A DNA stretch of 64,000 bases from Bacteroidetes bacterium RIFCSPLOWO2_12_FULL_35_15 (GTDB taxonomy: Bacteria; Bacteroidota; Bacteroidia; 2-12-FULL-35-15), in the NCBI GenBank assembly GCA_001769385.1, contig MEPB01000088.1, positions 1 to 64,000 of the forward strand, given 5' to 3'. Below the pieces are notes generated by a model. That model worked only from the letters and a program-made list of their open reading frames with translations, made no database searches and was not told the DNA's origin. The position numbers and the translations under genes were made by a program. The first letter of the stretch is position 1; the number at the start of each line of letters is the position of its first letter. Below, one piece after another: positions 1-64,000 of the stretch.

Positions 1-95
1 AAGAATACAAATATTCGAGCGCAAAAAATTATGCAGGAGAAAATGGATTGTTGCAAATCGAAACAATTATGAGGCAATGGAAAACTTACAAATAA
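1..95 (+). CDS. C-terminal end of a REP-associated Y1 transposase (cut by window start)
   Basis: An open frame enters from the left edge, reading from base 3, and stops with TAA at 93-95. The visible 30 residues contain YKYSSAKNYAGENGLLQIE. This resembles the C-terminal tail (Y.YSSA.NY.G..GL) common in IS200-like/REP-associated tyrosine transposases of Bacteroidota; the resemblance is from memory, not a search. These single-strand transposases are associated with REP palindromes, and a GC-rich hairpin of that kind lies 57 bases downstream. The catalytic HUH and Tyr residues would be upstream of the window, so intactness cannot be judged. Confidence 0.55.
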   Translation, partial: EYKYSSAKNYAGENGLLQIETIMRQWKTYK

Positions 96-151
96 TTCTT
101 TACTGATGTTCATTTGGAATGAAAGTAATTCGGCAGGATGCCGGTTAAAGA

Positions 152-174
152 AAGCGGAGCGGGACGCTCCGCTT
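152..174. repeat. REP-like GC-rich hairpin
   Basis: A perfect 10-bp stem (AAGCGGAGCG / CGCTCCGCTT) closes a 3-base GGA loop in otherwise AT-rich DNA. It follows the transposase tail, which fits a REPtron arrangement. It also lies downstream of the minus-strand pigment gene ending at 255 and could act as a transcript-end structure, although there is no clear T-run. Confidence 0.6.
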
Positions 175-254
175 AACGGGGGCATTAGTAATCGAACTCC
201 GGTTGTAAAGGTTTTGAAACCCTGACAGGATTAGTCAATTGGATACATAATTCT

Positions 255-1790
255 TCAACTATTTTCTGCAACAAATTTATTGATCTTACTCATCAATTCT
301 TTTTGACCAACAATTTCTGAACAAGTTACTACTGCACTTACAGTTACGCCCAAAACACCATGAAGATTAAGGTTTTGGCCGGTTAAGAATAAATTAGGAA
401 CTTTTGTTTTAGGCGTGATAAATGTTTTTAAAATATCACGATAATCTTTTTCGACACCATACATGGTACCATCCCTGCTACCAATATAATCTCGGTATGT
501 AAGCGGTGTAGAAGTATATACCGATTTGATCTTGTCTTTTAATCCCGGCATTCGTGCTTCAATGATGTTTATTAAACGCTCTGACCTGTCTTTTTTAAAT
601 GCCTCATACGCTTCGCCCCTATTATCTTCAATATTAGGAATAACATGTTTTGTATCCTCCCATTGCTTCACTTCATCATAATGCATATAGGCCATAGCAA
701 TTAACCCATTGGTATATTCCAGATTTTTGGATGATGCCTGTGGAAAAAGTGCAAATCCATGGGGCCAGTTATCCGGCTGATAGTTAATGCCATCCCACAC
801 ATTATCATCATGATGGTGATAAATATTATGATTGAAATACTTCATAGTATTTTCCTTCAGGACAATAAACAACATGAAGGATGAAATAGAATTTTTAAGA
901 CTATTTATTCGATTTCGATATGCTGCACGGATCTTACCGGGCTCCACCATATCAAGCGTTTTAGAAATATCGAAATTGGATATAAAATACTTGCCTTCAA
1001 TTATTTTTCCATTTGTTAATTCTACACTTTTAATAAGACTTTCTTCAAAATGAAATTTAGAAGCTTCGCTATAATTAAAAATTTCACCTCCCATTTTCCG
1101 GATAGATTCAGAAAGATGTTTTGCAATTTGTGCACCTCCATCAATACATTTCCATGAACTTTCGATATAGGTGTTTACAACAAGAGCATGCACATAAAGC
1201 GGTGTTTTGCCGGCAGCACCGGCATATAAAGGGTTTGTTCCGGCCAGTACATTCTGTAATTTCACATTGGATGTTACACTTTCAATATATGCTTTTGTAT
1301 CAACAGATAAAAAATCGGCCATAACCAGATCTTTTCTTTCTTCACTTAAATTATACAATGGAAAGAAGGCGCATATTTCACGGATCTTATCACAATATTT
1401 TACAAGATTTTCTTTTTCCTCAGGAAACTGTTCACTTAAAACACGAATAAAATTATCGTAGCCCTGAGCATGTTTATAAACTACCGGATCGCCTCTGAAT
1501 GTAATATGATCAAAGCCGTCCATATCCATTTGCTTTAATTTTATTTTATCCATCAACCCTAAATATTTAAAATAACTATTCAGGTTTTGTCCTTCAGAAA
1601 GCCCACCAATGTAATGTATCCCGGTATCAAAAAGTACTTTGTCTCTCGAAAATATTTGAAGACTTCCGCCTAACTGACGATTTTTTTCCAGGATACAAAC
1701 TTTATATCCTTCTTTCGCGAGAATATAACCACATGACAATCCACCCATACCACTACCCAGAATAACTACATCGTATTTCTTACTTTCCAT
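255..1790 (-). CDS. FAD-dependent phytoene-desaturase/retinol-saturase-like oxidoreductase
   Basis: This 511-residue protein begins with a Rossmann FAD-binding motif (VVILGSGMGG, Gly12-Gly17) followed by an acidic strand end (CILEKN). Near the C terminus it has the second FAD contact typical of the CrtI/RetSat superfamily (FLTGQNLNLHGVLGV, about 470-485). Length and layout match the all-trans-retinol 13,14-reductase-like enzymes that occur in flexirubin loci. It is the last gene of the long minus-strand pigment locus, 91 bases after the exporter fusion. The likely role is oxidation or reduction of the polyene chain or its aryl end. The exact substrate cannot be read from sequence. Confidence 0.85.
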   Translation of the reverse strand: MESKKYDVVILGSGMGGLSCGYILAKEGYKVCILEKNRQLGGSLQIFSRDKVLFDTGIHYIGGLSEGQNLNSYFKYLGLMDKIKLKQMDMDGFDHITFRGDPVVYKHAQGYDNFIRVLSEQFPEEKENLVKYCDKIREICAFFPLYNLSEERKDLVMADFLSVDTKAYIESVTSNVKLQNVLAGTNPLYAGAAGKTPLYVHALVVNTYIESSWKCIDGGAQIAKHLSESIRKMGGEIFNYSEASKFHFEESLIKSVELTNGKIIEGKYFISNFDISKTLDMVEPGKIRAAYRNRINSLKNSISSFMLFIVLKENTMKYFNHNIYHHHDDNVWDGINYQPDNWPHGFALFPQASSKNLEYTNGLIAMAYMHYDEVKQWEDTKHVIPNIEDNRGEAYEAFKKDRSERLINIIEARMPGLKDKIKSVYTSTPLTYRDYIGSRDGTMYGVEKDYRDILKTFITPKTKVPNLFLTGQNLNLHGVLGVTVSAVVTCSEIVGQKELMSKINKFVAENS

Positions 1791-1881
1791 ATTTAAATTT
1801 AGGCTTTTTTTATCAAAGGTGTTTTATTTATCGATCAATTTTCCGTTATCTTATAGGTATAGCTCTATTAGGTTGCCTGCT

Positions 1882-4800
1882 CTACATCTTATTTTTCTTC
1901 GGAACATTTCGAATTATAAATATTATGTTGGAAGTTAATTTTGTATTATCAACTATTTCATACTCCAGGAAGGGAAATGTATCAAGTGTATTTTTTATTA
2001 ATGTTGCTGAGGCAAAATGTAAGCCTCCTTCTTTGGTTTTATTGAAGCCTGAATTTGTCGAGAAAAATTCAGTATAACGTGTTCCCATGTGACGTTTTTT
2101 TTTATCTGCATCAGCATCCCTGATGATCATAACGCCATTTTCTTTCAGTTTATTTGCGCACCTGGAGATCAGCTCAATTTGCATATCCTCACTTAAATAA
2201 TGAAGCACATCACTGATAATAAATGCATCAGCAAAACCATATTCATATTGAGTAACATCTGCACAAACAAAATTTACTTTATCCGATTTTGAAATGCAAT
2301 TTGCTGCAATGTCAATTTTTTCCTCATCATAATCTATTCCCAGTATCTCACGGTCTTTACCCATGAAACTTAACATTAGAGGTAAAAAACCATAGCCGCA
2401 ACCTACATCAACAATCTTCCCATGCTTGGGCAAATAACTTTCGAACAATTTATAATTGCCTTCCATCTTTACTTTAATGCGGCAATACCACTCCAGAACA
2501 GGGCCCTTAAAAATATAATTTTTTATCAATCGTGGTCTGAAATAATCAACCGTTTCTTGTTCCTGACGTAATAACTCATACTCATAACGCATCATCTCAC
2601 AGGTATTTTTTGCGCGTTCTTTATAGGTTGTACCCAATGTTTTATCATCAGGTTTTATCCGAGGCAAATATTTCACTGTTAAACTTCCTTCTTTAAAATG
2701 GAAATCTCCTTTGGTAACACAATCACCGGCACCATGTAATAACCAAGGTTGAATATCAGCATTCAATTGTTCTGCGAGATAAAAAGCACCTTTGTGAAAA
2801 CGAAGAATGTCGCCTGTTGTGGAACGTGTTCCTTCCGGAAAGATCAACGCTGAATAACCTTCCTGCATTAATGCTTTTACTTTTTCTATGGCAGCTTCAT
2901 AACCCTGTGAAGCCGGATAAAAATCAGCCATTTTTACAATTCGTCCATAAAAAATTGAGTTCCAGACCCAATCATTTGTAAATACAATTATTTTTGGATT
3001 CAACATTAAAGTAAGCGCCAGATCAATGTGAGATTGGTGATTACAAATGATTATTGCCGGCTTTTCAAATTTCTCATTTTGTGGATTAATGATCTTTTTT
3101 CTGACATTTACAAACATATAGATCATAAACTTGCAGATATACATGATCAGGTAATGGAAAATTAATTTCCGTGTTTTTTTAGGAGCAGGAAATATTGTAA
3201 ACAGTATAAATCCGGCTAGCGTTAAAAATATACTTCCGAATATAAAAAATAAAAATCCGAAAAAAGTAATAATTAAATTAAACCCGGTATATGGTAAAAG
3301 ATTTCTTTTTTTACGATTTAGAATTAAGAAATTATAAAATAAAGGCTGAACAATAAATGAAATGAAGAGAACGGTTGTCATACCAATTATTGTAATGATA
3401 GCGATGGATCTAAGGGCAGGATGTTGTGCAAAGATCAACACACCGATTCCAATAATTGTTGTGGCAGCAGAAAGGAAAATGGATGTTTTATAAGAATCTA
3501 AATTTTTTCGTCCATACTTATATTCCTGTGCCAAACCATCCATAATAAATATTCCGTAATCATCCCCTAAACCAAAAATGAAAGTGGAAATGATAATATT
3601 TATAATATTAAATTTCAATCCTAGTATGCCCATTATTCCCAATATCCATAACCATCCGATGAACATTGGTAAAAAATTAATAAACACCAGTTCAAATCGC
3701 CCGTGTGACAAAAGCATAAATCCAAATACAAGTAATCCGGTGATAATAAGTATTAAATTAAAATCGGAGGTAATGATGTCCACAAATTGAGTTGACATAT
3801 ATTGTTTATCAAAAACAACGACAGAATTATTAGTTGAGAAGGCATCATACACAACAGATTTTTTGTTGGGGTCAACCTTAACGATGCTTACAACTGTTGT
3901 AACATTTTTATTTTCTGTGACCCAATCATTCACAACTAACTTCTTTAGCGTATCTAGTTCAGATAATGCCACAGGTTTAAAATTGGTATTCAGCAGATCG
4001 TAGAATGGAGAAAATGCGTCTGCTTTAAATTTATATTCGCTGCTGTAGCGTATCAGGCGGTTTTGTAAAGAATCTTTTTTTTCTGCTGTCCAAAAGGAAT
4101 TCCATCGATCAATGCGTACTTTTTGCAAAGAGTCAGAAATCAGTAATGTACTAACTGTCGAAAATTTATTAATTAATTTTTCTTCTTTTAGATTATTAAG
4201 TTTTTCAGTAGCAACCTCATTTGCTTTTAATGCCTCATTCAGATCTTTTCCTTTCGAAACTATGTAAACCGAACGTAAAGAATAATTATTGATCTTATCC
4301 AGATGTTGTTGTGCCTTAATAAGCGCATCACTTTGATAATTAATTTTCAACATGTCGCTTTCGAAACTGACATTAGTAGCAGTAAATGCGAAAACAATTG
4401 TTAAAATAAATGTGGCGATCAGGATTGGTTTGTTCTTATCAAAACGATAAGAAACTATTCTTCCAAGAAATGATATTTTAGGAGTAACCGCTTCTTCAGT
4501 CTCCTCTCCTTTTCTGTGTTTTAATAAATGTGGCAACACAATTATTGAAAATAAAACCGCACCAATTAAACTAAAACCGGCAAACAAACCAAAATCATGT
4601 AAGGCTTGCGACTTTGCAAACTGCAAACTTAAAAATGCTCCAACAGTGGTGGTGCAACCAATAAGCATTGGAAAGGATAGATCGGTGATTACTTTTTCAA
4701 TGGAGCGTTCATGTTTAAAATGAGTAAAAAAGTGCAGCGAATAATTGATGGCAATTCCAAGAACGATGGAACCTGCACCAATAGCAATGGCAGAAATTTC

Positions 4801-5754
4801 TTCTTTTATAAAATATAAAAGTGTTAATGAAAATAATGCACCAAATGCAACAGGAAGTAAAATATAAAATATGATAAGCAGTCTTCTGAAAAACAAGCCT
4901 AATAACACGACAATAAAAACTAACGCGATCAAAGATGTGTAAATAGAATCGTGTCTGATTTGCTTTGCATTACCGAGTGCCACAGCAGCAGCTCCATAAT
5001 ATTCAATTGTTACTTTATTATTAAATTTTGCATTTAGCGACTTAATAATTTCATTCAGGGAATCAAAGAATATTTTTGACCTGTCGTTATCCGTTGTAGA
5101 AACGGATGATGAAATAAACATCATTAAATTTTTCTTATCACGGGTCATGATATAACCTTCATGTACATCAAAATTTTCATCAAACTTCAGATTCTGTAAT
5201 TTTTTTAATGCAAGTGGAGTAAGGTTGATCGGATCCTTTTTGATGAATTTACTAAACACCATACTGGAAGGAGAAAGGAGGGTTTTGTAATCGCTGTTAA
5301 TGATATTTTTTAAACTATCCGGCTGCAAAAATCCTTCGATGGTAGGATAATCATTTTCCTCCAAGAAGATCGGTAGATTATTATAAAATGTGCCATACAG
5401 GCGCATTATCAGATCATCAGAAATTTTATACGAAAGTTCTTTAATATACCCGGAACTTTTTGATGAATTTAATGAATCGGCCAGCATATCGGCACATTGC
5501 ATCAGGTCAGCAGTCTCCGTATTTGTGGTATCGGTATTAAATATGTTTATTACAAGTTTATCCTTGATCTTAATATTATTCAGGACAAAATTTATTTCAT
5601 CGATCTTTTTATCCTTCGGAATAAATTTATTAATGTCTTCTTCTAACTTAATTTTCGTACCAAAATAAATGGTAGAACCAAATGCAAGTAAAACAAGTAC
5701 CAACAAAAGTATCCGGTGACGCTTAAAAAATTTATATAAACCTAATGTTGACAT
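1882..5754 (-). CDS. MMPL/RND exporter fused to a PlsC-type acyltransferase and a methyltransferase
   Basis: This very large protein (1290 residues) joins three modules. Residues 1 to about 860 form an MMPL/RND-type exporter: one N-terminal membrane helix, a periplasmic loop, a helix bundle near 268-420, a second loop, and a second bundle near 668-860 with FGLGDDYGIF around 735. Residues about 895-1070 are a 1-acylglycerol-phosphate-type acyltransferase with NHQSHID (HX4D, about 905) and FPEGTRS (about 971). Residues about 1110-1285 are a class I SAM methyltransferase with VDVGCGYG (about 1115). It starts one base after the preceding gene in a tight operon. Inferred role: export or acylation of the pigment precursor to the outer membrane plus a methylation. 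Exporter and acyltransferase proteins are usual in aryl-polyene loci; a triple fusion is less common. Confidence 0.88.
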   Translation of the reverse strand: MSTLGLYKFFKRHRILLLVLVLLAFGSTIYFGTKIKLEEDINKFIPKDKKIDEINFVLNNIKIKDKLVINIFNTDTTNTETADLMQCADMLADSLNSSKSSGYIKELSYKISDDLIMRLYGTFYNNLPIFLEENDYPTIEGFLQPDSLKNIINSDYKTLLSPSSMVFSKFIKKDPINLTPLALKKLQNLKFDENFDVHEGYIMTRDKKNLMMFISSSVSTTDNDRSKIFFDSLNEIIKSLNAKFNNKVTIEYYGAAAVALGNAKQIRHDSIYTSLIALVFIVVLLGLFFRRLLIIFYILLPVAFGALFSLTLLYFIKEEISAIAIGAGSIVLGIAINYSLHFFTHFKHERSIEKVITDLSFPMLIGCTTTVGAFLSLQFAKSQALHDFGLFAGFSLIGAVLFSIIVLPHLLKHRKGEETEEAVTPKISFLGRIVSYRFDKNKPILIATFILTIVFAFTATNVSFESDMLKINYQSDALIKAQQHLDKINNYSLRSVYIVSKGKDLNEALKANEVATEKLNNLKEEKLINKFSTVSTLLISDSLQKVRIDRWNSFWTAEKKDSLQNRLIRYSSEYKFKADAFSPFYDLLNTNFKPVALSELDTLKKLVVNDWVTENKNVTTVVSIVKVDPNKKSVVYDAFSTNNSVVVFDKQYMSTQFVDIITSDFNLILIITGLLVFGFMLLSHGRFELVFINFLPMFIGWLWILGIMGILGLKFNIINIIISTFIFGLGDDYGIFIMDGLAQEYKYGRKNLDSYKTSIFLSAATTIIGIGVLIFAQHPALRSIAIITIIGMTTVLFISFIVQPLFYNFLILNRKKRNLLPYTGFNLIITFFGFLFFIFGSIFLTLAGFILFTIFPAPKKTRKLIFHYLIMYICKFMIYMFVNVRKKIINPQNEKFEKPAIIICNHQSHIDLALTLMLNPKIIVFTNDWVWNSIFYGRIVKMADFYPASQGYEAAIEKVKALMQEGYSALIFPEGTRSTTGDILRFHKGAFYLAEQLNADIQPWLLHGAGDCVTKGDFHFKEGSLTVKYLPRIKPDDKTLGTTYKERAKNTCEMMRYEYELLRQEQETVDYFRPRLIKNYIFKGPVLEWYCRIKVKMEGNYKLFESYLPKHGKIVDVGCGYGFLPLMLSFMGKDREILGIDYDEEKIDIAANCISKSDKVNFVCADVTQYEYGFADAFIISDVLHYLSEDMQIELISRCANKLKENGVMIIRDADADKKKRHMGTRYTEFFSTNSGFNKTKEGGLHFASATLIKNTLDTFPFLEYEIVDNTKLTSNIIFIIRNVPKKNKM

Positions 5755-5755
5755 A

Positions 5756-6955
5756 CTATTTATATCCTGAAGTTGCGTGTGATTTATTTCTGATCAATTT
5801 TAAAATGACATAGGTAACAATTCCCATAAATATAGAAAATACTACTGCAAGTACACTTGCTCCCATCAAATAAACATACAAATTTGATTTAATATTCTCC
5901 ATATCAATATTGTTTATAGTGATAGAAGATTTAATACCTGTAACCAATTCTCCGGACTTTAAACTTGCATAAAGGATAAATGGAAGCAATATGGGAATAC
6001 TGATATTTGCAGCAACAATTACAATGGCCTTATTAAGTTTTAAAATGTATGCAAAAGCTATTGCGGTGACCAACTGGTAACCCCAGATTGGGATTATGCC
6101 AAAAAATATTCCAATGGCAACCGAAATCGACTTTTTAATGATCGACTCTTCTTTATTAAAAAAATTGTCCTGAATAAATAGTTTAAAGTTTGCAATCGTC
6201 AGGCTTCTAATAAACCGCAATGGTCGATACCATAAAAAAGCAAGAATAACAAGGTATATATTTAAAAAACTGATGCGTGTCGAATCCCGTGATGGTTTAA
6301 AATGAGTAACCCGCTCCTCCCCTTTTGCATAATATACCTGAACAGGAATATAAAGAACAGGGATTCTGTTCCAGGCCGCTTTTACAATTACTTCTATTTC
6401 AAATTCAAAACGGGAAGTAAAGTACCTGATCCTTTTCATTCGCTCGATTGGATAGAGACGATATCCTGATTGGGTATCCGGTAAAGAAATACCGGTTTCA
6501 ACCATAAACCAAAAATTAGAAAATTTATTCCCGAAACTACTTCCACCGGGTACATTATCAGAATTCATATTGCGTGCACCGATGATCAATGAATCCGGCA
6601 TTTCTTCAATCTTATCTAAAAATAATTCAAGATCACCCGGAAAATGCTGACCATCACTATCAATTGATATCGCATAACGATAATTTAATTCCCGGGCTTT
6701 TTTAAATGCAGTACGCAAAGCCATTCCTTTTCCTAAATTTTTTGGTTGATGAATAACAGTGATACGATCTTCAAAAGATTTTAAAATTGCAGGAGTTGAA
6801 TCGGTGGATCCATCATTTATAACAATGATCTTATCCGTATATGCTAAGGTATCAGATATAACTTTTTCAATAGTTTTGTGATTGTTGTAGGTAGGAATTA
6901 TCACACAACAATTTAATTCTGTAAAGCGTTTATTTAATTTGGGGTGGTTAGACAT
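5756..6955 (-). CDS. Family 2 glycosyltransferase with C-terminal DUF2062 membrane domain
   Basis: The N-terminal half is a GT-A glycosyltransferase: the start IPTYNNHKTI, the nucleotide-binding DGSTD (48-52) and the metal-binding DSDGQH (99-104). The C-terminal part (about 265-385) has several hydrophobic helices typical of DUF2062 (IGIFFGIIPIWGYQ). GT2-DUF2062 fusions are frequent in aryl-polyene and flexirubin loci. The gene lies two bases from the dehydratase gene and one base from the exporter fusion, so it is co-transcribed. It probably attaches a sugar or phospho-sugar to the lipid-like pigment precursor; donor and acceptor are unknown. Confidence 0.88.
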   Translation of the reverse strand: MSNHPKLNKRFTELNCCVIIPTYNNHKTIEKVISDTLAYTDKIIVINDGSTDSTPAILKSFEDRITVIHQPKNLGKGMALRTAFKKARELNYRYAISIDSDGQHFPGDLELFLDKIEEMPDSLIIGARNMNSDNVPGGSSFGNKFSNFWFMVETGISLPDTQSGYRLYPIERMKRIRYFTSRFEFEIEVIVKAAWNRIPVLYIPVQVYYAKGEERVTHFKPSRDSTRISFLNIYLVILAFLWYRPLRFIRSLTIANFKLFIQDNFFNKEESIIKKSISVAIGIFFGIIPIWGYQLVTAIAFAYILKLNKAIVIVAANISIPILLPFILYASLKSGELVTGIKSSITINNIDMENIKSNLYVYLMGASVLAVVFSIFMGIVTYVILKLIRNKSHATSGYK

Positions 6956-6957
6956 TG

Positions 6958-7344
6958 CTACTGGACTATCTTAAATTTCCCTTTAAACTTAGTAAAGCTA
7001 TTACCCCTATTCGTATAATTTGCTGAAACATCCAGTGTATCATCAACCTGTTTTACAGTAAAATCAATTTGAAAATCTTTTATTTCATTCGGATTGATCA
7101 CTGCAACAAATTTGATATTGTTTCCTTCTGTGAGAAGCAATTTCTTTTTAATCTTTTCAACTAAAATATCTTTAATCGTTTGTATTAATAAAACTCCGGG
7201 AGCGATTGAAATATTTGGAAAATGTCCGGCATACACTTTATGTTTCGGGTTCAATTCAATTATACTGCTAAACGTTTCAGGATGCTCAGGAGAATAGGTT
7301 GATGAAATTTCTGTGTAAAATTTTTCAGATAGTTGTTCAGTCAT
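6958..7344 (-). CDS. Hotdog 3-hydroxyacyl-ACP dehydratase, His-only half site (FabZ/ApeI-like)
   Basis: A 128-residue single hotdog domain. It retains the FabZ helix motif GHFPNISIAPGVLLIQ with the catalytic His41, but the acidic partner expected 14 residues later (Glu in FabZ) is Gln55. The second dehydratase of this locus (17169-17627) has the opposite pattern, a Glu without the His. Because FabZ active sites form across the dimer interface, the two proteins may work as a heterodimer that dehydrates the growing polyene. It is the first gene of a four-gene block preceded by a 245-base gap with a palindrome. Confidence 0.8.
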   Translation of the reverse strand: MTEQLSEKFYTEISSTYSPEHPETFSSIIELNPKHKVYAGHFPNISIAPGVLLIQTIKDILVEKIKKKLLLTEGNNIKFVAVINPNEIKDFQIDFTVKQVDDTLDVSANYTNRGNSFTKFKGKFKIVQ

Positions 7345-7423
7345 AAATTTAATTTATTTTGTTAATCAAACATTTCAATTTTTATACTTTTGCCGAACGA
7401 GGTAAAGAATTTCGCAGCGCGGT

Positions 7424-7489
7424 GGTCATCCTGAGTTTGTCGAAGGAGTGGGAAGCCCACACACCTGTTTCGACAAACTCAACATGACC
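7424..7489. repeat. Imperfect palindrome of the GAGTTTGTCGAA family
   Basis: Arms 7424-7444 and 7469-7489 are reverse complements at 19 of 21 positions, around the core GAGTTTGTCGAA / TTCGACAAACTC, with a loop of about 24 bases. It sits in the 245-base gap between the dehydratase and lipoprotein genes. Related copies occur at 22663-22728 and 29975-30019. The rest of the gap shows no gene. Confidence 0.75.
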
Positions 7490-7589
7490 GCCCACATTCG
7501 GCTTGGTCATCACAATCGAGCCGAGAGATCTCTTTCCTTTTACAAATTAGCCTATTTTGTTTAAAAGATTCTTCCTCAATGGTAACATC

Positions 7590-8234
7590 TCATTCTTTTG
7601 AAATATTATTTAATTCTATTTTAAGATGAATTATTCCTTTATGTTTCAATTTTATTTGTTGCGCATTCAAACTATCATTATAAATATAGTTTACTTTTTC
7701 CTTTTTAAATAAACGGCCTTTTACAATAGTGCGATCAACTGTTTTTGAAGCTTTATTAACGAAATAGTAATTTTTAAAATTCCCATTCCGTACTTCATAA
7801 ACAGATTTATTTTCTTTCTCAAAGATCCTTGCTTCCTTATTTATAAGACTCTGCAACAGAATTAATTTCATATCACTTTCAAGAACCCGTAAGATCTTTG
7901 GTTGATTTAATGGTTCGAAAACATAGATCAGTTTGAACTCATTATTTTTTATTTCAAAATCAAACATTTTCATTCCCAACTCTGTTACAAAAACTAAATG
8001 AGCCGTACTGGGATCCATTTGTTTTAGCACGATCAACCCACCATAATATTTGTTATATAAATTTATTTTTGCTTTATATAACAATGAATTGTCTTTGTTT
8101 ATTATCGGCTTAACATGAGCACTTGTAACTACTTCAACCCTACTCAATTTATAACCTTGTGTAGGAGAGCAGCCAAAAAAAAGGGCAATAAACAAACTAC
8201 TTAAGCATAAATTTTTCAATTGCAATCGTACCAT
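7590..8234 (-). CDS. Lipoprotein of the pigment locus, function unknown
   Basis: A 214-residue protein with a short N-terminal hydrophobic stretch ending in a lipobox (ALFFGC, Cys22), so it is likely a lipid-anchored envelope protein. No catalytic motif is recognised. The start overlaps the upstream LolA-like gene by 38 bases, and there is no later Met that would keep the signal peptide. Lipoprotein/LolA pairs recur in aryl-polyene loci, so a part in moving the pigment to the outer membrane is inferred from context only. Confidence 0.75.
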   Translation of the reverse strand: MVRLQLKNLCLSSLFIALFFGCSPTQGYKLSRVEVVTSAHVKPIINKDNSLLYKAKINLYNKYYGGLIVLKQMDPSTAHLVFVTELGMKMFDFEIKNNEFKLIYVFEPLNQPKILRVLESDMKLILLQSLINKEARIFEKENKSVYEVRNGNFKNYYFVNKASKTVDRTIVKGRLFKKEKVNYIYNDSLNAQQIKLKHKGIIHLKIELNNISKE

Positions 8235-8835
8235 TTAATTTTTTATTACTAAAATCAAGTGTTGTAATATCATCACTGGGTTCCAGCATTTCTAACTTTA
8301 CAACAGATGTAACATTTTTATCAAAATACATGTTTATCTTTTTCAAGCTCTCCTTCATTCCTTTCATGGCAGGTATCAATTCCAGTTTGTAATACGTATC
8401 GTTCTCAAAAAAAGAAATTTTGAATTTATTCGACTTTAAAATGTCTCCATTCACGCAAGAAATCATAATGTCATTTATCTCCTTGAAAACCTTATTGGAA
8501 TTCATATCGTATTTTTTTAACTTGTTTTCATCTTTGATAAAGATCTTATCCTGGTTAATAACAATGATATATTTATAGGGCGAGGTATATTCCCACCGTA
8601 AATTATTTTTTTTCTGAAAATAAAAATGGCCTTTGCTTGTGATCTTTTCTGACAACATGCTTAGATCTTTCACCTGTGTAAAATCGCTTTCGATGCTATT
8701 TGTCACCTTCGACATATTATCGATCTTCGCTTTAAGTGAAACAGTATCCTTCACAGGTTTAAAAACAGATTGTGCCGAAACAAATGACGAACAAATTATC
8801 AAACTAATGAGTACTATGAAATTACGAATATGCAT
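8197..8835 (-). CDS. LolA-like outer membrane lipoprotein carrier
   Basis: A Sec signal peptide (about 1-21, ending FVSAQ) precedes a LolA-type fold. Recognisable features are SIESDFTQVKDLSML, GHFYFQKKNNLRWEYTSP and a run of beta strands with VINQDKIFI, all typical of LolA (F.Q......G.....P...RW.Y..P). The 212-residue length fits. It overlaps both neighbours (14 bases upstream, 38 downstream), so translation is probably coupled. In this locus it may be a periplasmic carrier for the lipid-like flexirubin instead of the housekeeping LolA. Confidence 0.85.
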   Translation of the reverse strand: MHIRNFIVLISLIICSSFVSAQSVFKPVKDTVSLKAKIDNMSKVTNSIESDFTQVKDLSMLSEKITSKGHFYFQKKNNLRWEYTSPYKYIIVINQDKIFIKDENKLKKYDMNSNKVFKEINDIMISCVNGDILKSNKFKISFFENDTYYKLELIPAMKGMKESLKKINMYFDKNVTSVVKLEMLEPSDDITTLDFSNKKLNGTIAIEKFMLK

Positions 8836-9595
8836 TTTTTTGAATTAATTTATCTAAGGGTATTACAGTATAATTTTTTTCTTTTAAGTAATTTAAAACA
8901 TCTTCCAAAACAAGATCTATTCCATCAACGGTATCATGAAACAAGATGATCGAACCCGGCTTAATTCTTTGTTTAACACGTTGAAGCAACTGCTCTTTAT
9001 TTTTTATTGATGTATCCAGCGAACGCACATTCCAACCAATAACATCAAATTTCAAATGCCGGCAAGCTTTTGCCAAACCGGGAGTTGTTACTCCATAAGG
9101 TGGACGAAAGAACAAAGGAGTTTTTCCAATCACTCTTTGAATCTCGTTATTTCCATATTGCAGATCTGAGATCAATTGTTTGGAACTCATCAGATCGAAA
9201 AAAAAAGAATGAGAAAAACTATGATTACCCATCAAATGCCCTTCATTATCCATTTTCAATAAAAGTGATTCATTGCCTTTAATTCTGTTACCAATTAAAA
9301 AAAATGTTGCTTTGGCATTAAATTTTTTTAAAACGGTCAATACTTTTTCTGTTCGTATCGGCATTGGGCCATCATCAAAACTCAGTGCCACACTATTCTC
9401 ATTTGTATTTACCTCACAAATTGCTTCGATATGAAATCCGGAATTAACAAAATATGCGCCATAAAATTCAATGCTAAAAAAGGCGACCAAAGGAATTAAA
9501 TAGAGCATCCAATGAAAAGTATAACTATAATTTAAACTTATCAGAAGTATAAAAATTAATGTAAAAACGATAACTATGTTTCGGTGATTTAACAT
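8822..9595 (-). CDS. Membrane-anchored polysaccharide deacetylase (NodB-homology domain)
   Basis: Two hydrophobic segments (about 7-23 and 28-50) anchor the protein. The NodB domain shows all usual motifs: SFDDGP (Asp74, Asp75), the metal-binding HSFSH (His125, His129), RPPYG (164-168), a W-containing motif (DVIGWNVRSLDT) and the terminal LFHD. All metal ligands appear intact, so a de-N-acetylase or other carbohydrate-esterase activity is likely. Its product is not evident from flexirubin structure; it may trim a glycosylated carrier. It overlaps the CLF-like gene by seven bases and the LolA gene by 14. Confidence 0.87.
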   Translation of the reverse strand: MLNHRNIVIVFTLIFILLISLNYSYTFHWMLYLIPLVAFFSIEFYGAYFVNSGFHIEAICEVNTNENSVALSFDDGPMPIRTEKVLTVLKKFNAKATFFLIGNRIKGNESLLLKMDNEGHLMGNHSFSHSFFFDLMSSKQLISDLQYGNNEIQRVIGKTPLFFRPPYGVTTPGLAKACRHLKFDVIGWNVRSLDTSIKNKEQLLQRVKQRIKPGSIILFHDTVDGIDLVLEDVLNYLKEKNYTVIPLDKLIQKNAYS

Positions 9596-10647
9596 TTAGA
9601 AATACACATTAAAGAATATTGATTGTCTTCGTGGTGATTAACGATTAATATATTTTGAATGTTTAACACTTGAGCCTGATCCGGGAAAATCGCATTTGGA
9701 ACAACCTGTCTTTTAATGATATTTGCGGCTAACCATAATGCAAAAGTGCTGGATGTAAAATATTCTCCGCATAAATGTTTGAAATATGCGATCGGTAAAT
9801 TTATTGTTTTATTAAATTCTGATATTTTTTTATCAGTAACCACATCACCCGAATTGCCACTTAATACAAGACTAATCTGATCTTTTTCCAATCCAATTTC
9901 CGCTAAAAAAGAATTTACTTCATTGGTTAATTCATTTGCATCTGAAATCCCCTGAATGCACTTTACGCCCTTAATTTTTGCATATGTCGAAGGAGTCGCT
10001 ATCCTACTTATATTGAAAAACCCTGCACCTTCACCAACAATATATCCATTTGTGTTACTATTCCAAATGGGTTGTACATTTTCTAATTTTTTTATGTGAC
10101 CACCTCTATAAAATAATTCAAACATAGAAGGTGTTATTTCATCAACGGCACCAACTAATACTGTTAAAGCTTCCTGTTCTTTCAACAACATCATTGCATC
10201 AAGCAATGCGTATTCAAAGGAAAGATTTTGATGAACATAAGTGAAGTTATAACCATTACACTTTATTTGCAAAGCAATTTGTCCGGCAACCGTATTGTGT
10301 GTTGATTGAATAAAAGAAGTTGGGGTTAAAAATCGCTCATCATTATCCAATAACATGCGTAGAAACTTATCTGTGTCTTCACAACATCCCATTCCTGTTC
10401 CTGTAACTATTGCATCCACTTCTTCTAATCCGGCAGATTTCATGCTCATCATTCCTGTACTCACACCCATTTTTACAATGTGTGACATTCTTCTGATCAA
10501 ATTTGCAGGAATGTGATCCTTATAATTTGGTTCGGTAGCAATAAGTTGATTGTTCAAAGGAACAGAACCAATGTCTTCAAAAAAATAATTCTCATCAACC
10601 GTATCGTGATGAGAAATACAAGCCATTCCGTTTATATATATTTCCAT
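9589..10647 (-). CDS. Ketosynthase-like chain-length-factor homologue lacking the active-site Cys
   Basis: This protein of about 352 residues aligns by eye with thiolase-fold ketosynthases (N-terminal IYINGMACIS, a central GEGAGFF, a C-terminal variable part). The nucleophile segment, normally TACSS, reads VHQNLS, placing Asn (about residue 141) where Cys should be. The HGTGT histidine motif is also absent. This resembles the chain-length-factor partner of type II ketosynthases, as in the ApeO-ApeC pair of aryl-polyene synthases. The start at 10647 is preferred because it follows the upstream stop directly; an in-frame ATG at 10662 would add five residues and an overlap. Probable partner: the KS at 10649. 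Confidence 0.82.
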   Translation of the reverse strand: MEIYINGMACISHHDTVDENYFFEDIGSVPLNNQLIATEPNYKDHIPANLIRRMSHIVKMGVSTGMMSMKSAGLEEVDAIVTGTGMGCCEDTDKFLRMLLDNDERFLTPTSFIQSTHNTVAGQIALQIKCNGYNFTYVHQNLSFEYALLDAMMLLKEQEALTVLVGAVDEITPSMFELFYRGGHIKKLENVQPIWNSNTNGYIVGEGAGFFNISRIATPSTYAKIKGVKCIQGISDANELTNEVNSFLAEIGLEKDQISLVLSGNSGDVVTDKKISEFNKTINLPIAYFKHLCGEYFTSSTFALWLAANIIKRQVVPNAIFPDQAQVLNIQNILIVNHHEDNQYSLMCISKC

Positions 10648-10648
10648 A

Positions 10649-11839
10649 TTAATTCTTCGCAAAAATTAAAGATGAACAATTACCTCCAAAACCAAAAGAA
10701 TTAGACATTACATAATCCAACGAAACATTTTTTTCCAGTGTATCAACTGGAGTAATTGTCAGATTCTTCATTTGTTCTTTTCTATTTAAACATGGAAAGA
10801 TCATGCTGTTTTGAATTGCCAGAATAGAAATAACAGCTTCTACTGCTGCTGCTGCTGCAAGCGTATGCCCGGTAAATGCTTTTGTAGAACTAAATTTTGG
10901 AACATGATTTTTAAAAATTGTTTGCATGGCGATTCCTTCTGATGCATCATTATTAGGCGTTCCGGTACCATGTGCATTTATATAATCAATTTGGTCCGGA
11001 GTGATACCGGCAACTTTAAATGCTTTTTGCATAGCAAGTAAAGCACCATGCCCTTCCGGAGAAGAGGCGGTTTGATGAAAAGCATCATTTGCATTACCAT
11101 AACCAATTAATTGAGCAAGAACCTTTTTATTCTTTTCCTTCACCCATTTTTCGGATTCCAACACTAAGAATGCAGCACCTTCACCTAAATTCAACCCTTT
11201 CCTGTTTTCATCAAAAGGTTTGCTCCATTCATTATCAAGGATCATCAATGTATTGAAACCGTTCAACGTAAATTTTGAAAGGGGATCAACTCCACCAACA
11301 ACAACTCTGTCTAAAATATTATTCTTAATTAACCGGGCACCCAGTATCATCGCATTAGCTGCAGATGAACATGCCGTACTGATAGAAGTTACATAATCTC
11401 TTATCCCGAAATGGCTGGCAATATCATTAGTACTGACACCATTCAAGTGATGATCCATAAAATTCTCATTGTTTTTCCCTTCAAAAAATCCTTTATACAG
11501 GAGTTCTGTATGGCACATCCCGGCAACGGTTGTTGAAGATATGAAACCGGTACGAGCCTCTTTCATATCTGTAATAGAAGCCATTTTCAATGCTTCTCTC
11601 ACAGCAATGTAACCAAGAAGTGTGGTCCGGTTATAAGTTCCTATTCCGGCAAGTTCAATTAGCTCTTTATTACTAAGTTTGACTTCGCCAACAACAAAAT
11701 TATCCTTATGAGAAGTTTCCAGATACCTGATCTTTTCAATTCCCGATCTATTATTGGATAATGAATACAATGTTTCCTCAACCGAATTACCGATTGCCGA
11801 CATAATACCCATTCCGGTTACAAATACTTTATTAGCCAT
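10649..11839 (-). CDS. FabF-like beta-ketoacyl-ACP synthase (KS)
   Basis: A 396-residue type II ketosynthase with a complete triad: Cys157 in STACSS, His290 in HGTGT and His325 in FTGHTLAAA. It ends with the family signature NSFGFGGNCSSL. It extends the ACP-bound polyene by decarboxylative condensation with malonyl-ACP. It lies directly upstream of the Cys-less CLF-like gene and downstream of an ACP gene, the layout of a KS-CLF pair with a dedicated carrier. Several other KS genes exist in the locus, so chain-position specificity cannot be assigned. Confidence 0.93.
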   Translation of the reverse strand: MANKVFVTGMGIMSAIGNSVEETLYSLSNNRSGIEKIRYLETSHKDNFVVGEVKLSNKELIELAGIGTYNRTTLLGYIAVREALKMASITDMKEARTGFISSTTVAGMCHTELLYKGFFEGKNNENFMDHHLNGVSTNDIASHFGIRDYVTSISTACSSAANAMILGARLIKNNILDRVVVGGVDPLSKFTLNGFNTLMILDNEWSKPFDENRKGLNLGEGAAFLVLESEKWVKEKNKKVLAQLIGYGNANDAFHQTASSPEGHGALLAMQKAFKVAGITPDQIDYINAHGTGTPNNDASEGIAMQTIFKNHVPKFSSTKAFTGHTLAAAAAVEAVISILAIQNSMIFPCLNRKEQMKNLTITPVDTLEKNVSLDYVMSNSFGFGGNCSSLIFAKN

Positions 11840-11873
11840 TAGCGATTATTACAAAGGTATTTACACAAAAAAT

Positions 11874-12128
11874 TTATTTTTGATTTGCTTTGATATAATC
11901 AGCCATTGTCTGGATGGAAGTAAAAATGGCTTTTGCATCTTTGGGATCCTGAATTTTTATTCCATAATTTTTTTCCAATAAAACAATAAGCTCTAAAGCA
12001 TCAATAGAATCAAGTCCTAAACCTTCACCAAAAAGAGGGGCATTGGCATCGATATCTTCTTTTTTCAGATCTTCTAAATTTAATTGTTCAATAATTTCAC
12101 CTTTTAATTTGTCAATAAGTGCATCCAT
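11874..12128 (-). CDS. Acyl carrier protein of the aryl polyene synthase
   Basis: An 84-residue acidic four-helix carrier. The phosphopantetheine attachment serine is Ser41 in GLGLDSIDALEL. The LDSIDALEL variant is frequent in aryl-polyene ACPs and differs from the DSLDTVEL of housekeeping AcpP. It lies between the KS genes at 10649 and 12174 in the same operon. It probably carries the polyene; the second ACP (23751-24008) has a different sequence and may serve the resorcinol branch or the starter unit. Confidence 0.93.
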   Translation of the reverse strand: MDALIDKLKGEIIEQLNLEDLKKEDIDANAPLFGEGLGLDSIDALELIVLLEKNYGIKIQDPKDAKAIFTSIQTMADYIKANQK

Positions 12129-12173
12129 GTTTTTTGTTTTTTAAGCATCTCTTTTTTGTTGAGATGCATGTTT

Positions 12174-12806
12174 TTATTGGTTAGTATATAATTTAGTTAA
12201 TTGCTCTGATGTATGTTCAATATTCATTATCCCGGGTTGTTTTTCAACGGTATATAAAAACGATTCAACCTTATTTTCATAAAAATCCACCCAGCCTGTA
12301 ATACAGCACTTTGCCCTGCTGTTGTTCAAAAGAGAATTGATGTAGGAACTCATAAAGCCGGCATCAAATTTATCAAAAACAAAGAAGGTATTTTCACCTT
12401 TAATTCCATTTCGTATAGCTATTTCACCCAGTAAAATATTGGGCAATGTATATACAAAAACTGTCGGGCTGGGGAAATAATTATTCTTATCTATTGTGGT
12501 TTGGTATTCGACATCAGTTTCTAATGACGACACACTGTTCGCGATTACAATGGCAATCTCTTCTTTATTATAGTTCTCTGTTATTTTATTTGTTTTCAGT
12601 AATAGATCGGAAGTAATTAAGGCTAACTTGCATAGAGAATCCATTTTGTAAAACTTCGGATAAGCCAATTGGTAATGCTTGTAAGCAGATTTTAGAAAAT
12701 CAATTGATGAAACCTGAGATGATTCAGAATAATCAATATGAGAATTGATACAAACTTTCGATGATTTGATCGAACAAAAAGAAGTTATATAATTCTGATC
12801 TGACAT
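12174..12806 (-). CDS. Short ketosynthase-like protein (N-terminal KS half, no active-site Cys)
   Basis: Only 210 residues, about half a ketosynthase. The region IAIVIANSVSSLETD and SPTVFVYTLPNILLGEIAIRNGIKGEN resembles the N-terminal thiolase fold of KS enzymes around their dimer interface. At the nucleophile position it reads FFVFDKFDAGFMSS, with no Cys. The C-terminal half with both catalytic histidines is absent and no frameshifted remainder is visible, so it looks like a genuine short family, not a recent pseudogene. Six bases separate it from the complete KS upstream. A structural or scaffold role in a KS complex is inferred. Confidence 0.7.
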   Translation of the reverse strand: MSDQNYITSFCSIKSSKVCINSHIDYSESSQVSSIDFLKSAYKHYQLAYPKFYKMDSLCKLALITSDLLLKTNKITENYNKEEIAIVIANSVSSLETDVEYQTTIDKNNYFPSPTVFVYTLPNILLGEIAIRNGIKGENTFFVFDKFDAGFMSSYINSLLNNSRAKCCITGWVDFYENKVESFLYTVEKQPGIMNIEHTSEQLTKLYTNQ

Positions 12807-12811
12807 TAATT

Positions 12812-13978
12812 TTATTGTTTTTGAAAAAGTACTGCAACATTACAACCACTAAATCCAGCAGCTGTTTTAAGGCAATTATTGATCTGTTGTTGAGTTGTTT
12901 GTTTAATAATATTTATCGGTTTTGAAACTCCTAACTCTTTGAAGTTATATGTTCCAATCAATGTATTCTCACGCATAGATTGCAATCCGACTATTGATTC
13001 AATTATACCCGCAGCACCCAAAGTATGACCAAAATAGCTTTTCAAACTATTCATCGGAACATTTTCCAGATGAGCATCTGTAATAGCCAGGGATTCCATT
13101 TCATCGTTAAACAATGTTGCAGTCCCGTGTCCGGAAATAAAATCAATTTCCGAAGCATTTACATTAGCTTCAGTTAAGGTCTTTTCAATTGCAATGAATA
13201 ATCCATCACCGGTGCGTGAAGGCCCGGAAATATGGTTCGCATCATTTGAACTGGCACCGGCTTTTACAATAATTTTCGAATCTTGATTTAGATTTGACAA
13301 ATTATTGGTAAGAACAATGGTACCACAAGCTTCACCCAAAGAAATACCATCCCGGGAAGCATCATACGGTTTTGCAATCTGACTGCTTACCGCTTTAAAA
13401 GATTGAAATCCCGAAACAACAAAATGAGTTAAAATATCTGCTCCAACAACTATTACATTTTCATATTGCTCTGTTTCCAACATTCGCTTCCCAACAATAA
13501 TTGCCAATGCACCGGAAATACAAGCATTTGAAACAACAACAGGCTTATTCGGATTATCGAAATAACGGGAAATTGCGCTTGCTGCTTCCCATAGATAAGC
13601 TCTTTTTTTATCAAATTTTTGAGCTATAGAAGTATCTAACAGATCAATATTTCCTTTTGTGGTCGATAAAACGATCAGCGTTTTTTTACCTGTTATATCG
13701 ATCTTAGGATTTTGCTTAAGAACATTGTTGATTGAAAGAATCACAAGTTTTTCCAAACGCGTAAATTCCTCTTTGACCGGGAATTTCTTAAACTCAGAAT
13801 TTATTTTATTGCTATCGATCACGGCAGCAAATACAGGCTCGGGTGATAATTCCGACTGTTCAAAATACTGAACACCTGTTTGCATCTTTTTTAATTGTTC
13901 AAAATTTTCAGCAGTGGTAAATCCAAGCGGAGAAATAATATTATCCGCAGCAATATATGTTTCGAGTTTCTGATTCAT
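12812..13978 (-). CDS. FabF-like beta-ketoacyl-ACP synthase (KS)
   Basis: A 388-residue ketosynthase with an intact triad: Cys153 in SNACISGALAI, His284 in GHGTATLFND and His318 in YFGHTLGAAG. The C terminus has the loop TAAGFSGCNVAVLF in place of the usual NSFGFGGTN, which marks it as a divergent member like those of aryl-polyene loci. Its ATG overlaps the thioesterase stop codon by one base (TAATG), so translation is coupled. It may act as the initiating or second elongating KS of the polyene pathway. Confidence 0.9.
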   Translation of the reverse strand: MNQKLETYIAADNIISPLGFTTAENFEQLKKMQTGVQYFEQSELSPEPVFAAVIDSNKINSEFKKFPVKEEFTRLEKLVILSINNVLKQNPKIDITGKKTLIVLSTTKGNIDLLDTSIAQKFDKKRAYLWEAASAISRYFDNPNKPVVVSNACISGALAIIVGKRMLETEQYENVIVVGADILTHFVVSGFQSFKAVSSQIAKPYDASRDGISLGEACGTIVLTNNLSNLNQDSKIIVKAGASSNDANHISGPSRTGDGLFIAIEKTLTEANVNASEIDFISGHGTATLFNDEMESLAITDAHLENVPMNSLKSYFGHTLGAAGIIESIVGLQSMRENTLIGTYNFKELGVSKPINIIKQTTQQQINNCLKTAAGFSGCNVAVLFQKQ

Positions 13979-14433
13979 TAACGCGCCATCAAATTACGTT
14001 TCTTCCATTCTTCAAAAAACACAGGCATGGTTATATATAACTCATGTTTTAAGGTCATAAACACTTGGGTGGATTCACCGGTTGCTACTAATTCGTTATC
14101 AGAAAGACGGAATATTTTATATTTAAATACAATTTTTGCCGCAGGTGAATCAATGTAAGTGGTTTCAATAATTACAGAATCACCATACTTGACAATTTTC
14201 TTAAAATCGACATTAATGCGGATAAGTGGCAAAGCAAACTTGTGTTTATATACATCCAAGTATCCCAGTTCATATTGTTTGCCAAATGCTTCACGACCAT
14301 CTTCAAAAAATTTCAGATAATGGCCATGCCAAACGATTCCTAAGGCATCAATTTCACTAAAACGAACCGGAACTTCCGTTCGATTAGTTAATTTAAGAGA
14401 AAGTACTTTTTCTTTTTTTGCTAATGTTTCCAT
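13978..14433 (-). CDS. 4HBT/YbgC-type acyl thioesterase (hotdog)
   Basis: A 151-residue hotdog protein with the 4-hydroxybenzoyl-CoA thioesterase motif VRFSEIDALGIVWHGHYLKF, in which the Asp and the HxxYLxxFE element are visible. Thioesterases of this class occur in aryl-polyene loci and could release or edit ACP-bound intermediates. Its stop overlaps the next KS start (TAATG). The upstream gap to the ABC permease is 85 bases. Confidence 0.88.
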   Translation of the reverse strand: METLAKKEKVLSLKLTNRTEVPVRFSEIDALGIVWHGHYLKFFEDGREAFGKQYELGYLDVYKHKFALPLIRINVDFKKIVKYGDSVIIETTYIDSPAAKIVFKYKIFRLSDNELVATGESTQVFMTLKHELYITMPVFFEEWKKRNLMAR

Positions 14434-14518
14434 TTTGTTATTAAGGAGCGCTAATTTACTAAAAATCCACGAAATAAAGTAGGCTCAGCGCTATAAAAAT
14501 CAGATTATTTTAAGGAAA

Positions 14519-15796
14519 TTACCGGGTTGTTGCTTTATTATAAAAATAGGATATCCCTACTGTGAAAGCAAAGAATGATAGTAGCTTCAGAGCAAATGGC
14601 AGAATACTCTGAACCGTTCCCTGATTCAGAAAAACCTTATGAAATGCGCTCAAGGCCCAGTAAAGAGGAGAAAATTCAGAAAACATTCGAATAGAATCAG
14701 GCATAACATATACCGGAACCCAAATACCGCCCAAAGCCGCTAATATCACCACTGAAACTGCTCCAAATGTTGACGATTGTTGCTGAGTAGAGAATAATGT
14801 CCCTACCATAATTCCATACCCTGTTGCGGCCAAGCCTGTACTAAATGCAACAATAAAAACAGCAGCAATACTGGTTCCAACCACTAATTTTGGCAAACCC
14901 AAATAAGGCAATAAAAACATCCCCACCAGTAGCATCAACAAACATTGTATCATGCAAATGAAAAGATAAGCAGTGATCTTTCCTGTCATCACAGTAATAT
15001 AAGAACCGGGCATGGTTCGCAAGCGGGTATAACTTCCATCATCACGCTCTTTTATAATGCTTCCTGCAAGTGAAATAACAATAAAAAACATTCCGAAAAT
15101 TGTCCAGGCGGGTACATTATGCTGAACAGAATTTAAAAGCAAAGCTTCTTTTGGTGTATCGATGGTGCTTACTTCTGCAAAATTCACAAACTCAGCCATA
15201 GGTTCTGATTTAGCCATTTGCGAATCATCAGTTTTAAATTGTTTACTAAAAATATCCATGATAGTTTGAGTTTCTATTTTGGAGGTGGATTGTTTTAGTG
15301 AACTTAAAATAGAAGCTTTGAAAGCTTTTTTTGTTTCGGGTGCAAACAGGATCTTAATGTTTAAATCAGTATCAACAGCTGATTCCTTTTTTTGCGAAGG
15401 ATCATCAAAACCAACCTCAGTAAGCTTTTTAGAAACAAATTGATTTACTTTTGCATTTAACAGTTCAGAGGCATTTTCCGGAATAATGATTCCAATTTCA
15501 TAATCTCCTGCCTTGATGTTTTTCTTCACAAGATCTTCAGCTTCTTGCTTTTTTGTGATGTCAAATATCTTTGATTCCTTTAACCCTTTTTCGATAGCAA
15601 TACCTAAGTTTCCTGTATCATTATTTACAAGGATCAGTGGAATTTTAAATTCCTGGTAATCCCGAAAAGGTGCATCTTGTATCAATGCCATGATGGTAAT
15701 CAATGCCATGGGCATTAAAAACATAATTGCTAATCCACCCCTGTCTCGCAGAAGGATCAGTAACTCTTTTCGTATGGTTGCAACTAAACGTAACAC
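14519..15796 (-). CDS. ABC-2 type transporter permease
   Basis: A 425-residue permease: an N-terminal cytoplasmic stretch (RKELLILLRDRGGLAI), one membrane helix (about 20-38), an extracytoplasmic domain of roughly 190 residues, then about five membrane helices (230-420). This is the ABC2_membrane_3 layout. The matching ATPase is encoded upstream (16114-16863), separated by a 317-base repeat-filled gap. The pair likely exports a pigment precursor or a lipid-linked intermediate; the substrate is not shown by sequence. Confidence 0.88.
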   Translation of the reverse strand: MLRLVATIRKELLILLRDRGGLAIMFLMPMALITIMALIQDAPFRDYQEFKIPLILVNNDTGNLGIAIEKGLKESKIFDITKKQEAEDLVKKNIKAGDYEIGIIIPENASELLNAKVNQFVSKKLTEVGFDDPSQKKESAVDTDLNIKILFAPETKKAFKASILSSLKQSTSKIETQTIMDIFSKQFKTDDSQMAKSEPMAEFVNFAEVSTIDTPKEALLLNSVQHNVPAWTIFGMFFIVISLAGSIIKERDDGSYTRLRTMPGSYITVMTGKITAYLFICMIQCLLMLLVGMFLLPYLGLPKLVVGTSIAAVFIVAFSTGLAATGYGIMVGTLFSTQQQSSTFGAVSVVILAALGGIWVPVYVMPDSIRMFSEFSPLYWALSAFHKVFLNQGTVQSILPFALKLLSFFAFTVGISYFYNKATTR

Positions 15797-15802
15797 AAAT
15801 AA

Positions 15803-15850
15803 ATTGTTGAATTGTTATATTGTTGAATTGTTATATTATTAAATTGTTAT
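15803..15850. repeat. Three tandem 16-base units
   Basis: ATTGTTGAATTGTTAT occurs exactly at 15803-15818 and 15819-15834, with a diverged third copy (ATTATTAAATTGTTAT) at 15835-15850. It lies just upstream of the ABC permease start, within the 317-base gap between the two ABC genes. Confidence 0.85.
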
Positions 15851-15972
15851 TAACGTCCTAAATGCTCTTACTAAGAATAGAAATTCAATTTATTAATATT
15901 TGATAAAAAAACTATATACCTTTTACACACCCCTACCCATCTCTAGAGGGGAATAGATGGTTCATATAATCT

Positions 15973-16130
15973 CATTTTTCTAACAAACTACGTTTCGTAT
16001 ATTCGTACAGATTCGTATTTCGTAGATTTCTTCTCTTAATTTTTAGTGCTTACATTTCATTTTCTAACAAACAACGTTTCGTATATTCGTACTGATTCGT
16101 ATTTCGTAGATTTTTAATCTCTTAATTTTT
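15973..16130. repeat. Two direct copies of a ~72-base AT-rich unit in the ABC ATPase-permease gap
   Basis: Copies at about 15973-16044 and 16058-16130 share the run CTAACAAAC.ACGTTTCGTA, then TATTCGTAC.GATTCGTATT and TCGTAGATTT, with few differences. Together with the 16-base tandem units these fill most of the 317-base gap between the ATPase and permease genes. No gene or clear promoter was seen in the gap. Confidence 0.8.
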
Positions 16131-16863
16131 TTCCGGTCAATTTCAAAAATAATTGTTCTAAATTTCCAGCTGAATGTTCAGCAATTAATTTTTTTGGCTT
16201 TCCACTTATAATAATTTCCCCTTTATCAATGATTGCGATATCAGAGCATAAATTTTCCGCTTCTTCCATTAAATGCGAAGTATAAATAATCGTACACCCT
16301 TGTTTATTTATTAAACGTAAATGTTCAGTTATTAAATTACGCGATTGAACATCAACACCAACAGTAGGTTCATCTAGAAATAAGATCTGAGGCTTATGTA
16401 AAATTGCGGCAATTAAATTTATTCTACGTTTCATTCCTCCTGAAAATGTCTCCACTCTTTTATTTGACTGAGCTTGTAAACCAACAATTTCAAGATGTTC
16501 GTATATATTTTTTTTCAAACTTTCTCCTTTTAAACCATACATATTTCCAATATATCGTAAATTTTCAAAAGCTGTTAAAGTTGGGTAGAGTGCAATTTCC
16601 TGTGGAACCACACCAATTTGTTGTTTGATATCTTCCAGGTGAGTGGCAATAGAAAATCCAAGTAGTTTTGCATCACCGCTTGAAGGTTTTATTAAGCCAC
16701 AAAGCATGGAAATGGTAGTTGTTTTCCCCGCACCATTTGGTCCCAACAATCCGAAAATAGTACCTGAATCAATTGTAAAAGAAATATTATTTACAGCAGG
16801 GGTAGTTGAACCTTTATATATTTTAACCAACTGATTTACTTCGACTGCAATGGTGGAGTTCAT
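16114..16863 (-). CDS. ABC transporter ATP-binding protein
   Basis: A 249-residue ABC ATPase with Walker A GPNGAGKTT, Q-loop region VVPQEIALYP, signature FSGGMKRR, Walker B ILFLDEPTVG and the H-loop His in TSHLMEEAE. The FSGGMKRR signature and DEPTVGVD are typical of ABC-2 type exporters. It pairs with the permease at 14519-15796 although repeats now separate them. It likely energises export of a pigment-related substrate. Confidence 0.93.
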   Translation of the reverse strand: MNSTIAVEVNQLVKIYKGSTTPAVNNISFTIDSGTIFGLLGPNGAGKTTTISMLCGLIKPSSGDAKLLGFSIATHLEDIKQQIGVVPQEIALYPTLTAFENLRYIGNMYGLKGESLKKNIYEHLEIVGLQAQSNKRVETFSGGMKRRINLIAAILHKPQILFLDEPTVGVDVQSRNLITEHLRLINKQGCTIIYTSHLMEEAENLCSDIAIIDKGEIIISGKPKKLIAEHSAGNLEQLFLKLTGKKLRD

Positions 16864-16962
16864 TCTTGATGTTTCTCAGATTGATTTTTTTTCGGAAAAA
16901 GAATATATTTTGAATAATCCAATTGTCATTATAAAATGGTCCAATTTAAATTGCCTCGCTCG

Positions 16963-17019
16963 TTTCTCGACTCCGCTCGAAATGGCACCAGCGCTGTCAT
17001 TTCGAGCGGAGTCGAGAAA
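16963..17019. repeat. Perfect 22-base inverted repeat of the TCGAGCGGAGTCGAGAAA family
   Basis: Arms 16963-16984 and 16998-17019 are exact reverse complements (core CATTTCGAGCGGAGTCGAG) with a 13-base loop. A partial copy (TTCTCCCTTCGCTCGAAATG) follows at about 17118-17137, and another partial copy sits at about 29926-29945. This fills the 305-base gap between the dehydratase gene (ending at 17169) and the ABC ATPase start; no gene is visible there. Confidence 0.85.
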
Positions 17020-17168
17020 GTGTGCTGAGGGAAAATTCTGAAATAATATATTTAGAATTGGTATAAGAAACATTGATAAAAATTTCAAATGAATAGTTTG
17101 TATCTTTCACAAAGATTTCTCCCTTCGCTCGAAATGACATAATTATAAAAATAATTTGATGGCGATAT

Positions 17169-17627
17169 TTAATCTTTTTTCAAAAATATTTTCATTTCGC
17201 ATTCCGCAATTGTTTCACCATTTACAGTGGTTTTTCCGCTTATAATTGTTACGTCAAAAACAACCTGTTGGATAACAACTTCTGTTCTTAACTCACTGTT
17301 AACTTTAGGTAAGTTATGAATAATTAATCTTTTTATTGCTCCGATATATCCAACAGGAGGTTTCACTTTTTCACCATTTTTCTCCATTTGAGAAACAATA
17401 TATCCAACACGTAGTGCAGCAGTTTGAGCAATATTTTCAATTATACCGGATTCAGAAAAAAATCCGTCCTCACAAAATATATTTTCTTTTTTAATTGTAA
17501 AACCTGAAATAGTAGTTGTTTCATCATTGAACCACAACTTATCAACCATCTCGATAGGAGGTTTTTGGGGAATTAGAATGGAAACATCAGTTCCTTCTAT
17601 CAGGGGTTTAGCGGTTAGTTGTGTCAT
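17169..17627 (-). CDS. Hotdog dehydratase, Glu-only half site (ApeP-like)
   Basis: A 152-residue hotdog protein starting with IPQKPPIEMVDKL, resembling the (L/I)P.(R/K)PP...(I/V)D motif of ApeP-like dehydratases. On the central helix (ESGIIENIAQTAAL) the catalytic-type Glu64 is present, but the His expected 14 residues earlier is Ile50. The other dehydratase of the locus (6958-7344) keeps His and lacks the acid. The two probably pair in one heterodimeric active site that makes the polyene double bonds. It begins three bases after DarB in the same operon. Confidence 0.82.
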   Translation of the reverse strand: MTQLTAKPLIEGTDVSILIPQKPPIEMVDKLWFNDETTTISGFTIKKENIFCEDGFFSESGIIENIAQTAALRVGYIVSQMEKNGEKVKPPVGYIGAIKRLIIHNLPKVNSELRTEVVIQQVVFDVTIISGKTTVNGETIAECEMKIFLKKD

Positions 17628-17630
17628 GAA

Positions 17631-18776
17631 TTAAACAACTGTCAATAAAGCATTACCATATGAAAAACGAGCACTTTCGGGAACTGATAACATGATCTTT
17701 TGTCCTTTTTTCAATTTTCCTGATTCCATTAATTCTTTCAATGCCAGAAAAATAGAAGCAGATCCAATGTTACCTACACTTGTTAAATTTACAAACCATT
17801 TTTCCTGAGGCAGATCAACACCACTGTTTCTCATTGCATCATCTACTCTTGAACGAAAATATTCTGAAGAAATATGAGGAAGGAACCAATCTACATCTTT
17901 TGGATCGAGATTGTGTTTTTTTAATAATTCAATGTATTTTATTGTTCCTAATTTATTGATATATTTTTCCAATAACCGCGGATCCTGTTTCATTGCAAAA
18001 ATAGATTTTTCGATCCATTCTTTCGGCTCAAACTCATTCCAACCATGTATATTTCCTTCCGCATCTTTGTCAGAACCTGCATACATACAAGTCTCCACTT
18101 CATTTGCAAAGGAGCATATATCAATTCCTTCAATTTTCAAAGAAACTCCATCAGGGTTTGGAGTGTTTGATAAAAGAACTGCTGCCGCACCATCAGAAAG
18201 CATCCAACGCAAAAAATCTTTTTCAAATGCTATCAGAGGATCTGCTTCTAACTCTTTTAATTTTTGCGCTTCTTCCTCAAATTTTTGACTGATCATCCAG
18301 GTCGATAATTTTTCGGAACCTGAAGTTACAGCATTGTTTGTATTACCTGTTAAAATAGACATGTATGAATATTTCAATGCATTCATACTGGTGCAACAGG
18401 CCCCTGAAAATGTTATTGTTTCCACAGGGCGGGATTTTAATAATCCGTGAACCATCACACCATGTGCAGGAATAATTTGGTCAGGTGATGCAGTACCACA
18501 TGTTAAAAGTTCAATATCATCTAATTTAAAATCCGTTGTGCATAGGGCACGAATTGCTTCAGCTGCCAGTTCTGCATTTGAATGCGTGCTTTTCCCGTTT
18601 TTATCAATGGAGTAATATCGGGTTGTAATTTTATTATTGCGTAATACAATGGCTTTGGAGCGCGATTTTTTACCATCAACACATCCTAAGTAATCTTCAA
18701 TTTCATCATTACTAACAGGCTTTCCGGGTAAAAATTTTGAAATACGGTTTATGTAAACAGCTTTATTCATATTCAT
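17631..18776 (-). CDS. darB: KAS III-like ketosynthase DarB (dialkylresorcinol pathway)
   Basis: A 381-residue FabH-fold protein. The nucleophile lies in FSGACCTSMNAL (Cys127, next to a second Cys), the catalytic His in FLPHISSEY and the Asn in LTSVGNIGSAS. DarB condenses a beta-ketoacyl thioester with an enoyl thioester to a cyclohexanedione, which is then aromatised by DarA to the 2,5-dialkylresorcinol half of flexirubin. It follows DarA by 134 bases and precedes the dehydratase by three. A Met at residue 3 is an equally possible start. Confidence 0.92.
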   Translation of the reverse strand: MNMNKAVYINRISKFLPGKPVSNDEIEDYLGCVDGKKSRSKAIVLRNNKITTRYYSIDKNGKSTHSNAELAAEAIRALCTTDFKLDDIELLTCGTASPDQIIPAHGVMVHGLLKSRPVETITFSGACCTSMNALKYSYMSILTGNTNNAVTSGSEKLSTWMISQKFEEEAQKLKELEADPLIAFEKDFLRWMLSDGAAAVLLSNTPNPDGVSLKIEGIDICSFANEVETCMYAGSDKDAEGNIHGWNEFEPKEWIEKSIFAMKQDPRLLEKYINKLGTIKYIELLKKHNLDPKDVDWFLPHISSEYFRSRVDDAMRNSGVDLPQEKWFVNLTSVGNIGSASIFLALKELMESGKLKKGQKIMLSVPESARFSYGNALLTVV

Positions 18777-18910
18777 TTAATTCTTTAAGCTCAAATTCAA
18801 TAAATGGGAGCAATTTTTATGAGTTTTTTGTGCGAAATACAAAATTAACAGAATTAATCACACTAAGGGAAATGATTGTAATTTTTTTATAAGAATTCAA
18901 AAAAACAAAA

Positions 18911-19834
18911 TTACTCGCGAAGTGAATTTTGAGAGTAATACTCCATTTCTGATTTTATTTTTTTTGAAGCAAATAATGGAGCCATTCGTGAAACTATTGT
19001 AATTATTGGTGACAGAATAAGCATTCCGATTGGTAACAGAATTCCAAAACTACGCACACGACCCCTCCTGTTTGAATCTCCGGAATTCCCTTTTTTCAAA
19101 ATAAACCCCGCATAGATTGGAAACATTGCACTTCCCCTGCCTTCCAGGAGCATTAAATTTGATTTTATATGCACAGCTCCTGCGTCAAGCAATTCTTTTT
19201 GTTGATCAGAATACGCTCCTGTTTTTAAATGTTTTAAGACTATCTCACCATATTTCGGTGCTTCTTTCAGATCTTCTTCCGATACACCATATTTTGGAAA
19301 TATTCCAAGAAACTTTCCTCTTTCTCCGGATAAAACAAAAGCCAAAACAGTAACAATACTGATCAGATTAGGTGCTCTATCCACAAAAGTTATGTTGCCA
19401 ACCAAATTTGCCTTTATCTCTTTTAAGTGGATTTTTATTTTTTCCTGACTCTTGAGCCACATGCTCCGACAAGCAATAATGGTAACAACAGGTTTGTTCT
19501 TCATTACTTTTTTGGCCTCTTCTGTTTTTAAAAACGAATTGATCGGAATAGAAATGGATAAAAACCAAGATTGGTATGCAATTATTATCAGATCATAATT
19601 TTCATCGGCATTAAACGAAAAAGGGTGTAGTTCACATGTTACACCGGTAACAGTCTCGGGAAACACTTCACAAAACTCCATATAACGCCATGGAAAAGGA
19701 AAAGGGATAACAGGTTTTATGTTTTCATAATGAATGGAAACATCTGCAGAATTTTCGAATGGGGCAAGTGTTGCTCTTACTGCCTCATTTAGCTGACCCG
19801 ATTGTGTATAATAAATAACTAATACTTTTTTCAT
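18911..19834 (-). CDS. darA: Dialkylresorcinol-condensing/aromatising enzyme DarA
   Basis: A 307-residue protein with a flavodoxin-like N terminus (VLVIYYTQSGQLNEA, an FMN phosphate-binding type loop) and IIAYQSWFLSISIP in the core. The C-terminal part has a hydrophobic segment (FGILLPIGMLILSPIITIV). It matches the DarA family known from flexirubin and dialkylresorcinol loci, which oxidises the DarB product to the resorcinol. It sits directly upstream of darB on the same strand, the family's usual arrangement. Confidence 0.92.
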   Translation of the reverse strand: MKKVLVIYYTQSGQLNEAVRATLAPFENSADVSIHYENIKPVIPFPFPWRYMEFCEVFPETVTGVTCELHPFSFNADENYDLIIIAYQSWFLSISIPINSFLKTEEAKKVMKNKPVVTIIACRSMWLKSQEKIKIHLKEIKANLVGNITFVDRAPNLISIVTVLAFVLSGERGKFLGIFPKYGVSEEDLKEAPKYGEIVLKHLKTGAYSDQQKELLDAGAVHIKSNLMLLEGRGSAMFPIYAGFILKKGNSGDSNRRGRVRSFGILLPIGMLILSPIITIVSRMAPLFASKKIKSEMEYYSQNSLRE

Positions 19835-20060
19835 TGGAATGTAAAAATAATAAAATACTTATATAGTCTCTTTAATTTGATTCAAAGAAACTTAAACAGG
19901 ATAAACTCCTGGAGCTAAACGTATATTCCGTCATTCGAGTTCGACTGGAAGGAGAGCATCGAGAAGTAATCGACAAATGCAATTCAATTAATCAAATCCT
20001 TGCACATGTTCTATACGTTTTTCGAAAAGAAAAACACTCGAACCAACAACGCCAAAAATA

Positions 20061-20094
20061 AAAAGGCGTCCCGAAATATTCCAGAACGCCTTTT
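20061..20094 (-). terminator. Rho-independent terminator, probably bidirectional
   Basis: Stem AAAAGGCGT (20061-20069) pairs with ACGCCTTTT (20086-20094) around a 16-base loop, with A/T runs on both sides. It lies 16 bases after the stop of the minus-strand gene ending at 20111 and before darA, so it probably ends that transcript and separates it from darA. Confidence 0.75.
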
Positions 20095-20110
20095 TTAAAA
20101 TAATGCATCA

Positions 20111-20920
20111 TTATTTCGAAAGAGTATCATCGATCAGAAATGGCAATGTTTCCGGTTTCATTTTCTCAGGAGAGACTTCTACAAATGTATTGTTCCATTT
20201 AATAAACATTTCCACAAACTGCATGTCCATTGACTTTCCTCCTTGCATACGATCCCAAACTAATTTAAAATCATCGCTTTTCCCTTTTGTTAAAAAGATA
20301 GGCTTCTCTTTTGATTTTGCATTTGCATATTCGTTGCCATCAGGCATTTTTACACCTGTTTTAGAAGGAAAAACAAACCCAATCTTATCTCCTGTATAGG
20401 TACAAGAAAATTTTACAGAAGTCTTTTCTGTTTCCTTTGTCAATTTGCTCAGGTTACAATTAAAATTTCCGGCAGTGAAATCATTTTTTGTAGCAGGTAA
20501 TCTGAAATCAGGTGCATCCAGACCTTTTGCATTCGAAGACACTTTATACAAACCATCCAATTGAAAAGTATAATTTGTAACGCTATTAAACGGACCTCCT
20601 TTTATATTAATTGTAATATAATCATTATCATTTGGCAAGACTAATAACCATTTTTCTGTTGGAGCCATTTCTTTACCATTGATGATAAACTTACTTTCTT
20701 CCGGTTTGTATAGAATATAATCATTAGTTTTATTGGTGATTTTTAATTTAAATTTTGTTTCCTTTTCTAATCCAACAGCATTATCCACTGTAATGATCAC
20801 TTCACTGTTTTCTGTTTTAGAATCCTTGTAAACTATCTTCTCATATTTTTTTTCTTTTTGAGCAACAGTTGTGTTTAGTGCGCTTATGGCAACTAATAAA
20901 GTTAATACGATTTTTTTCAT
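20111..20920 (-). CDS. Exported protein of unknown function
   Basis: The mature part has no recognised domain. The start at 20920 is chosen because it gives a clean Sec signal peptide (KKIVLTLLVAISALNTTVAQ); a longer frame to 20998 would add 26 Lys/Phe-rich residues ahead of it. The rest (about 245 residues) looks beta-rich (FKLKITNKTNDYILYKPEES, TYTGDKIGFVFPSKTGVKMP), as expected of a periplasmic or surface beta-sandwich protein. It lies inside the pigment locus but has its own terminator downstream, so it may be functionally unrelated. Confidence 0.7.
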   Translation of the reverse strand: MKKIVLTLLVAISALNTTVAQKEKKYEKIVYKDSKTENSEVIITVDNAVGLEKETKFKLKITNKTNDYILYKPEESKFIINGKEMAPTEKWLLVLPNDNDYITINIKGGPFNSVTNYTFQLDGLYKVSSNAKGLDAPDFRLPATKNDFTAGNFNCNLSKLTKETEKTSVKFSCTYTGDKIGFVFPSKTGVKMPDGNEYANAKSKEKPIFLTKGKSDDFKLVWDRMQGGKSMDMQFVEMFIKWNNTFVEVSPEKMKPETLPFLIDDTLSK

Positions 20921-21037
20921 GATTCTTTGATTTAGGATTTTCTTCTTTACAAATATGTTAAAAAAAACAAACAATTTAATTTTATTTTTGGTTTTCAATT
21001 AGAATCTTTTACTGATCTCCTGGTTTCTTGCTAAGGT

Positions 21038-21123
21038 CGCAAAGAAAAGCTCGCAATTTCGCTAAGTACTTATTTTTATTTATTCTTTGCATTCCTTTGC
21101 GAAAAACTTTGCGCTTCTTTGCG
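21038..21123. repeat. CTTTGCG-type intergenic repeat with inverted arms
   Basis: The left arm CGCAAAGAAAAGC (21038-21050) and right arm GCGCTTCTTTGCG (21111-21123) are near reverse complements (11 of 13). Between them are further CTTTGC copies. It occupies the gap downstream of the BtrH-like gene. A related CTTTGCG-rich stretch overlaps the bioA 3' end. Confidence 0.5.
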
Positions 21124-21162
21124 TGAAATATTTTTCTTAATAGAATATATCACAGTCAGAAA

Positions 21163-22179
21163 TTATCCCAACTTCATTTTAAATAATTTTTTAAACGCTT
21201 GCTTTTCAATATCGGAAATTTCAAGCAGCAGATCGGCACAAACTTCGAAATCTTTTTGATTATTATTTGTTCTTCCTTTATAGATCCTGCCCATTTGCAC
21301 AGCACTCTGACGCCACATATCCCCTGCTTTTGTAAATTCTTCTGATATTCCGATTAATTTATCTTCCTGTAAATGAGTTGCAGCCTGTTCTAAAAAAGCA
21401 GCATATAAAAACCGGAAGCCACCTCCACCGGTACCAATTTCTTCCTGCATCCTTACTATTTGCCCCAGGAACAACCCTGCTTTACGCGGACCTAATTTAT
21501 CACGCCACTGACGGATTTTTTTTGAAGTATATTTAATACCTGCAACTCCGGCAATATTTCCCGGCACATAAAGCATATCCCGCGAATTTCTTTTAATACC
21601 TTTTATGATCCCTTTTCTCAATAATTCTTTACTGACAGCTTGCACATTTTCGGGGAAATAAATATGGCCTTTCGGAGCTAGTGGTCCTTTTGCAAATCTT
21701 ACTTTCATCATATCTTCTTCAGATAATAGAGTAACATTTTCCATAACCGGGTCGCTCACCAAATAATTCCCATTTTCTTTTCCATACACAATTAAATTGT
21801 GTGCATTGAAATGAAAACGATATTCGGGAGGAAGATAAGAAAGATTATAAACGCTAACCTGACATCCAACAGGAACACCTTCTTTTATTTTTTGATCCAA
21901 ATAATTCTTTGCTTCTGTCTCACTTCTGAATTTTTCACGATGTACTTTTACTCCTAAAGCTTTACTTGCCCTGCTAAAGATCCATCCCGGCATTGTTCTG
22001 TATGAAATTGCAGGTCCGCCACTAATTACCAAAAAAGGAATGTGAATATAAAATATTCCAGACCCCATTCCAAATACTAATGGTTCTGTCATAAAATCCA
22101 ATCCATGATATCTTAACAAACTTGTTGCAACGCCATTTTCGCAGTGCGCTGTTTGTATATGCTTAAATTCTTTTACCAC
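21163..22179 (-). CDS. BtrH-like N-terminal-domain protein, candidate acyl-transfer (ester-forming) enzyme
   Basis: A 338-residue protein whose N-terminal half resembles the BtrH family (the butirosin acyltransferase that moves an aminoacyl group from an ACP). A papain-like set of residues is visible: Cys13 in AHCENGVATSLL, His127 in HFNAHNLIVYG and Asp143 in LVSDPV. The C-terminal half is helical and Lys-rich (IKRNSRDMLYVPG). In a flexirubin locus an enzyme must esterify the aryl-polyene acid, presumably ACP-bound, onto the dialkylresorcinol; this is a strong candidate by context. That assignment is inference. It starts five bases after the preceding small gene. Confidence 0.8.
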   Translation of the reverse strand: MVKEFKHIQTAHCENGVATSLLRYHGLDFMTEPLVFGMGSGIFYIHIPFLVISGGPAISYRTMPGWIFSRASKALGVKVHREKFRSETEAKNYLDQKIKEGVPVGCQVSVYNLSYLPPEYRFHFNAHNLIVYGKENGNYLVSDPVMENVTLLSEEDMMKVRFAKGPLAPKGHIYFPENVQAVSKELLRKGIIKGIKRNSRDMLYVPGNIAGVAGIKYTSKKIRQWRDKLGPRKAGLFLGQIVRMQEEIGTGGGGFRFLYAAFLEQAATHLQEDKLIGISEEFTKAGDMWRQSAVQMGRIYKGRTNNNQKDFEVCADLLLEISDIEKQAFKKLFKMKLG

Positions 22180-22184
22180 AATTT

Positions 22185-22583
22185 TTATCCTTTAAAATTT
22201 TTTAATTCATCTACTGATATTTCAAATGTCTTCGCATATTTTTTATATTTTTCTTCGCTTAAAGATTGAAAAACAGATGGCTTAAAATGGCGTTTGATAT
22301 TAAATTTCCAATAACCTGTATAGCCTGAAAGTATGGTAAGATCCATTAACTTTAATTCCATAAAATAATAAACCGGACTTTTTTCACCCTTAGCAACCGC
22401 CTTTCTTGCTTCTTCAACCCGTTCTTTAATATCCTCCCATGCATTATCCAAGGCATCTTTTTTAACTTCCCATCCGGTGCTAAGATCGGTAGTATAGGTG
22501 CCATCACTATTTTTTACATAACATACATCCCGTGTTATGCCTTCTAATGCTGATTTATCCTGAGGAACATCTTCTTTTTTCAT
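22185..22583 (-). CDS. Small conserved protein of the flexirubin locus, unknown function
   Basis: A 132-residue, charged, probably helical cytoplasmic protein without signal peptide or membrane segment (DNAWEDIKERVEEARKAVAK, PVYYFMELKLMDLTILSGYT). No catalytic motif is recognised. It is five bases upstream of the BtrH-like gene, so it may be its partner. Genes of this size are found beside BtrH-like genes in related loci as far as I recall; that is not verified here. Confidence 0.75.
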   Translation of the reverse strand: MKKEDVPQDKSALEGITRDVCYVKNSDGTYTTDLSTGWEVKKDALDNAWEDIKERVEEARKAVAKGEKSPVYYFMELKLMDLTILSGYTGYWKFNIKRHFKPSVFQSLSEEKYKKYAKTFEISVDELKNFKG

Positions 22584-22662
22584 TTTTTTATAATGAATTA
22601 AAATATTTTTTATTTACAAACTTCAAATGTTCCTGCAAAGTTGCATCATCTATAAGTATGGA

Positions 22663-22728
22663 GGTCACCCTGAGTTTGTCGAAGGGGTGGGAAAACTCAC
22701 ACATATGTTTCGACAAACTTAACATGCC
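22663..22728. repeat. Imperfect palindrome of the GAGTTTGTCGAA family
   Basis: The left arm (22663-22683, GGTCACCCTGAGTTTGTCGA plus A) pairs with TTCGACAAACTTAACATGCC (22709-22728). It is a second copy of the 7424-7489 element and sits in the 254-base gap upstream of the 132-residue gene. A lone half (TTGGTCGGAATGACAT) of the other palindrome family follows at 22818-22833. Confidence 0.75.
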
Positions 22729-22837
22729 TAAATGAACCCGTTTGAAACATTTCGATATTGCAAAGAAATCTTTGTCTCATTTGTAAATTTCCATACAAAT
22801 ATAAAGATTCCTCCACGTTGGTCGGAATGACATTTAA

Positions 22838-23746
22838 TTATTCTTCCGCCCAGAAATCATAAAAATTAAACCATTGTGTCGGATATCTTTTTAACATCTC
22901 TTCTACCTCCTTCACATAATTATCCGAAATCTCAGCAACTATCTTTTCAACTTCCTTTTCTCCTCTCGCACGTTTCGGTTCAATTGGTTTTTTAGCAAAA
23001 AAATGATAATGTGAATTCGTTTCTTTGACTGCAAAAACAACAGTTATGGGTACGCCAAATTTTGCAGCCATAATAAAAGGGCCGACAGGGAACTTCGCTT
23101 TCTTTCCCATAAAAGTTTTTTCGATCGTTGGAGCACCGGGCCGAAAACGATCGCCATGCATTACTACCCATTCGTTATTACTAAATGCTTTGTGAAGCTC
23201 CACTAAATGCCCCATATCATTATCTTTAATACCAATGATATTGAAATTTTTCTTTTTCATCACATCATCCATGTATTCCCTCATCTTCGTAATATCATTA
23301 TCATACATTAACACATTAAATTTTGTATCAAGTATTTCAAGCATTTGTCCGGCTATTTCCCAATTACCAATGTGTGCACTTAGTAATATCCCGCCTTTTC
23401 CAAGATCTTTCAGATATTTTAAATTCTCCTTTTGGCCTTCATGTTCGATAGTAAATTTATTTCGCATTCCTGCTAAAATGGCTGTTTTATCAAGTAATGT
23501 TTGTCCGAAAATATAATAATTTTGATAACAGGCCCGATAAGCTTTCCATTTTGAATAGCCCATAATATCTTTGAAAAAGCGTAAAGATGTTTTGGTAGAT
23601 TTGGCAGTTATTAAAAAGTAGAAAGCCACAAATCGTAAAACAAAATATGCGATCTGCAGCCCAAAAAATTCAAGTATAAAAACAAAAAATTTATGTCCTA
23701 TAACGCTCCCTTTCGTTTTACCTTCCCACTTGCTGTTACCGGACAT
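22838..23746 (-). CDS. LpxL/HtrB-type lipid acyltransferase
   Basis: A 302-residue protein of the lauroyl/myristoyl acyltransferase (LABLAT) family: an N-terminal hydrophobic helix (about 20-48) and the catalytic motif LSAHIGNWEIAG with His125 and Glu130 (HX4E). LpxL-like acyltransferases are regular members of aryl-polyene loci, where they transfer an ACP-bound acyl chain to a lipid acceptor. It follows the second ACP by four bases, so this ACP may be its donor. Confidence 0.88.
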   Translation of the reverse strand: MSGNSKWEGKTKGSVIGHKFFVFILEFFGLQIAYFVLRFVAFYFLITAKSTKTSLRFFKDIMGYSKWKAYRACYQNYYIFGQTLLDKTAILAGMRNKFTIEHEGQKENLKYLKDLGKGGILLSAHIGNWEIAGQMLEILDTKFNVLMYDNDITKMREYMDDVMKKKNFNIIGIKDNDMGHLVELHKAFSNNEWVVMHGDRFRPGAPTIEKTFMGKKAKFPVGPFIMAAKFGVPITVVFAVKETNSHYHFFAKKPIEPKRARGEKEVEKIVAEISDNYVKEVEEMLKRYPTQWFNFYDFWAEE

Positions 23747-23750
23747 TTGA

Positions 23751-24008
23751 TTATGCTAATTCCTTTTGACTTACTTTTGCGAAACAATATTCGTAAAAAT
23801 CATTAAATGTATGGATATTGATAAAATCTTCGCCAACTACTTTAAATCCGAAATTACTTTCAATTACTACAACCAGGTCGATATAATCCAAGCTATCTAA
23901 ATCAAGTGTTTCGCGCAAATTTGCTGACGGCTCTATTTTTGTAATGTCAACTTCAAACTCTTCAACTAAAAATTCGTTTACTTTCGAAATGATTTCTTCT
24001 TTTGTCAT
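23751..24008 (-). CDS. Second acyl carrier protein
   Basis: An 85-residue acidic carrier protein with the phosphopantetheine site Ser39 in TLDLDSLDYIDLVV. It differs clearly from the first ACP (LDSIDALEL), which suggests different partners. It is placed between a KS gene (22 bases upstream) and an LpxL-like acyltransferase (four bases downstream). It may carry the fatty or aryl starter, or the final polyene for transfer. Confidence 0.93.
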   Translation of the reverse strand: MTKEEIISKVNEFLVEEFEVDITKIEPSANLRETLDLDSLDYIDLVVVIESNFGFKVVGEDFINIHTFNDFYEYCFAKVSQKELA

Positions 24009-24030
24009 AGTAGTGTTTTTGTGTTTTTGT

Positions 24031-25251
24031 TTAGTTTATTTTTTTTATGATCAATGTTGAGTTAGTACCACCAAACCCAAATGAATTACTTAAAAATGTA
24101 TCAATATTTTTTTCCGTTGTTTTTGTTGCAATATTCAATTTTGCTGATGCTTCATCCGGATTTTCAAAATTGATATTGGGTGCAACAAAATTATTTTGCA
24201 TCATTAACATGGAGTAAACAATTTCACTTGCACCTGCCATCCAACACTCATGACCTGTCATTGATTTTGTGGAGCTAACCAACGGTCTTGAATTACCAAA
24301 TACTTTGTCAATTGCCAATGCTTCGGTACTATCTCCGCCAACAGTAGATGTTGCATGAGCATTAATATAATCTATTTCACTTTCACCAATATTTGCATCT
24401 TTCAAAGCCATTTCCAATGATCTTACCTGACCATCGACACTTGAGTTTGAAATATGTTCGCCATTAGATGAAAAACCATAACCGATCACTTCAGCCAAAA
24501 TTGGCGCCCCGCGTTTTACAGCCGATTCATAATCTTCTAAAATAACGGTAGCTGCTCCTCCACCCGGTACCAATCCATCTCTGTCTTTATCAAAAGGCCG
24601 GGAAGCTTTTGTTGGTTCGTTTTCACGGATAGAAAATGCACTTAATCCATCAAAACTACCAAATGCGTATTGATTTAATTCTTGTGCTCCACCGCATATA
24701 ATATGATTTTGCAAGCCCCATTTAATCATCAGATAACCAAGGCCAATTGAATGAGAACCGGAAGCACATGCTGCACTTATTGTTAAGTTAATTCCCTTTA
24801 ATTTAAAAATAGTAGAAAGGTTCATGGTAACAGTACAATTCATGGATTGAAAAATGGAGCCGGAACCAATTAATGTCGTATCATTTTTTTGACGAACAAT
24901 ATCAATAGCTTCCATCACAGCTTTTGCTGAACTATCATTTCCAAATAAAATGCCTGTTTCGTGGTTATCTAACCAGTCGATATCCATTCCATTGTTTTTT
25001 GTTGCCTCCAATGTAGATAGATATGCATATTCAGCTTCCTGCGACAATTGAATCCGGGCTCTTCTATCTAACAAACCTTTTAATTGAGGGGTTTCCACTT
25101 TACCGGTTAATCCTGAACGATAACCAAAAGTTTTTCTTTCCGGATCTAAAATAATTCCTGATCTGCCTTGAAATAATGAATCTCGTACTGCATCCAGATT
25201 ACTTCCTAAACACGACCAAATTCCAATTCCTGTTATTACAACTCTTCTCAT
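24031..25251 (-). CDS. FabF-like beta-ketoacyl-ACP synthase (KS)
   Basis: A 406-residue ketosynthase with a complete triad: Cys162 in SAACASGSHSIG, His299 in NAHATSTVGGD and His334 in MTGHECWMAGASE, plus the C-terminal NSFGFGGTNSTL. The GHECWMAG loop is a variant of the usual GH..GAAG. It follows fabG by 15 bases and precedes the second ACP, so this trio (FabG-KS-ACP) opens the locus. Confidence 0.92.
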   Translation of the reverse strand: MRRVVITGIGIWSCLGSNLDAVRDSLFQGRSGIILDPERKTFGYRSGLTGKVETPQLKGLLDRRARIQLSQEAEYAYLSTLEATKNNGMDIDWLDNHETGILFGNDSSAKAVMEAIDIVRQKNDTTLIGSGSIFQSMNCTVTMNLSTIFKLKGINLTISAACASGSHSIGLGYLMIKWGLQNHIICGGAQELNQYAFGSFDGLSAFSIRENEPTKASRPFDKDRDGLVPGGGAATVILEDYESAVKRGAPILAEVIGYGFSSNGEHISNSSVDGQVRSLEMALKDANIGESEIDYINAHATSTVGGDSTEALAIDKVFGNSRPLVSSTKSMTGHECWMAGASEIVYSMLMMQNNFVAPNINFENPDEASAKLNIATKTTEKNIDTFLSNSFGFGGTNSTLIIKKIN

Positions 25252-25266
25252 TTTTATTTATAAATA

Positions 25267-26001
25267 TTACGAGTACAAGCCTCCATTAACAGATATTACC
25301 TGACCGGAAACATAGGATGATTTTTTTGAAGCCAACCATCCTACAACATCCGCAACTTCCTGCGCTTCACCAAAACGGGCCATCGGGATCAATGCTTTAA
25401 AATCTTTTTCATTCAGATCATGTGTCATATCCGTTTTAATAAAACCGGGAGCAACCGCATTTACTGTAATTCCTCTTCGACCAACTTCCTGTGATAATGC
25501 TTTTGTTGCACCAATTACTGCCGCTTTAGATGCAGAGTAATTTGTTTGTCCGGGTAAACCTTTGAGCCCCGACAAAGAAACAACACTAATGATACGTCCA
25601 TATTTTTTGATCAACATATCTTTTACAATTAACCGGGTAACATTAAAAAAACCATCTACTGCAATATCCATAACCGAGTTCCATTCGGCATTACTCATCC
25701 ACATCAATAGATTATCCTTACGTATTCCTGCATTATTTACCAATACTTCAATGCATTTGGTTTCTTTATTCGTTTCCATCCAGGTGCCCAGTACCCCATC
25801 AACTTCATCCTGTTTTGAAACATCAAACTTCATCAATTCACCCTCAACACCTTTGCTTTTAATCAGTTCTAGCGTTTTATTGGCTTCATCCAGATTAGAT
25901 TGATAATTGATCAAAATATTATATCCCATTTCAGCCAACTCAACACAAATCGCTTTCCCTATTCCACGAGAACCTCCTGTAACTAATGCGTATTTTATCA
26001 T
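25267..26001 (-). CDS. fabG: 3-oxoacyl-ACP reductase, FabG-like SDR
   Basis: A 244-residue short-chain dehydrogenase: cofactor motif TGGSRGIG near the N terminus, NNAG, the catalytic Ser in VVSLSG, YSASK with the catalytic Tyr and Lys, and the closing SGQVISVNGG. It reduces the beta-keto group during polyene extension. The start at 26001 is chosen over an upstream ATG at 26025 because the likely promoter -7 box (26023-26030) overlaps the longer reading. It is the first gene of the minus-strand pigment operon. A pathway-dedicated copy is likely, separate from housekeeping fabG. Confidence 0.92.
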   Translation of the reverse strand: MIKYALVTGGSRGIGKAICVELAEMGYNILINYQSNLDEANKTLELIKSKGVEGELMKFDVSKQDEVDGVLGTWMETNKETKCIEVLVNNAGIRKDNLLMWMSNAEWNSVMDIAVDGFFNVTRLIVKDMLIKKYGRIISVVSLSGLKGLPGQTNYSASKAAVIGATKALSQEVGRRGITVNAVAPGFIKTDMTHDLNEKDFKALIPMARFGEAQEVADVVGWLASKKSSYVSGQVISVNGGLYS

Positions 26002-26022
26002 ATTCTTTATTTGACGTAAATG

Positions 26023-26030
26023 CAAATTTA
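26023..26030 (-). promoter_or_regulatory. Bacteroidota-type -7 box for the pigment operon
   Basis: Read on the minus strand the sequence is TAAATTTG, matching the TAnnTTTG consensus of the Bacteroidota primary sigma factor. The expected transcript start would be about 26017, leaving a short leader to the fabG ATG at 26001. No convincing -33 TTTG was found at the usual distance. Confidence 0.5.
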
Positions 26031-26162
26031 GAAAAAAAAATTAAATACTCTTGTCAGATACTCATTTTTAAAACTAATTATAAATACTGATCAAAATCAT
26101 TTAAAGACTTTTATTTTTTTTTATAAAAATAACATGCTTTTATTCCGTTTTGGGATTAATAG

Positions 26163-26170
26163 TATATTTG
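26163..26170 (+). promoter_or_regulatory. Bacteroidota-type -7 box for the methyltransferase
   Basis: TATATTTG matches TAnnTTTG, 20 bases before the ATG at 26190. It faces away from the fabG promoter, so both transcripts could share regulation in the 188-base divergent region. Confidence 0.5.
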
Positions 26171-26189
26171 CTTTCCAAAAAAAATATAT

Positions 26190-27257
26190 ATGAACTTTTT
26201 CTCAAAAGACACAAAAACAGCACTTCAGGCAAAAGAATATGCCCAATGGATAGCTTTTGCACCAATGGTTTTTCAAGCTACCAGAGCCTTACGCGATTTT
26301 GAAATTTTATCAGCAGTGCATCAGTCCGGTAAAAAAGGTATTACAATCGAAGATGTATGTGAAAAATTGAAATTTCCTTATTATGGCGCAAGAGTATTGA
26401 TGGAAGCCGGATTAGGAATTGGATTATTGATCGTTAACGATGATAAATATACCTTAACAAAAACAGGTTATGTTATTTTAACTGACCAGCTAACCCGTGT
26501 GAATCTGGATTTTTCGCATGATGTTTGTTATGAGGGTTTATTTGCTTTGGACAAATCCATTCTGAATGGAAAGCCCGAAGGATTAAAAGTTTTTGGTACC
26601 TGGAAAACTGTTTATGAAGCACTAGCTCATCTGAACCCCCAGGTACAAAAAAGTTGGTTCGCTTTCGATCATTATTATTCTGATGATTCGTTCCCAGAAG
26701 TTTTACCACATGTATATAAAAATAAGCCTAAAAAATTATTGGACATTGGGGGGAATACCGGGAAATGGGCTATTGCAAGTACAAAACACGATGCTGATGT
26801 TCATGTTACGATTATGGATCTCCCTGGACAAACTGATATGGCAAAAAAGAATATTGATGCCTTAGGATTATCAAACAGGGTTGATTTTTATCAGACGAAT
26901 ATTTTAGATGAATCGCTTCCTTTTCCAAAAGGATTTGATGCTATCTGGATGAGCCAGTTTTTAGATTGTTTCTCTGATTCAGAGATCATATCGATCCTTA
27001 CCCGTTGTAATAAAGCATTGAATGATAATGGTTCTGTATACATCTTAGAGCCATTCTGGGACAATCAACGCTTTGAAGCCGCTGCATTTAGTTTACAAAT
27101 GACCTCTTTATATTTTACCGCTATAGCGAACGGAAACAGCCAAATGTATAATTCTTCCATTTTCATTAAATTGGTTGAGAAATCAGGTTTTGTTGTTGAT
27201 GAAATTATCCCGGGTGTTGGAGTTTCTCACACCTTATTAAAGTGCAGGAAAAAATAA
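26190..27257 (+). CDS. SAM-dependent methyltransferase of the O-methyltransferase type
   Basis: A 355-residue protein with an N-terminal helical/winged-helix part (about 10-110: GITIEDVCEKLKFPYYGARV, typical of O-methyltransferase dimerisation domains) and a Rossmann SAM domain with LLDIGGNTGKW (183-193), the acidic MDLPGQ and the post-II motif GFDAIWMSQFLDCF. It is transcribed divergently from the pigment operon. Flexirubins can carry ring methylation, so a tailoring role is plausible; this is inference from position. A hairpin terminator follows at 27281-27320. Confidence 0.85.
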   Translation: MNFFSKDTKTALQAKEYAQWIAFAPMVFQATRALRDFEILSAVHQSGKKGITIEDVCEKLKFPYYGARVLMEAGLGIGLLIVNDDKYTLTKTGYVILTDQLTRVNLDFSHDVCYEGLFALDKSILNGKPEGLKVFGTWKTVYEALAHLNPQVQKSWFAFDHYYSDDSFPEVLPHVYKNKPKKLLDIGGNTGKWAIASTKHDADVHVTIMDLPGQTDMAKKNIDALGLSNRVDFYQTNILDESLPFPKGFDAIWMSQFLDCFSDSEIISILTRCNKALNDNGSVYILEPFWDNQRFEAAAFSLQMTSLYFTAIANGNSQMYNSSIFIKLVEKSGFVVDEIIPGVGVSHTLLKCRKK

Positions 27258-27280
27258 TTTTTTATCAGAAACATTTAAAT

Positions 27281-27320
27281 ACTTCCCCTTGTATGATTTC
27301 TACAGGGGGGATTTTTTTAT
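27281..27320 (+). terminator. Rho-independent terminator after the methyltransferase
   Basis: TTCCCCTTGTA (27283-27293) pairs with TACAGGGGGGA (27301-27311) through 11 pairs including two G-U, with a 7-base loop, and is followed by a T-run. It lies 24 bases after the methyltransferase stop and separates it from the next gene. Confidence 0.75.
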
Positions 27321-27338
27321 TTTTAAAAATCATTTAAG

Positions 27339-27346
27339 TAAATTTG
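27339..27346 (+). promoter_or_regulatory. Bacteroidota-type -7 box for the OmpA-domain gene
   Basis: TAAATTTG matches TAnnTTTG and would place the transcript start near 27353. That supports the ATG at 27370 as the true start and rules out the longer frame beginning at 27289. Confidence 0.5.
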
Positions 27347-27369
27347 AAGTACATTTCGAATTCAATCAA

Positions 27370-27834
27370 ATGAAAAGATTTAGATTTTTTCTTATCCTAT
27401 TCGTTATTCCTACAGTTATATTTTCTCAAACCAAGAAAACATTTAACGACAGTAATTTCAGTAAAGGAGATATTATTCGTGTTCCGAATTTGGAACTTGA
27501 ATTATTAAACCGGGAGAAGGATGTAATAAATGATTCTTTAGAAGTGCTGATAGATTTTTTGAAAAAACACAGCGATATAAAATTTGAACTCGCCTGCCAT
27601 ACCGATTCGAGAGGGAATCTGGCGGGTAATCTGCAAGCCTCCCAATATAGAGCAGAAGGCATTCGCAATTATTTAATTAAGCGTAAAAATATTAATCCTG
27701 AAATGTTAAAAGCAAAAGGATATGGGGAAACAAAACTCCTCATTTCAGACCAGACAATTTCAAATGCAAAAACAAAAGAAGAAAAAGAAAAACTGAACCT
27801 TATCAATAGAAGAATAGAATTGATCGTTTTATGA
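27370..27834 (+). CDS. OmpA-family peptidoglycan-binding protein
   Basis: A 154-residue exported protein. A signal peptide (KRFRFFLILFVIPTVIFSQ) is followed by an OmpA-like domain: DSLEVLIDFLKKHSDIKFEL, the conserved HTDSRGNLAGN segment, SQYRAEGIRNYL and AKGYGETKLL, ending NRRIELIVL. These are the usual peptidoglycan-contact motifs (H.D..G....N..LS..RA). No beta-barrel precedes the domain, so it is a short periplasmic form. Its 3' end overlaps the convergent yhhQ-like gene by six bases. Confidence 0.87.
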   Translation: MKRFRFFLILFVIPTVIFSQTKKTFNDSNFSKGDIIRVPNLELELLNREKDVINDSLEVLIDFLKKHSDIKFELACHTDSRGNLAGNLQASQYRAEGIRNYLIKRKNINPEMLKAKGYGETKLLISDQTISNAKTKEEKEKLNLINRRIELIVL

Positions 27835-28539
27835 TTCTACTTTATGATGTAATGATTCTTCTGCCACTTTTTTGATTACATTGTGTGATTCTTCATCACC
27901 AAGGTATTTCTCAATAGCTGCATGACCAACATAGATCAAGGGCGTTAAAACAATTGCTATTACCAGCTTAAATGTATAACCAGTTAATGCAGCATTTAAG
28001 AATACAGAGGTTGTCATTTTTCCGGGCAACCAAAATGCAATTCCTAAGACAACAAATGTATCGATCAATTGTGAAATGATTGTAGAACCGGTACTTCTAA
28101 GCCATATCATTTTACCTCCTGTTTTATCCCGAAGCAACCAAAAAATAGAAACATCAATAAATTGTGAAATCAAAAATGCAACCAAGCTTCCAACAATAAT
28201 CCATAAGCTTTGACCAAATACGGCATAAAACTGAGCATCCGTAACAGTAGAAATTCCAATTGCTGCAGGAATCTTAATAGCTAAAAATAAAATCACAAAT
28301 GCATACGCGATCAAAGATGCTGTAATGATAGTAAGCTTTTTTACACCTGATCTTCCATAATATTCATTGATCAAATCGGTTGTAATAAAAACAACAGGCC
28401 ATGGGATGATACCAATACTCATAATAAAAGGACCAATCTGAATGAGTTTACCACCGATCAATTCAGCAACAACTGCATTTGTGATAAAAATGCCCGCCAA
28501 TACAATGAAAACTAAATTACGTTTTGAAGAAAAGATCAT
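27829..28539 (-). CDS. yhhQ: Queuosine-precursor transporter, YhhQ/VUT family
   Basis: A 236-residue membrane protein with about six hydrophobic helices. Family marks include ITNAVVAELIGGKLI, the charged loop FITTDLINEYYGR and SLVAFLISQFIDVSIFWLLRD. The family imports queuine precursors (preQ0/preQ1) for tRNA modification. It stands alone, convergent with the OmpA-domain gene and 57 bases downstream of bioA. No preQ1 riboswitch was recognised upstream. Confidence 0.88.
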   Translation of the reverse strand: MIFSSKRNLVFIVLAGIFITNAVVAELIGGKLIQIGPFIMSIGIIPWPVVFITTDLINEYYGRSGVKKLTIITASLIAYAFVILFLAIKIPAAIGISTVTDAQFYAVFGQSLWIIVGSLVAFLISQFIDVSIFWLLRDKTGGKMIWLRSTGSTIISQLIDTFVVLGIAFWLPGKMTTSVFLNAALTGYTFKLVIAIVLTPLIYVGHAAIEKYLGDEESHNVIKKVAEESLHHKVES

Positions 28540-28555
28540 AAGCCCACTCTTTATC

Positions 28556-28572
28556 TCTCCCCATTGGGGAGA
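28556..28572. repeat. Short palindrome between bioA and yhhQ
   Basis: TCTCCCC and GGGGAGA flank a 3-base centre. It lies 25 bases after the bioA stop and could end the bio transcript, although no good T-run follows on that strand. Confidence 0.5.
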
Positions 28573-28596
28573 AGCTGTGTATGTATAATTTTATTG

Positions 28597-29892
28597 TCAT
28601 CTTTGCGCCTTTGCGTCTTCGCGGCAAAAATTCAAAAACTCTTCTATCGCATCATAAATAATTTGCAAATCTTTATTGCTGATACAATACGGAGGAAGAA
28701 CGTACAAAACATTTCCCAATGGACGAAGTATTATTCCCCGCGAAATAAAAAACCCGGAAATAATTTCGGATAATGAATTTAAATAATTTGTTTCCTCCTT
28801 CGTTTTTATTTCAAAAGCAATAATAGTTCCTAATTGCCGAACATCAATTAATGCTTTATGTGATCTTATTTTTTGTAAAAATAAATTATGTTGTTGTTCT
28901 ATTCGTTCAATGTTTTCAAATGCTTCCGGCTTATCAAAGAGATCCATACTTGCCAATGCAGCTGAGCAGGCAGTTGGGTTTGCAGTGTAAGAATGACCAT
29001 GAAAAAAAGTTTTCATCTTATCGTCACTCAAAAAAGCCTCATAAATAAATTGAGCACAGCTAGTTACGCCTAAAGGCATTACTCCTCCTGTTAATCCTTT
29101 GCTCAAGCATATAATATCCGCTTTATGCATCAAATGATCACTTGCAAAAAACTTACCGGTGCGACCAAAACCTGTCATCACCTCATCGGCAATTGTTATC
29201 ACATTTTTATCCTTACAGATTTTAATTAACCCGTCCAATGCTTTGGCAGAATACATTACCATTCCACCTGCACCTTGTACCATTGGCTCAAAAATAAATG
29301 CAGCAATATCATCGTGTTTCAAGGCATCATTCAAAGCGTTCAATGTATTCTGCTCTTTTCCTGATATCGGAACAGGAATATGAATGACATCAAACAATAA
29401 TTTTGAAAATGGAAGATTGAAAGCATTACGGGCTCCAACACTCATGCCACCAAAGGTATCTCCATGATATCCATTTTCGAATGCAATTACTTTTGTTTTA
29501 TTTATCGATTGGTTGCTCCAATACTGGAAAGCCATTTTTAAAGCCACCTCCACAGCTGTTGAACCATTATCAGAGTAAAATATTTTTGATTGGTTTGCCG
29601 GAAGTCGCTTCAATAATCGTTCAGCTAATTGAACAGCCGGCTCATGTGTGAAGCCTGAAAAAATAGCATGTTCCAACGTTTGTAATTGTTCTGAAATTTT
29701 TTGTGATAAATAGGGATGACAATGTCCGTGCACATTTACCCACCATGATGCAATCCCATCAATATATCGTTTGCCTTTTTCATCATAAAAATAAGCCCCA
29801 TCGCCTCTGACAATTGAAATTGGTAATGGAGCTGTTTTGATTTGTGTGAATGGATGCCAGACAACTTTTTTATCGCGTTCTTGTAATGTCAT
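28597..29892 (-). CDS. bioA: Adenosylmethionine-8-amino-7-oxononanoate aminotransferase
   Basis: A 431-residue class III PLP aminotransferase of biotin synthesis. It starts with the substrate-site motif VWHPFTQIKTAP. It also has DGIASWWVNVHGH, FSDNGS-like (YSDNGSTAVEVALKMA), the PLP-lysine region LSKGLTGG and HGHSYTANP. It converts KAPA to DAPA using SAM as amino donor. It is the last bio gene, 334 bases after bioD. The final residues (CREDAKAQR) are encoded by a CTTTGCG-rich repeat, so the extreme C terminus may be an acquired extension. Confidence 0.95.
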   Translation of the reverse strand: MTLQERDKKVVWHPFTQIKTAPLPISIVRGDGAYFYDEKGKRYIDGIASWWVNVHGHCHPYLSQKISEQLQTLEHAIFSGFTHEPAVQLAERLLKRLPANQSKIFYSDNGSTAVEVALKMAFQYWSNQSINKTKVIAFENGYHGDTFGGMSVGARNAFNLPFSKLLFDVIHIPVPISGKEQNTLNALNDALKHDDIAAFIFEPMVQGAGGMVMYSAKALDGLIKICKDKNVITIADEVMTGFGRTGKFFASDHLMHKADIICLSKGLTGGVMPLGVTSCAQFIYEAFLSDDKMKTFFHGHSYTANPTACSAALASMDLFDKPEAFENIERIEQQHNLFLQKIRSHKALIDVRQLGTIIAFEIKTKEETNYLNSLSEIISGFFISRGIILRPLGNVLYVLPPYCISNKDLQIIYDAIEEFLNFCREDAKAQR

Positions 29893-30226
29893 AATTAATT
29901 ATTGATTAAACTTTGCCGCATGCACTTTCTCGACTCCGCTTGAAACGCCCTGACGGTATTTTACGTTGCCTTGTTGAGTTTGTCGATGTGTGCTGGTTCC
30001 ACACACACCGACAAACTCAGTGTGATCTTCCCACCTCGCCCTTCTGCATTTTTTAATGACAGCATGGAAGGAAAGGAACTTTTTAGTATTACAAATGGGA
30101 TATGCATCCACAAAGATTTATTTTTTTAGAAAATCAATTGAATCGAAATAATTAAAAATCCCATCAAAAATATACATTTTAATGGGATTAAATAATTTCA
30201 AATTATCAGAAATATTCCTGCTAAAA
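29893..30226. other. 334-base gap between bioA and bioD with repeat copies, no gene
   Basis: The gap holds a partial copy of the CTTTCTCGACTCCGCT palindrome family (about 29926-29945) and the inverted repeat at 29975-30019. A short frame at 29899-30111 spans these repeats and has no recognisable protein character. No promoter for bioA was identified. Confidence 0.7.
29975..30019. repeat. Inverted repeat of the GAGTTTGTCGA family
   Basis: TGAGTTTGTCGATGTGTG (29975-29992) and CACACACCGACAAACTCA (30002-30019) pair at 17 of 18 positions around a 9-base loop. It is the third copy of the element at 7424 and 22663, here with an extended stem. Confidence 0.75.
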
Positions 30227-30847
30227 TTAAGTGTTTTTCAGAAACTCAAACTCCTTGGCATATCGCGAAATTACTTCCGGATTTATTTCGCTTTCTTTTT
30301 GAATGCGTCCGAGTAATTTTAATTGACTGTATTCCATAATAATATCATACGATAATTGATGTGGAGGGCCATTAAAAATTACCCCCAAAATATTAAATCC
30401 TCTCTTTTTTATGGCATCAATTGATAAAAGTGAATGGTTGATGCTTCCCAAATAATTTTGGATAACCAAAACTACTTCTGCATCAAATTTCCCGATCATA
30501 TCGATCATAAATTCTTTACGATTAAGAGGCACCATCAATCCTCCTGCTCCTTCAATTATTAATGTATTATCAGTCTGAGGGACCGAAATATTAGCTAACT
30601 CTATTTCCACACCTTCTAATTCAGCTGCTGCATGAGGCGACATATATTGTTTTAAAGTATATGCTTCCGGATGTATAACGCTATCGCTATTACTTATCCA
30701 CTTTTTTACTTTTGCAGTATCCGTAGAAAAAAAACTTCCCGTTTGAATTGGTTTCCAATAATCGGCCTTTAATGCCTCCACAAGTACAGCTGAAACTACT
30801 GTTTTACCAACATCAGTTCCTATTCCTGTAACAAATATTTTTCTCAT
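30227..30847 (-). CDS. bioD: Dethiobiotin synthetase
   Basis: A 206-residue P-loop enzyme: IFVTGIGTDVGKT (Walker A, conserved in BioD), WKPIQTGS with the substrate Lys, SPHAAAELEG and the switch-like motif IEGAGGLMVPL. It closes the ureido ring of DAPA with CO2 and ATP. The ATG at 30847 is used; an adjacent TTG adds one residue. It is 48 bases downstream of bioF in the same operon. Confidence 0.95.
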   Translation of the reverse strand: MRKIFVTGIGTDVGKTVVSAVLVEALKADYWKPIQTGSFFSTDTAKVKKWISNSDSVIHPEAYTLKQYMSPHAAAELEGVEIELANISVPQTDNTLIIEGAGGLMVPLNRKEFMIDMIGKFDAEVVLVIQNYLGSINHSLLSIDAIKKRGFNILGVIFNGPPHQLSYDIIMEYSQLKLLGRIQKESEINPEVISRYAKEFEFLKNT

Positions 30848-30895
30848 CAAGTTTTATGTATGGATTTTTTAACGAAATTATTATAATTAAGTTAC

Positions 30896-32044
30896 TTATT
30901 GAACATTTCTTTTAAAAATTTTCAAAAGTGAATTTATCAACTCATCCAATTCTTCTTTTGTATTGGAAGAATGAATGCAAATACGCAAGCGCTCTTTGCC
31001 TTTTGGAACTGTAGGACTCAAGATAGGCCGAACATCAAAATTTGACTTTTCAAGAAATTTTGAAATACGCTTAACTTCCCTATTTCCGCTAACAACAATA
31101 CATTGGATCGGACTATTACTTTCAATCAATGTAATGGTTGCATTTTTTGAAATCCGTCTTCTAAATTGTTCAATTAAGGAATTTAATTTTTTTATATCCG
31201 GGGAACTCGACTCCAGTAATAAATAAGCTTGATTTATTGTAACCAGACTTTTTACCGGTAAAGCAGTAGTATATATAAAAGATCGTGAAAAATTTATTAA
31301 GTAATTACGTAACATATCGCTACCAAGAACAATAGCACCATGGCAGCCAAGCGCTTTGCCAAATGTATGAACACGTGCAAAAATTTCCTTTTCTAATTTT
31401 AATTCCTGCACTCTTCCTCTTCCCTTATTACGAGTAATTCCGGTTGCATGTGCTTCGTCAACAATTAAATTTGCTTTGTATTTTTTACATATTAAAATGA
31501 CTTCTTTTAGCGGAGAATTATCACCATCCATGGAATAAACGGTTTCAATTGCTACATAAATTATACCTGTAGCTATTTTCAAACGTTCTTCTAAATGTTT
31601 TAAATCATTGTGACGAAACATAAATGCCGAAGCAGTAGATAGCTTCATCCCATCTCTCACTGAGGCATGTATCAACTCATCATAAATAATGGTATCCCCT
31701 TTTTTACCTAAAGCAGAAAACAATCCAAGATTTGCATCATAACCGGAGTTATAGATCAACCCACTTTCGGCATTGTGAAATGTGGCAATACGTTTTTCCA
31801 ATTGTTCAGCATATGCAAGGTTCCCTGTCAATAAACGAGAACCTGTTGAACCATTTTTTTGAAAGGGCAAGGAGGCAAATTCCTTAATGCTATTATTTTT
31901 TAATTTTTCGGAATGTGCGAAACCTAAATAATCATTACTGCAAAAATCAATCAAGTGATCTTTATTACTCAATTTACGCAGGGCATTTTGATCTTTTCTG
32001 TTTTGAAGGGATTTTTGTAAAAACGTATCAGCTGAAAAGTTCAT
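30896..32044 (-). CDS. bioF: 8-amino-7-oxononanoate synthase
   Basis: A 382-residue alpha-oxoamine synthase. Visible motifs are DFCSNDYLGFA, GSTGSRLLTGN, the cofactor-stacking DELIHASVRDG, VDEAHATG and the PLP Lys in HTFGKALGCHGA. It condenses pimeloyl thioester with alanine to KAPA. It lies five bases after the outer-membrane-like gene that separates it from bioB, and its product feeds BioA. Confidence 0.95.
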   Translation of the reverse strand: MNFSADTFLQKSLQNRKDQNALRKLSNKDHLIDFCSNDYLGFAHSEKLKNNSIKEFASLPFQKNGSTGSRLLTGNLAYAEQLEKRIATFHNAESGLIYNSGYDANLGLFSALGKKGDTIIYDELIHASVRDGMKLSTASAFMFRHNDLKHLEERLKIATGIIYVAIETVYSMDGDNSPLKEVILICKKYKANLIVDEAHATGITRNKGRGRVQELKLEKEIFARVHTFGKALGCHGAIVLGSDMLRNYLINFSRSFIYTTALPVKSLVTINQAYLLLESSSPDIKKLNSLIEQFRRRISKNATITLIESNSPIQCIVVSGNREVKRISKFLEKSNFDVRPILSPTVPKGKERLRICIHSSNTKEELDELINSLLKIFKRNVQ

Positions 32045-32049
32045 AGTAT

Positions 32050-32760
32050 CTATCTTTCTGAAACATCAATACGAACAGAACCTATTGCCATAAATGAAAA
32101 AATATTATGGCTTATTTTTGAAGCTTTTTCTATTGAATTATTATCAAAATATTTGTATTCGAAAAGCGGGTGAACACAAACAAAAACATGCGGGATTACT
32201 TTATAGGAAGCAAGAACACCTATTCCTGCAAAATAGGTATTGGACATTTTTTCTACACCGAAAAAATTTTCTCTATCAACACCGGAATAACCATAATAGC
32301 CAAATTGTCCTTGTGCAGCTAATGAGAAATTAGATCTTAACTCTTTACTAAAAGGGACTTCTACCAATGCGTAGATCTTATCGAAACGAAATTTTTGATC
32401 AAAAATAATAAGTCCCGCATCAGGATCCGGATTAAGAATTTCAATTTTATCCATGGTGTTCTCCTCAAAATTCAAACCCAGTCCAAGCATAATATCAGCA
32501 ACCGGGACCAAAACATTCAGATCGTAACAACGTAGATCGGTTTTTGTTTTAAATTTTAAGTTCCCTGATTTTATTGCCAAACCATATTGATCATATAAGG
32601 CGGTATTTTCCAACTTCGATTTCCAGTTTGAAAAACCAATACCATAACCCAAATTGATAAAAAAACTCTTGGTTTCACTTCCTGATCGGTTATAAAAATA
32701 TTGTGCAAAAAGGGATGAACTCGTGCAACATATTATTATAATGGAAAGAATTTTTCTCAC
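32050..32760 (-). CDS. Outer-membrane beta-barrel-like protein inside the bio operon
   Basis: A 236-residue protein with a signal peptide (RKILSIIIICCTSSSLFAQ) and alternating aromatic/polar strands (FFINLGYGIGFSNW, YALVEVPFSKELRSNFSLAA, YFAGIGVLASYKVI), as in small outer-membrane barrels. No specific family is recognised. It is 10 bases after bioB and five before bioF, so it is translated from the biotin transcript. A role in biotin-related uptake is only a guess from position. Confidence 0.75.
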   Translation of the reverse strand: MRKILSIIIICCTSSSLFAQYFYNRSGSETKSFFINLGYGIGFSNWKSKLENTALYDQYGLAIKSGNLKFKTKTDLRCYDLNVLVPVADIMLGLGLNFEENTMDKIEILNPDPDAGLIIFDQKFRFDKIYALVEVPFSKELRSNFSLAAQGQFGYYGYSGVDRENFFGVEKMSNTYFAGIGVLASYKVIPHVFVCVHPLFEYKYFDNNSIEKASKISHNIFSFMAIGSVRIDVSER

Positions 32761-32770
32761 TATTTCAAAT

Positions 32771-33784
32771 TTAATGGTGATGTTGATGATCAGCAGAAAC
32801 GTGTTTTAGTCTTATTTGATCTTTTCCTTTAAATGCTTTACGAGGAGTTAATCCGAAAATTTTAAACATTTCCATATCAGCATTAAATTCCGGATTTGGT
32901 GTGGTGAGTAGTTTATCACCTGCAAAAATTGAATTTGCACCGGCCAGGAAACATAATGCCTGACCTTCCAAACTCATTTGAGTACGGCCTGCAGAAAGAC
33001 GAACAACAGCTTTTGGTATCACAATTCTTGTAGTTGCGATCATTCGAACCATATCCCAAATTGGTAGAAGCGGTTGATTTTCCATAGGAGTTCCGGCAAC
33101 AGGAACCAAGGCATTGATTGGCACAGAATCAGGCAGTTCATCCAAAGACGACAAGGTATGAAGCATTTTTACACGATCTTCAATACTTTCCCCCATTCCT
33201 ATAATACCACCCGAACAAACTGAAATTTTTGCTTTCTGAACATTTTTGATCGTATCTAAACGGTCATCATAACTTCGGGTTGTAATAATTTTTTTGTAAT
33301 TATCCTCAGAAGTATCTATGTTGTGATTATAAGCGTATAACCCTGCATCAGCAAGTCGTTGCGCTTGTTCTTCCGTTAGCATACCTAAGGTACAACATAC
33401 TTCCATATCTTTCGCATTCACCCCTTTAACCATTTCCAGAACACGTTCAAAATCGCTATTATCACGTACTTCGCGCCAAGCAGCACCCATACATAAACGG
33501 GATGCTCCGCCCTCCTTAGCTTTATCAGCAGCATCCAACACGGTATTTACATCCATTAATTTTTCTACTTCCAGCCCTGTATTGTATTTGGCCGATTGCG
33601 GACAATATCCGCAATCTTCTCCACAACCACCTGTTTTAATTGATATAAGTGAGCTAACCTGTACTTCACTTGGATTATTATTTTCACGATGAACTTCCTG
33701 ACCACGATTAATAAGCTCCAATAAAGGAGTATTATAAACTTCTAATATTTCTGCTACTGTCCAATTTTTTCTCTTCACTGACAT
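32771..33784 (-). CDS. bioB: Biotin synthase
   Basis: A 337-residue radical SAM enzyme with the cluster motif [11 protein letters not shown] (CxxxCxxC), [19 protein letters not shown] and the conserved RLSAGR that provides the Arg ligand of the auxiliary cluster. It inserts sulfur into dethiobiotin. The protein ends with a His-rich tail (DHQHHH). It is the first gene of the bio operon, with a promoter box 27 bases upstream. Confidence 0.96.
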
Positions 33785-33810
33785 ATTTGTTTATTTTTTT
33801 GAATGAATTG

Positions 33811-33818
33811 CAAAGATA
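33811..33818 (-). promoter_or_regulatory. Bacteroidota-type -7 box for the bio operon
   Basis: The minus-strand reading is TATCTTTG (TAnnTTTG). A TTTG-like -33 element lies at 33833-33836 (CAAA on the plus strand), somewhat closer than usual. The transcript start would be about 33807, leaving a leader of some 23 bases to bioB. No BirA-type operator was recognised. Confidence 0.55.
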
Positions 33819-33895
33819 AAATTTTATAGCATCAAATTATCAATTTTTCATATTCAGATTTTCTAAAATCTACTTCCTCCAATCACTGTATTAAC

Positions 33896-33903
33896 TATCT
33901 TTG
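33896..33903 (+). promoter_or_regulatory. Bacteroidota-type -7 box for trmD
   Basis: TATCTTTG matches TAnnTTTG and ends only four bases before the trmD ATG at 33908. If used, the transcript would begin at or next to the start codon, giving a leaderless or nearly leaderless mRNA. Confidence 0.5.
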
Positions 33904-33907
33904 CGAA

Positions 33908-34582
33908 ATGCGTATCGACATTATTACTGTTTTACCTCAATTATTAGAAAGTCCTTTTCAACATAGCATCTTAAAACGAGCTATTGACAAAGGGTTGGTA
34001 GAAGTTAATCTTATTAATTTACGTGATTATTCCACTCACAAACAAAAAAGTGTGGATGATTATGCTTTTGGAGGTGGTGCCGGAATGGTTATGGGGATAG
34101 AACCAATAGCCAACTGTATTAATTCGCTTAAATCCGAACGGATGTATGACGAAATTATTTATACAAGTCCGGATGGTGAGTTATTAAACCAAAAAATGTC
34201 GAATCAGCTATCTACTTTGAGTAATATTATCATTCTTTGCGGACATTATAAAGGGGTGGATGAACGCGTTCGTGAACATTTTATCACCAAAGAAATTTCA
34301 ATTGGAGATTATGTTCTTTCAGGTGGGGAATTAGCTGCTGCAGTAATTTGTGATAGCATTATCCGTATCATTCCGGGAGCAATTTCAGATGAAACATCTG
34401 CTTTAACAGATTCTTTTCAGGATAATTTACTGGCTCCTCCTGTTTATACCCGTCCGGCAGAATACAATGGCTGGAAAGTACCTGAAATACTGTTATCCGG
34501 ACATACTGCTAATATTGAGAACTGGCGCCATGAGCAAAGCCTGGAGCGAACACGAAAACGCAGACCGGACCTGTTGAAATAA
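33908..34582 (+). CDS. trmD: tRNA (guanine-N1)-methyltransferase
   Basis: A 224-residue SPOUT methyltransferase making m1G37 in tRNA. It has the start [17 protein letters not shown], the knot-region motifs [14 protein letters not shown] and [12 protein letters not shown], the conserved [15 protein letters not shown], and the C-terminal RKRRPDLL. It precedes rplS, the conserved trmD-rplS order, although rplS has its own promoter box here. Confidence 0.97.
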
Positions 34583-34621
34583 AAATTTTAAGAATTGTTT
34601 TTCCATTTAAAAAAATTAAAG

Positions 34622-34629
34622 TACATTTG
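34622..34629 (+). promoter_or_regulatory. Bacteroidota-type -7 box for rplS
   Basis: TACATTTG matches TAnnTTTG; a TTG about 24 bases upstream (34595-34597) may be part of the -33 region. It would give a leader of about 45 bases to rplS. Confidence 0.5.
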
Positions 34630-34679
34630 CAATCCTTTTTGAGGGAATATATTGATATAACCTAGTAAAAACAAAGATT

Positions 34680-35030
34680 ATGAGCACATTATTAAAATAC
34701 GCAGAAGAGCAATTAACAGTAAAAGCTACACATCCGAAATTTAAAGCCGGCGATACAGTTACTGTACATTATAAAATTAAAGAAGGTGATAAAGAACGCG
34801 TTCAGCAATACCAAGGCGTTGTTATTCAACGTAAAGGTGCCGGAACCACTGAATCATTTACCGTTCGTAAAATCAGCAATAACATTGGTGTGGAGCGTGT
34901 ATTTCCAACCAACTCACCATATATTGATAAAATCGAAGTAAACAAAGTTGGTGTTGTTCGCAGAGCTCGTTTATATTATTTACGCGAATTAACAGGTAAA
35001 GCAGCTCGTATTGAAGAGAAAAAACAATAA
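34680..35030 (+). CDS. rplS: 50S ribosomal protein L19
   Basis: A 116-residue basic protein with typical bL19 motifs: [33 protein letters not shown], the SFTVRKIS segment and [18 protein letters not shown], ending [18 protein letters not shown]. It lies at the subunit interface of the ribosome. It follows trmD, and a hairpin terminator follows at 35051-35087. Confidence 0.97.
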
Positions 35031-35050
35031 TTTATTGACATACTTTATAA

Positions 35051-35087
35051 GAACCCTTTCTGCTATGCGGATTGGGTTTTTTTATTT
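35051..35087 (+). terminator. Rho-independent terminator after rplS
   Basis: AACCC (35052-35056) pairs with GGGTT across a loop of about 17 bases, followed by a long T-run (TTTTTTTATTTTT). It lies about 20 bases after the rplS stop. The stem is short. Confidence 0.6.
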
Positions 35088-35140
35088 TTCATGACTCTGA
35101 ATTACATTCAGAGAAGAAAATATTCAAAAGATCCATTAAA

Positions 35141-36730
35141 ATGACTATCAAAGAAGAAATAGAAAGGCGCAGAACATTTGGTATTATTGCACATCCCGAT
35201 GCAGGTAAAACAACACTTACTGAAAAATTATTATTATTCGGAGGTGCCATCCAAATAGCAGGTGCCGTAAAATCAAATAAAATAAAGAAACATACCACTT
35301 CCGACTTTATGGAAATAGAGCGCCAACGTGGTATTTCTGTGGCTACATCTGTTATGGGTTTTGAATATAAAGGAGTAAAAATAAATTTATTGGATACTCC
35401 CGGCCACGAAGATTTTGCAGAAGACACCTATCGTACATTAACTGCCGTTGATAGTGTTGTGATGCTTATTGACTGTGCAAAAGGTGTGGAGCCGCAAACA
35501 CGAAAGCTGCTTGAAGTTTGCCGTATGCGTAGCACACCTGTTATTGTATTCATCAATAAATTAGACCGTGAAGGGAAAGACCCTTTTGACCTGTTAGAAG
35601 AAATTGAAAGAGAATTACGTATTGATCTGCGCCCATTGAGTTGGCCAATCAGTATGGGAAAAACATTTAAAGGTGTTTATAATTTATATGAAAAAAGTTT
35701 AACTGTTTTTAATTCAGGGGAAAAACAAACAGATGAAAACTCCATCGAAATAAAAGATCTAAACGATGGAACACTGGACAAACTGATTGGAGAAGATTAT
35801 GCCAATACCTTGAGAAATGATGTTGAATTATTAGAAGCCGGTTATCCAAAATTTGATCTGGAAGAATATACAGAAGCGATGGTTTCCCCTGTATTTTTTG
35901 GTAGTGCTGTCAATAATTTTGGAGTACGTGAATTGTTAGATGCCTTTATCAGAATAGCTCCTGCTCCAAAAGGAAGAACCACAGATAAGAAAGAAGTAAA
36001 ACCGGAAGATAAAAATTTCAGTGGTTTCGTTTTTAAGATACATGCTAACCTGGACCCAAAACATCGGGATCGTATTGCATTTTTAAGAATCGTTTCGGGA
36101 AAGTTTGAACGTAATAAAAATTATTACCATGTGCGTGAGAACCGGAGCATGAAGTTCTCAAATCCAACCGCTTTCATGGCGCAAGACAAAAGTGTTGTAG
36201 ATGAAGCCTTTCCGGGTGATATCATCGGGTTATATGATTCAAGTAATTTTAAAATTGGTGATACTTTAACAGAAGGTGAAAAGATGAATTTCAGTGGTAT
36301 CCCACAATTTTCTCCCGAGTTGTTTAAGTATGTAGTAAATGCCGACCCTTTAAAAACCAAACAATTGAACAAAGGTCTTGAGCAATTGACGGATGAAGGT
36401 GTTGCGCAATTATTCACTAAAAAAACAGACAATAGAAAAGTGCTAGGGACAGTTGGAGCATTACAATTTGAAGTAATTCAACATCGTTTAAAAAGTGAGT
36501 ATTCTGCATCCTGTAATTTTGAACCTATTTCTCTATACAAAGCATGCTGGATAAGTTGTAAAGACAAAAAGAAATTGGAAGAATTTATTTTTGAAAAAGC
36601 GCATCACATGGCAACCGATAAAGAAAACCGACCTGTATTTTTAGCTGAATCGGCTTGGGCACTACAAATGGCTCAGGAAAAAAATCCGGAAATAAAATTC
36701 CATTTCATATCGGAGTTTACGGACGAGTAA
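35141..36730 (+). CDS. prfC: Peptide chain release factor 3
   Basis: A 529-residue translational GTPase with G1 AHPDAGKTTLTE, switch I region ERQRGISVATSVM, DTPGHEDF and NKLDREG, followed by the RF3-specific C-terminal domains (VGALQFEVIQHRLKSEY). RF3 recycles RF1/RF2 from the ribosome. The ATG at 35141 is preferred; a TTG-initiated frame at 35072 starts inside the rplS terminator and adds 23 unconserved residues. Confidence 0.96.
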   Translation: MTIKEEIERRRTFGIIAHPDAGKTTLTEKLLLFGGAIQIAGAVKSNKIKKHTTSDFMEIERQRGISVATSVMGFEYKGVKINLLDTPGHEDFAEDTYRTLTAVDSVVMLIDCAKGVEPQTRKLLEVCRMRSTPVIVFINKLDREGKDPFDLLEEIERELRIDLRPLSWPISMGKTFKGVYNLYEKSLTVFNSGEKQTDENSIEIKDLNDGTLDKLIGEDYANTLRNDVELLEAGYPKFDLEEYTEAMVSPVFFGSAVNNFGVRELLDAFIRIAPAPKGRTTDKKEVKPEDKNFSGFVFKIHANLDPKHRDRIAFLRIVSGKFERNKNYYHVRENRSMKFSNPTAFMAQDKSVVDEAFPGDIIGLYDSSNFKIGDTLTEGEKMNFSGIPQFSPELFKYVVNADPLKTKQLNKGLEQLTDEGVAQLFTKKTDNRKVLGTVGALQFEVIQHRLKSEYSASCNFEPISLYKACWISCKDKKKLEEFIFEKAHHMATDKENRPVFLAESAWALQMAQEKNPEIKFHFISEFTDE

Positions 36731-36756
36731 GATCTACTATAAAAAACCTTCTGAAT

Positions 36757-37155
36757 TTAAAGGAATGTCTTTAACCAGGTCACCGCATCTTCTTCGCTGG
36801 TTAATATTCTTGTGGGAGTAATTGGATGATTAAAAGACACATATGCTTGTCCCATTAATTTCTGAGCAATGTTATTTACAACAAATGCACTTGCCAATGT
36901 ATATTGGTTGGCCTCTTCACTTGCCGCATATTGTCTTGCCTCTGTATTTGCTAACGTAAAACTTCCTGCAATAAACAGTATTGGAAATTTTGCCCCTCCG
37001 CCAATATTAGCTAATGCATCAACTATTTGTTTCCCATCATTCTTATTCATTGTTAGATTGGGCTTCATAAATATTTGAATAATTCCATCGCTACGCAAGG
37101 AAACAACAGAGGCATCCAGATTAATTTCTTTTATAATTGAAGAATCTTCCTTCAT
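36757..37155 (-). CDS. Small STAS/SpoIIAA-like protein, unknown function
   Basis: A 132-residue cytoplasmic protein without signal peptide. Alternating strands and helices (GIIQIFMKPNLTMNKNDGKQ, FPILFIAGSFTLANTEARQY, PTRILTSEEDAVTWLKTF) resemble the SpoIIAA/STAS-like proteins common in Bacteroidota. The ATG at 37155 avoids the overlap with mtaB that a longer frame to 37242 would need. It follows mtaB by 55 bases. A specific role cannot be given. Confidence 0.7.
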   Translation of the reverse strand: MKEDSSIIKEINLDASVVSLRSDGIIQIFMKPNLTMNKNDGKQIVDALANIGGGAKFPILFIAGSFTLANTEARQYAASEEANQYTLASAFVVNNIAQKLMGQAYVSFNHPITPTRILTSEEDAVTWLKTFL

Positions 37156-37210
37156 TCGAATGTTTTTGATATTCAAAGTTATGCTAAAAAAATTAAATAG
37201 AATTAATGAC

Positions 37211-38581
37211 TTATTGGAGTGACGAAATTTCTTTGCTTTCAATAATCAGCATACTTCCATCTGAGTCAAGTTCTTTAAGTTGAACTTGTTTTAATTGATT
37301 GATCAGATCAGGGTTGTATGTTGTTTTTACTTTAATATAATTATCTGTAAAGCCATGCATAAATCCATCTTTGTTATCCGATTCAAAAAGTACAGTTCGG
37401 GTTTCACTAAGATGTTGCTGGTAAAAATGACGTTGTTTTTTTGCAGACAGAATACGTAACATTTTATTACGTTTTTTTCTGACTGCCATCGGAACAACAT
37501 TTTTGATAATTATTGCATCTGTATTATCACGCTCAGAATACGTGAAAACATGTAAGTAGGATATATCCAGTTCATTCAGGAAATTATAAGTATCTAAAAA
37601 ATCTTCCTCTGTTTCTCCCGGAAAACCTACTATCACATCCACACCAATGCAACAATGCGGCATTAATGTCTTTATTTTTGAAACCCTATCGGAATATAAT
37701 TCTCGCAAATATCGTCTGCGCATTGCTTTCAAAATTTTGTTACTTCCTGATTGCAAAGGAATATGAAAATGAGGAACAAAATGTTTTGAAGTTGCAACAT
37801 ATTCAATAATTTCATCCTTTAACAAATTGGGTTCAATGGATGAGATCCTGAAACGCTCAATTCCATTTACTTTATCAAGCTCTTTCACTAAATCAAAAAA
37901 TGTTTCTTCTTGATTCTTGACTCTTGACTCTTGACTCTTTTTATTTGATTCCTGATCTTTGCTGCTTGATTCACTATTCCCAAAATCACCAAGATTTACA
38001 CCTGTAAGAACAATTTCTTTTACATTTTGTGTTGCAATCTCTGTAGCGTTTTTAACAGCATTCGAAATAGTATCACTTCTGCTGTTACCTCTCGCTAAAG
38101 GAATGGTACAAAAAGAACAGTTATAATCACAGCCATCCTGCACTTTCAAAAAAACACGGGTACGATCGCCAAAAGAATAAGAATCAACAAAAAAGTTAGC
38201 TTCTTCGATCTCACAACTATATACTTCTGCTTTTGTTTTTTTTGTCAGGTCACTCAGATAATTAAGCAATTTGAATTTTTCGGAAGCGCCTAAAACAAGA
38301 TCCACACCGTCAATATTAGCAATTTCTTCAGGTTTCAACTGCGCATAACAACCAACAATTACAACATACGCATCGGGGGATACATTTAATGCCGATCTTA
38401 CGATTTGCTTACATTCCTTATCAGCATTAGATGTTACCGAACAGGTATTAATAACATATACATCAGCAGCTTGGGTAAAATCTACTTTCTGGTACCCATT
38501 CTCTTCAAACAGGCGTGAAATGGTGCTTGTTTCAGAAAAATTCAGCTTACAACCTAATGTATGAAATGCGACTCGTTTCAA
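37211..38581 (-). CDS. mtaB: tRNA t6A37 methylthiotransferase MtaB
   Basis: A 456-residue methylthiotransferase with UPF0004 N-terminal Cys residues (FHTLGCKLN, VINTCSVT, VGCYAQ), the radical SAM cluster motif DGCDYNCSFCTIP and a TRAM-like C-terminal region. It makes ms2t6A37 in tRNA. Unusual: after LTGVNLGDFGN there is an extra stretch of about 20 polar residues (ESSSKDQESNKKSQESRVKN), encoded by a low-complexity repeat at 37909-37976. The frame is intact, so the loop insertion is probably tolerated. Confidence 0.94.
   Translation of the reverse strand: MKRVAFHTLGCKLNFSETSTISRLFEENGYQKVDFTQAADVYVINTCSVTSNADKECKQIVRSALNVSPDAYVVIVGCYAQLKPEEIANIDGVDLVLGASEKFKLLNYLSDLTKKTKAEVYSCEIEEANFFVDSYSFGDRTRVFLKVQDGCDYNCSFCTIPLARGNSRSDTISNAVKNATEIATQNVKEIVLTGVNLGDFGNSESSSKDQESNKKSQESRVKNQEETFFDLVKELDKVNGIERFRISSIEPNLLKDEIIEYVATSKHFVPHFHIPLQSGSNKILKAMRRRYLRELYSDRVSKIKTLMPHCCIGVDVIVGFPGETEEDFLDTYNFLNELDISYLHVFTYSERDNTDAIIIKNVVPMAVRKKRNKMLRILSAKKQRHFYQQHLSETRTVLFESDNKDGFMHGFTDNYIKVKTTYNPDLINQLKQVQLKELDSDGSMLIIESKEISSLQ
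37909..37976. repeat. Heptamer-based low-complexity repeat inserted in mtaB
   Basis: The plus strand reads TTGATTC followed by three TTGACTC units, then degenerate TTGATTCCTGATC-like copies. It encodes the polar insertion in MtaB without breaking the frame. Its base pattern resembles an intergenic repeat more than the surrounding coding sequence. Confidence 0.75.
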
Positions 38582-38845
38582 ATCTTCCTGATTTAAATTT
38601 GGGATTGCGAAAATACTAATTATCCACGAACCTTTAATTAGTTAATTAATCACATTAAGAAATTTATTGATGAATACTTCCCGAAAAGAATGGTGGAATA
38701 ATGCACCTGTTCAAAAAACTGTTAATAAGAGGAATTTAAGAGCGTGATTTTTTACTGAATAATTGCCTAAACTTGAAGAATAATAAAATTTGCGGAACAA
38801 ATTTCATTTTTCTAAAAAATGAGATCAACCCAAAAACAGATATTC

Positions 38846-40486
38846 ATGAAAAAACAATTTCTCTATCTTTCAATAATGCTATTGTTCATAGCATGTTCAA
38901 CAAAGGACGAAAAGCAAAAAGATACTCGCACGGTTTTCAAATACAATGAAATGGGAGCTCTTACATCAATAGATCCTGCCGCTGCCCGCACTTTTGAAAA
39001 CATCTGGGTTGTTAATCAATTGTACAATGGTTTGGTTCAAATGAATGATTCTTTACACATTGAGCCATCAATAGCTAAATCATGGACCATTTCAAGTGAC
39101 GGATTAACCTATACCTTCAAACTAAATTCGACTGTTTTTTTTCATGATAATGAAAATTTCGAAAATGGTAAAGGAAGAAAAGTACGTGCAACTGATTTTG
39201 TTTACAGTTTTAATCGTTTGTTAGACCCAAAAGTTTCAAGTGCCACATCCTTACTTTCACAAGTTGATATGCGTGAACAAAAAGGTTTCGAAGCACCTGA
39301 CGATAGTACATTTGTTATTCACCTGGTAAAACCATTTACTCCGTTTTTAGGAATCCTGACCATGAAATATTTTTCTGTTATCCCAAAAGAAGTTGTAGAG
39401 AAACAGGGTGAAGATTTTCGCAGAAATCCTGTTGGTACAGGCCCTTTCAAATTAAAAATGTGGGAAGAAGGATCAAAAATGGTGCTTGTTAAAAATGAAA
39501 ACTATTTTGAATTCGATGGCAAAAACCGACTTCCTTACCTGCATGCTGTTTCGATATCCTTTATTAAAGACAAAGAAACTTCATTTCTTGATTTTCTGCA
39601 AGGAAACGTTGACATGGTTTCAGGAATTGATGCCATCAATACGGATGAAGTATTAACCACAGAAGGGCAACTAAATGATAAATACAAAGGGAAATTTAAC
39701 ATTCAGACACAACCCTATTTAAAAACTGATTATTTAGGATTTTTAATTGATGAGAATTTACCGGTTCTTAAAAATTCGCCTTTAAAAATAAAAGCCCTTC
39801 GACAAGCCATTAATTATGGTTTTGACCGAAAGAAAATGGTAAAATATTTACGCAGAAATCTCGGAACCCCCGCTACAGCAGGATTCATCCCGGCAGGTTT
39901 GCCTTCATTTGATTCTACAAAAGTAAAAGGCTATGATTACAATCCGGATAAAGTAAGAGAATTGCTGTTTTTAGCTGGTTTCCCTGATGGAAAAGGCTTA
40001 CCTGAAATTTCACTTGCCACTACCGAACAATATCTCGAATTAGCTGAATATATTCAATCTCAATTAGCTGAATTTGGAATTAAAATGAAAATTGATGTTC
40101 AGAAAGCCTCTGTTTTATCTGAAGCTATTGCCAGCTCAAAAGTTAATTTCTTTCGAAAATCCTGGGTCGCGGATTATCCGGATGCGGAAAATTTTCTCTC
40201 CTTATTTTATAGTAAAAACTGGAGTCCGAAAGGATTTAACTATACACATTATTACAATCCACAATTTGATCTGTTGTACGAAAAATCACAGGAAGAATTA
40301 AATGACTCAATTCGTAATGATTATTACCGGCAAATGGATCAGCTTTTAATTGACAATGCCCCGGTTGTTCCGTTATATTATGATCAGGTTGTACGTTTAG
40401 TTCAAAATAATATCAGCGGATTAACTTCCAACCCAATGAATATGCTTTCATTAAAAAAAGTAAAAAAATATTATTCAATCGAATAA
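38846..40486 (+). CDS. Extracellular solute-binding lipoprotein, peptide/nickel ABC type (SBP_bac_5)
   Basis: A 546-residue lipoprotein: signal KKQFLYLSIMLLFIACS with the lipobox Cys at residue 17, then a DppA/OppA-like domain (SLHIEPSIAKSWTISSDGLT, NPVGTGPFKLKMWEEGS, LRQAINYGFDRKKMVKY, SWVADYPDAENFL). The ATG at 38846 gives the clean signal peptide; an earlier in-frame ATG at 38819 adds nine residues. No permease or ATPase genes are adjacent, so partners must be encoded elsewhere. It binds oligopeptides or a similar ligand. Confidence 0.9.
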   Translation: MKKQFLYLSIMLLFIACSTKDEKQKDTRTVFKYNEMGALTSIDPAAARTFENIWVVNQLYNGLVQMNDSLHIEPSIAKSWTISSDGLTYTFKLNSTVFFHDNENFENGKGRKVRATDFVYSFNRLLDPKVSSATSLLSQVDMREQKGFEAPDDSTFVIHLVKPFTPFLGILTMKYFSVIPKEVVEKQGEDFRRNPVGTGPFKLKMWEEGSKMVLVKNENYFEFDGKNRLPYLHAVSISFIKDKETSFLDFLQGNVDMVSGIDAINTDEVLTTEGQLNDKYKGKFNIQTQPYLKTDYLGFLIDENLPVLKNSPLKIKALRQAINYGFDRKKMVKYLRRNLGTPATAGFIPAGLPSFDSTKVKGYDYNPDKVRELLFLAGFPDGKGLPEISLATTEQYLELAEYIQSQLAEFGIKMKIDVQKASVLSEAIASSKVNFFRKSWVADYPDAENFLSLFYSKNWSPKGFNYTHYYNPQFDLLYEKSQEELNDSIRNDYYRQMDQLLIDNAPVVPLYYDQVVRLVQNNISGLTSNPMNMLSLKKVKKYYSIE

Positions 40487-40503
40487 ATTGATGATCCAAG
40501 AGC

Positions 40504-40597
40504 CCTGTTTAAATTTTAATAAAAGAATCTGATTACAATATTTTTAACCATTCTGTCAGAAATGACATCTAATATCTTTTGAGTAAAATTTAAACAA
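40504..40597. repeat. MITE-like element, internally deleted copy
   Basis: Terminal inverted repeats GTTTAAATTTTA (40507-40518) and TAAAATTTAAAC (40584-40595) bound a copy of the element at 45060-45216 in the opposite orientation. Shared internal blocks are ATAAAAGAATCT, TTTTTAACCATTCTGTCA and GAAATGACAT. The central hairpin of the longer copy is missing here. It lies in the gap between two convergent genes. Confidence 0.8.
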
Positions 40598-40615
40598 CGT
40601 CTAAATAATAAAATA

Positions 40616-41485
40616 TTATTCGGTTTCTTTTGCAAAAGTTCGTTCGGTGATATAAACACCTTCTTTATAAAAAAAAGTGCCTCCCCAACTATATTCTTCC
40701 TTTTTATAAATATTATCAACGCCATTAATATTTACTGTTACAACGGTAAGTTTTCTTCTATCTTCCTGAATTATTTTCTCTGTTATATTTCTTACAATTG
40801 GTTTCTGAGGGGTATTCGGTTCGATAATAACAGGTTTGGGCTTGGGAGGTTCCGGTTTATATTCAGGTTGCTTAACTTGCAAGGGAATTGGATTACTCGG
40901 AGGTGTTGGAGGCGCTGGTTTTGTTTCAGTAATTGGCTTAGGATTAGGCGTAGGTGGTTTAGGTTTGGGAATTGGATTTGCTTTTGCTTTTTTCTGCATT
41001 TCAGTTGCTGTAGCAGTATAATCTCTATCAAAACCGAAATCGCCTTCATTCATACCGTATTTAATTCTTCCCACAGGTTGTGAATATTTAACTTCCTGCT
41101 CTTCAGGTTGTTTTTCTAATTCAACTTCAGCAGTAAATTTTGCAAATTCCTCTTGTTCCCTATCTTTTGGAATATGTGTATCAACAACAACACTTTTTGA
41201 AATATATCCCATTTTAGTACAGGTAACTAAAAACTCTGCACCAAGATCCAGGTCGGCAGTGTATTTCCCACCATTCGGATCAATTACCCTATACGGAGCG
41301 CCATTCTTTGTTATTGTAATTACTGCATTTTTCAGATCCCCACCTACAACTGATAATTTTATTTTCACACTAAACACAGGATTATTTTGTGCTTTCCCAA
41401 TAAAAGATTGAAACAGCACCAAAACCATAACAATAGTAATGGGAATGGTTTTGAAAAAAAATATTTTATATATTTTATTATTCAT
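40616..41485 (-). CDS. Exported Pro-rich protein of unknown function
   Basis: A 289-residue protein with an N-terminal hydrophobic export signal (about 13-32), then a domain with strands like those of carboxypeptidase-regulatory/PEGA folds (FSVKIKLSVVGGDLKNAVIT, YTADLDLGAEFLVTCTKMGY). A Pro/Lys-rich linker of roughly 60 residues follows (PKPKPPTPNPKPITETKPAP), then a short C-terminal domain. Such linkers span the periplasm in TonB-like or envelope proteins. No enzymatic motif is visible. Confidence 0.75.
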   Translation of the reverse strand: MNNKIYKIFFFKTIPITIVMVLVLFQSFIGKAQNNPVFSVKIKLSVVGGDLKNAVITITKNGAPYRVIDPNGGKYTADLDLGAEFLVTCTKMGYISKSVVVDTHIPKDREQEEFAKFTAEVELEKQPEEQEVKYSQPVGRIKYGMNEGDFGFDRDYTATATEMQKKAKANPIPKPKPPTPNPKPITETKPAPPTPPSNPIPLQVKQPEYKPEPPKPKPVIIEPNTPQKPIVRNITEKIIQEDRRKLTVVTVNINGVDNIYKKEEYSWGGTFFYKEGVYITERTFAKETE

Positions 41486-41496
41486 AAATTTACCAA

Positions 41497-41504
41497 CAAA
41501 AATA
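41497..41504 (-). promoter_or_regulatory. Possible -7 box for the Pro-rich protein gene
   Basis: The minus-strand reading TATTTTTG fits TAnnTTTG, 12 bases before the start codon at 41485. The match lies in AT-rich DNA, so chance occurrence is possible. Confidence 0.35.
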
Positions 41505-41576
41505 AGTATTAATTTTTTGGAATTGAAAACTCATTTTTTTGATACAAATTATAAATTGCGAATAACATTTATTAAA

Positions 41577-42374
41577 ATGACCTTAGAATTAAATGACCTT
41601 TGCCAAGAAGTATGCCAATTAACCAGAAAAGTAGGTGGTTTTATCAGATCAGAACAAAAAATATTTTCAACAAATAGTATTGAGGTAAAAGGCAAAAATG
41701 ATTTTGTTTCTCATGTTGATAAGTCTGCTGAAATGCAATTGGTTGAAGTCCTTTCAAAACTATTACCTGAATCTGGTTTTATAGCCGAAGAGGGTACATC
41801 AAAAAAAAAAGGAGAAATATACAACTGGATCATTGACCCGCTTGATGGCACAACCAATTTTATTCATGGAATACCATGTTTTGCAATAAGTATAGCTCTA
41901 AGGCGAAATGAAGAATTAGTACTTGGAGTGATCTACGAAATTAATTTAGATGAATGTTTTTATGCATGGGAAGGAAGTAATGCCTTTTTAAATGGAAAAG
42001 AAATACACGTTTCAATAGCTGCAACATTAGCCGATTCGTTAATTGCAACAGGATTTCCTTATTATGATTATACCCGGATGGATGATTACATGAAACTTTT
42101 CAATTATTTCATGAAGCATACGCACGGGTTGCGCAGATTAGGATCTGCAGCTACCGATCTGGCATATGTTGCCTGCGGAAGATTTGATGGATTTTATGAA
42201 TACAGCCTTCAACCCTGGGATGTGGCAGCCGGTGCTTTTATTGTAAAACAAGCCGGTGGAAAAGTTACCGATTTTAGTGGCAAAAATAATTTTATTTTTG
42301 GAAAAGAAATTGTTGCAGGAAACAGTACTAATTTTGAGGAATTTTTAAATACAGTAAAAGAACACTTCAAGTAA
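41577..42374 (+). CDS. suhB: Inositol-monophosphatase-family phosphatase
   Basis: A 265-residue Mg-dependent phosphatase with the family motifs IAEEGT (metal-binding Glu), IDPLDGTTNF and the C-terminal WDVAAGAFIVKQAGG. All metal ligands appear present. Members act on inositol-1-phosphate, 3'-phosphoadenosine phosphate or related substrates; which one applies here is not clear. The ATG at 41577 is used, since an upstream frame from 41439 adds 46 unconserved residues over the divergent promoter region. Confidence 0.9.
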   Translation: MTLELNDLCQEVCQLTRKVGGFIRSEQKIFSTNSIEVKGKNDFVSHVDKSAEMQLVEVLSKLLPESGFIAEEGTSKKKGEIYNWIIDPLDGTTNFIHGIPCFAISIALRRNEELVLGVIYEINLDECFYAWEGSNAFLNGKEIHVSIAATLADSLIATGFPYYDYTRMDDYMKLFNYFMKHTHGLRRLGSAATDLAYVACGRFDGFYEYSLQPWDVAAGAFIVKQAGGKVTDFSGKNNFIFGKEIVAGNSTNFEEFLNTVKEHFK

Positions 42375-42409
42375 TTGTTTACTCTTATTTAGCAAATACA
42401 CTGCTCGTA

Positions 42410-43114
42410 TCAATACAAATTAGCAATTTTAGAAAGTTCTTTTGGTTTCATTAAAATTATCTTTCTTCCTTCCACTTCAATCAAACCGTCTTCCTTAAAT
42501 TCATGTAAAAATCTAACTAAGGTTTCGCGGGCCGTTCCTACCATTTTTGATAAATCATCCCGTGATAAAAAAAGCTCAACAGGTTTATTTTCCTGATCTT
42601 CCTTCATATATTTATCCCGTAATATCAATAAACATAAGGCAAGTCTTTCTCTTACCGTTTTATGAGCAAAAATAGCAATGCTGTTTACAAGAACACCGAA
42701 CTCATGACTTAAACATTTAAGTAATCTGTTCGAAAGAATGGTTGAAGAATTTAATGCTTTCAGGAAATCTTCTTTAGGAATAAAAGAAATAACTGCCTCT
42801 TCGAGGACAGCAGCCGAATCAGGATAAAATTCCTCGCTGATGAGTGCATGATAGCCTAATAATTCTCCGGCATTACAAACATAAATTATTTGTTCATGAC
42901 CGTCTTTATCCGTTTTGTATTTTTTTACTTTTCCACTTTCAATGTAATAGATCCCGGTTGGATAACTGTCTTCCCTGAATAAAATTTCTCCTTTTTTATA
43001 TTTATGCGTGATCTTGTTTTTTTTCAATATGGCCATTTCCGGATCAGGTAAACCTTCAAATACAGATTCACTTTTGAACTGATACTTTTCAAATGGAAAA
43101 TCAAGAGATTGCAT
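42410..43114 (-). CDS. Crp/Fnr-family transcriptional regulator
   Basis: A 234-residue regulator: an N-terminal cyclic-nucleotide-binding-like beta-roll (FREDSYPTGIYYIESGKVKK, AGELLGYHALI), a dimerisation helix (RLLKCLSHEFGVLVNSIAIF) and a C-terminal winged HTH (LSRDDLSKMVGTARETLVRF). No N-terminal Cys cluster of the Fnr type is present, so oxygen sensing by an FeS cluster is unlikely. Its own promoter region carries a TGTGA-N6-TCACA palindrome, which suggests autoregulation and control of the divergent genes leading into the Ehr-like operon. Confidence 0.92.
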   Translation of the reverse strand: MQSLDFPFEKYQFKSESVFEGLPDPEMAILKKNKITHKYKKGEILFREDSYPTGIYYIESGKVKKYKTDKDGHEQIIYVCNAGELLGYHALISEEFYPDSAAVLEEAVISFIPKEDFLKALNSSTILSNRLLKCLSHEFGVLVNSIAIFAHKTVRERLALCLLILRDKYMKEDQENKPVELFLSRDDLSKMVGTARETLVRFLHEFKEDGLIEVEGRKIILMKPKELSKIANLY

Positions 43115-43139
43115 AATAATTCTTTCTAAATATGTTTAT

Positions 43140-43147
43140 CAAAGTTA
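43140..43147 (-). promoter_or_regulatory. Bacteroidota-type -7 box for the Crp/Fnr gene
   Basis: The minus-strand reading TAACTTTG matches TAnnTTTG, 26 bases before the start codon. The palindrome at 43158-43173 would overlap its -33 region. Confidence 0.5.
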
Positions 43148-43156
43148 TAAAAATAT

Positions 43157-43196
43157 TTGTGATTTATGTCACATTATAACCATGCATAAATCACAA
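43157..43196. promoter_or_regulatory. Crp/Fnr-type operator with a second inverted half
   Basis: TGTGATTTATGTCACA at 43158-43173 is TGTGA-N6-TCACA, the classic Crp/Fnr half-site arrangement. The sequence TTGTGATTTATG (43157-43168) is also repeated exactly in inverse at 43185-43196 (CATAAATCACAA). A further CATAAATCA lies at about 43207. The cluster sits between the divergent -7 boxes at 43140 and 43239. Confidence 0.7.
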
Positions 43197-43238
43197 TCGA
43201 CCATAACATAAATCAATTTATTATCAGGTTAACACATT

Positions 43239-43246
43239 TACATTTG
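43239..43246 (+). promoter_or_regulatory. Bacteroidota-type -7 box for the methyltransferase-Ehr region
   Basis: TACATTTG matches TAnnTTTG, about 90 bases before the ATG at 43336, on the opposite side of the operator cluster from the regulator promoter. Confidence 0.45.
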
Positions 43247-43335
43247 TTATTAGAAAATTATTCCCTGTTTTTTCTGATGAGCATTAAAGGTTGATATACT
43301 CATGTTGATAGAAAATAGAATAAATAGGATCGCTT

Positions 43336-43956
43336 ATGATGATGAGTTTTTTAAAATTGAGATTACCTATTAAGGACGAAGAGTTTGATGTCATATATCC
43401 ACAAACTATCAGGCATCTTTCTAAACGACATTTTACTCCTGTAGAAGTTGCTATTAAAGCAACCGAATGGTTAACCGAAAATAATTTTACCGGCAAAATT
43501 TTGGATATCGGATCAGGATCGGGCAAATTTTGTTTTATCGCGGCAGCGCTTTCGAAAAGTACAATTACCGGAGTCGAATACCGAAAGGATCATGTTGACA
43601 TCTGTAATAAAATCAAATTAAAAAACAGACTTCAAAATGTGGAGTTCATTCATTCAAACATCAATAAGATTGCATTTGAAAACTATGATGGATTTTACTT
43701 TTTCAATTCTTTCCAGGAACAGATTGATAGTTCAGCGAAGATCGATATGATAATTAAAACAGACGAATCTTTTTATGACGAATATGAAGGTTATGTAAAA
43801 AATGAATTAAAAAAATTACCTGCAGGTACAAAATTAGTTACCTACCATACCAGTCTTGGCCAAATTCCATCTAATTTCTGTCTTACGAAAACTCGTTTTG
43901 ATGGCAAATTAAAATTATGGAAAAAAAATGCTAATTCTATAAGTAAACTTCTTTAA
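43336..43956 (+). CDS. Class I SAM methyltransferase-like protein
   Basis: A 206-residue protein with the SAM-binding motif ILDIGSGSGKFCFIAA and the acidic GVEYRKDHVDIC, in the style of DOT1/PrmA-like class I enzymes. The catalytic region reads YFFNSFQEQI. Three consecutive ATG codons (43336, 43339, 43342) make the exact start uncertain. It is the first plus-strand gene after the Crp/Fnr operator. Four bases separate it from the next small gene. Substrate unknown. Confidence 0.82.
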   Translation: MMMSFLKLRLPIKDEEFDVIYPQTIRHLSKRHFTPVEVAIKATEWLTENNFTGKILDIGSGSGKFCFIAAALSKSTITGVEYRKDHVDICNKIKLKNRLQNVEFIHSNINKIAFENYDGFYFFNSFQEQIDSSAKIDMIIKTDESFYDEYEGYVKNELKKLPAGTKLVTYHTSLGQIPSNFCLTKTRFDGKLKLWKKNANSISKLL

Positions 43957-43960
43957 GAAA

Positions 43961-44170
43961 ATGACAAAGGACAAACTTATTGATAAGGGAATAAAAAAAT
44001 TAAAAAGATTTGGCTTTACAAATGTCAATAAGGATAATCTATTAGTGGATGAAGTATATGTCTTTTATTTTAAAAGATTTATTTTAATAATGAAAGGTGA
44101 GAATCCGAAGTTAGACCATACGATTGATGAGCTTTTAATGATAATCAATAATAAAGCTAAACGGGAGTGA
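43961..44170 (+). CDS. Small basic protein, unknown function
   Basis: A 69-residue Lys-rich protein (KDKLIDKGIKKLKRFGFTNV, HTIDELLMIINNKAK). It starts four bases after the methyltransferase stop in the same direction, which supports real, coupled translation. No family is recognised and there is no signal peptide or membrane helix. Confidence 0.6.
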   Translation: MTKDKLIDKGIKKLKRFGFTNVNKDNLLVDEVYVFYFKRFILIMKGENPKLDHTIDELLMIINNKAKRE

Positions 44171-44224
44171 AATAACAACTGTTTTTTTATAAAATTTTAA
44201 CATGTTCGAATTTATAAATAAGTA

Positions 44225-45001
44225 ATGAATAATTATAATCCAATTCCAAATCAACTGGAAAAAATCTTCAGTTACATTCTCCCTTTTTCGGTAGAACAAA
44301 AAAAAGGAGAAATTTCACCTTATCTTGAAGTCAGCCTTTATTGTGGAAAATATAAACTTAACGCGGCAAAAGTAAATTATTCCTATGGGGGATTACATTA
44401 TATTTTTGATGAAGTGTTTAATAAAATCCAATTAAAGGAAAAAAAAATTGAAAATGCTTTGATCCTTGGTTTTGGAGCAGGTAGCGTTGCCTGCTTACTG
44501 ACCGAAAAATACGATCAAAACTGTATGATCACAGGAGTTGAAAAAGATGCTGAGGTTATAGAACTTGGTCATAAATACTTTAATATTACCAGATTCAAAA
44601 AACTCAATTTGATTCATGAAGATGCTTCCGATTTTGTTTCAAAGTGTAATTTAAAATTCGATTTGATTATTGTTGATGTTTTTGTAGAAGATAATGTCCC
44701 CAAAAAATTCCATCAATTACATTTTATCCAAGGGCTCGATGAACTTCTTTCAGAAAACGGCATTTTAATTTTCAATAAGGTAATTAATAATTCGGATCAT
44801 AAAAATGAAATAAAATTACTTTCAGAAAATATAAATAATGTAATGGGAAAATGTGTTTTTCACGACATTGTTTTTTCAAATACTAAAAACTCAGTATTAA
44901 TTTTTGACCGTAAAAAAAATAATAAAAATTATCATTTGGATGAAAAATATTATGACAAGAATTACACCTCGAATTCCTTAAAAATAAAAGAACCTGTTTA
45001 A
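44225..45001 (+). CDS. Spermidine-synthase-like SAM-binding protein
   Basis: A 258-residue protein similar to SpeE-like enzymes without the propylamine partner: SYGGLHYIFDEVF at the N-terminal side, the SAM motif ALILGFGAGSVACLL, GVEKDAEVIELG, the DLIIVDVFVEDNVP segment and HQLHFIQGLDELL. Spermidine-synthase residues such as the GG.(D/E) catalytic stretch are not clearly conserved, so polyamine synthesis is doubtful. It lies between the methyltransferase pair and the MITE preceding the Ehr-like genes. Confidence 0.75.
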   Translation: MNNYNPIPNQLEKIFSYILPFSVEQKKGEISPYLEVSLYCGKYKLNAAKVNYSYGGLHYIFDEVFNKIQLKEKKIENALILGFGAGSVACLLTEKYDQNCMITGVEKDAEVIELGHKYFNITRFKKLNLIHEDASDFVSKCNLKFDLIIVDVFVEDNVPKKFHQLHFIQGLDELLSENGILIFNKVINNSDHKNEIKLLSENINNVMGKCVFHDIVFSNTKNSVLIFDRKKNNKNYHLDEKYYDKNYTSNSLKIKEPV

Positions 45002-45059
45002 ATAAATAATAAATTTTTAATCAATAATTGCATTAAATTTGATAAAAAAAAATTAATAG

Positions 45060-45216
45060 CCTGTTTAAATTTTACGCAAAATGTATTATATGTCATTTCG
45101 ACCAGAGGGAGAAATCTCAATAAAATTGAGATAAAAATGAGATTTCTCCCTCTGGTCGAAATGACAGAATGGTTAAAAAAACCATAATTAGATTCTTTTA
45201 TTAAAATTTAAACAAG
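45060..45216. mobile_element. MITE-like element with nested perfect hairpin
   Basis: Terminal inverted repeats GTTTAAATTTTA (45063-45074) and TAAAATTTAAAC (45202-45213) enclose a perfect 29-base inverted repeat (45091-45119 / 45138-45166; core TGTCATTTCGACCAGAGGGA). The reverse complement of this element matches 40504-40597 across most of its length except for the hairpin. No transposase is encoded. It lies between the SpeE-like gene and the small gene before the Ehr-like operon. Confidence 0.8.
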
Positions 45217-45300
45217 CTCTCAAACAAAAAATGATAAATAAAAACAAAATGCGCAATTTCAATATCAAATTAAAATGCAGTATTAACCAAAATTAAATTG

Positions 45301-45567
45301 ATGATAGAATTCAGAAAAGAATTGATTGAAAAAATCCTTCAGTCACCCAATGAAAAAGAAATAGAATCAAACATTAATGATTCAATAAATCGTATGATTG
45401 AAAATGGAACAAACATGCATATTATAAAACGTTTTGAAGACAAATTAGAATCTGATTTGAAATTTGAAATTTCTGAGCCTCACACTGAAAAAGAGTTTTC
45501 AAATATCAAAGGAGCTCTTCGTGTGATGAAAGAAATCACTTTGAAAAATAATTCTGTTATTCAATAA
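45301..45567 (+). CDS. Small acidic protein, unknown function
   Basis: An 88-residue, highly charged and probably helical protein (EFRKELIEKILQSPNEKEIE, DSINRMIENG). No family is recognised. The ATG at 45301 is preceded by an in-frame TTG. It is 120 bases upstream of the first HyfB-like gene and shares its direction, so it may belong to the same transcriptional region. Confidence 0.6.
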   Translation: MIEFRKELIEKILQSPNEKEIESNINDSINRMIENGTNMHIIKRFEDKLESDLKFEISEPHTEKEFSNIKGALRVMKEITLKNNSVIQ

Positions 45568-45687
45568 AGGGTTGGTCACTAATACGAATAAAAAAATTAC
45601 TAACTATAAATAAAAAAAACGGTAATTGCATTTTCGTAAATTAGTAAGATTCGTTATTCGTAACCTAACTAAGTACAAATATAGTTT

Positions 45688-47685
45688 ATGCACATTACGA
45701 CTTTGTTAATTTCATCATTCCTTATTTTAATAGCTGGAATAGTCTCTATTCCTTTTATTCCATCCAATCGCAAAGGAGTTGCTAATTTTATTTTTGTTCT
45801 ATTAATTGCTGTTGTTACCTCTATACCTGCCCTCAATGCCCTTAATGGAAATCCTATCGACATTATTATTTCAGGAACATCGTTTTTAGGTAACATCCCT
45901 TTACGAATAGATGCACTTTCAGCATGGTTCATGCTCATCATTAATTTGACCTGTATCAATGGAGCACTTTATGGCATTGGTTATATGAAACCCTATCAGG
46001 AACAAAAAACAAATCTTTCATTACATTGGGTCTTGTTCCTGATTTTTCAATCTTCCATGTTATGGGTTTGTATGTTACAGCACAGTCTGGCATTTCTTGT
46101 CGCATGGGAACTCATGTCGCTTTCTTCGCTTTTATTGGTAATGTTTGAACATCATAAAATAGAAACGATTAAAGCAGGACTTAATTACCTGGTGCAAATG
46201 CATATCGGTGTTGTATTTCTGACTGTCGCATTTATCTGGGTATATTTTTCAGAAGCATCATTTGATTTTCATGGTATCAGCAGCTTTTTTAGTTCTACTA
46301 CTAATATCTGGTTGTTTCTATTATTTTTTATTGGTTTCGGTATTAAAGCAGGGTTCATTCCCTTGCACTCATGGCTTCCTCATGCTCACCCTGCAGCACC
46401 ATCGCATATTTCAGGTGTAATGTCCGGTGTAATTGTCAAACTTGGTATCTATGGGATTCTACGTGTAGCATTGATGTTGAATAGTGATTTTGTATTGATT
46501 GGCGAATCTATACTTGTATTATCAATACTTACTGGAATATATGGCATACTCAACGCTGCCATTCATCGTGATTTTAAAAAAATGCTGGCTTATTGCACCA
46601 TTGAAAACATTGGTATCATCGGAGCCGGGATAGGTCTTGCTCTTATTGGTAAAGGAATAAACAATCCTGTATTATTTGTGTTAGGATTAAGCGGAGCATT
46701 GTTACATATATTGAATCATTCTCTTTTCAAATCCCTGCTGTTTTTTTCAGCAGGTTCGGTTTATCAGCAAACTCATATCCGTGATATGGAAAAACTCGGT
46801 GGCCTGATTCATAAGATGCCACAGACTGCGGCACTTTTTCTGATTGGAGCATTGGCTATTGGTGGCTTACCACCACTCAATGGATTTGTTTCTGAATTTC
46901 TTATTTACAATGGATTTTTAAATGGAATAAAAACAATGGGATTGATGCATTCCACGCTAATGACACTTTCTTTAGCCGGATTGGCACTTATCGGAGGGTT
47001 ATCGTTACTTACGTTTACAAAGAGTTTTGGGATACTATTTCTTGGCAGCCCGCGTGAAAATTTGCATCATCAACCACAAGAAGTTTCCTGGGTGATGCGC
47101 GTTCCTCAATATATCATTATCTTGATAATGGTTTCCATTGGTGTGTTTCCACAAATTTATTTTGCCGTGGTCCTGAATTTAATAAGTTCGGTTTCTCCTT
47201 TGATTCAAATTGATTCTTCTGCCTTTCAAACAACAACATCACTTATGTCAAGTGTTGGAACATATTCTTTATTATTTTTTGCAGTACTGATTTTGGTTTT
47301 GATTGTACGAAACATTTTTGTTCGTAAGCGCCCTGCTGAATATAATTCCACCTGGGGATGCGCATACATCGCGCCAAGCAGTAAGATGCAATATACAGGG
47401 AAATCATTTTCAAAAACATTAGGTAAACTATTAGGATTTATTGTAACGGAAAAGAAAAAATTCAATGAACTTACCACACAAGAAATTTTTCCAAAAACTC
47501 GCACCCATTCATCACATTACATTGATTTTTTTGAACACAATATCATTCATCGGATAACTGACCGTTTATTACATAGTCTTAATTATTTTCAGTTTATTCA
47601 GAATGGTAAAACACAGATGTATGTATTGTATGGTGTATTTTTTATAATTATTGTTTTTTTAGGAACACTGTTTAATTTCATTTGA
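45688..47685 (+). CDS. HyfB-like antiporter-type membrane subunit 1 of the Ehr-like complex
   Basis: A 665-residue protein of the NuoL/HyfB/Mrp antiporter family with about 15 membrane helices. Key residues are in place: the helix-5 Glu (FLVAWELMSLSSLL), the Lys of IKAGFIPLHSWLPHAHPAAP and a second Lys in LNHSLFKSLLF. The C-terminal part carries the HyfB-type signature STWGCAYIAPSSKMQYTGKSF. It should pump protons or Na+. Its stop overlaps the start of a second HyfB-like gene by one base (TGATG). Confidence 0.92.
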   Translation: MHITTLLISSFLILIAGIVSIPFIPSNRKGVANFIFVLLIAVVTSIPALNALNGNPIDIIISGTSFLGNIPLRIDALSAWFMLIINLTCINGALYGIGYMKPYQEQKTNLSLHWVLFLIFQSSMLWVCMLQHSLAFLVAWELMSLSSLLLVMFEHHKIETIKAGLNYLVQMHIGVVFLTVAFIWVYFSEASFDFHGISSFFSSTTNIWLFLLFFIGFGIKAGFIPLHSWLPHAHPAAPSHISGVMSGVIVKLGIYGILRVALMLNSDFVLIGESILVLSILTGIYGILNAAIHRDFKKMLAYCTIENIGIIGAGIGLALIGKGINNPVLFVLGLSGALLHILNHSLFKSLLFFSAGSVYQQTHIRDMEKLGGLIHKMPQTAALFLIGALAIGGLPPLNGFVSEFLIYNGFLNGIKTMGLMHSTLMTLSLAGLALIGGLSLLTFTKSFGILFLGSPRENLHHQPQEVSWVMRVPQYIIILIMVSIGVFPQIYFAVVLNLISSVSPLIQIDSSAFQTTTSLMSSVGTYSLLFFAVLILVLIVRNIFVRKRPAEYNSTWGCAYIAPSSKMQYTGKSFSKTLGKLLGFIVTEKKKFNELTTQEIFPKTRTHSSHYIDFFEHNIIHRITDRLLHSLNYFQFIQNGKTQMYVLYGVFFIIIVFLGTLFNFI

Positions 47686-49727
47686 TGGGAATTATTATTA
47701 CATATCTCTTAATTTTCACAATCAGTATTCTTCTGATTCCTTTTTTCAAGGTACGAGAAAAAGGCATCATTACTATCATAGCTGTAATCATGAGTGCATG
47801 TATCAGTGGCTATATAGCCCTAAGAGCATTAATTGGGGAAACAATAGAAATTACCTTCTCAGGAACAATTATTACCGGTGAAATTCCCATTAGGATAGAT
47901 GCGCTTTCGGCATGGTTTATTTTAGTTATCAATTTTACAATTATTACCGGGGCATTATACGGGTTACAGTATATGAAATCCTATAAAGAGCAGTCCTCCA
48001 ATATCTCCTTGCATTGCATCGCTTATTTGGGAATACAGTCAATGCTTACACTAATTTGCACGATTCAGAATTCAATTGTATTTCTTTTTGCCTGGGAGAT
48101 CATGGCATTATCTTCATTCATCTTAATTATTTTTGAGCACTATAAACAGGATTGCATAAAAGCAGGGATCAATTATCTTATTCAAGCTCATGTTGCTATA
48201 GTATTTCTCTACATTGGTTTCATCTGGGTGGCATCCCGGACAAACTCATTCGATTTTAATTCAATCACAGAATTTTCAACCTCAATATCTCTTCCTACCA
48301 GTTTAGCATTGTTTCTTTGTTTCTTCATTGCCTTTGCTATTAAAGCCGGCTTCGTCCCATTTCATACATGGCTACCCTATGCACATCCTGCAGCACCTGC
48401 GCATATCTCAGGAGTAATGTCGGGTGTCATTATCAAAATTGGAATTTATGGTATTCTTAGAATGATCCTGTTGATAAAAACAGATTACATTTTAGCCGGG
48501 TTCATCATTCTTTTTATTTCTGTTATTTCAGGAGTATATGGTGTTATGCTGGCTATTTTACAACATAACCTGAAAAAACTTCTTGCTTATCATAGTATTG
48601 AAAACATTGGAATAATAGGCATTGGAATCGGATTAGGAACTATTGGAATCGGAACAAATAATTTTCTTCTTGCAACACTCGGATTTGGTGGAGGGATGTT
48701 ACATGTATTAAATCATTCACTTTTTAAATCACTTTTATTTTATGGCGCAGGAAATGTGTATCAGACTACTCACACAATGAACATTGAACATTTAGGAGGA
48801 TTAGTAAAACGGATGCCTCATTCTTCCCTATTGTTCCTGGTTGCTTCTTTAGCCATTTGCGGACTTCCACCGTTCAATGGTTTTATTTCCGAGTTCCTGA
48901 TTTATTCCGGATTATTTAAAGGAATGAATAATGGAGGTGTATTCTCCTCAATTCCTATTATGTTGACTGTTTTCGGATTAGCAATTATTGGCGGACTTGC
49001 TCTATTGTGTTTCACTAAAGCTTTTAGTTCGGTTTTTCTAGGGACTTCCAGACATCTGACATCTCATCAGCCATCAGAAGCAACTATTGGAAAACTTATT
49101 CCAATGTACCTGGTGATGGGATTAATAGTTATCATTGGTTTGTTTCCTGCTTTTTTTCTTCAGTTATTATCTGAACCATTAAAATTATTTACTAATAAAC
49201 TGCCCCTTTCTCCTATAAATCAACAAGGTTTTAAAACTCTTACTCATTTAACAGATACCATGGAATACATTGGTTGGTCTGCCATAGGATTTATTTTACT
49301 TTCGGTTTTAATTTTCTTCATTCGTAAAAAAATCATTACTAAAAAATCTGTTAGCATTTCCACAACATGGGGCTGTGCGTATGTGGGCGATACTTCTAAA
49401 ATGCAATATACAGCAAGTTCTTTTGTACGCACTTACCGTAAAATGGCTGAACCATTTTTTTCCATTCATAAAAAAAAGAAAGAAATAAAAAAAATATTCC
49501 CCGACAAAGCTTGGCACGAAACACATCCGTATGATAAGGCAGAACAATTATTTATTGATATTCCACTGAAACACATGAAATATTTTTTTGGTAAATTTCG
49601 ATTTTTGCAGAATGGGAATCCACAATTTTATATTTTGTATGGAGTAATTTTTATTGTGTTAATACTTGGTGTACCGTATTTATATGACGTACTAAAATCT
49701 TGTATTGAATTTTTAAACAACTTGTAA
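47685..49727 (+). CDS. HyfB-like antiporter-type membrane subunit 2 of the Ehr-like complex
   Basis: A 680-residue paralogue of the preceding subunit with the same landmarks: the helix-5 Glu (FLFAWEIMALSSFI), IKAGFVPFHTWLPYAHPAAP, LNHSLFKSLLFYGAGNVY and the C-terminal STWGCAYVGDTSKMQYTASSF. Hydrogenase 4 of E. coli has one HyfB plus HyfD/HyfF; here HyfB is duplicated in tandem. The 136-base gap to the HyfC-like gene is filled with ATTAGTAAATTAGTAT-type repeats. A TTG three bases upstream is a less likely start. Confidence 0.92.
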   Translation: MGIIITYLLIFTISILLIPFFKVREKGIITIIAVIMSACISGYIALRALIGETIEITFSGTIITGEIPIRIDALSAWFILVINFTIITGALYGLQYMKSYKEQSSNISLHCIAYLGIQSMLTLICTIQNSIVFLFAWEIMALSSFILIIFEHYKQDCIKAGINYLIQAHVAIVFLYIGFIWVASRTNSFDFNSITEFSTSISLPTSLALFLCFFIAFAIKAGFVPFHTWLPYAHPAAPAHISGVMSGVIIKIGIYGILRMILLIKTDYILAGFIILFISVISGVYGVMLAILQHNLKKLLAYHSIENIGIIGIGIGLGTIGIGTNNFLLATLGFGGGMLHVLNHSLFKSLLFYGAGNVYQTTHTMNIEHLGGLVKRMPHSSLLFLVASLAICGLPPFNGFISEFLIYSGLFKGMNNGGVFSSIPIMLTVFGLAIIGGLALLCFTKAFSSVFLGTSRHLTSHQPSEATIGKLIPMYLVMGLIVIIGLFPAFFLQLLSEPLKLFTNKLPLSPINQQGFKTLTHLTDTMEYIGWSAIGFILLSVLIFFIRKKIITKKSVSISTTWGCAYVGDTSKMQYTASSFVRTYRKMAEPFFSIHKKKKEIKKIFPDKAWHETHPYDKAEQLFIDIPLKHMKYFFGKFRFLQNGNPQFYILYGVIFIVLILGVPYLYDVLKSCIEFLNNL

Positions 49728-49863
49728 AATGGTTACTAATAAACGAATAATTACAAACTTACGAAAGAGTCACAAATTAGTAAATTAGTATCTATTGATT
49801 ATTAGTATCCAACCAGATTAGTAAATTAGTATTTGATTAGTTATTCGCAACTTTTGTAACCTT

Positions 49864-50769
49864 ATGATAAGTTTCACACTGATAATTATTACAAGCCTGT
49901 TCTTTACAGGTATTGTTCTCCGCACAAAGAGCATTGCATCCGGAAGAAAAGGCCCTGGAATATTTCAGCCGATGAAAGATATTTTCAGGTTATGGAAAAA
50001 GGGAGCAGTATATAGTAAAACAACCAGTTTTATTTTTCAGATTGCGCCAAGCATTTATTTTGCATCTGTACTTATGGCTATTCTGATAATACCATTCGGA
50101 CAATATAATGGAATCATTTCTTTTGATGGAGATTTTGTTTTTTTCGCCTATGTTCTGGCACTTGGAAAATTCTTCAGTATCATCTCCGCTATGGACACAG
50201 GAAGCAGTTTTGAAGGAATGGGAGCTAGCCGTGAAGCTCTTTATTCCTTACTGGCAGAACCGGCATTTTTTATTCTGATAGGTTCTTTTGCATTGTTGAC
50301 AGGACATACGTCTTTCCACGACATATTTATCTCCATTCATTTTGGATCTTATATTTCATATGCTCTTGGCATACTGGCAACTTTTGTTCTCGTAATGATC
50401 GCCATGATCGAAAACAGCCGGATGCCTGTTGATGACCCTAAAACACATCTTGAATTAACCATGATTCATGAGGTGATGATCCTTGACAATAGCGGTTTTG
50501 ATTTAGGGTTGATTCTGCATGCTACAAATCTGAAGTTTGCCATGTATGGTGCACTTATCGCAAATTTCTTCTTAGGTAATATTGAAATTTATTTTACTGT
50601 TCCTATATTTTTTGCAATTCAAATTCTCTTTGCAATAGCAGTCGGAATTCTCGAATCATTTTCAGCAAGATTCAGAATGAGTCACAATGCACAATTTATT
50701 TTCACGCTTGCATCTGTTTCTTTAATGATATTTTTCGGTGTATTGTTGGTAATTGGTAAATTTATTTAA
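49864..50769 (+). CDS. HyfC/NuoH-like membrane subunit
   Basis: A 301-residue membrane protein with the NuoH/HyfC motifs SFEGMGASREALYSLLAEPA and AMIENSRMPVDDPKTHLELT followed by MIHEVMILD. These loops connect the membrane arm to the redox subunits in complex I and group 4 hydrogenases, and they are well conserved here. That contrasts with the degenerate metal sites of the peripheral subunits. The gap to the next gene holds a palindrome (50821-50887). Confidence 0.92.
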   Translation: MISFTLIIITSLFFTGIVLRTKSIASGRKGPGIFQPMKDIFRLWKKGAVYSKTTSFIFQIAPSIYFASVLMAILIIPFGQYNGIISFDGDFVFFAYVLALGKFFSIISAMDTGSSFEGMGASREALYSLLAEPAFFILIGSFALLTGHTSFHDIFISIHFGSYISYALGILATFVLVMIAMIENSRMPVDDPKTHLELTMIHEVMILDNSGFDLGLILHATNLKFAMYGALIANFFLGNIEIYFTVPIFFAIQILFAIAVGILESFSARFRMSHNAQFIFTLASVSLMIFFGVLLVIGKFI

Positions 50770-50820
50770 TTATTCAGGATCTTTAAAATTAAGAAAATGA
50801 TGTTATTTTTAAGCAAGGGT

Positions 50821-50887
50821 GTTATTTCGATCGCAGAGAGAAATCTTTTTAATTAAAAACAAGATTTTTCATTTTGGTCGAAATGAC
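50821..50887. repeat. Degenerate TTTCGATC-type palindrome
   Basis: GTTATTTCGATCGCAGAGAG and following bases (50821-50847) pair imperfectly with AAGATTTTTCATTTTGGTCG and following bases (50861-50887). It is a diverged copy of the hairpin nested in the 45060-45216 element and lies between the HyfC- and HyfE-like genes. Confidence 0.65.
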
Positions 50888-50934
50888 ATAAAAAAAAATT
50901 AAAAATTGAAACTACACATTTATAAACCAAAAAA

Positions 50935-51564
50935 ATGGTAAACGTATTGCTAATTACATTCGCTATCACGCTTCTATACCTAAGCATAGCTAACAGGCTA
51001 CTGAGTATCATCAAGATCCTTGCTTTTCAGGGATTACTTTTATTTGGCGTCAGTTTCATTGAACTGAATGAAATAAATTCAATTAACCTAACTTTCATTT
51101 TATTGGAAACCATCATTTTCAAAACCATTGCAGTCCCTTTGTTTCTGAATTATGTCATCAAACGAAATAACATCAGCAGGGAAGCGGAACCTTTTTTGTC
51201 TAATTTTATTTCATTAGTTATTGTTACACTTATTATTACAGTTACATTCCTGCTTTCAAACACAATTACGGATATACATCTGAATAAAATTTATTTTGTA
51301 GCGGCACTTTCAGGCTTATTTACAGGTTTGTATATTATCATGTCACGAAGGAAGATCATTACCCATGTTATGGGATTTCTGGTGATTGAAAATGGAGTTT
51401 TTATCTTGTCACTTGCAGTTGGGAATGAAATGCCTATGCTGGTTAACACAGGAATATTGCTCGATCTTTTTGTAAGCGTTCTGGTACTTGGAATTTTTGT
51501 GAATAAAATTGGAGATGTACTTAAAGATGTGAATGTGGATCAGTTACAAAATTTAAAAGATTAG
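50935..51564 (+). CDS. HyfE/NuoK-like membrane subunit
   Basis: A 209-residue hydrophobic protein with about six to seven helices. The second half matches HyfE/NuoK (GLYIIMSRRKIITHVMGFLV, VIENGVFILSLAVG, with the conserved Glu). E. coli HyfE is of similar length. It stands 39 bases before the HyfF-like gene. Confidence 0.88.
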   Translation: MVNVLLITFAITLLYLSIANRLLSIIKILAFQGLLLFGVSFIELNEINSINLTFILLETIIFKTIAVPLFLNYVIKRNNISREAEPFLSNFISLVIVTLIITVTFLLSNTITDIHLNKIYFVAALSGLFTGLYIIMSRRKIITHVMGFLVIENGVFILSLAVGNEMPMLVNTGILLDLFVSVLVLGIFVNKIGDVLKDVNVDQLQNLKD

Positions 51565-51603
51565 AGTGGTAAACACAAAATCAAACTTTAAAAAGATAAA
51601 AGT

Positions 51604-53034
51604 ATGATCGGGGAATATTTAATAGGAACAATCATTATTAGTATGCTGCTGTTTTTTAACAGGAGCCGCTTGGTGAATTATATTCTTGTTACGATTTTTT
51701 TAGTGATGCAATGGGTTTTCACAGTGTATGAATACAACCATCGTAACATCGATGAGTTTTACGACTTATTTAAACCTGATGCTTTAGCAATTCTGTTGTT
51801 GATTACGCTTAGTATCATTGCAATACCCGCTTATTACCATAGCTATGTTTATTTTTTAAAAAACAAAGAAATTCCCAGGGAAAGAGCTATTTATTTTTCT
51901 GCAATGACACTATTAATTGCTGCCATTTCTGCTGCATACCTTTCCAATCACATCGCTGTAACATGGATTTTTGTTGAATTGACAACACTTTCAGCATCAG
52001 CGCTTATTTATCACCGCAGAAATAATCGTTCGTTAGAAGGTACCTGGAAATATATTTTTGTCTGCTCCATCAGCATCACATTTGTGTTTATTGGAATTTT
52101 ATTTCTCAGTATCGCCATGCAACAGGCAGGACACTCCGATCTTTCGTTCCCGGCCTTAATAAGCAATGCTGGCTCCTTAAATGTTTTTTGGCTTCGCTTA
52201 GCTTTTCTCTTTATTTTCACGGGCTTTACCGCTAAACTTGGTCTGGTCCCCATGTACACTGCCGGGATTGATGCAAAAGATAAAGCTCCATCACCTGCCG
52301 GTGCACTCTTTTCCAGCGTATTGATGAATGTCGGCTTTATTGGAATTTTTCGCTTTTACGAAATAATTGCAACCACATCCATCCATGTATGGGCAAATCA
52401 TATTTTGATCATCGCATCTTTGCTTTCTGTTTTTGTCGCTGCGGTTTATATGCTCAAAGTAAAAAACATTAAAAGGATGCTGGCTTATTCCAGCATTGAA
52501 CATACAGGAATTGTTATGCTGGGGATTGCAGCTGGTGGAATTGGGTATTATGCTGCCATCCTGCATATTGTGTTACATGCTTTCGCGAAATCAAGTATGT
52601 TTTTTCAGATGGGCCAGGTATATCGGATCTACAAAAGCAAAAATATTTACGATGTTGGAAATTATTTTAAATACAACTTTACCGGAACAATAGTAATCTT
52701 GCTTGCTTTTATTTGCTCAACAGCAATGCCTCCTTCAGGACTTTTCATTAGCGAATTTATGATTTTCAGAGCACTCTTTGAAGCTCATTATCTTTTTGTT
52801 TTAATTGTTCTTTTAATTTTACTTACCATCATCATCTGGGCATTCGGAAAAAATATTTTTAAACTTTTGTTTACTCCAGCGGTTGGTTTCAATGAAGAAT
52901 GTGTAGAAAAAATCAATCCATATGAATCGATCTCCCAGTTTATTTTATTAGGTCTAGTTATTTATCTGGGCATTAACCCACCGGATCAGTTTGTAGAATT
53001 AATTAACGAATCAATAAAAAATTTACCGCATTAA
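51604..53034 (+). CDS. HyfF-like antiporter-type membrane subunit
   Basis: A 476-residue antiporter-type subunit, shorter than the HyfB-like pair and without their C-terminal extension. Landmarks: TWIFVELTTLSASALIYHRR with the helix-5 Glu, FTGFTAKLGLVPMYTAGIDA with the Lys, KRMLAYSSIEHTGIVMLGIA and LHAFAKSSMFFQMGQVY. With the two HyfB paralogues it gives the complex three putative ion-translocating subunits, as in complex I (L, M, N). It is 47 bases upstream of the HyfG-like gene. Confidence 0.92.
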   Translation: MIGEYLIGTIIISMLLFFNRSRLVNYILVTIFLVMQWVFTVYEYNHRNIDEFYDLFKPDALAILLLITLSIIAIPAYYHSYVYFLKNKEIPRERAIYFSAMTLLIAAISAAYLSNHIAVTWIFVELTTLSASALIYHRRNNRSLEGTWKYIFVCSISITFVFIGILFLSIAMQQAGHSDLSFPALISNAGSLNVFWLRLAFLFIFTGFTAKLGLVPMYTAGIDAKDKAPSPAGALFSSVLMNVGFIGIFRFYEIIATTSIHVWANHILIIASLLSVFVAAVYMLKVKNIKRMLAYSSIEHTGIVMLGIAAGGIGYYAAILHIVLHAFAKSSMFFQMGQVYRIYKSKNIYDVGNYFKYNFTGTIVILLAFICSTAMPPSGLFISEFMIFRALFEAHYLFVLIVLLILLTIIIWAFGKNIFKLLFTPAVGFNEECVEKINPYESISQFILLGLVIYLGINPPDQFVELINESIKNLPH

Positions 53035-53081
53035 AAACTAATGAAATTGGAATAATTTGATAATATGTTAATGAACCAACC

Positions 53082-54578
53082 ATGAATCACACAATTGTAA
53101 AAAATAATCAGTGTATTCCGGTATCGTCAATCCCTGTATTGGACTACGAACGATTTCTGGAACATAATATTTCTTTTCTTCGCGAAGAACATTACCACTG
53201 TGTTAATTTTTATGGAATCCAACACAAGGAAAAAATTAAATTAATTTGTTGCATTGCTAATGATAATGATGCTACTATAAATGTTTCTTCTTCAATTGTA
53301 GAAAGTAAACAAACATTACCTTCATTTAGCCAACATCATTTTTCTTTTCATATTTTTGAACGTGAAATTCACGAAAATTTTGAAATCAATTATACTGACC
53401 ATCCCTGGCTCAAACCTCTCCGGTTCTCTTTCAACAGGCCAAACAATAATAATACGATTGCCAATTATCCTTTTTTAAAAATTGACAGTGAAGAGTTACA
53501 CGAGGTGGGTGTTGGTCCGATCCATGCAGGAATAATTGAACCCGGACATTTCAGATTTATTTGTAATGGAGAACAGATCCTTCATCTTGAAATACAATTA
53601 GGTTTCCAACACCGGGGAATTGAAACTCTTTTTCTGGAAAAGAAAAAACTGTTACAACGAACCGCTCTCGCTGAAAGCATAGCTGGAGATACAGTTACAG
53701 GGCATACCACCGCATTCGTTAATCTTTGGGAAAGTTTATGTAATTACAAAACTGAACCTGATCTGCAATTCGCAAGAACCATCGCTTTGGAACTTGAACG
53801 CATAGCAATTCATACAGGAGATTTAAGCGCTATGTGTACCGATGTTGCTTATCAATTAGGCAGTTCAGTATATGGCAGGTTAAGAACTCCTGTTATCAAT
53901 TATTTTCAGGTATGGTGTGGGAACCGCCTTGCTAAAGGTTTAATTCGCCCGGGAAAAAACAATTTTTCATTTAATAAAATACTGGGTGATTCTCTAATTA
54001 AGATTTTTGATGAATATGAGCCTGATTTTAATGAGATCAGTTCCATGACATTTACACTTCCGACAGTGCTTGCCCGCTTTGAAAAAACAGGAGTGTTAAC
54101 TCCCGAACATGCTGCTTCCATTGGCGCAGTAGGAATGATTGCAAGAACAAGCGGTATCAATCGCGATATAAGAACATCACATCCTCATGATTTTTATTCT
54201 ACACTCCATCATCAGGCAATTATAAAACGCCATGGCGATGTTTATTCACGGGCACAAATTCGCAAAGAAGAAATCTTACAATCAATAAAATATATCCGAG
54301 AACTAACTAAAACTATTCCTGAAGAAAATAAAAACAGAAAACCCTTGAACCCACCAATGCCGGATTCTTTTGCCATATCACTGGTGGAAGGATGGAGAGG
54401 TGAAATATGCCACTGTGCAATTACTGATGAACAAGGGGAATTAATGCACTATAAAGTGAAAGACCCATCGCTGCATAATTGGTTGGGTCTGGCTTTGGCG
54501 GTGCGTAACAATGAAATTTCTGATTTTCCGATTTGCAATAAAAGTTTTGATTTATCCTATTGCGGGCATGACCTATAA
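53082..54578 (+). CDS. HyfG/NuoCD-like large subunit without NiFe ligands
   Basis: A 498-residue fusion of a NuoC-like N-terminal domain (about 1-120, ending DHPWLKPLRF) and a NuoD/large-hydrogenase domain. The GVGPIHAGIIEPGHFRF and QLGFQHRGIETL segments are conserved. In the L1 motif, where group 4 hydrogenases have RxCxxC, it reads ESIAGDTVTGH: Ala201 and Thr204 replace the Cys pair. At the C-terminal L2 motif (DPCxxC) it reads FDLSYCGHDL: Ser492 and Gly495, with one Cys displaced by one residue. It therefore cannot hold a NiFe centre in the normal way; the reaction is unknown. Confidence 0.9.
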   Translation: MNHTIVKNNQCIPVSSIPVLDYERFLEHNISFLREEHYHCVNFYGIQHKEKIKLICCIANDNDATINVSSSIVESKQTLPSFSQHHFSFHIFEREIHENFEINYTDHPWLKPLRFSFNRPNNNNTIANYPFLKIDSEELHEVGVGPIHAGIIEPGHFRFICNGEQILHLEIQLGFQHRGIETLFLEKKKLLQRTALAESIAGDTVTGHTTAFVNLWESLCNYKTEPDLQFARTIALELERIAIHTGDLSAMCTDVAYQLGSSVYGRLRTPVINYFQVWCGNRLAKGLIRPGKNNFSFNKILGDSLIKIFDEYEPDFNEISSMTFTLPTVLARFEKTGVLTPEHAASIGAVGMIARTSGINRDIRTSHPHDFYSTLHHQAIIKRHGDVYSRAQIRKEEILQSIKYIRELTKTIPEENKNRKPLNPPMPDSFAISLVEGWRGEICHCAITDEQGELMHYKVKDPSLHNWLGLALAVRNNEISDFPICNKSFDLSYCGHDL

Positions 54579-54580
54579 TA

Positions 54581-54672
54581 CTACGAATTACGAATAAAAA
54601 CGAATTACGAAAATTAAACCGGACTATTAATGAAAAACAATATTTGTAATTCGAGAAATTCGTAATTCGTAG
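54581..54672. repeat. Inverted repeat CTACGAATTACGAA in the HyfG-HyfI gap
   Basis: CTACGAATTACGAA (54581-54594) and TTCGTAATTCGTAG (54659-54672) are exact reverse complements; another ACGAATTACGAA lies at 54599-54610. Similar TTCGTA/ATTAGTAA stretches occur at 15973-16130, 45576-45665 and 49729-49860. The start of the HyfI-like gene follows 20 bases later. Confidence 0.7.
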
Positions 54673-54692
54673 AATAATAAAATGAAAGAACT

Positions 54693-55442
54693 ATGTTTAA
54701 CAACTTAAAAATACTGTATCATCAAGGGAAACAATATATTCCTGATATAACAAAAGCTACTGTTCCTGGGGTTTTCCGAGGAAGGCCAATAATAAGTTCC
54801 GAAAAAATAAACGAGAATGAATTGATTGAATTATGCCCTACAGGTGCCATTTCCTCAAATCCCATTCGTATTGATTTAGGAAAATGTACCTTTTGCGGTG
54901 AATGTGCTTTTACATTTCCAGAAAAAATTCAATTTACTTCCGATTATAAAATAGCTGCGAATGAACGTGGACAGCTTGTCATTAAAGAAGGAGAAGATAA
55001 GCTGATGGTGCTAAATCCTGATTTGATTCGAAATGAGATCTCAAAATATTTCAGCGGTTCACTCAAGCTACGCCAGGTTTGTGCCGGGGGCGATGGGAGT
55101 AACGAGTTGGAATTGAATGCTTGCGGAAATGTGAATTTTGATATGGGACGCTTCGGCATTGAGTTTGTCGCTTCACCGCGCCATGCTGATGGAATTGTTA
55201 TCACCGGACCTATCACGGAAAATATGGCGGAACCTTTACAAATTTGTTATGATGCCATACCTGAACCTAAACTGATTATCCTTGCAGGAACAGATGCTAT
55301 CAGTTCCGGAATATTTGAAGGAAGTGCAGCTTTGAATCGAAATTTTTTGAGTAAATACAAAATTGATTTATTCGTTCCGGGAAATCCAATTCATCCTTTA
55401 ACATTTGTAAATGGAGTCTTGGATCTGATTAAAAAAAGATGA
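54693..55442 (+). CDS. Ferredoxin domain fused to a HyfI/NuoB-like small subunit with a degenerate proximal cluster
   Basis: A 249-residue protein. Residues about 40-80 are ferredoxin-like with ELCPTGAI (Cys48) and CTFCGEC (Cys65, 68, 71). The other four cysteines of a two-cluster ferredoxin are gone (no CxxCxxC before CPTGA, and Phe75 replaces the last Cys), so exactly one [4Fe-4S] site can form. Residues about 125-249 match HyfI/NuoB (GPITENMAEPLQICY, AGTDAISSGIFEG). The proximal-cluster ligands are largely lost: Cys130 remains, but Gly133, Asp201 and Asn231 stand where Cys is expected. Electron transfer to a large-subunit site is therefore doubtful. Confidence 0.88.
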   Translation: MFNNLKILYHQGKQYIPDITKATVPGVFRGRPIISSEKINENELIELCPTGAISSNPIRIDLGKCTFCGECAFTFPEKIQFTSDYKIAANERGQLVIKEGEDKLMVLNPDLIRNEISKYFSGSLKLRQVCAGGDGSNELELNACGNVNFDMGRFGIEFVASPRHADGIVITGPITENMAEPLQICYDAIPEPKLIILAGTDAISSGIFEGSAALNRNFLSKYKIDLFVPGNPIHPLTFVNGVLDLIKKR

Positions 55443-55457
55443 AAGGAATAATCAGAT

Positions 55458-56495
55458 TTATTTGTACCCGGAGCTGTTCACTAAAAAATCTGCAATCTTT
55501 TCCAGTTTTTCATCCTTTTTTTCCGCAGCAACAATTCCTGCTTCTTTTAAGGCTTGCATATTTTCACTTGAAGCATTATCCATCTCAGGAACAGCTTCCC
55601 CTAATTCAGGATTAATTCGAATATAATTATCGCTACGATCTATCGCATCAAATATTTGTTTCAATTGAAAATCTATTGTATCTGTTGCTCCCGACATCAT
55701 AATATCTAAAACCGGCTGGATCCAACCCAAAGAACCCCACCCTTTTGCTTTTTCATAATCATAAGATCGCTTTTTGGAACCTGTACCAATAGAAACAATG
55801 AACATATCCATTGCTGTAACATTTTTAGAGCCGTTCTCACGTTTGAATTGCTGACGAGCTTCAGCATAAGCGCATAATGCAGGATTGTTTGCGAATACGC
55901 CACCATCAACCAAAGGATATGATACACCTGAAAAAGAATGTGCCCTAGCAGGTTCAAAATAAGTTGGTGCGGCAGAAGTAGCTCTTGCGACATCACTTAT
56001 CAGATAATCATATGAAGGTTTTTCTTTTGCGTCATGTTGTGTAAAAAAATGAGCAGCCCGAGTGAAAATATTATAAGATGGAATAATACAAGGACGCAAT
56101 AATTGACTTAATTTTTTTTCCTTGAAGTATTTTTTCAATAGCTTTTCTAATGATTCAACTGAATATTTTTCATCGGTTAAACCTCCCAATGAAAATAACT
56201 TATGTCGGATATCATCAACAAAAATATCCTTCCCATTTTCTAAATAAAGGTCAACAGCCTCTTGTGCAGAGAATTGAGGGCGACCAGGATTATTTTCATC
56301 CGGACATAAGTATAAACAAGTCAAAATTCCACCCGTACTTGTACCTGCGATCATATCAAAATAATCAGCAATCCTGGCATTCGGATTATTCGACTTCGTT
56401 TGTAATTTTTTTTCTAATGCAACTATTATTTGCCCAGGCAAAACACCTCGTATTCCACCTCCATCAATTGATAAAATGCGTACTAACTTAGACAT
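55458..56495 (-). CDS. Patatin-like phospholipase
   Basis: A 345-residue protein with the patatin catalytic set: oxyanion loop DGGGIRGVLPG, nucleophile elbow AGTSTGG (Ser) and the catalytic Asp in LVDGGVFANNPA. It lacks signal peptide and membrane helices, so it is cytoplasmic, with a helical C-terminal part. It is probably a lipid acyl hydrolase. A CBASS-type CapV role is not supported because no cyclase gene is adjacent. Its 3' end faces the HyfI-like gene with 15 bases between the stops. Confidence 0.9.
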   Translation of the reverse strand: MSKLVRILSIDGGGIRGVLPGQIIVALEKKLQTKSNNPNARIADYFDMIAGTSTGGILTCLYLCPDENNPGRPQFSAQEAVDLYLENGKDIFVDDIRHKLFSLGGLTDEKYSVESLEKLLKKYFKEKKLSQLLRPCIIPSYNIFTRAAHFFTQHDAKEKPSYDYLISDVARATSAAPTYFEPARAHSFSGVSYPLVDGGVFANNPALCAYAEARQQFKRENGSKNVTAMDMFIVSIGTGSKKRSYDYEKAKGWGSLGWIQPVLDIMMSGATDTIDFQLKQIFDAIDRSDNYIRINPELGEAVPEMDNASSENMQALKEAGIVAAEKKDEKLEKIADFLVNSSGYK

Positions 56496-56570
56496 AATGA
56501 ACTAATTTTATTTGTTAATTATTGAAAAGTAAATGTAGTGCTTTTCTCGTTTCTATAAAACAATCCGGGA

Positions 56571-58040
56571 TTAATTATTTTTTTTGGAAATAGCTAAAAG
56601 ACCAATAAATGTTATTAATCCATTAACAAATAGCATTTCAAAACCAAAAATGTAACCGTTAAATAGCTGCTGCGAAAATTTATTCAGAAAAAAACAGATC
56701 ACCGGAGACATGATACAGATTATAGGAACCAACTTGTCATGTACCTGTTTCTTTGTCATTAGTCCAAATGAATACAACCCCAGTAATGGCCCATAAGTAA
56801 ATCCGGCCCAGGTAAACAAATTATTTATGACAGCGTCATTATTGATCAATTTAAAAATCACAATTACAGAAAGTAATAAAAAGGCAAAACCAATATGAAC
56901 AGCATATCTGATTTTTGTTTTTTCGGCTTCGGTTCTATTTTGCATTTCTTTCAACCCTAAAAAATCAATGCAAAAAACACTGGTCAATGCTGTTAAAGCA
57001 CCATCAGCACTTGGATATGCAGCTGATATCAGTCCGATAATAAAAAAGACAGCAGAAAACGGGCCAAGGTAATTCAACGCAATATTAGGAAACACATTAT
57101 CAGAAACAATTTTCCCTGTTGCATCAATCAATAAAGGAATGTTTGATTCATTGGCATAAATGTAAAGTAATGCTCCCAGGATCAAAAACAGAATATTTAC
57201 AATAAGTAATACAAAACTAAAGGTGAGCACATTCTTTTTTGCTTCTCCGACATTTTTGCAACTAATGTTTTTTTGCATCATCTCCTGATCCAGTCCGGTC
57301 ATGGCAATAGCTATAAACATCCCTCCAAAAAATTGTTTTGGAAAAAACGATTTCAATTTCCAATCAGAAAAAATTACTTGCGAATACTCACTGTTTGCAA
57401 TTTTATCATATAAATCTCCAACATTTAAATTTAACTCTTTCATGATAAATATAACTGACAAAACCATCGAAAGAAGCATAAATGTGGTTTGTAAGGTATC
57501 TGTGTAAACGATGGTCTTTACACCGCCTTGATAGGTATATAATAAAATCAAAGCTATAAAAACGGCAACAGTTACAAAAAAAGGAACGTGCATATCATCG
57601 AATACAAATTCCTGTAACACATTTACAACAATATATAATCGAAATGCTGCTCCAACTGTTCGTGAAAAAATAAAATACAAAGCACCTGTTTTGTATGAAT
57701 AATTTCCAAAGCGTTGTTGCAGATAGGTATAGATTGAAGTAAGATTTAATCGATAATACAATGGAAGCAACACAAAAGCAATTACAAAATATCCGATCAA
57801 ATATCCCAACACAACCTGCAAATAACTGAATTGAGCTAACCCTACTGCACCCGGAACAGAAATAAAAGTAACACCCGACAAGGATGCACCAATCATCCCA
57901 TAAGCTACCAGATACCATTTCGAAGATCGGTTGCCTACAAAAAAACTTTCATTTGTTGCTCCTCTGGAAGTGTACCACGTAACAGCAAATAGCAATATGG
58001 AATAAGAAATTACACAAATAAGAATTAAATTTGAGGACAT
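56571..58040 (-). CDS. Sodium:solute symporter (SSS family)
   Basis: A 489-residue membrane protein with about 13 helices and SSS-family landmarks: SRGATNESFFVGNRSSKWYL, GMIGASLSGVTFISVPG, TVGAAFRLYIVV and TYQGGVKTIVYTDTLQTTFM. It carries a substrate together with Na+; residues do not settle the substrate. It is transcribed on its own, divergent from the phosphodiester-glycosidase-like gene. Confidence 0.9.
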   Translation of the reverse strand: MSSNLILICVISYSILLFAVTWYTSRGATNESFFVGNRSSKWYLVAYGMIGASLSGVTFISVPGAVGLAQFSYLQVVLGYLIGYFVIAFVLLPLYYRLNLTSIYTYLQQRFGNYSYKTGALYFIFSRTVGAAFRLYIVVNVLQEFVFDDMHVPFFVTVAVFIALILLYTYQGGVKTIVYTDTLQTTFMLLSMVLSVIFIMKELNLNVGDLYDKIANSEYSQVIFSDWKLKSFFPKQFFGGMFIAIAMTGLDQEMMQKNISCKNVGEAKKNVLTFSFVLLIVNILFLILGALLYIYANESNIPLLIDATGKIVSDNVFPNIALNYLGPFSAVFFIIGLISAAYPSADGALTALTSVFCIDFLGLKEMQNRTEAEKTKIRYAVHIGFAFLLLSVIVIFKLINNDAVINNLFTWAGFTYGPLLGLYSFGLMTKKQVHDKLVPIICIMSPVICFFLNKFSQQLFNGYIFGFEMLFVNGLITFIGLLAISKKNN

Positions 58041-58144
58041 TTTTTTGAATTGAGTTTAAAAGATCTTCAAAATAAATCAATTAAACAGATGAATTCACTT
58101 CAATCAATTTTAGTATATTAACAAAGTTTTTCACATTTATAAAA

Positions 58145-58903
58145 ATGACGAGACAAAAACGTTTATCTGTTATTTCAGTTTTATTACTTATTATACTAAC
58201 ATTCCCCTTTTTGATCAGCGCATTCAAAACCGAGAAAATTACAGATAATGATTTAAAAATTGAGCATAAAAAAACAAAATCGGGATACAATTACACCATC
58301 TTTTACAAGAATAATTTTAAATTGGATGTTTCTTTAACCCGGCCCGAAAAAACGGATAATACTATTCTGTTATGTTTACCGGGAGCTTATACTGATTTAC
58401 AAACCTATATGGTAGATGGGCTTTACATAGATAATGGAAAAGTGTTAAATAAAAACAAGATAAATCATTCACTTGGGGGGGCTATAAAAATAATTGATGG
58501 CGAATGTGTTATCTTTCCAACCAACAAAGGAAAGCTCCTAACCGATTCTTTAATTAATTTTGTGGTAGCTAAGAAAGGTTCGTTGTTTCAGCAAATACAA
58601 ATGATCGAAAAAGGTGTTGGTGCAAAATATAAAGATGTAAAACTATTTCAGCGCAGAGCAATCGTAAAATTCAAAGACAATAAAACTGCTGTAATAGAAT
58701 GCTACGAGAACATTACGCTTTCAGTATTTACAACCGATCTTTTGGAACTGGGAGTGGCGGATGCAATTTACACAGATATGGGAGCCTGGGATGAAGGTTG
58801 GTATAGAAATCCATCAGATAAAAAAATTATTACTATTGGAAGAATGAAAACTCAAACGGATAAGCAATGTAACTGGGTCGTATTTAAAACGAAGTACTAT
58901 TAA
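58145..58903 (+). CDS. Exported phosphodiester-glycosidase-like (NAGPA/DUF2233) protein
   Basis: A 252-residue protein with an N-terminal membrane/signal segment (LSVISVLLLIILTFPFLISA). The remainder resembles NAGPA-type phosphodiester glycosidases: a GAYTD..TYMVDGLYIDNGKV block, RRAIVKFKDNKTAVIE, and ELGVADAIYTDMGAWDEGWYR near the end. These enzymes cleave sugar-phosphodiester bonds in the envelope. The usual NGGFF motif is replaced by LPGAYTD, so activity is uncertain. It lies 10 bases before asnB, hinting at a link to the polysaccharide genes. Confidence 0.6.
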   Translation: MTRQKRLSVISVLLLIILTFPFLISAFKTEKITDNDLKIEHKKTKSGYNYTIFYKNNFKLDVSLTRPEKTDNTILLCLPGAYTDLQTYMVDGLYIDNGKVLNKNKINHSLGGAIKIIDGECVIFPTNKGKLLTDSLINFVVAKKGSLFQQIQMIEKGVGAKYKDVKLFQRRAIVKFKDNKTAVIECYENITLSVFTTDLLELGVADAIYTDMGAWDEGWYRNPSDKKIITIGRMKTQTDKQCNWVVFKTKYY

Positions 58904-58913
58904 AATATAATTT

Positions 58914-60812
58914 ATGTGCGGCATTACTGGTATTTTAGCTTTTACGGAAAACGGGAAAAGGTATTTACATAAAGTAAATGCATCCACTCATTCTTTGTTA
59001 AAGCGTGGGCCGGATGGAGAAGGGTTTTATGAACACGCTAACTGTGCATTAGGACATCGCAGATTATCAATCATTGATACCAGCGAACTGGCAACACAAC
59101 CTTTTACAGATAGTTCAGGGAGATACACCATCGTTTTTAATGGTGAAATTTTTAATTACAAAGAACTTCGCAAACAACTGGAAAGCAAAGGTATCCTATT
59201 CAAATCGCAGAGTGATACAGAAGTATTACTTTATTTATTCATAAGCGAAAAAGAAAAATGTTTAGAAAAAACAGATGGCGAATTTGCATTTGCTATTTAT
59301 GACAATGTAAAAGAAGAGCTTTTTCTTGCCCGCGACAGATTTGGAATCAAACCATTGTATTATTATTTAGATGGGGAGCGGTTTGTATTTGCTTCCGAAA
59401 TGAAAGCAATTATTGCTTTTGATATTCCGAAAGAAATTGATAAAACATCTTTACAAACATATTTACATTTAAATTACATCCCAGCCCCCTACTCTATTTT
59501 CAAAAATGTATTAAAGTTAGATGCCGGGAGTTATATGACAATTAATAAGGAGGGGAAGCTGAATAAATCAATTTACTATTCTCTGCCCGATTTATCAGTG
59601 CCAACGGTATTCACAGATTACGAAAAAGCGCAAGTACAATTAAGATCACTACTCGAAAAATCCGTTCAGCAACGTATGATCGCTGACGTTCCCTTAGGGA
59701 CATTTTTAAGCGGAGGAATTGATTCGTCTATCATTACTGCTATTGCGGCTCAGCACACCAAACACTTAAATACATTTTCTATCGGCTATAAAGATGAACC
59801 ACTTTTTGATGAAACTTATTATGCTCAATTGGTAGCAAAAAGATATAAAACCAATCATACTGTTTTTCAATTAAGCAACGATGATCTGTTCGCGAATTTA
59901 TATCAAGTACTTAATTATATTGATGAACCCTTTGCTGACTCCTCAGCATTAGCAGTAAACATTTTGAGCATGCATACACGCAAGCATGTTACGGTAGCAC
60001 TTTCAGGCGATGGTGCCGATGAAATTTTTGCAGGCTATAACAAACATGCGGCCGAATTAAAAGCACGAAAAGGAGGATTTAAGGCGCAACTTGTTAAATC
60101 TTCTCACGCAATCTTAAAACAATTACCTAAATCAAGAAATAGTAAAACAGGAAATAAAATCCGGCAACTGGAAAAATTTGCTGAAGGAATGAAATTAAGT
60201 GAACAGGAGCGTTATTGGCAATGGGCAAAATGGTCGGGATTTAAGGCGGGAGAAATATTCACACAAAAATTTACAGAAACGCCGAATGGCTTTGCCGAGT
60301 TTGAAAAACGAAAAATGGAAGTTTTAAAAAACTTAAATAACGATTACAATTCTGTATTATTGACAGACGTTCAATTAGTTTTGGAAAACGATATGCTGGT
60401 TAAAGTTGACAGAATGAGTATGAGTCAAAGCCTTGAAGTCCGGGTTCCTTTTTTAGATCATAAAATTGTTGACTTTGCATTTTCCTTGCCTGTACATTTT
60501 AAAATTGATAGCAATAATCGTAAAATAATACTGAAAGATACATTCAAAAACATGTTACCCGAAGAACTTTACCATAGAGGGAAACAAGGCTTTGAGGTCC
60601 CATTGTTACAGTGGTTCAAAACAGATCTGAGAACAATGATCACGGATGATCTTTTGGGCAATGAATTTATTACTGAACAAAACATTTTTAATTTAGAAGC
60701 AATAAAAAAATTGAAATCAGAATTATTTTCAAACAACCCGAATGATGCAGTGGCAAAAGTGTGGGCCTTAATTGTTTTTCAGTTTTGGTGGAAAAAATAT
60801 CTCAAGGCATAA
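58914..60812 (+). CDS. asnB: Asparagine synthetase B (glutamine-hydrolysing)
   Basis: A 632-residue class II amidotransferase. The mature N terminus is Cys2 (MCGITGIL), followed by glutaminase motifs (LGHRRLSIID, NGEIFNYKEL) and the synthetase P-loop LSGGIDSS, with SGDGADEIFAGY. In its place at the head of an exopolysaccharide locus it may amidate a sugar acid, as several AsnB paralogues do, instead of supplying asparagine. Six bases separate it from the glycosyltransferase gene. Confidence 0.93.
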   Translation: MCGITGILAFTENGKRYLHKVNASTHSLLKRGPDGEGFYEHANCALGHRRLSIIDTSELATQPFTDSSGRYTIVFNGEIFNYKELRKQLESKGILFKSQSDTEVLLYLFISEKEKCLEKTDGEFAFAIYDNVKEELFLARDRFGIKPLYYYLDGERFVFASEMKAIIAFDIPKEIDKTSLQTYLHLNYIPAPYSIFKNVLKLDAGSYMTINKEGKLNKSIYYSLPDLSVPTVFTDYEKAQVQLRSLLEKSVQQRMIADVPLGTFLSGGIDSSIITAIAAQHTKHLNTFSIGYKDEPLFDETYYAQLVAKRYKTNHTVFQLSNDDLFANLYQVLNYIDEPFADSSALAVNILSMHTRKHVTVALSGDGADEIFAGYNKHAAELKARKGGFKAQLVKSSHAILKQLPKSRNSKTGNKIRQLEKFAEGMKLSEQERYWQWAKWSGFKAGEIFTQKFTETPNGFAEFEKRKMEVLKNLNNDYNSVLLTDVQLVLENDMLVKVDRMSMSQSLEVRVPFLDHKIVDFAFSLPVHFKIDSNNRKIILKDTFKNMLPEELYHRGKQGFEVPLLQWFKTDLRTMITDDLLGNEFITEQNIFNLEAIKKLKSELFSNNPNDAVAKVWALIVFQFWWKKYLKA

Positions 60813-60817
60813 CCTTT

Positions 60818-62005
60818 ATGGCAAAAGTATTACGCATTATCAATCGTTTTAATTTAGGTGGGCCCACCTATAATGTTGCCTATCTGAGTAAATTTATGTC
60901 TCCTGAATTTGAAACACTTTTAGTGGGTGGGGCAAAAGATTCATCAGAGGAAAGTTCTGATTTCATTGTTGAAAACCTTGGCCTAAAACCTGTTATTGTA
61001 GAGGAAATGATGCGCGAAATTAATTTAAAAAATGATTATGCCGCGTATAAAAAAATCAAAAAAATAATCCAGGAATTCAAACCTGATATTGTTCACACAC
61101 ATGCTTCAAAAGCAGGCACATTGGGGAGATTAGCAGCCTTTTCCTGTAAAGTACCTGTAATTATACATACATTTCATGGCCATGTTTTTCATTCTTACTT
61201 CGGAAAATTAAAAACAATATTTTATAAAAAGATCGAGCGTTATTTAGCAAAAAGATCAACTGCCATCATTGCCATCAGCGAAAAACAAAAACAAGAATTA
61301 GTCGAAATTCATAAAATTTGTAATGCAGAAAAAGTTCATGTTATACCTCTAGGATTTGATCTGTCAAAGTTTCAGGAAAATCAATTAGAAAAAAGAAAAA
61401 TATTTCGTTCAAAATACAATTTGGATGAGGATGAAATTGCGATTTCTATCATCGGCAGATTGGTACCTGTAAAAAATCATTCTTTGTTTTTAGAAGGATT
61501 AAAAATCATTTCGGAAAAAACATCAAAAAAGATCAGAGCTTTTATTATTGGTGATGGAGAATCCCGATCGGAAATAGAAACAAAAGCAAAAGAATTAAAT
61601 ATTCCGTTTACAAACGGGACTAAGACAAATGAAAAAGTACTTTTAACTTTTACCTCCTGGATAAAAGAAATTGACGTTGCACTTGCCGGAAGTGATATTA
61701 TTGCCCTTACCTCTTTTAATGAAGGGACCCCCGTTAGCTTAATTGAAGCTCAAGCATCCAATAAACCAATAGTCAGTACTAATGTTGGTGGAATTGAAAA
61801 TGTAGTAATACCGAACGAAACTGCACTTTTATGCGAAAATAATAATCTAAGTGAATTTTCGAACCGGTTGTTAAAACTTATCGAAAATCCTGATTTAAGA
61901 ATTAATATGGAGCAAAAAGGCTGGATCCATGTCAGGGAAAAATTTCATTATACCCGTTTAGTAAGTGATATGGAAAAGCTATATCTCCAACTACTCAAAA
62001 AATAG
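60818..62005 (+). CDS. Family 4 glycosyltransferase
   Basis: A 395-residue GT-B enzyme. The N-terminal half has RIINRFNLGGPTYNVAYL and HTHASKAGTLGRLAA, and HTFHGHVFHSYFG. The C-terminal half has the nucleotide-sugar motif region ISIIGRLVPVKNHSLFLEGL and the EX7E element in SFNEGTPVSLIEAQASNKPI. The ATG at 60818 is chosen; a longer frame from 60761 overlaps asnB by 52 bases. It probably adds a sugar during exopolysaccharide repeat assembly; donor unknown. Confidence 0.9.
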   Translation: MAKVLRIINRFNLGGPTYNVAYLSKFMSPEFETLLVGGAKDSSEESSDFIVENLGLKPVIVEEMMREINLKNDYAAYKKIKKIIQEFKPDIVHTHASKAGTLGRLAAFSCKVPVIIHTFHGHVFHSYFGKLKTIFYKKIERYLAKRSTAIIAISEKQKQELVEIHKICNAEKVHVIPLGFDLSKFQENQLEKRKIFRSKYNLDEDEIAISIIGRLVPVKNHSLFLEGLKIISEKTSKKIRAFIIGDGESRSEIETKAKELNIPFTNGTKTNEKVLLTFTSWIKEIDVALAGSDIIALTSFNEGTPVSLIEAQASNKPIVSTNVGGIENVVIPNETALLCENNNLSEFSNRLLKLIENPDLRINMEQKGWIHVREKFHYTRLVSDMEKLYLQLLKK

Positions 62006-62043
62006 CACAATCATAAATTTTATAAGCATTTCAGAATATTTTT

Positions 62044-62051
62044 TACCTTTG
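62044..62051 (+). promoter_or_regulatory. Bacteroidota-type -7 box for the export genes
   Basis: TACCTTTG matches TAnnTTTG, 22 bases before the Wza-like ATG at 62074. It suggests a separate transcript for the export genes downstream of the glycosyltransferase. Confidence 0.5.
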
Positions 62052-62073
62052 TTTGTTATCAAAAAACATTTTT

Positions 62074-62838
62074 ATGCGCAAACTGCTCTATTTATTCGGA
62101 TTACTCTTGTTTTTTTCAAGTTGTGGATGGCTTAATCCCAGCATTATGCTTACAACCGGTAAAGATTATAAATATGCCAAAACGCCTGACAGCACCAAAG
62201 TATTAGAATACAAAATATCACCAAATGATATTCTTGGGTTTAATATTTATTCAAACGATGGCTTTAAGTTGATCGACCTAACATCCTTAAATAGTGCAAA
62301 CACCAGCTATAGAATGAGTTCGGATTTAAAATACCTCGTTGAATCGGATGGAAATGTGAAGCTGCCAATATTAGGAAGAAAAAAACTTAGTGGATTAACG
62401 ATTCGTGAAGCCGAATTAATGTTAGAAGATTCCTATTCAGCTTTTTATGTAAAACCTTTTGTATTGATGACCATCACAAACAAAAGAGTAATTGTATTTC
62501 CGGGAAACCCTGGTGATGCTAAAACCATTCCTTTAGTTTACAATAACACAACACTTATTGAAGCTATTGCCTTGGCTGGTGGTATTTCTGATGATGGGAA
62601 AGCAAAACAAATAAAACTCATTCGTCAAAATAAAGATAAATATGATGTTTATTTAATCGACCTTTCTAAAATTGAAGGCTTAAATCAGGCAAACATGGTG
62701 TTGCAGGCAAATGATATTATTTATGTTGAACCAAGACGTAAATACAGTAGCAAATTTGTTGGAGAAATGGCTCCAATTATAAGTATTCTAACAAGTGCAT
62801 TTTTAGTATTCACTTACGTTAGTGTGCTTAATAGGTAA
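62074..62838 (+). CDS. Wza-type polysaccharide export lipoprotein
   Basis: A 254-residue lipoprotein: RKLLYLFGLLLFFSSC with the lipobox Cys at about residue 17, the Poly_export domain (YKISPNDILGFNIYSNDGFK, VESDGNVKLPILGRKKLSGL) and an SLBB-like domain (VIVFPGNPGDAKTIPLVYNN, LIEAIALAGGISDDGKAK). A C-terminal hydrophobic helix (PIISILTSAFLVFTYVSVL) would cross the outer membrane. The ATG at 62074 gives the signal peptide; an upstream frame from 62053 adds seven residues. It precedes the Wzc-like gene by 18 bases. Confidence 0.9.
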   Translation: MRKLLYLFGLLLFFSSCGWLNPSIMLTTGKDYKYAKTPDSTKVLEYKISPNDILGFNIYSNDGFKLIDLTSLNSANTSYRMSSDLKYLVESDGNVKLPILGRKKLSGLTIREAELMLEDSYSAFYVKPFVLMTITNKRVIVFPGNPGDAKTIPLVYNNTTLIEAIALAGGISDDGKAKQIKLIRQNKDKYDVYLIDLSKIEGLNQANMVLQANDIIYVEPRRKYSSKFVGEMAPIISILTSAFLVFTYVSVLNR

Positions 62839-62856
62839 AATAAATTATTCACAAAG

Positions 62857-64000
62857 ATGCTTCAGGAAGACATATCAAAAACCAATGATAACTTTGAACG
62901 CTATAAAGAACGCATTTCAAATTTTAGCGGAGAATTTGAACTAGGTCTTTTTATTTTTATTGCGCGTAAAAGTTTTTTTTGGATCATCCTTTTTTTTATT
63001 TTAGCTTTTTTAGGTGCTTCCGCTTATCTGCGTTATACAACTCCTATTTTCGAATCAAGCAGTGTTCTGCAAATTGAAACAACCAATCAGGCAAGTAAGC
63101 TTTTAAATGTTGGAAATATTACAGAACCTGATAATGGACTTGCAGAAGGTATAGAACTTTTAAAATCAAAAGTTTTTTTAAAACGAGTTTTATCCCAACT
63201 GCCCCTTCAGGCCAGTTATTATGCTGAAGGAACTTTTAAAAACAACGAACTATATACTTCAAGCCCATATTCTGTTGACTATAAAATAATTAATCCAAAA
63301 ATTTCCGGAGTTAAAATTTATATTGATTTTGTTGACAGTACACATGGCACAATTAGTTATTCTTTTGATAATGAAACTGAACAACAACATAATTTTATTT
63401 CAAACAAATGGATGAAATTTCCGGAAATGGACTTGTTCATTTCCATAAAAAATTTCACAGAAATCGCAAACGAACAAAATGTAGTGAAGAAAAATGCCTA
63501 CTATTTCACGCTGAATGATTTAGATGCTATAGTTAATGAAAGCTATCCCAAAGTTGAAGTTAAATTACTAAATGATCAGGCAAAAACTATTCTTGTCTCC
63601 TATAAAGGGTTTAACCCCCAAAAAGCGGCTGACATAGTTTCTAAAATGACTGAAGAATATTCAAATTTTGATATTGAACGTAAAGGAGAAAGTTCCCTAA
63701 AAGTTATTGAGTTCATTGACCATCAGATTGATATTGTTTACGAACAATTAAAATCATCAGAAACTTCTATTCAGGAGTTTACAAAAAATAACAATGTTAC
63801 GAATACCGATATCGAAAATACAGCAAAAACAACTCGTTTAAATGCACTTGATGACCAAATCATTTCGCTTGAATTAGAAGAAAATGTATTAAACAAAATT
63901 GAAACTACACTTTCTAATTCTAAAAATATTGATACTTATACTTTAATAGCAATGCTGGCCGGAACTACAACTGAATCCAATATTACTTCCGCAGTAGAGG
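62857..64000 (+). CDS. Wzc/Wzz-type polysaccharide co-polymerase (partial, runs off the window)
   Basis: An open frame from the ATG at 62857 continues to the window end (381 codons seen). It begins MLQEDISKTNDNFERYKERI, has a membrane helix (FFWIILFFILAFLGASAYL, about 41-59), then a Wzz-type periplasmic domain (PIFESSSVLQIET, ELLKSKVFLKRVLSQLPL, ESSLKVIEFIDHQIDIVYEQ) with coiled-coil helices. A C-terminal tyrosine-kinase domain, as in Wzc, would lie beyond the window and cannot be confirmed. It controls polysaccharide chain length together with the Wza-like protein. Confidence 0.88.
   Translation, partial: MLQEDISKTNDNFERYKERISNFSGEFELGLFIFIARKSFFWIILFFILAFLGASAYLRYTTPIFESSSVLQIETTNQASKLLNVGNITEPDNGLAEGIELLKSKVFLKRVLSQLPLQASYYAEGTFKNNELYTSSPYSVDYKIINPKISGVKIYIDFVDSTHGTISYSFDNETEQQHNFISNKWMKFPEMDLFISIKNFTEIANEQNVVKKNAYYFTLNDLDAIVNESYPKVEVKLLNDQAKTILVSYKGFNPQKAADIVSKMTEEYSNFDIERKGESSLKVIEFIDHQIDIVYEQLKSSETSIQEFTKNNNVTNTDIENTAKTTRLNALDDQIISLELEENVLNKIETTLSNSKNIDTYTLIAMLAGTTTESNITSAVE

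Follow-up and report, generated by a model that had tools for sequence, protein, structure and literature searches.

Aryl-polyene lipids of Xenorhabdus were reportedly described by Grammbitter et al. as being anchored on galactosamine-phosphate-glycerol. For Escherichia coli CFT073, the available text of the aryl-polyene account (PMC8253772) proposes anchor attachment of the polyene by ApeD and ApeJ and its export by ApeM, ApeL and ApeN; the structure of the Xenorhabdus lipids is mentioned there as solved, and ApeB is given as the candidate for head-group methylation. Pigment was partly kept after deletion of apeD, and polyene metabolites were undetectable after deletion of apeM (PMC8253772). 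The Chitinophaga pinensis flexirubin cluster (flxA-flxY) contains a deacetylase, an acyltransferase, LolA, a glycosyltransferase and an exporter; Schoner et al. assigned flxP-flxU to export and proposed FlxW for ester formation (PMC3992019). The available part of that account names an acyltransferase and an exporter and describes no three-part fusion, and in the accessible Azoarcus table the exporter, acyltransferase and methyltransferase are separate genes (PMC3949708). As far as these texts were available, the anchoring of aryl polyenes and flexirubins and their transport to the outer membrane are proposed more than tested. A literature search of partly available sources returned no description of a fusion, no match for 'trifunctional MMPL' and no paper combining flexirubin, MMPL, acyltransferase and methyltransferase.

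The window analysed here is a stretch of 64,000 nucleotides of contig MEPB01000088.1 from Bacteroidetes bacterium RIFCSPLOWO2_12_FULL_35_15. The original prediction of a single intact frame of 1290 residues, given with no strand, was borne out: the frame lies on the minus strand, with 1290 codons, an ATG start and no internal stop, and the plus strand over the same positions contains many stops. The predicted motifs (N-H906-QSHI-D911, FPEGTR at 972-977 and VDVGCGYG at 1115-1122) were also present. The features of the gene are as follows.

1882..5754, minus strand: three-module flexirubin-cluster exporter, 1290 residues (open reading frame, domains and homologues)
3307..5754, minus strand: module 1 (residues 1-816), predicted RND/MMPL pump and ApeM counterpart (Pfam MMPL, ApeM profile match, AF2 model)
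2545..3294, minus strand: module 2 (residues 821-1070), predicted PlsC-fold lysophospholipid-type acyltransferase and ApeD counterpart (PF01553, ApeD profile, PlsC structure match)
3022..3039, minus strand: HX4D catalytic motif, His906-Asp911 (homologue alignment)
2824..2841, minus strand: FPEGTR motif, residues 972-977 (homologue alignment)
1885..2502, minus strand: module 3 (residues 1085-1290), predicted class I SAM-dependent methyltransferase (PF13649/PF08241, AF2 fold)
2389..2409, minus strand: SAM motif I, DVGCGYG, residues 1116-1122 (homologue alignment)

Pfam searches assigned MMPL (PF03176) to residues 201-411 (37.9 bits, gathering score 20.5), Acyltransferase (PF01553) to 891-1004 (66.6 bits, cut-off 23) and Methyltransf_25 to 1114-1207 (46.5 bits, cut-off 27). 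The AlphaFold models contained 12 membrane helices in module 1 by our own count, followed by a two-helix segment of PlsC type and two enzyme domains, both well formed. A chance fusion was excluded, since homologues with all three modules occur at 35-94% identity in 29 other genomes among the relatives searched. With its three modules in order in one frame and the active-site motifs of modules 2 and 3 intact, the exporter is a member of the RefSeq family 'trifunctional MMPL family transporter/lysophospholipid acyltransferase/class I SAM-dependent methyltransferase'; the architecture is thus already known under a RefSeq name. That name was found on NZ_AP026868.1, and WP_264793640.1 (Aureispira anguillae plasmid pAUEa) shares the three modules and their order (42.5% identity over 99% of the query), with the module 2 and 3 motifs present as in the exporter. 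A homologue on a Persicobacter plasmid (32.6% identity, motifs present) bears a different RefSeq name, 1-acyl-sn-glycerol-3-phosphate acyltransferase. Neither plasmid has a DarB match, unlike the cluster in the window. DNA repeats within the gene were unremarkable, and comparison with a viral fold library added nothing.

Module 1 is, on profile and model evidence, a predicted ApeM-type RND pump. Of 18 E. coli ape proteins, its profile singled out ApeM (133.5 bits), and the solved structure nearest to its AF2 model was HpnN, followed by MmpL3/4/5; the modelled module would share with these the RND lipid-transporter fold. The likeness to HpnN is one of fold only: the exporter scored far below the curated cut-offs of the HpnN sequence families (TIGR03480, 104.6 against 751.85 bits; NF052374, 76.7 against 1100), and also below that of the HAE3 RND family (135.4 against 351.9 bits). 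Asp732 was conserved in all 124 different homologues (identical sequences having been collapsed for the alignment).

Module 2 is a predicted PlsC-fold acyltransferase of the ApeD type. Its profile singled out ApeD (83.1 bits) among the same E. coli proteins, and its model superposed on PlsC (5kym) with Z 26.2 and rmsd 2.8 over 240 of 241 residues, including the two-helix element; together with the PF01553 score and both motifs, these features place it among the predicted PlsC/LPLAT enzymes. Among the 122 homologues with module 2, the HX4D His was present in 121 (one unread) and the Asp in 120 (Glu in two); Pro, Glu and Arg of FPEGTR were invariant (122/122), and Gly was found in 114. The score for 1-acylglycerol-3-phosphate acyltransferase (TIGR00530) was 61.3 bits, under the curated cut-off of 102.95. 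One relative (L058) also carries a free-standing module 2 copy of 252 residues at about 6211-6966 (40% identity), which was excluded from the counts.

As judged from its neighbours, the exporter gene is part of a flexirubin (aryl polyene-dialkylresorcinol) cluster, and pigment production is predicted; DarB, LolA2_flexi and LolB2_flexi all lie nearby and score above their curated cut-offs. The neighbouring genes are as follows.

255..1790, minus strand: FAD protein resembling CrtI and carotenoid isomerase, immediately downstream of the exporter (profile matches below curated cut-offs)
5756..6955, minus strand: glycosyltransferase (GT2, DUF2062), one base upstream of the exporter (Pfam)
7590..8234, minus strand: LolB2_flexi (NF053540, 118.9 bits, cut-off 60)
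8197..8835, minus strand: LolA2_flexi (NF053544, 217.8 bits, cut-off 125)
8822..9595, minus strand: polysaccharide deacetylase (PF01522)
17631..18776, minus strand: DarB, dialkylresorcinol synthesis (NF053539, 582.8 bits, cut-off 550)
22838..23746, minus strand: HtrB-type acyltransferase (PF03279)
26190..27257, plus strand: FlxJ/ApeB-type methyltransferase, the second of the cluster (NF053543, 529.9 bits, just below the cut-off of 560)

The CrtI-like gene occupies the same position in relatives L146, L148, L154 and L156, and by eye in L147. Compared with E. coli, the cluster is reshuffled, with ApeM and ApeD fused, ApeJ split and one methyltransferase extra. ApeM (c1191) and ApeD (c1201), the counterparts of modules 1 and 2, are encoded there by separate genes, on which the MMPL and acyltransferase matches land separately. 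ApeJ (c1194), a single protein in E. coli, corresponds to two genes in the window: the GT2 gene matched its N-terminal half in BLASTP (residues 8-230, 28%, 2.8e-30) and the HtrB-type gene its C-terminal half (residues 247-549, 26%, 5.7e-31). Besides both ApeJ halves, the neighbours matched ApeL, ApeB (c1203), ApeK, ApeO, ApeR and ApeQ; LolB2_flexi gave no BLASTP match to ApeN at E 0.01. Module 3 has no counterpart in E. coli CFT073, and no DAR gene is annotated in the ape stretch examined.

The same domain order, which the original prediction suggested looking for, was present in WP_264793640.1 and in at least 80 related loci from a scan of named genomes (the best 80 of 541 confirmed, a selection that favours full-length proteins; two end at contig ends). 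Fused proteins were the input for model A1, 54 of 62 usable loci for A2 and 36 for A3; L106 was omitted from one model alignment because of unread residues. In a survey of 395 genomes 57 had a match, of which 24 were partial only (other pumps or acyltransferases) and were left out. All three parts were present in 30 of the 33 survey homologues, dead ones counted, so the fusion is usual in Bacteroidota. Normal independence of the parts, named beforehand as counting against a functional fusion, therefore holds by half: pump and acyltransferase are separate in E. coli, and so are all three parts in the accessible Azoarcus table (PMC3949708), but in Bacteroidota the parts are usually fused. Two survey genomes, G173 and G402, have the pump alone, with module 2 absent, and sit on separate branches of the tree (FastTree only, midpoint-rooted; long branches L145, L146, L148 and L033).

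We consider the exporter to be, probably, the inner-membrane export protein of the flexirubin cluster, in which acylation for anchoring is coupled to pumping and module 3 is accessory. Module 2 would transfer an acyl chain, most likely aryl-polyenoyl, to a membrane-lipid acceptor at the cytoplasmic face; module 1 would then take up the finished lipid and pass it on to LolA2 and LolB2 of the cluster for transfer to the outer membrane, and the fusion would keep acylation and pumping together. The scheme in the original prediction, acylation and methylation on the inner leaflet followed by direct transfer to the pump, stands in part, with pump and acyltransferase in one protein, a pigment cluster around it and a PlsC two-helix element. 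The presence of this element and the pump in the same protein fits inner-leaflet acylation beside the pump, and the ApeM match of module 1 and the ApeD match of module 2 fit the anchoring and export proposal as available (PMC8253772). Inner-leaflet acylation with subsequent hand-over is plausible; direct hand-over from enzyme to pump is what we infer. The fusion shows which activities belong together.

The fusion might instead mainly fix co-expression and stoichiometry, with no substrate passed from enzyme to pump. E. coli works with ApeM and ApeD apart, and modules 2 and 3 have been lost or have decayed from the C-terminus in some pump-keeping genomes; retention of the fusion in so many survey homologues, with a dead module 3 still attached in 24, makes this reading rather doubtful. 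It is likewise somewhat unlikely that module 2 acts as flexirubin ester synthase, joining aryl-polyenoyl and dialkylresorcinol, with the pump exporting finished flexirubin. At E 1e-80, a DarB match was found in 30 of the 31 survey genomes with module 2 (in G074 and G293 below the curated cut-off) and in neither pump-only genome; of the 34 genomes with a match, 30 exceeded the cut-off, and of the 14 control genomes two matched, neither above it. The module 2 profile had no other match in the cluster stretches read in G173 and G402, the G402 contig ending inside the cluster. However, two losses are few, module 2 occurs in G449 with no DarB match (a strict rule that module 2 needs DarB was rejected for this reason), E. 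coli makes aryl polyenes with a separate counterpart, ApeD, the available aryl-polyene text names no DAR step (PMC8253772), and the ester was ascribed to FlxW (PMC3992019). The DarB pattern also speaks for the preferred reading. Under that reading, the acceptor and pigment type may vary, because module 2 occurs without a DarB match in G449 and, as far as the plasmids themselves are concerned, in Aureispira and Persicobacter.

Module 3 is a predicted class I methyltransferase, with SAM motif I and a modelled Rossmann fold. Asp1116, Gly1118, Cys1119, Gly1120 and Gly1122 were present in all 97 long homologues, and Asp1116 and Gly1120 in none of the 24 short ones. A need for the exported substrate to be methylated by module 3, the other part of the original scheme, is not supported: of the 31 survey homologues with module 2, 24 have module 3 as a dead remnant lacking SAM-binding residues and one has it truncated, yet a DarB match is retained in 24 of these 25 genomes, and the window's cluster has its own ApeB/FlxJ-type gene (26190-27257). 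Methylation of the same substrate also receives no support from the C. pinensis flexirubin, which, according to the available text, bears a single methyl group from methionine, located on the polyene ring (PMC3992019). Module 3 cannot be required everywhere, since several related lineages have lost it or carry it in inactive form. It would be accessory, providing a lineage-specific methylation, and the ring methyl would more likely come from the separate FlxJ/ApeB-type enzyme, where present. The dead, truncated and absent modules offer ready predictions for domain knockouts in laboratory strains of Chitinophaga or Flavobacterium.

That module 3 is itself the flexirubin ring C-methyltransferase, as the original scheme implies, with FlxJ different or redundant, is unlikely. 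The head-group candidate ApeB is 47% identical to the product of 26190-27257 and resembles module 3 at superfamily level only (a mere 11.8 bits), so module 3 was rejected as its counterpart; NF053543 was absent among the profile matches of the whole exporter, and module 3 is missing from the E. coli cluster. Structure matches of the model (Z 17.6-19.9 at ranks 2-50) spanned aryl C-methyltransferases (CouO and NovO, Z 18.1), phosphoethanolamine N-methyltransferases and UbiG; as all are class I folds with tied Z, assignment of a substrate from structure was rejected, the tie still including ring-methylating enzymes. Sequence profiles leaned towards phosphoethanolamine N-methyltransferases (best 2.4e-11), but in alignments covering the SAM-binding core only, so they were not used to assign a substrate. 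FlxJ accompanied intact module 3 in 6/6 survey genomes and the dead form in 2/24 (Fisher p 5e-5, kinship ignored), with matches mostly below the curated cut-off (above it in 2/395 survey genomes and 0/32 relatives; 1/14 control genomes matched). A strict rule that module 3 needs FlxJ was rejected, FlxJ being missing in 11 of 31 long-form relatives. In eight relatives at least 90% complete, module 3 is intact and a search at E 1e-50 gave no FlxJ-type gene; there module 3 is a possible ring methyltransferase.

It is quite unlikely that module 3 targets the lipid anchor, not the pigment ring (one conceivable target is an amine exposed by the deacetylase of the cluster), and that in the short-form lineage the dead fold was kept as a repurposed, non-catalytic part of the lipid exporter. 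What is of interest is that module 3 has decayed repeatedly and that the remnant has a conserved motif of its own (His1116, Asp1120, Gly1122, Gln1123 and Asp1125 in 23-24 of the 24); the short form falls into two families (f27 and f21).

The exporter gene (1882-5754, minus strand) encodes a single uninterrupted protein of 1290 residues. An MMPL/RND pump (module 1), a PF01553 acyltransferase (module 2) and a class I methyltransferase (module 3) all lie above the Pfam cut-off in this one frame, exactly as predicted originally, and the motifs quoted for the two enzymes were found. All NCBIfam matches fell below their curated cut-offs, so the protein belongs to none of those named families. The gene is single-copy in its own genome, three other matches there being weak and partial. 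Residues 818-1290, modelled with AlphaFold at a mean pLDDT of 87.7, matched Thermotoga maritima PlsC over 240 of 241 residues, its two N-terminal helices among them (Z = 26.2); class I methyltransferases matched as well, at Z = 17.6-19.9. The closest structure to the pump model, which covers residues 6-882 (pLDDT 81.1), was HpnN, with MmpL3/4/5 next.

The surrounding genes form a flexirubin cluster. Three of its proteins scored above their cut-offs:

LolB2_flexi, about 13 kb or less upstream of the exporter, 118.9 bits (cut-off 60)
LolA2_flexi, about 13 kb or less upstream of the exporter, 217.8 bits (cut-off 125)
DarB, about 13 kb or less upstream of the exporter, 582.8 bits (cut-off 550)

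Ketosynthases, an ACP, a thioesterase, a glycosyltransferase and a polysaccharide deacetylase are also present. One base separates the end of the glycosyltransferase gene from the exporter start, and a CrtI-like FAD gene (255-1790) directly follows the exporter; the window begins at base 1 of the contig, and gene order past the CrtI-like gene is thus outside view.

Relatives were searched in 59 genomes (its own and 58 others); the best 30 matches were fetched, all near full length and, excluding its own, 35-94% identical. At least 541 relatives were confirmed in a scan of named genomes. Among the best 80 of these (L034-L113), the query is spanned in all but L053 and L054, which are cut at contig ends. 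These 80 include Chitinophaga filiformis, the origin of the first flexirubin (excerpt of PMC3992019). The gene was also found on two plasmids, from Aureispira and Persicobacter (loci L157 and L158); RefSeq names one 'trifunctional MMPL family transporter/lysophospholipid acyltransferase/class I SAM-dependent methyltransferase' and the homologue on the other '1-acyl-sn-glycerol-3-phosphate acyltransferase'. The best-80 matches and these names indicate that the three-module architecture is already known; the exporter is a known kind of protein. On the Persicobacter plasmid an aryl-polyene-type cluster surrounds the gene. One relative (L058) has, besides a complete gene with all three modules, a free-standing 252-residue module 2 copy (about 6211-6966, 40% identity) lying ~3 kb upstream of it.

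Per-module profiles were searched against the 18 aryl-polyene (ape) proteins of E. coli CFT073. Module 1 matched ApeM (133.5 bits) and module 2 ApeD (83.1 bits); module 3 gave a superfamily-level match only (ApeB, 11.8 bits). Module 3 was ruled out as the ApeB counterpart, ApeB matching the window gene 26190-27257 at 47% identity. The glycosyltransferase (5756-6955) corresponds to the first half of ApeJ and an HtrB-type acyltransferase (22838-23746) to the second. LolB2 gave no BLASTP match to ApeN. The fusions have thus been reshuffled: pump and acyltransferase are joined here and apart in E. coli, whereas ApeJ, whole there, is divided between two genes here. The Azoarcus table of PMC3949708, as excerpted, likewise lists one gene each for exporter, acyltransferase and methyltransferase.

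Module losses were surveyed in 395 genomes of the phylum, leaving out 24 with partial matches only. Of the homologues obtained, 31 contain module 2 and two consist of the pump only. Module 3 is intact in six of the 31, a dead remnant in 24 (short forms, about 1220-1244 residues) and truncated in one (genome G449, at residue 1160). The SAM-binding residues D1116 and G1120 (exporter numbering) are absent from 24/24 short forms and present in 97/97 different long homologues. The remnant still shows its kinship with the methyltransferase (probability 97.0 in hhalign) and has conserved residues of its own (H1116, D1120, G1122, Q1123 and D1125 in 23-24 of 24), G1122 being common to both forms. In short forms module 3 is the least conserved module, the opposite of what the long form shows; where pump identity is 50-65%, identity across the module 3 core is 47% for short forms and 67% for long ones. 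The pump-only proteins (genomes G173 and G402) have 812 and 829 residues, and the module 2 profile found nothing else in those stretches of their clusters that were read. A midpoint-rooted FastTree tree (63 representatives) placed the pump-only proteins, on long branches, inside fused groups, and four changes accounted for every state; the fusion therefore appears to predate the losses.

Co-occurrence was counted raw, kinship ignored. FlxJ-type matches, FlxJ being from its NCBIfam name presumably the C. pinensis protein, accompanied 6/6 intact and 2/24 dead modules 3 in the 395 genomes; they were present in G449 and G173 and absent in G402. Among 31 long-form relatives the FlxJ-type gene was found in 20 and missing in 11, eight of the latter being ≥90% complete. 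What most merits testing at the bench is the way in which module 3 has decayed.

Most likely the protein helps to build the pigment's membrane form and to export it. Module 2 would transfer the acyl group at the cytoplasmic face, and the pump would carry out uptake and then hand-over to LolA2/LolB2. Acylation followed by export was proposed in the E. coli study (PMC8253772, excerpt), and the proposal of Schoner et al. for flxP-flxU (excerpt of PMC3992019) is likewise followed. The original prediction of acylation and methylation at the inner leaflet before pumping is half supported: acylation next to the pump is plausible and fits the ApeD and ApeM matches, but the methyl role is not supported; module 3 is probably accessory. 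The acceptor of module 2 may be a lipid anchor, favoured by the fact that E. coli uses ApeD, or the resorcinol itself, somewhat favoured by the link to DarB: at a threshold of E 1e-80, DarB matched in 30 of the 31 surveyed genomes with module 2 (28 above the curated cut-off), in neither pump-only genome and in four lacking an exporter homologue. In the published flexirubin of C. pinensis a single methyl group comes from methionine, and it sits on the polyene ring (PMC3992019); the window's cluster has two methyltransferases; if its pigment is alike, at least one has another target or both are redundant.

A CrtI/carotenoid-isomerase-like FAD protein also follows the exporter in relatives L146, L148 (a tandem pair, 5407-6915 and 6919-8427), L154, L156 and, by eye, L147; no match to it was found in the L145 stretch. 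In three relatives the aryl-polyene cluster contains, or has nearby, an FAD protein of the tryptophan halogenase family (PF04820; L155:14700-15950, L151:5492-6718 and L157:10821-12074), possibly for ring chlorination. Adjoining the pigment cluster, 28597-33784 holds what we take, by eye, to be the biotin synthesis genes bioA, bioD, bioF and bioB. A complex-I/hydrogenase-4-like set (45688-55442) includes two tandem frames (665 and 681 residues), the first, the one searched for domains, being a proton-pump-type subunit. Elsewhere in the genome are two aromatic-amino-acid-lyase genes (PF00221; C2:8389-9762 and C3:4966-6384), either of which could be a tyrosine ammonia-lyase starting flexirubin synthesis or a histidine lyase. 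In L157 and L158 the exporter is followed at a short distance by a protein of the AAT/C45 kind, annotated as C45 peptidase; in the window's own genome one is on another contig (PF03417; L162:7917-9614, contig C78), followed by an ORF that by eye resembles an acyltransferase.

Follow-up and report, generated by a model that had tools for sequence, protein, structure and literature searches.

What drives a complex I-type ion pump from which the usual redox cofactors have disappeared? How electron transfer at N2, the proximal [4Fe-4S] cluster, drives proton pumping more than 100 Å away is a central open question for complex I. The window analysed here, a 64,000-nucleotide stretch of DNA on contig C88 of a 5.39 Mb, 99% complete Bacteroidota genome, encodes a relative that has lost N2 and kept both the key pump residues and the large-subunit pocket. 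It thus constitutes a natural experiment, the driver of which is not N2 reduction. Seven plus-strand ORFs (45688-55442) encode homologues of HyfB, HyfB, HyfC, HyfE, HyfF, HyfG and HyfI, and are listed here with one upstream gene.

44225-45001, + strand: spermidine-synthase-like protein (PF01564, 49.6 bits), upstream of hyfB and a doubtful member of the system
45688-47685, + strand: first of two HyfB-like antiporter subunits (copy 1, 665 aa), which matches NCBIfam hydrogenase 4 subunit B at 508 bits, with E141, K220, K251, H344, K348 and E403 conserved
47682-49727, + strand: second HyfB-like subunit (copy 2, 681 aa, TTG start; NCBIfam, 482 bits), 47% identical to copy 1
49864-50769, + strand: HyfC/NuoH-like subunit (301 aa; PF00146, 111 bits), with E124, E132, E183, D190, E197 and E203 invariant in 37 homologues
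50935-51564, + strand: HyfE-like subunit (209 aa; NCBIfam hydrogenase 4 membrane subunit, 65.6 bits)
51604-53034, + strand: HyfF-like antiporter subunit (476 aa; PF00361, 141 bits), with E125, K211, K290 and K329 conserved
53082-54578, + strand: HyfG-like large subunit with a fused 30-kDa domain (498 aa; PF00346, PF00329), aligned to HycE, MbhL, Nqo4 and 39 Bacteroidota relatives
54693-55442, + strand: HyfI-like small subunit with an N-terminal ferredoxin domain (249 aa; PF01058, 60.5 bits)

The operon contains no electron-input subunit, and no ORF for an NADH-input module (NuoEFG) is found between 44225 and 56495. Two further complex I-type loci in the same genome served as controls.

A group 4-type large subunit without NiFe ligands, a HyfB/C/E/F-type arm and a HyfI-type small subunit place the complex close to the energy-converting-hydrogenase-related (Ehr) complexes, as the first-pass annotation of this DNA had proposed. 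Ehr complexes are HyfBCEFGI-type assemblies that lack NiFe ligands and whose function is unknown (PMC6349859, PMC10284858, PMC4378227). The window complex shares with them this subunit set and the absence of [NiFe] CxxC motifs, but differs in the loss of the HyfI N2 ligands, in the one-cluster ferredoxin domain fused to HyfI and in its tandem HyfB. Intact N2 ligands, although usual among the Ehr relatives compared and missing here, are not stated as Ehr-defining in the literature found. Tandem HyfB is also present in L073 and in L080-L082, apparently having an independent origin in the latter three. By sequence, E. coli formate hydrogenlyase/hydrogenase-4 (HycE/HycG; 7z0s) is the best solved relative of HyfG, HyfB and HyfC, and in fold searches HycE/HycG are nearest to HyfG and HyfI; in contrast to that enzyme, the window complex has neither a [NiFe] site nor N2, and its operon lacks the FdhF/HycB partners. 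The membrane-bound sulfane reductase MBS/Mbx (6u8y) is likewise a group 4 relative without a NiFe centre. MBS, however, is described as a redox enzyme with a chain of clusters, and in the window complex the chain is cut.

Alignment of HyfG to E. coli HycE (7z0s_E), P. furiosus MbhL and relatives puts A201/T204 (L1) and S492/G495 (L2) at the [NiFe] cysteine positions. Both CxxC pairs characteristic of group 4 [NiFe] hydrogenases are therefore replaced, exactly as first annotated. The quinone site, which that annotation had overlooked, has gone as well: His38 and Tyr87 of Nqo4, quinone-site residues of complex I, correspond to I152 and G202, so that in place of the quinone His/Tyr and N2 ligands of a respiratory complex I there are I152/G202 and, in HyfI, D/N/D/N. 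The alignments of both subunits reveal no expected cysteine at a shifted position. Cys494 of HyfG was rejected as a shifted ligand, being Ala or Ser in 16 of the 39 Bacteroidota relatives, as was C130 of HyfI, which is private to the window and Ser or Asp in aligned relatives; nor was any conserved new Cys or His found to replace the lost ligands.

What remains in HyfG is a strongly conserved pocket. H148, E153, H156, R158, G202, D203, N486, K487, S488, S492, Y493 and D497 are common to all or nearly all members, and most of the conserved residues recur in plasmid-borne Ehr of Proteobacteria, Deinococcota and Actinomycetota. Residues G202, N486, K487, S488, S492, Y493 and D497 are of Ehr type, being present even in those plasmid complexes, whereas E153, H156 and R158 are also found in HycE and are thus not Ehr-specific. 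Among the 39 Bacteroidota relatives no HyfG column separates N2-less from N2-bearing members; the pocket is thus kept regardless of N2. AlphaFold models built from 9-row alignments are of moderate confidence (mean pLDDT 68 for HyfG and 72 for HyfI, but less than 50 for the pocket and for the loops that would carry the ligands), and no pocket geometry was derived from them.

In HyfI, alignment to the SCNGC motif of MbhJ and to relatives shows that all four N2 cysteines are gone, their columns being occupied by D134, N137, D201 and N231; the proximal [4Fe-4S] ligands of a group 4 [NiFe] hydrogenase small subunit are accordingly absent. The first-pass annotation had counted three replacements out of four: Asp201 and Asn231 were correctly identified, but Gly133 was off by one, the true ligand columns being 134 and 137. 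It had also missed that in the N-terminal ferredoxin domain the ligands of only one cluster are left (C48, C65, C68 and C71). In Thermus Nqo9, which has the two-cluster pattern, C63 binds N6b together with C98, C101 and C104; by this standard pattern we take C48 with C65xxC68xxC71 to form one complete N6b-type cluster. These four cysteines are invariant across all aligned Bacteroidota HyfI, whereas every one of the N6a-type ligands is absent from the window protein. Of the N2-less members, L067 retains an N6a-type motif. A separate Ehr branch (L084, L086, L087, L126, L129 and L130) has lost the N6a-type cluster and kept N2. The N6a-type and N2 clusters can go in either order, the N6b-type cluster alone being always retained. 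The latter could have a role in structure or in regulation (sensing redox state or iron), or be the sign of a residual redox activity. Overall, the alignments show the predicted electron wire to be interrupted at the outer cluster (N6a, in the window), at N2 and at the catalytic/quinone site.

The predicted ion-translocating arm, on the other hand, is intact. The claim that its ion-pump residues remain is borne out in 37-44 homologues, where the HyfB residues listed above (copy 1 numbering) are conserved for both copies, as are those listed for HyfF and the charged ones of HyfC. The sole change seen is the replacement of Asp296 by Asn in HyfB copy 2.

Relatives were gathered from genomes at the level of the window's genus, order and phylum and from GTDB contigs, and their neighbourhoods were fetched; the survey of N2 state covered Bacteroidota genomes and plasmids. 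The N2 columns of 39 Bacteroidota HyfI read CCCC in 27, and 12 are N2-less (the window, L065-L074 and L121), with at least three ligands replaced in all 12 genomes and four of four in the window. This group has D (11) or S at position 134, D (11) or H at 201, and N (10), F or S at 231; at 137 seven members still have C, and the rest have D, N or Q. Besides 134, 201 and 231, the only HyfI columns that split the two groups are two neighbours, 200 and 233. In a tree of HyfG, a protein independent of HyfI, the 12 loci form a single clade (support 94/94), nested among N2-bearing loci and with L075/L122-L124 as its sister group; this tree was built without the literature reference Ehr sequences, and in it the window HyfG falls among Bacteroidota loci that possess N2 but no NiFe ligands. 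Since the N2-less loci form one clade on this separate tree, N2 was probably lost a single time and never regained, and since HyfG identity within the clade falls to about 50%, the loss would be old. Comparison with near relatives gives dN/dS of 0.06-0.08 for hyfI and hyfG, these ratios being rough as dS is near saturation. The same three replacements recur throughout a clade of 12 genomes that is under purifying selection, which is more than chance would give. An error of sequencing or of the metagenome-assembled genome was rejected, as the loss is seen in 12 genomes.

A possible partner emerged from the gene neighbourhoods. When neighbouring ORFs were clustered, the recurrent component resolved by Pfam into a SulP permease (PF00916) and a PTS EIIA-2 domain protein of about 224 aa. 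SulP adjoins Ehr in 14 of 31 Ehr genomes, against 0.12 expected within 3 kb (23 strong SulP genes in total); as the 31 genomes are related, the independent events are fewer (three or four layouts), yet still far above expectation. The arrangements are as follows.

SulP-EIIA-hyfB: L076, L077, L079, L083, L085, L127 and L131-L133
hyfI-SulP-porin-like barrel: L075 and L122-L124
hyfI-SulP: L067 (N2-less)
SulP-STAS-EIIA fusion inside the Ehr operon, between hyfG and hyfI: L089:6939-9140
DabB-DabA (DabA, 734 bits), SulP and a porin-like gene beside an N2-less Ehr: L068
181-aa protein that resembles a SulP C-terminal portion and overlaps hyfI at its end: L065 (N2-less)

The best solved match of the hyfI-linked SulP of L067 is PDB 6ki1, the bicarbonate transporter BicA. 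No SulP lies beside the window's own Ehr operon. Elsewhere in the same genome, an island (G000:C106, L135:2561-12003) carries beta-carbonic anhydrase, SulP, SulP, beta-carbonic anhydrase, DabA and DabB, in that order; its SulPs are about 37-42% identical to most hyfI-linked SulPs.

The association is one of position. Within family f18 (79 genomes), no association was seen between Ehr and SulP (9/16 vs 25/63, p 0.27) or between Ehr and beta-carbonic anhydrase (8/16 vs 25/63, p 0.57), the N2-less genome G044 (100% complete) contains no SulP, beta-carbonic anhydrase or DabA, and seven plasmid Ehr loci from other phyla have no SulP, carbonic anhydrase or DabA neighbours within 11 kb. The SulP link is therefore positional in Bacteroidota, with no obligatory co-occurrence. 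Three proposals were rejected: that Ehr substitutes for beta-carbonic anhydrase where the latter is absent, given the lack of association in f18; that DabA is a general partner, given its absence from the whole of f18 and the fact that just 2 of 16 further Ehr genomes have it; and that SulP is an obligatory partner, given that G044 and several other genomes lack it.

A precedent exists for a redox-free device of this type. The DAB2 (DabA-DabB) complex for vectorial CO2 hydration contains a NuoL-type subunit and is coupled to the proton motive force without redox chemistry (PMC13144422). It resembles what is proposed for the window complex in these respects, and DabAB genes adjoin one N2-less Ehr (L068), but the window's subunits include neither DabA nor a carbonic-anhydrase fold. 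The CO2-hydrating complex I of cyanobacteria, NDH-1MS, is similarly a complex I-type machine tied to inorganic carbon; unlike the window complex, in which neither feature is seen, it is ferredoxin-driven and has a Cup protein. The window operon encodes no DabA or CupA/B carbonic-anhydrase-like subunit, and DabAB is merely a neighbour in L068. In A. caldus, hyf lies beside a beta-carbonic anhydrase gene, and hyf has been found with carbon-fixation genes (PMC3826726). These hyf clusters and the redox-free DAB2 are the nearest hints in the literature. Neither an N2-less Ehr nor an Ehr-SulP link was found described in the accessible literature, outside which the founding Ehr paper lies, and novelty is therefore uncertain.

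The explanation that we favour, to which we would give an even chance, is that the window encodes a non-redox, ion-gradient-coupled Ehr of HyfBCEFGI type, belonging to a Bacteroidota subclade in which N2 has been permanently lost, with bicarbonate supply as a possible function. Its redox-free part is fairly firm, and the substrate is a lead. Delivery of electrons to the HyfG pocket via HyfI at useful rates would be impossible, and the complex would run without N2-mediated redox chemistry. Instead, ion flow through HyfB/B/F/E/C might be coupled to a cycle of binding or conformational change at the HyfG-HyfI interface, with the Asp/Asp/Asn side chains replacing N2 as a protonatable or cation-binding trigger. 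Position 201, formerly Cys and now Asp in 11 of the 12 N2-less HyfI, marks the place that N2 would occupy beside the large-subunit pocket; joined there by Asp134 and Asn231, Asp201 could contribute to a site that gives the electrostatic signal given elsewhere by N2. The cargo might be an inorganic anion, most likely bicarbonate/CO2, handled together with SulP-type permeases, a model that would follow other inorganic-carbon machines coupled to the proton motive force; SulP cargo may also be sulfate or other anions. A more specific version, in which one event turned the terminal cluster into a carboxylate site (Asp/Asp/Asn), since conserved, and so gave a redox-free machine that is driven by an ion gradient and cooperates with SulP permeases in supplying bicarbonate/CO2, is tentative, and we consider it rather doubtful. 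As the pocket is the same with and without N2, the simplest corollary is that its job in N2-bearing Ehr would be N2-independent too; were the carboxylate-site version true, the usual N2-bearing Ehr would need no redox chemistry at the large-subunit pocket.

The first-pass annotation had suggested a non-redox or a ferredoxin-only role. The former is supported by these results; the latter is weakened, since the N6b-type cluster is isolated, without N2 or, in the window, an outer cluster. Nevertheless, the strict conservation of that cluster weighs against the favoured explanation, as a fully redox-free machine has no obvious need of it. This invariance would be accommodated if the complex were still a redox enzyme. 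The N6b-type cluster would then be reduced by ferredoxin or some other donor and pass electrons to an acceptor by a different route, for instance through a new cofactor bound at the Asp/Asn positions or through a partner protein in place of N2. The Cys that some members keep at position 137 and the N6a-type motif of L067 also favour such a route. However, the window's HyfI has lost every N2 cysteine and lacks an N6a motif, its operon encodes no electron-input subunit, and HyfG, stripped of NiFe and quinone ligands, has gained no conserved Cys or His in exchange; we regard continued redox activity as unlikely.

The complex might alternatively be a plain cation/proton antiporter, reverted to an Mrp-like multisubunit Na+ or K+/H+ exchanger for ion and pH homeostasis with the peripheral arm as its gate or regulator. 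An intact HyfB/B/F/E/C arm with HyfB in two copies would suit such a role, as would the EIIA(Ntr)-like regulator encoded between SulP and hyfB in relatives and the kdpA gene that adjoins one N2-bearing locus (L075), but the strict conservation of the HyfG pocket and the SulP link would be left unexplained, and we judge this reading unlikely. That the cofactors were lost through decay of a dispensable Ehr is highly improbable: the patchy presence of the operon, which within the window's order is limited to 2 species out of 36, is what such decay might produce, yet most members have full operons, the specific Asp/Asp/Asn replacements recur in 10-11 of 12, and the divergence of HyfG across the clade makes the loss an old one. 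The low dN/dS, together with the conservation, led us to reject a decaying operon or pseudogene.

The long-standing question of Ehr function thereby becomes open to testing, since the pocket is kept whether or not N2 is present and Ehr genes have SulP, porin, EIIA and in one case DabAB genes as neighbours. These neighbours point to the handling of an anion or of inorganic carbon rather than hydrogen.

Some minor observations concern the locus and its relatives. AT-rich palindromic intergenic elements are centred around TTCGTAATTCGTA (54574-54679, 45650-45662 and 16012-16108); the window has 6 matches with at most one mismatch, against 0.07 expected, one of them between hyfG and hyfI. Convergent to the operon, at 55458-56495, is a gene for a patatin-like phospholipase, which scores 197.5 against a cut-off of 200 with a CBASS lipase model. 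Two small genes (74 and 102 aa) lie between hyfF and hyfG at L069:8991-9523 and by eye resemble a RelB/RelE-type toxin-antitoxin pair. Two Burkholderiales plasmids, one from Variovorax (L109) and one from Paraburkholderia (L114), carry genes of the same spermidine-synthase-like annotation as that in the window directly upstream of an Ehr hyfB, though at only 23% identity. The former, plasmid 3 of Variovorax sp. PBL-E5, carries two different Ehr operons in tandem (L109:5845-23368), the first of which encodes a ferredoxin-fused HyfI with N2 intact and 51% identity to the window protein.
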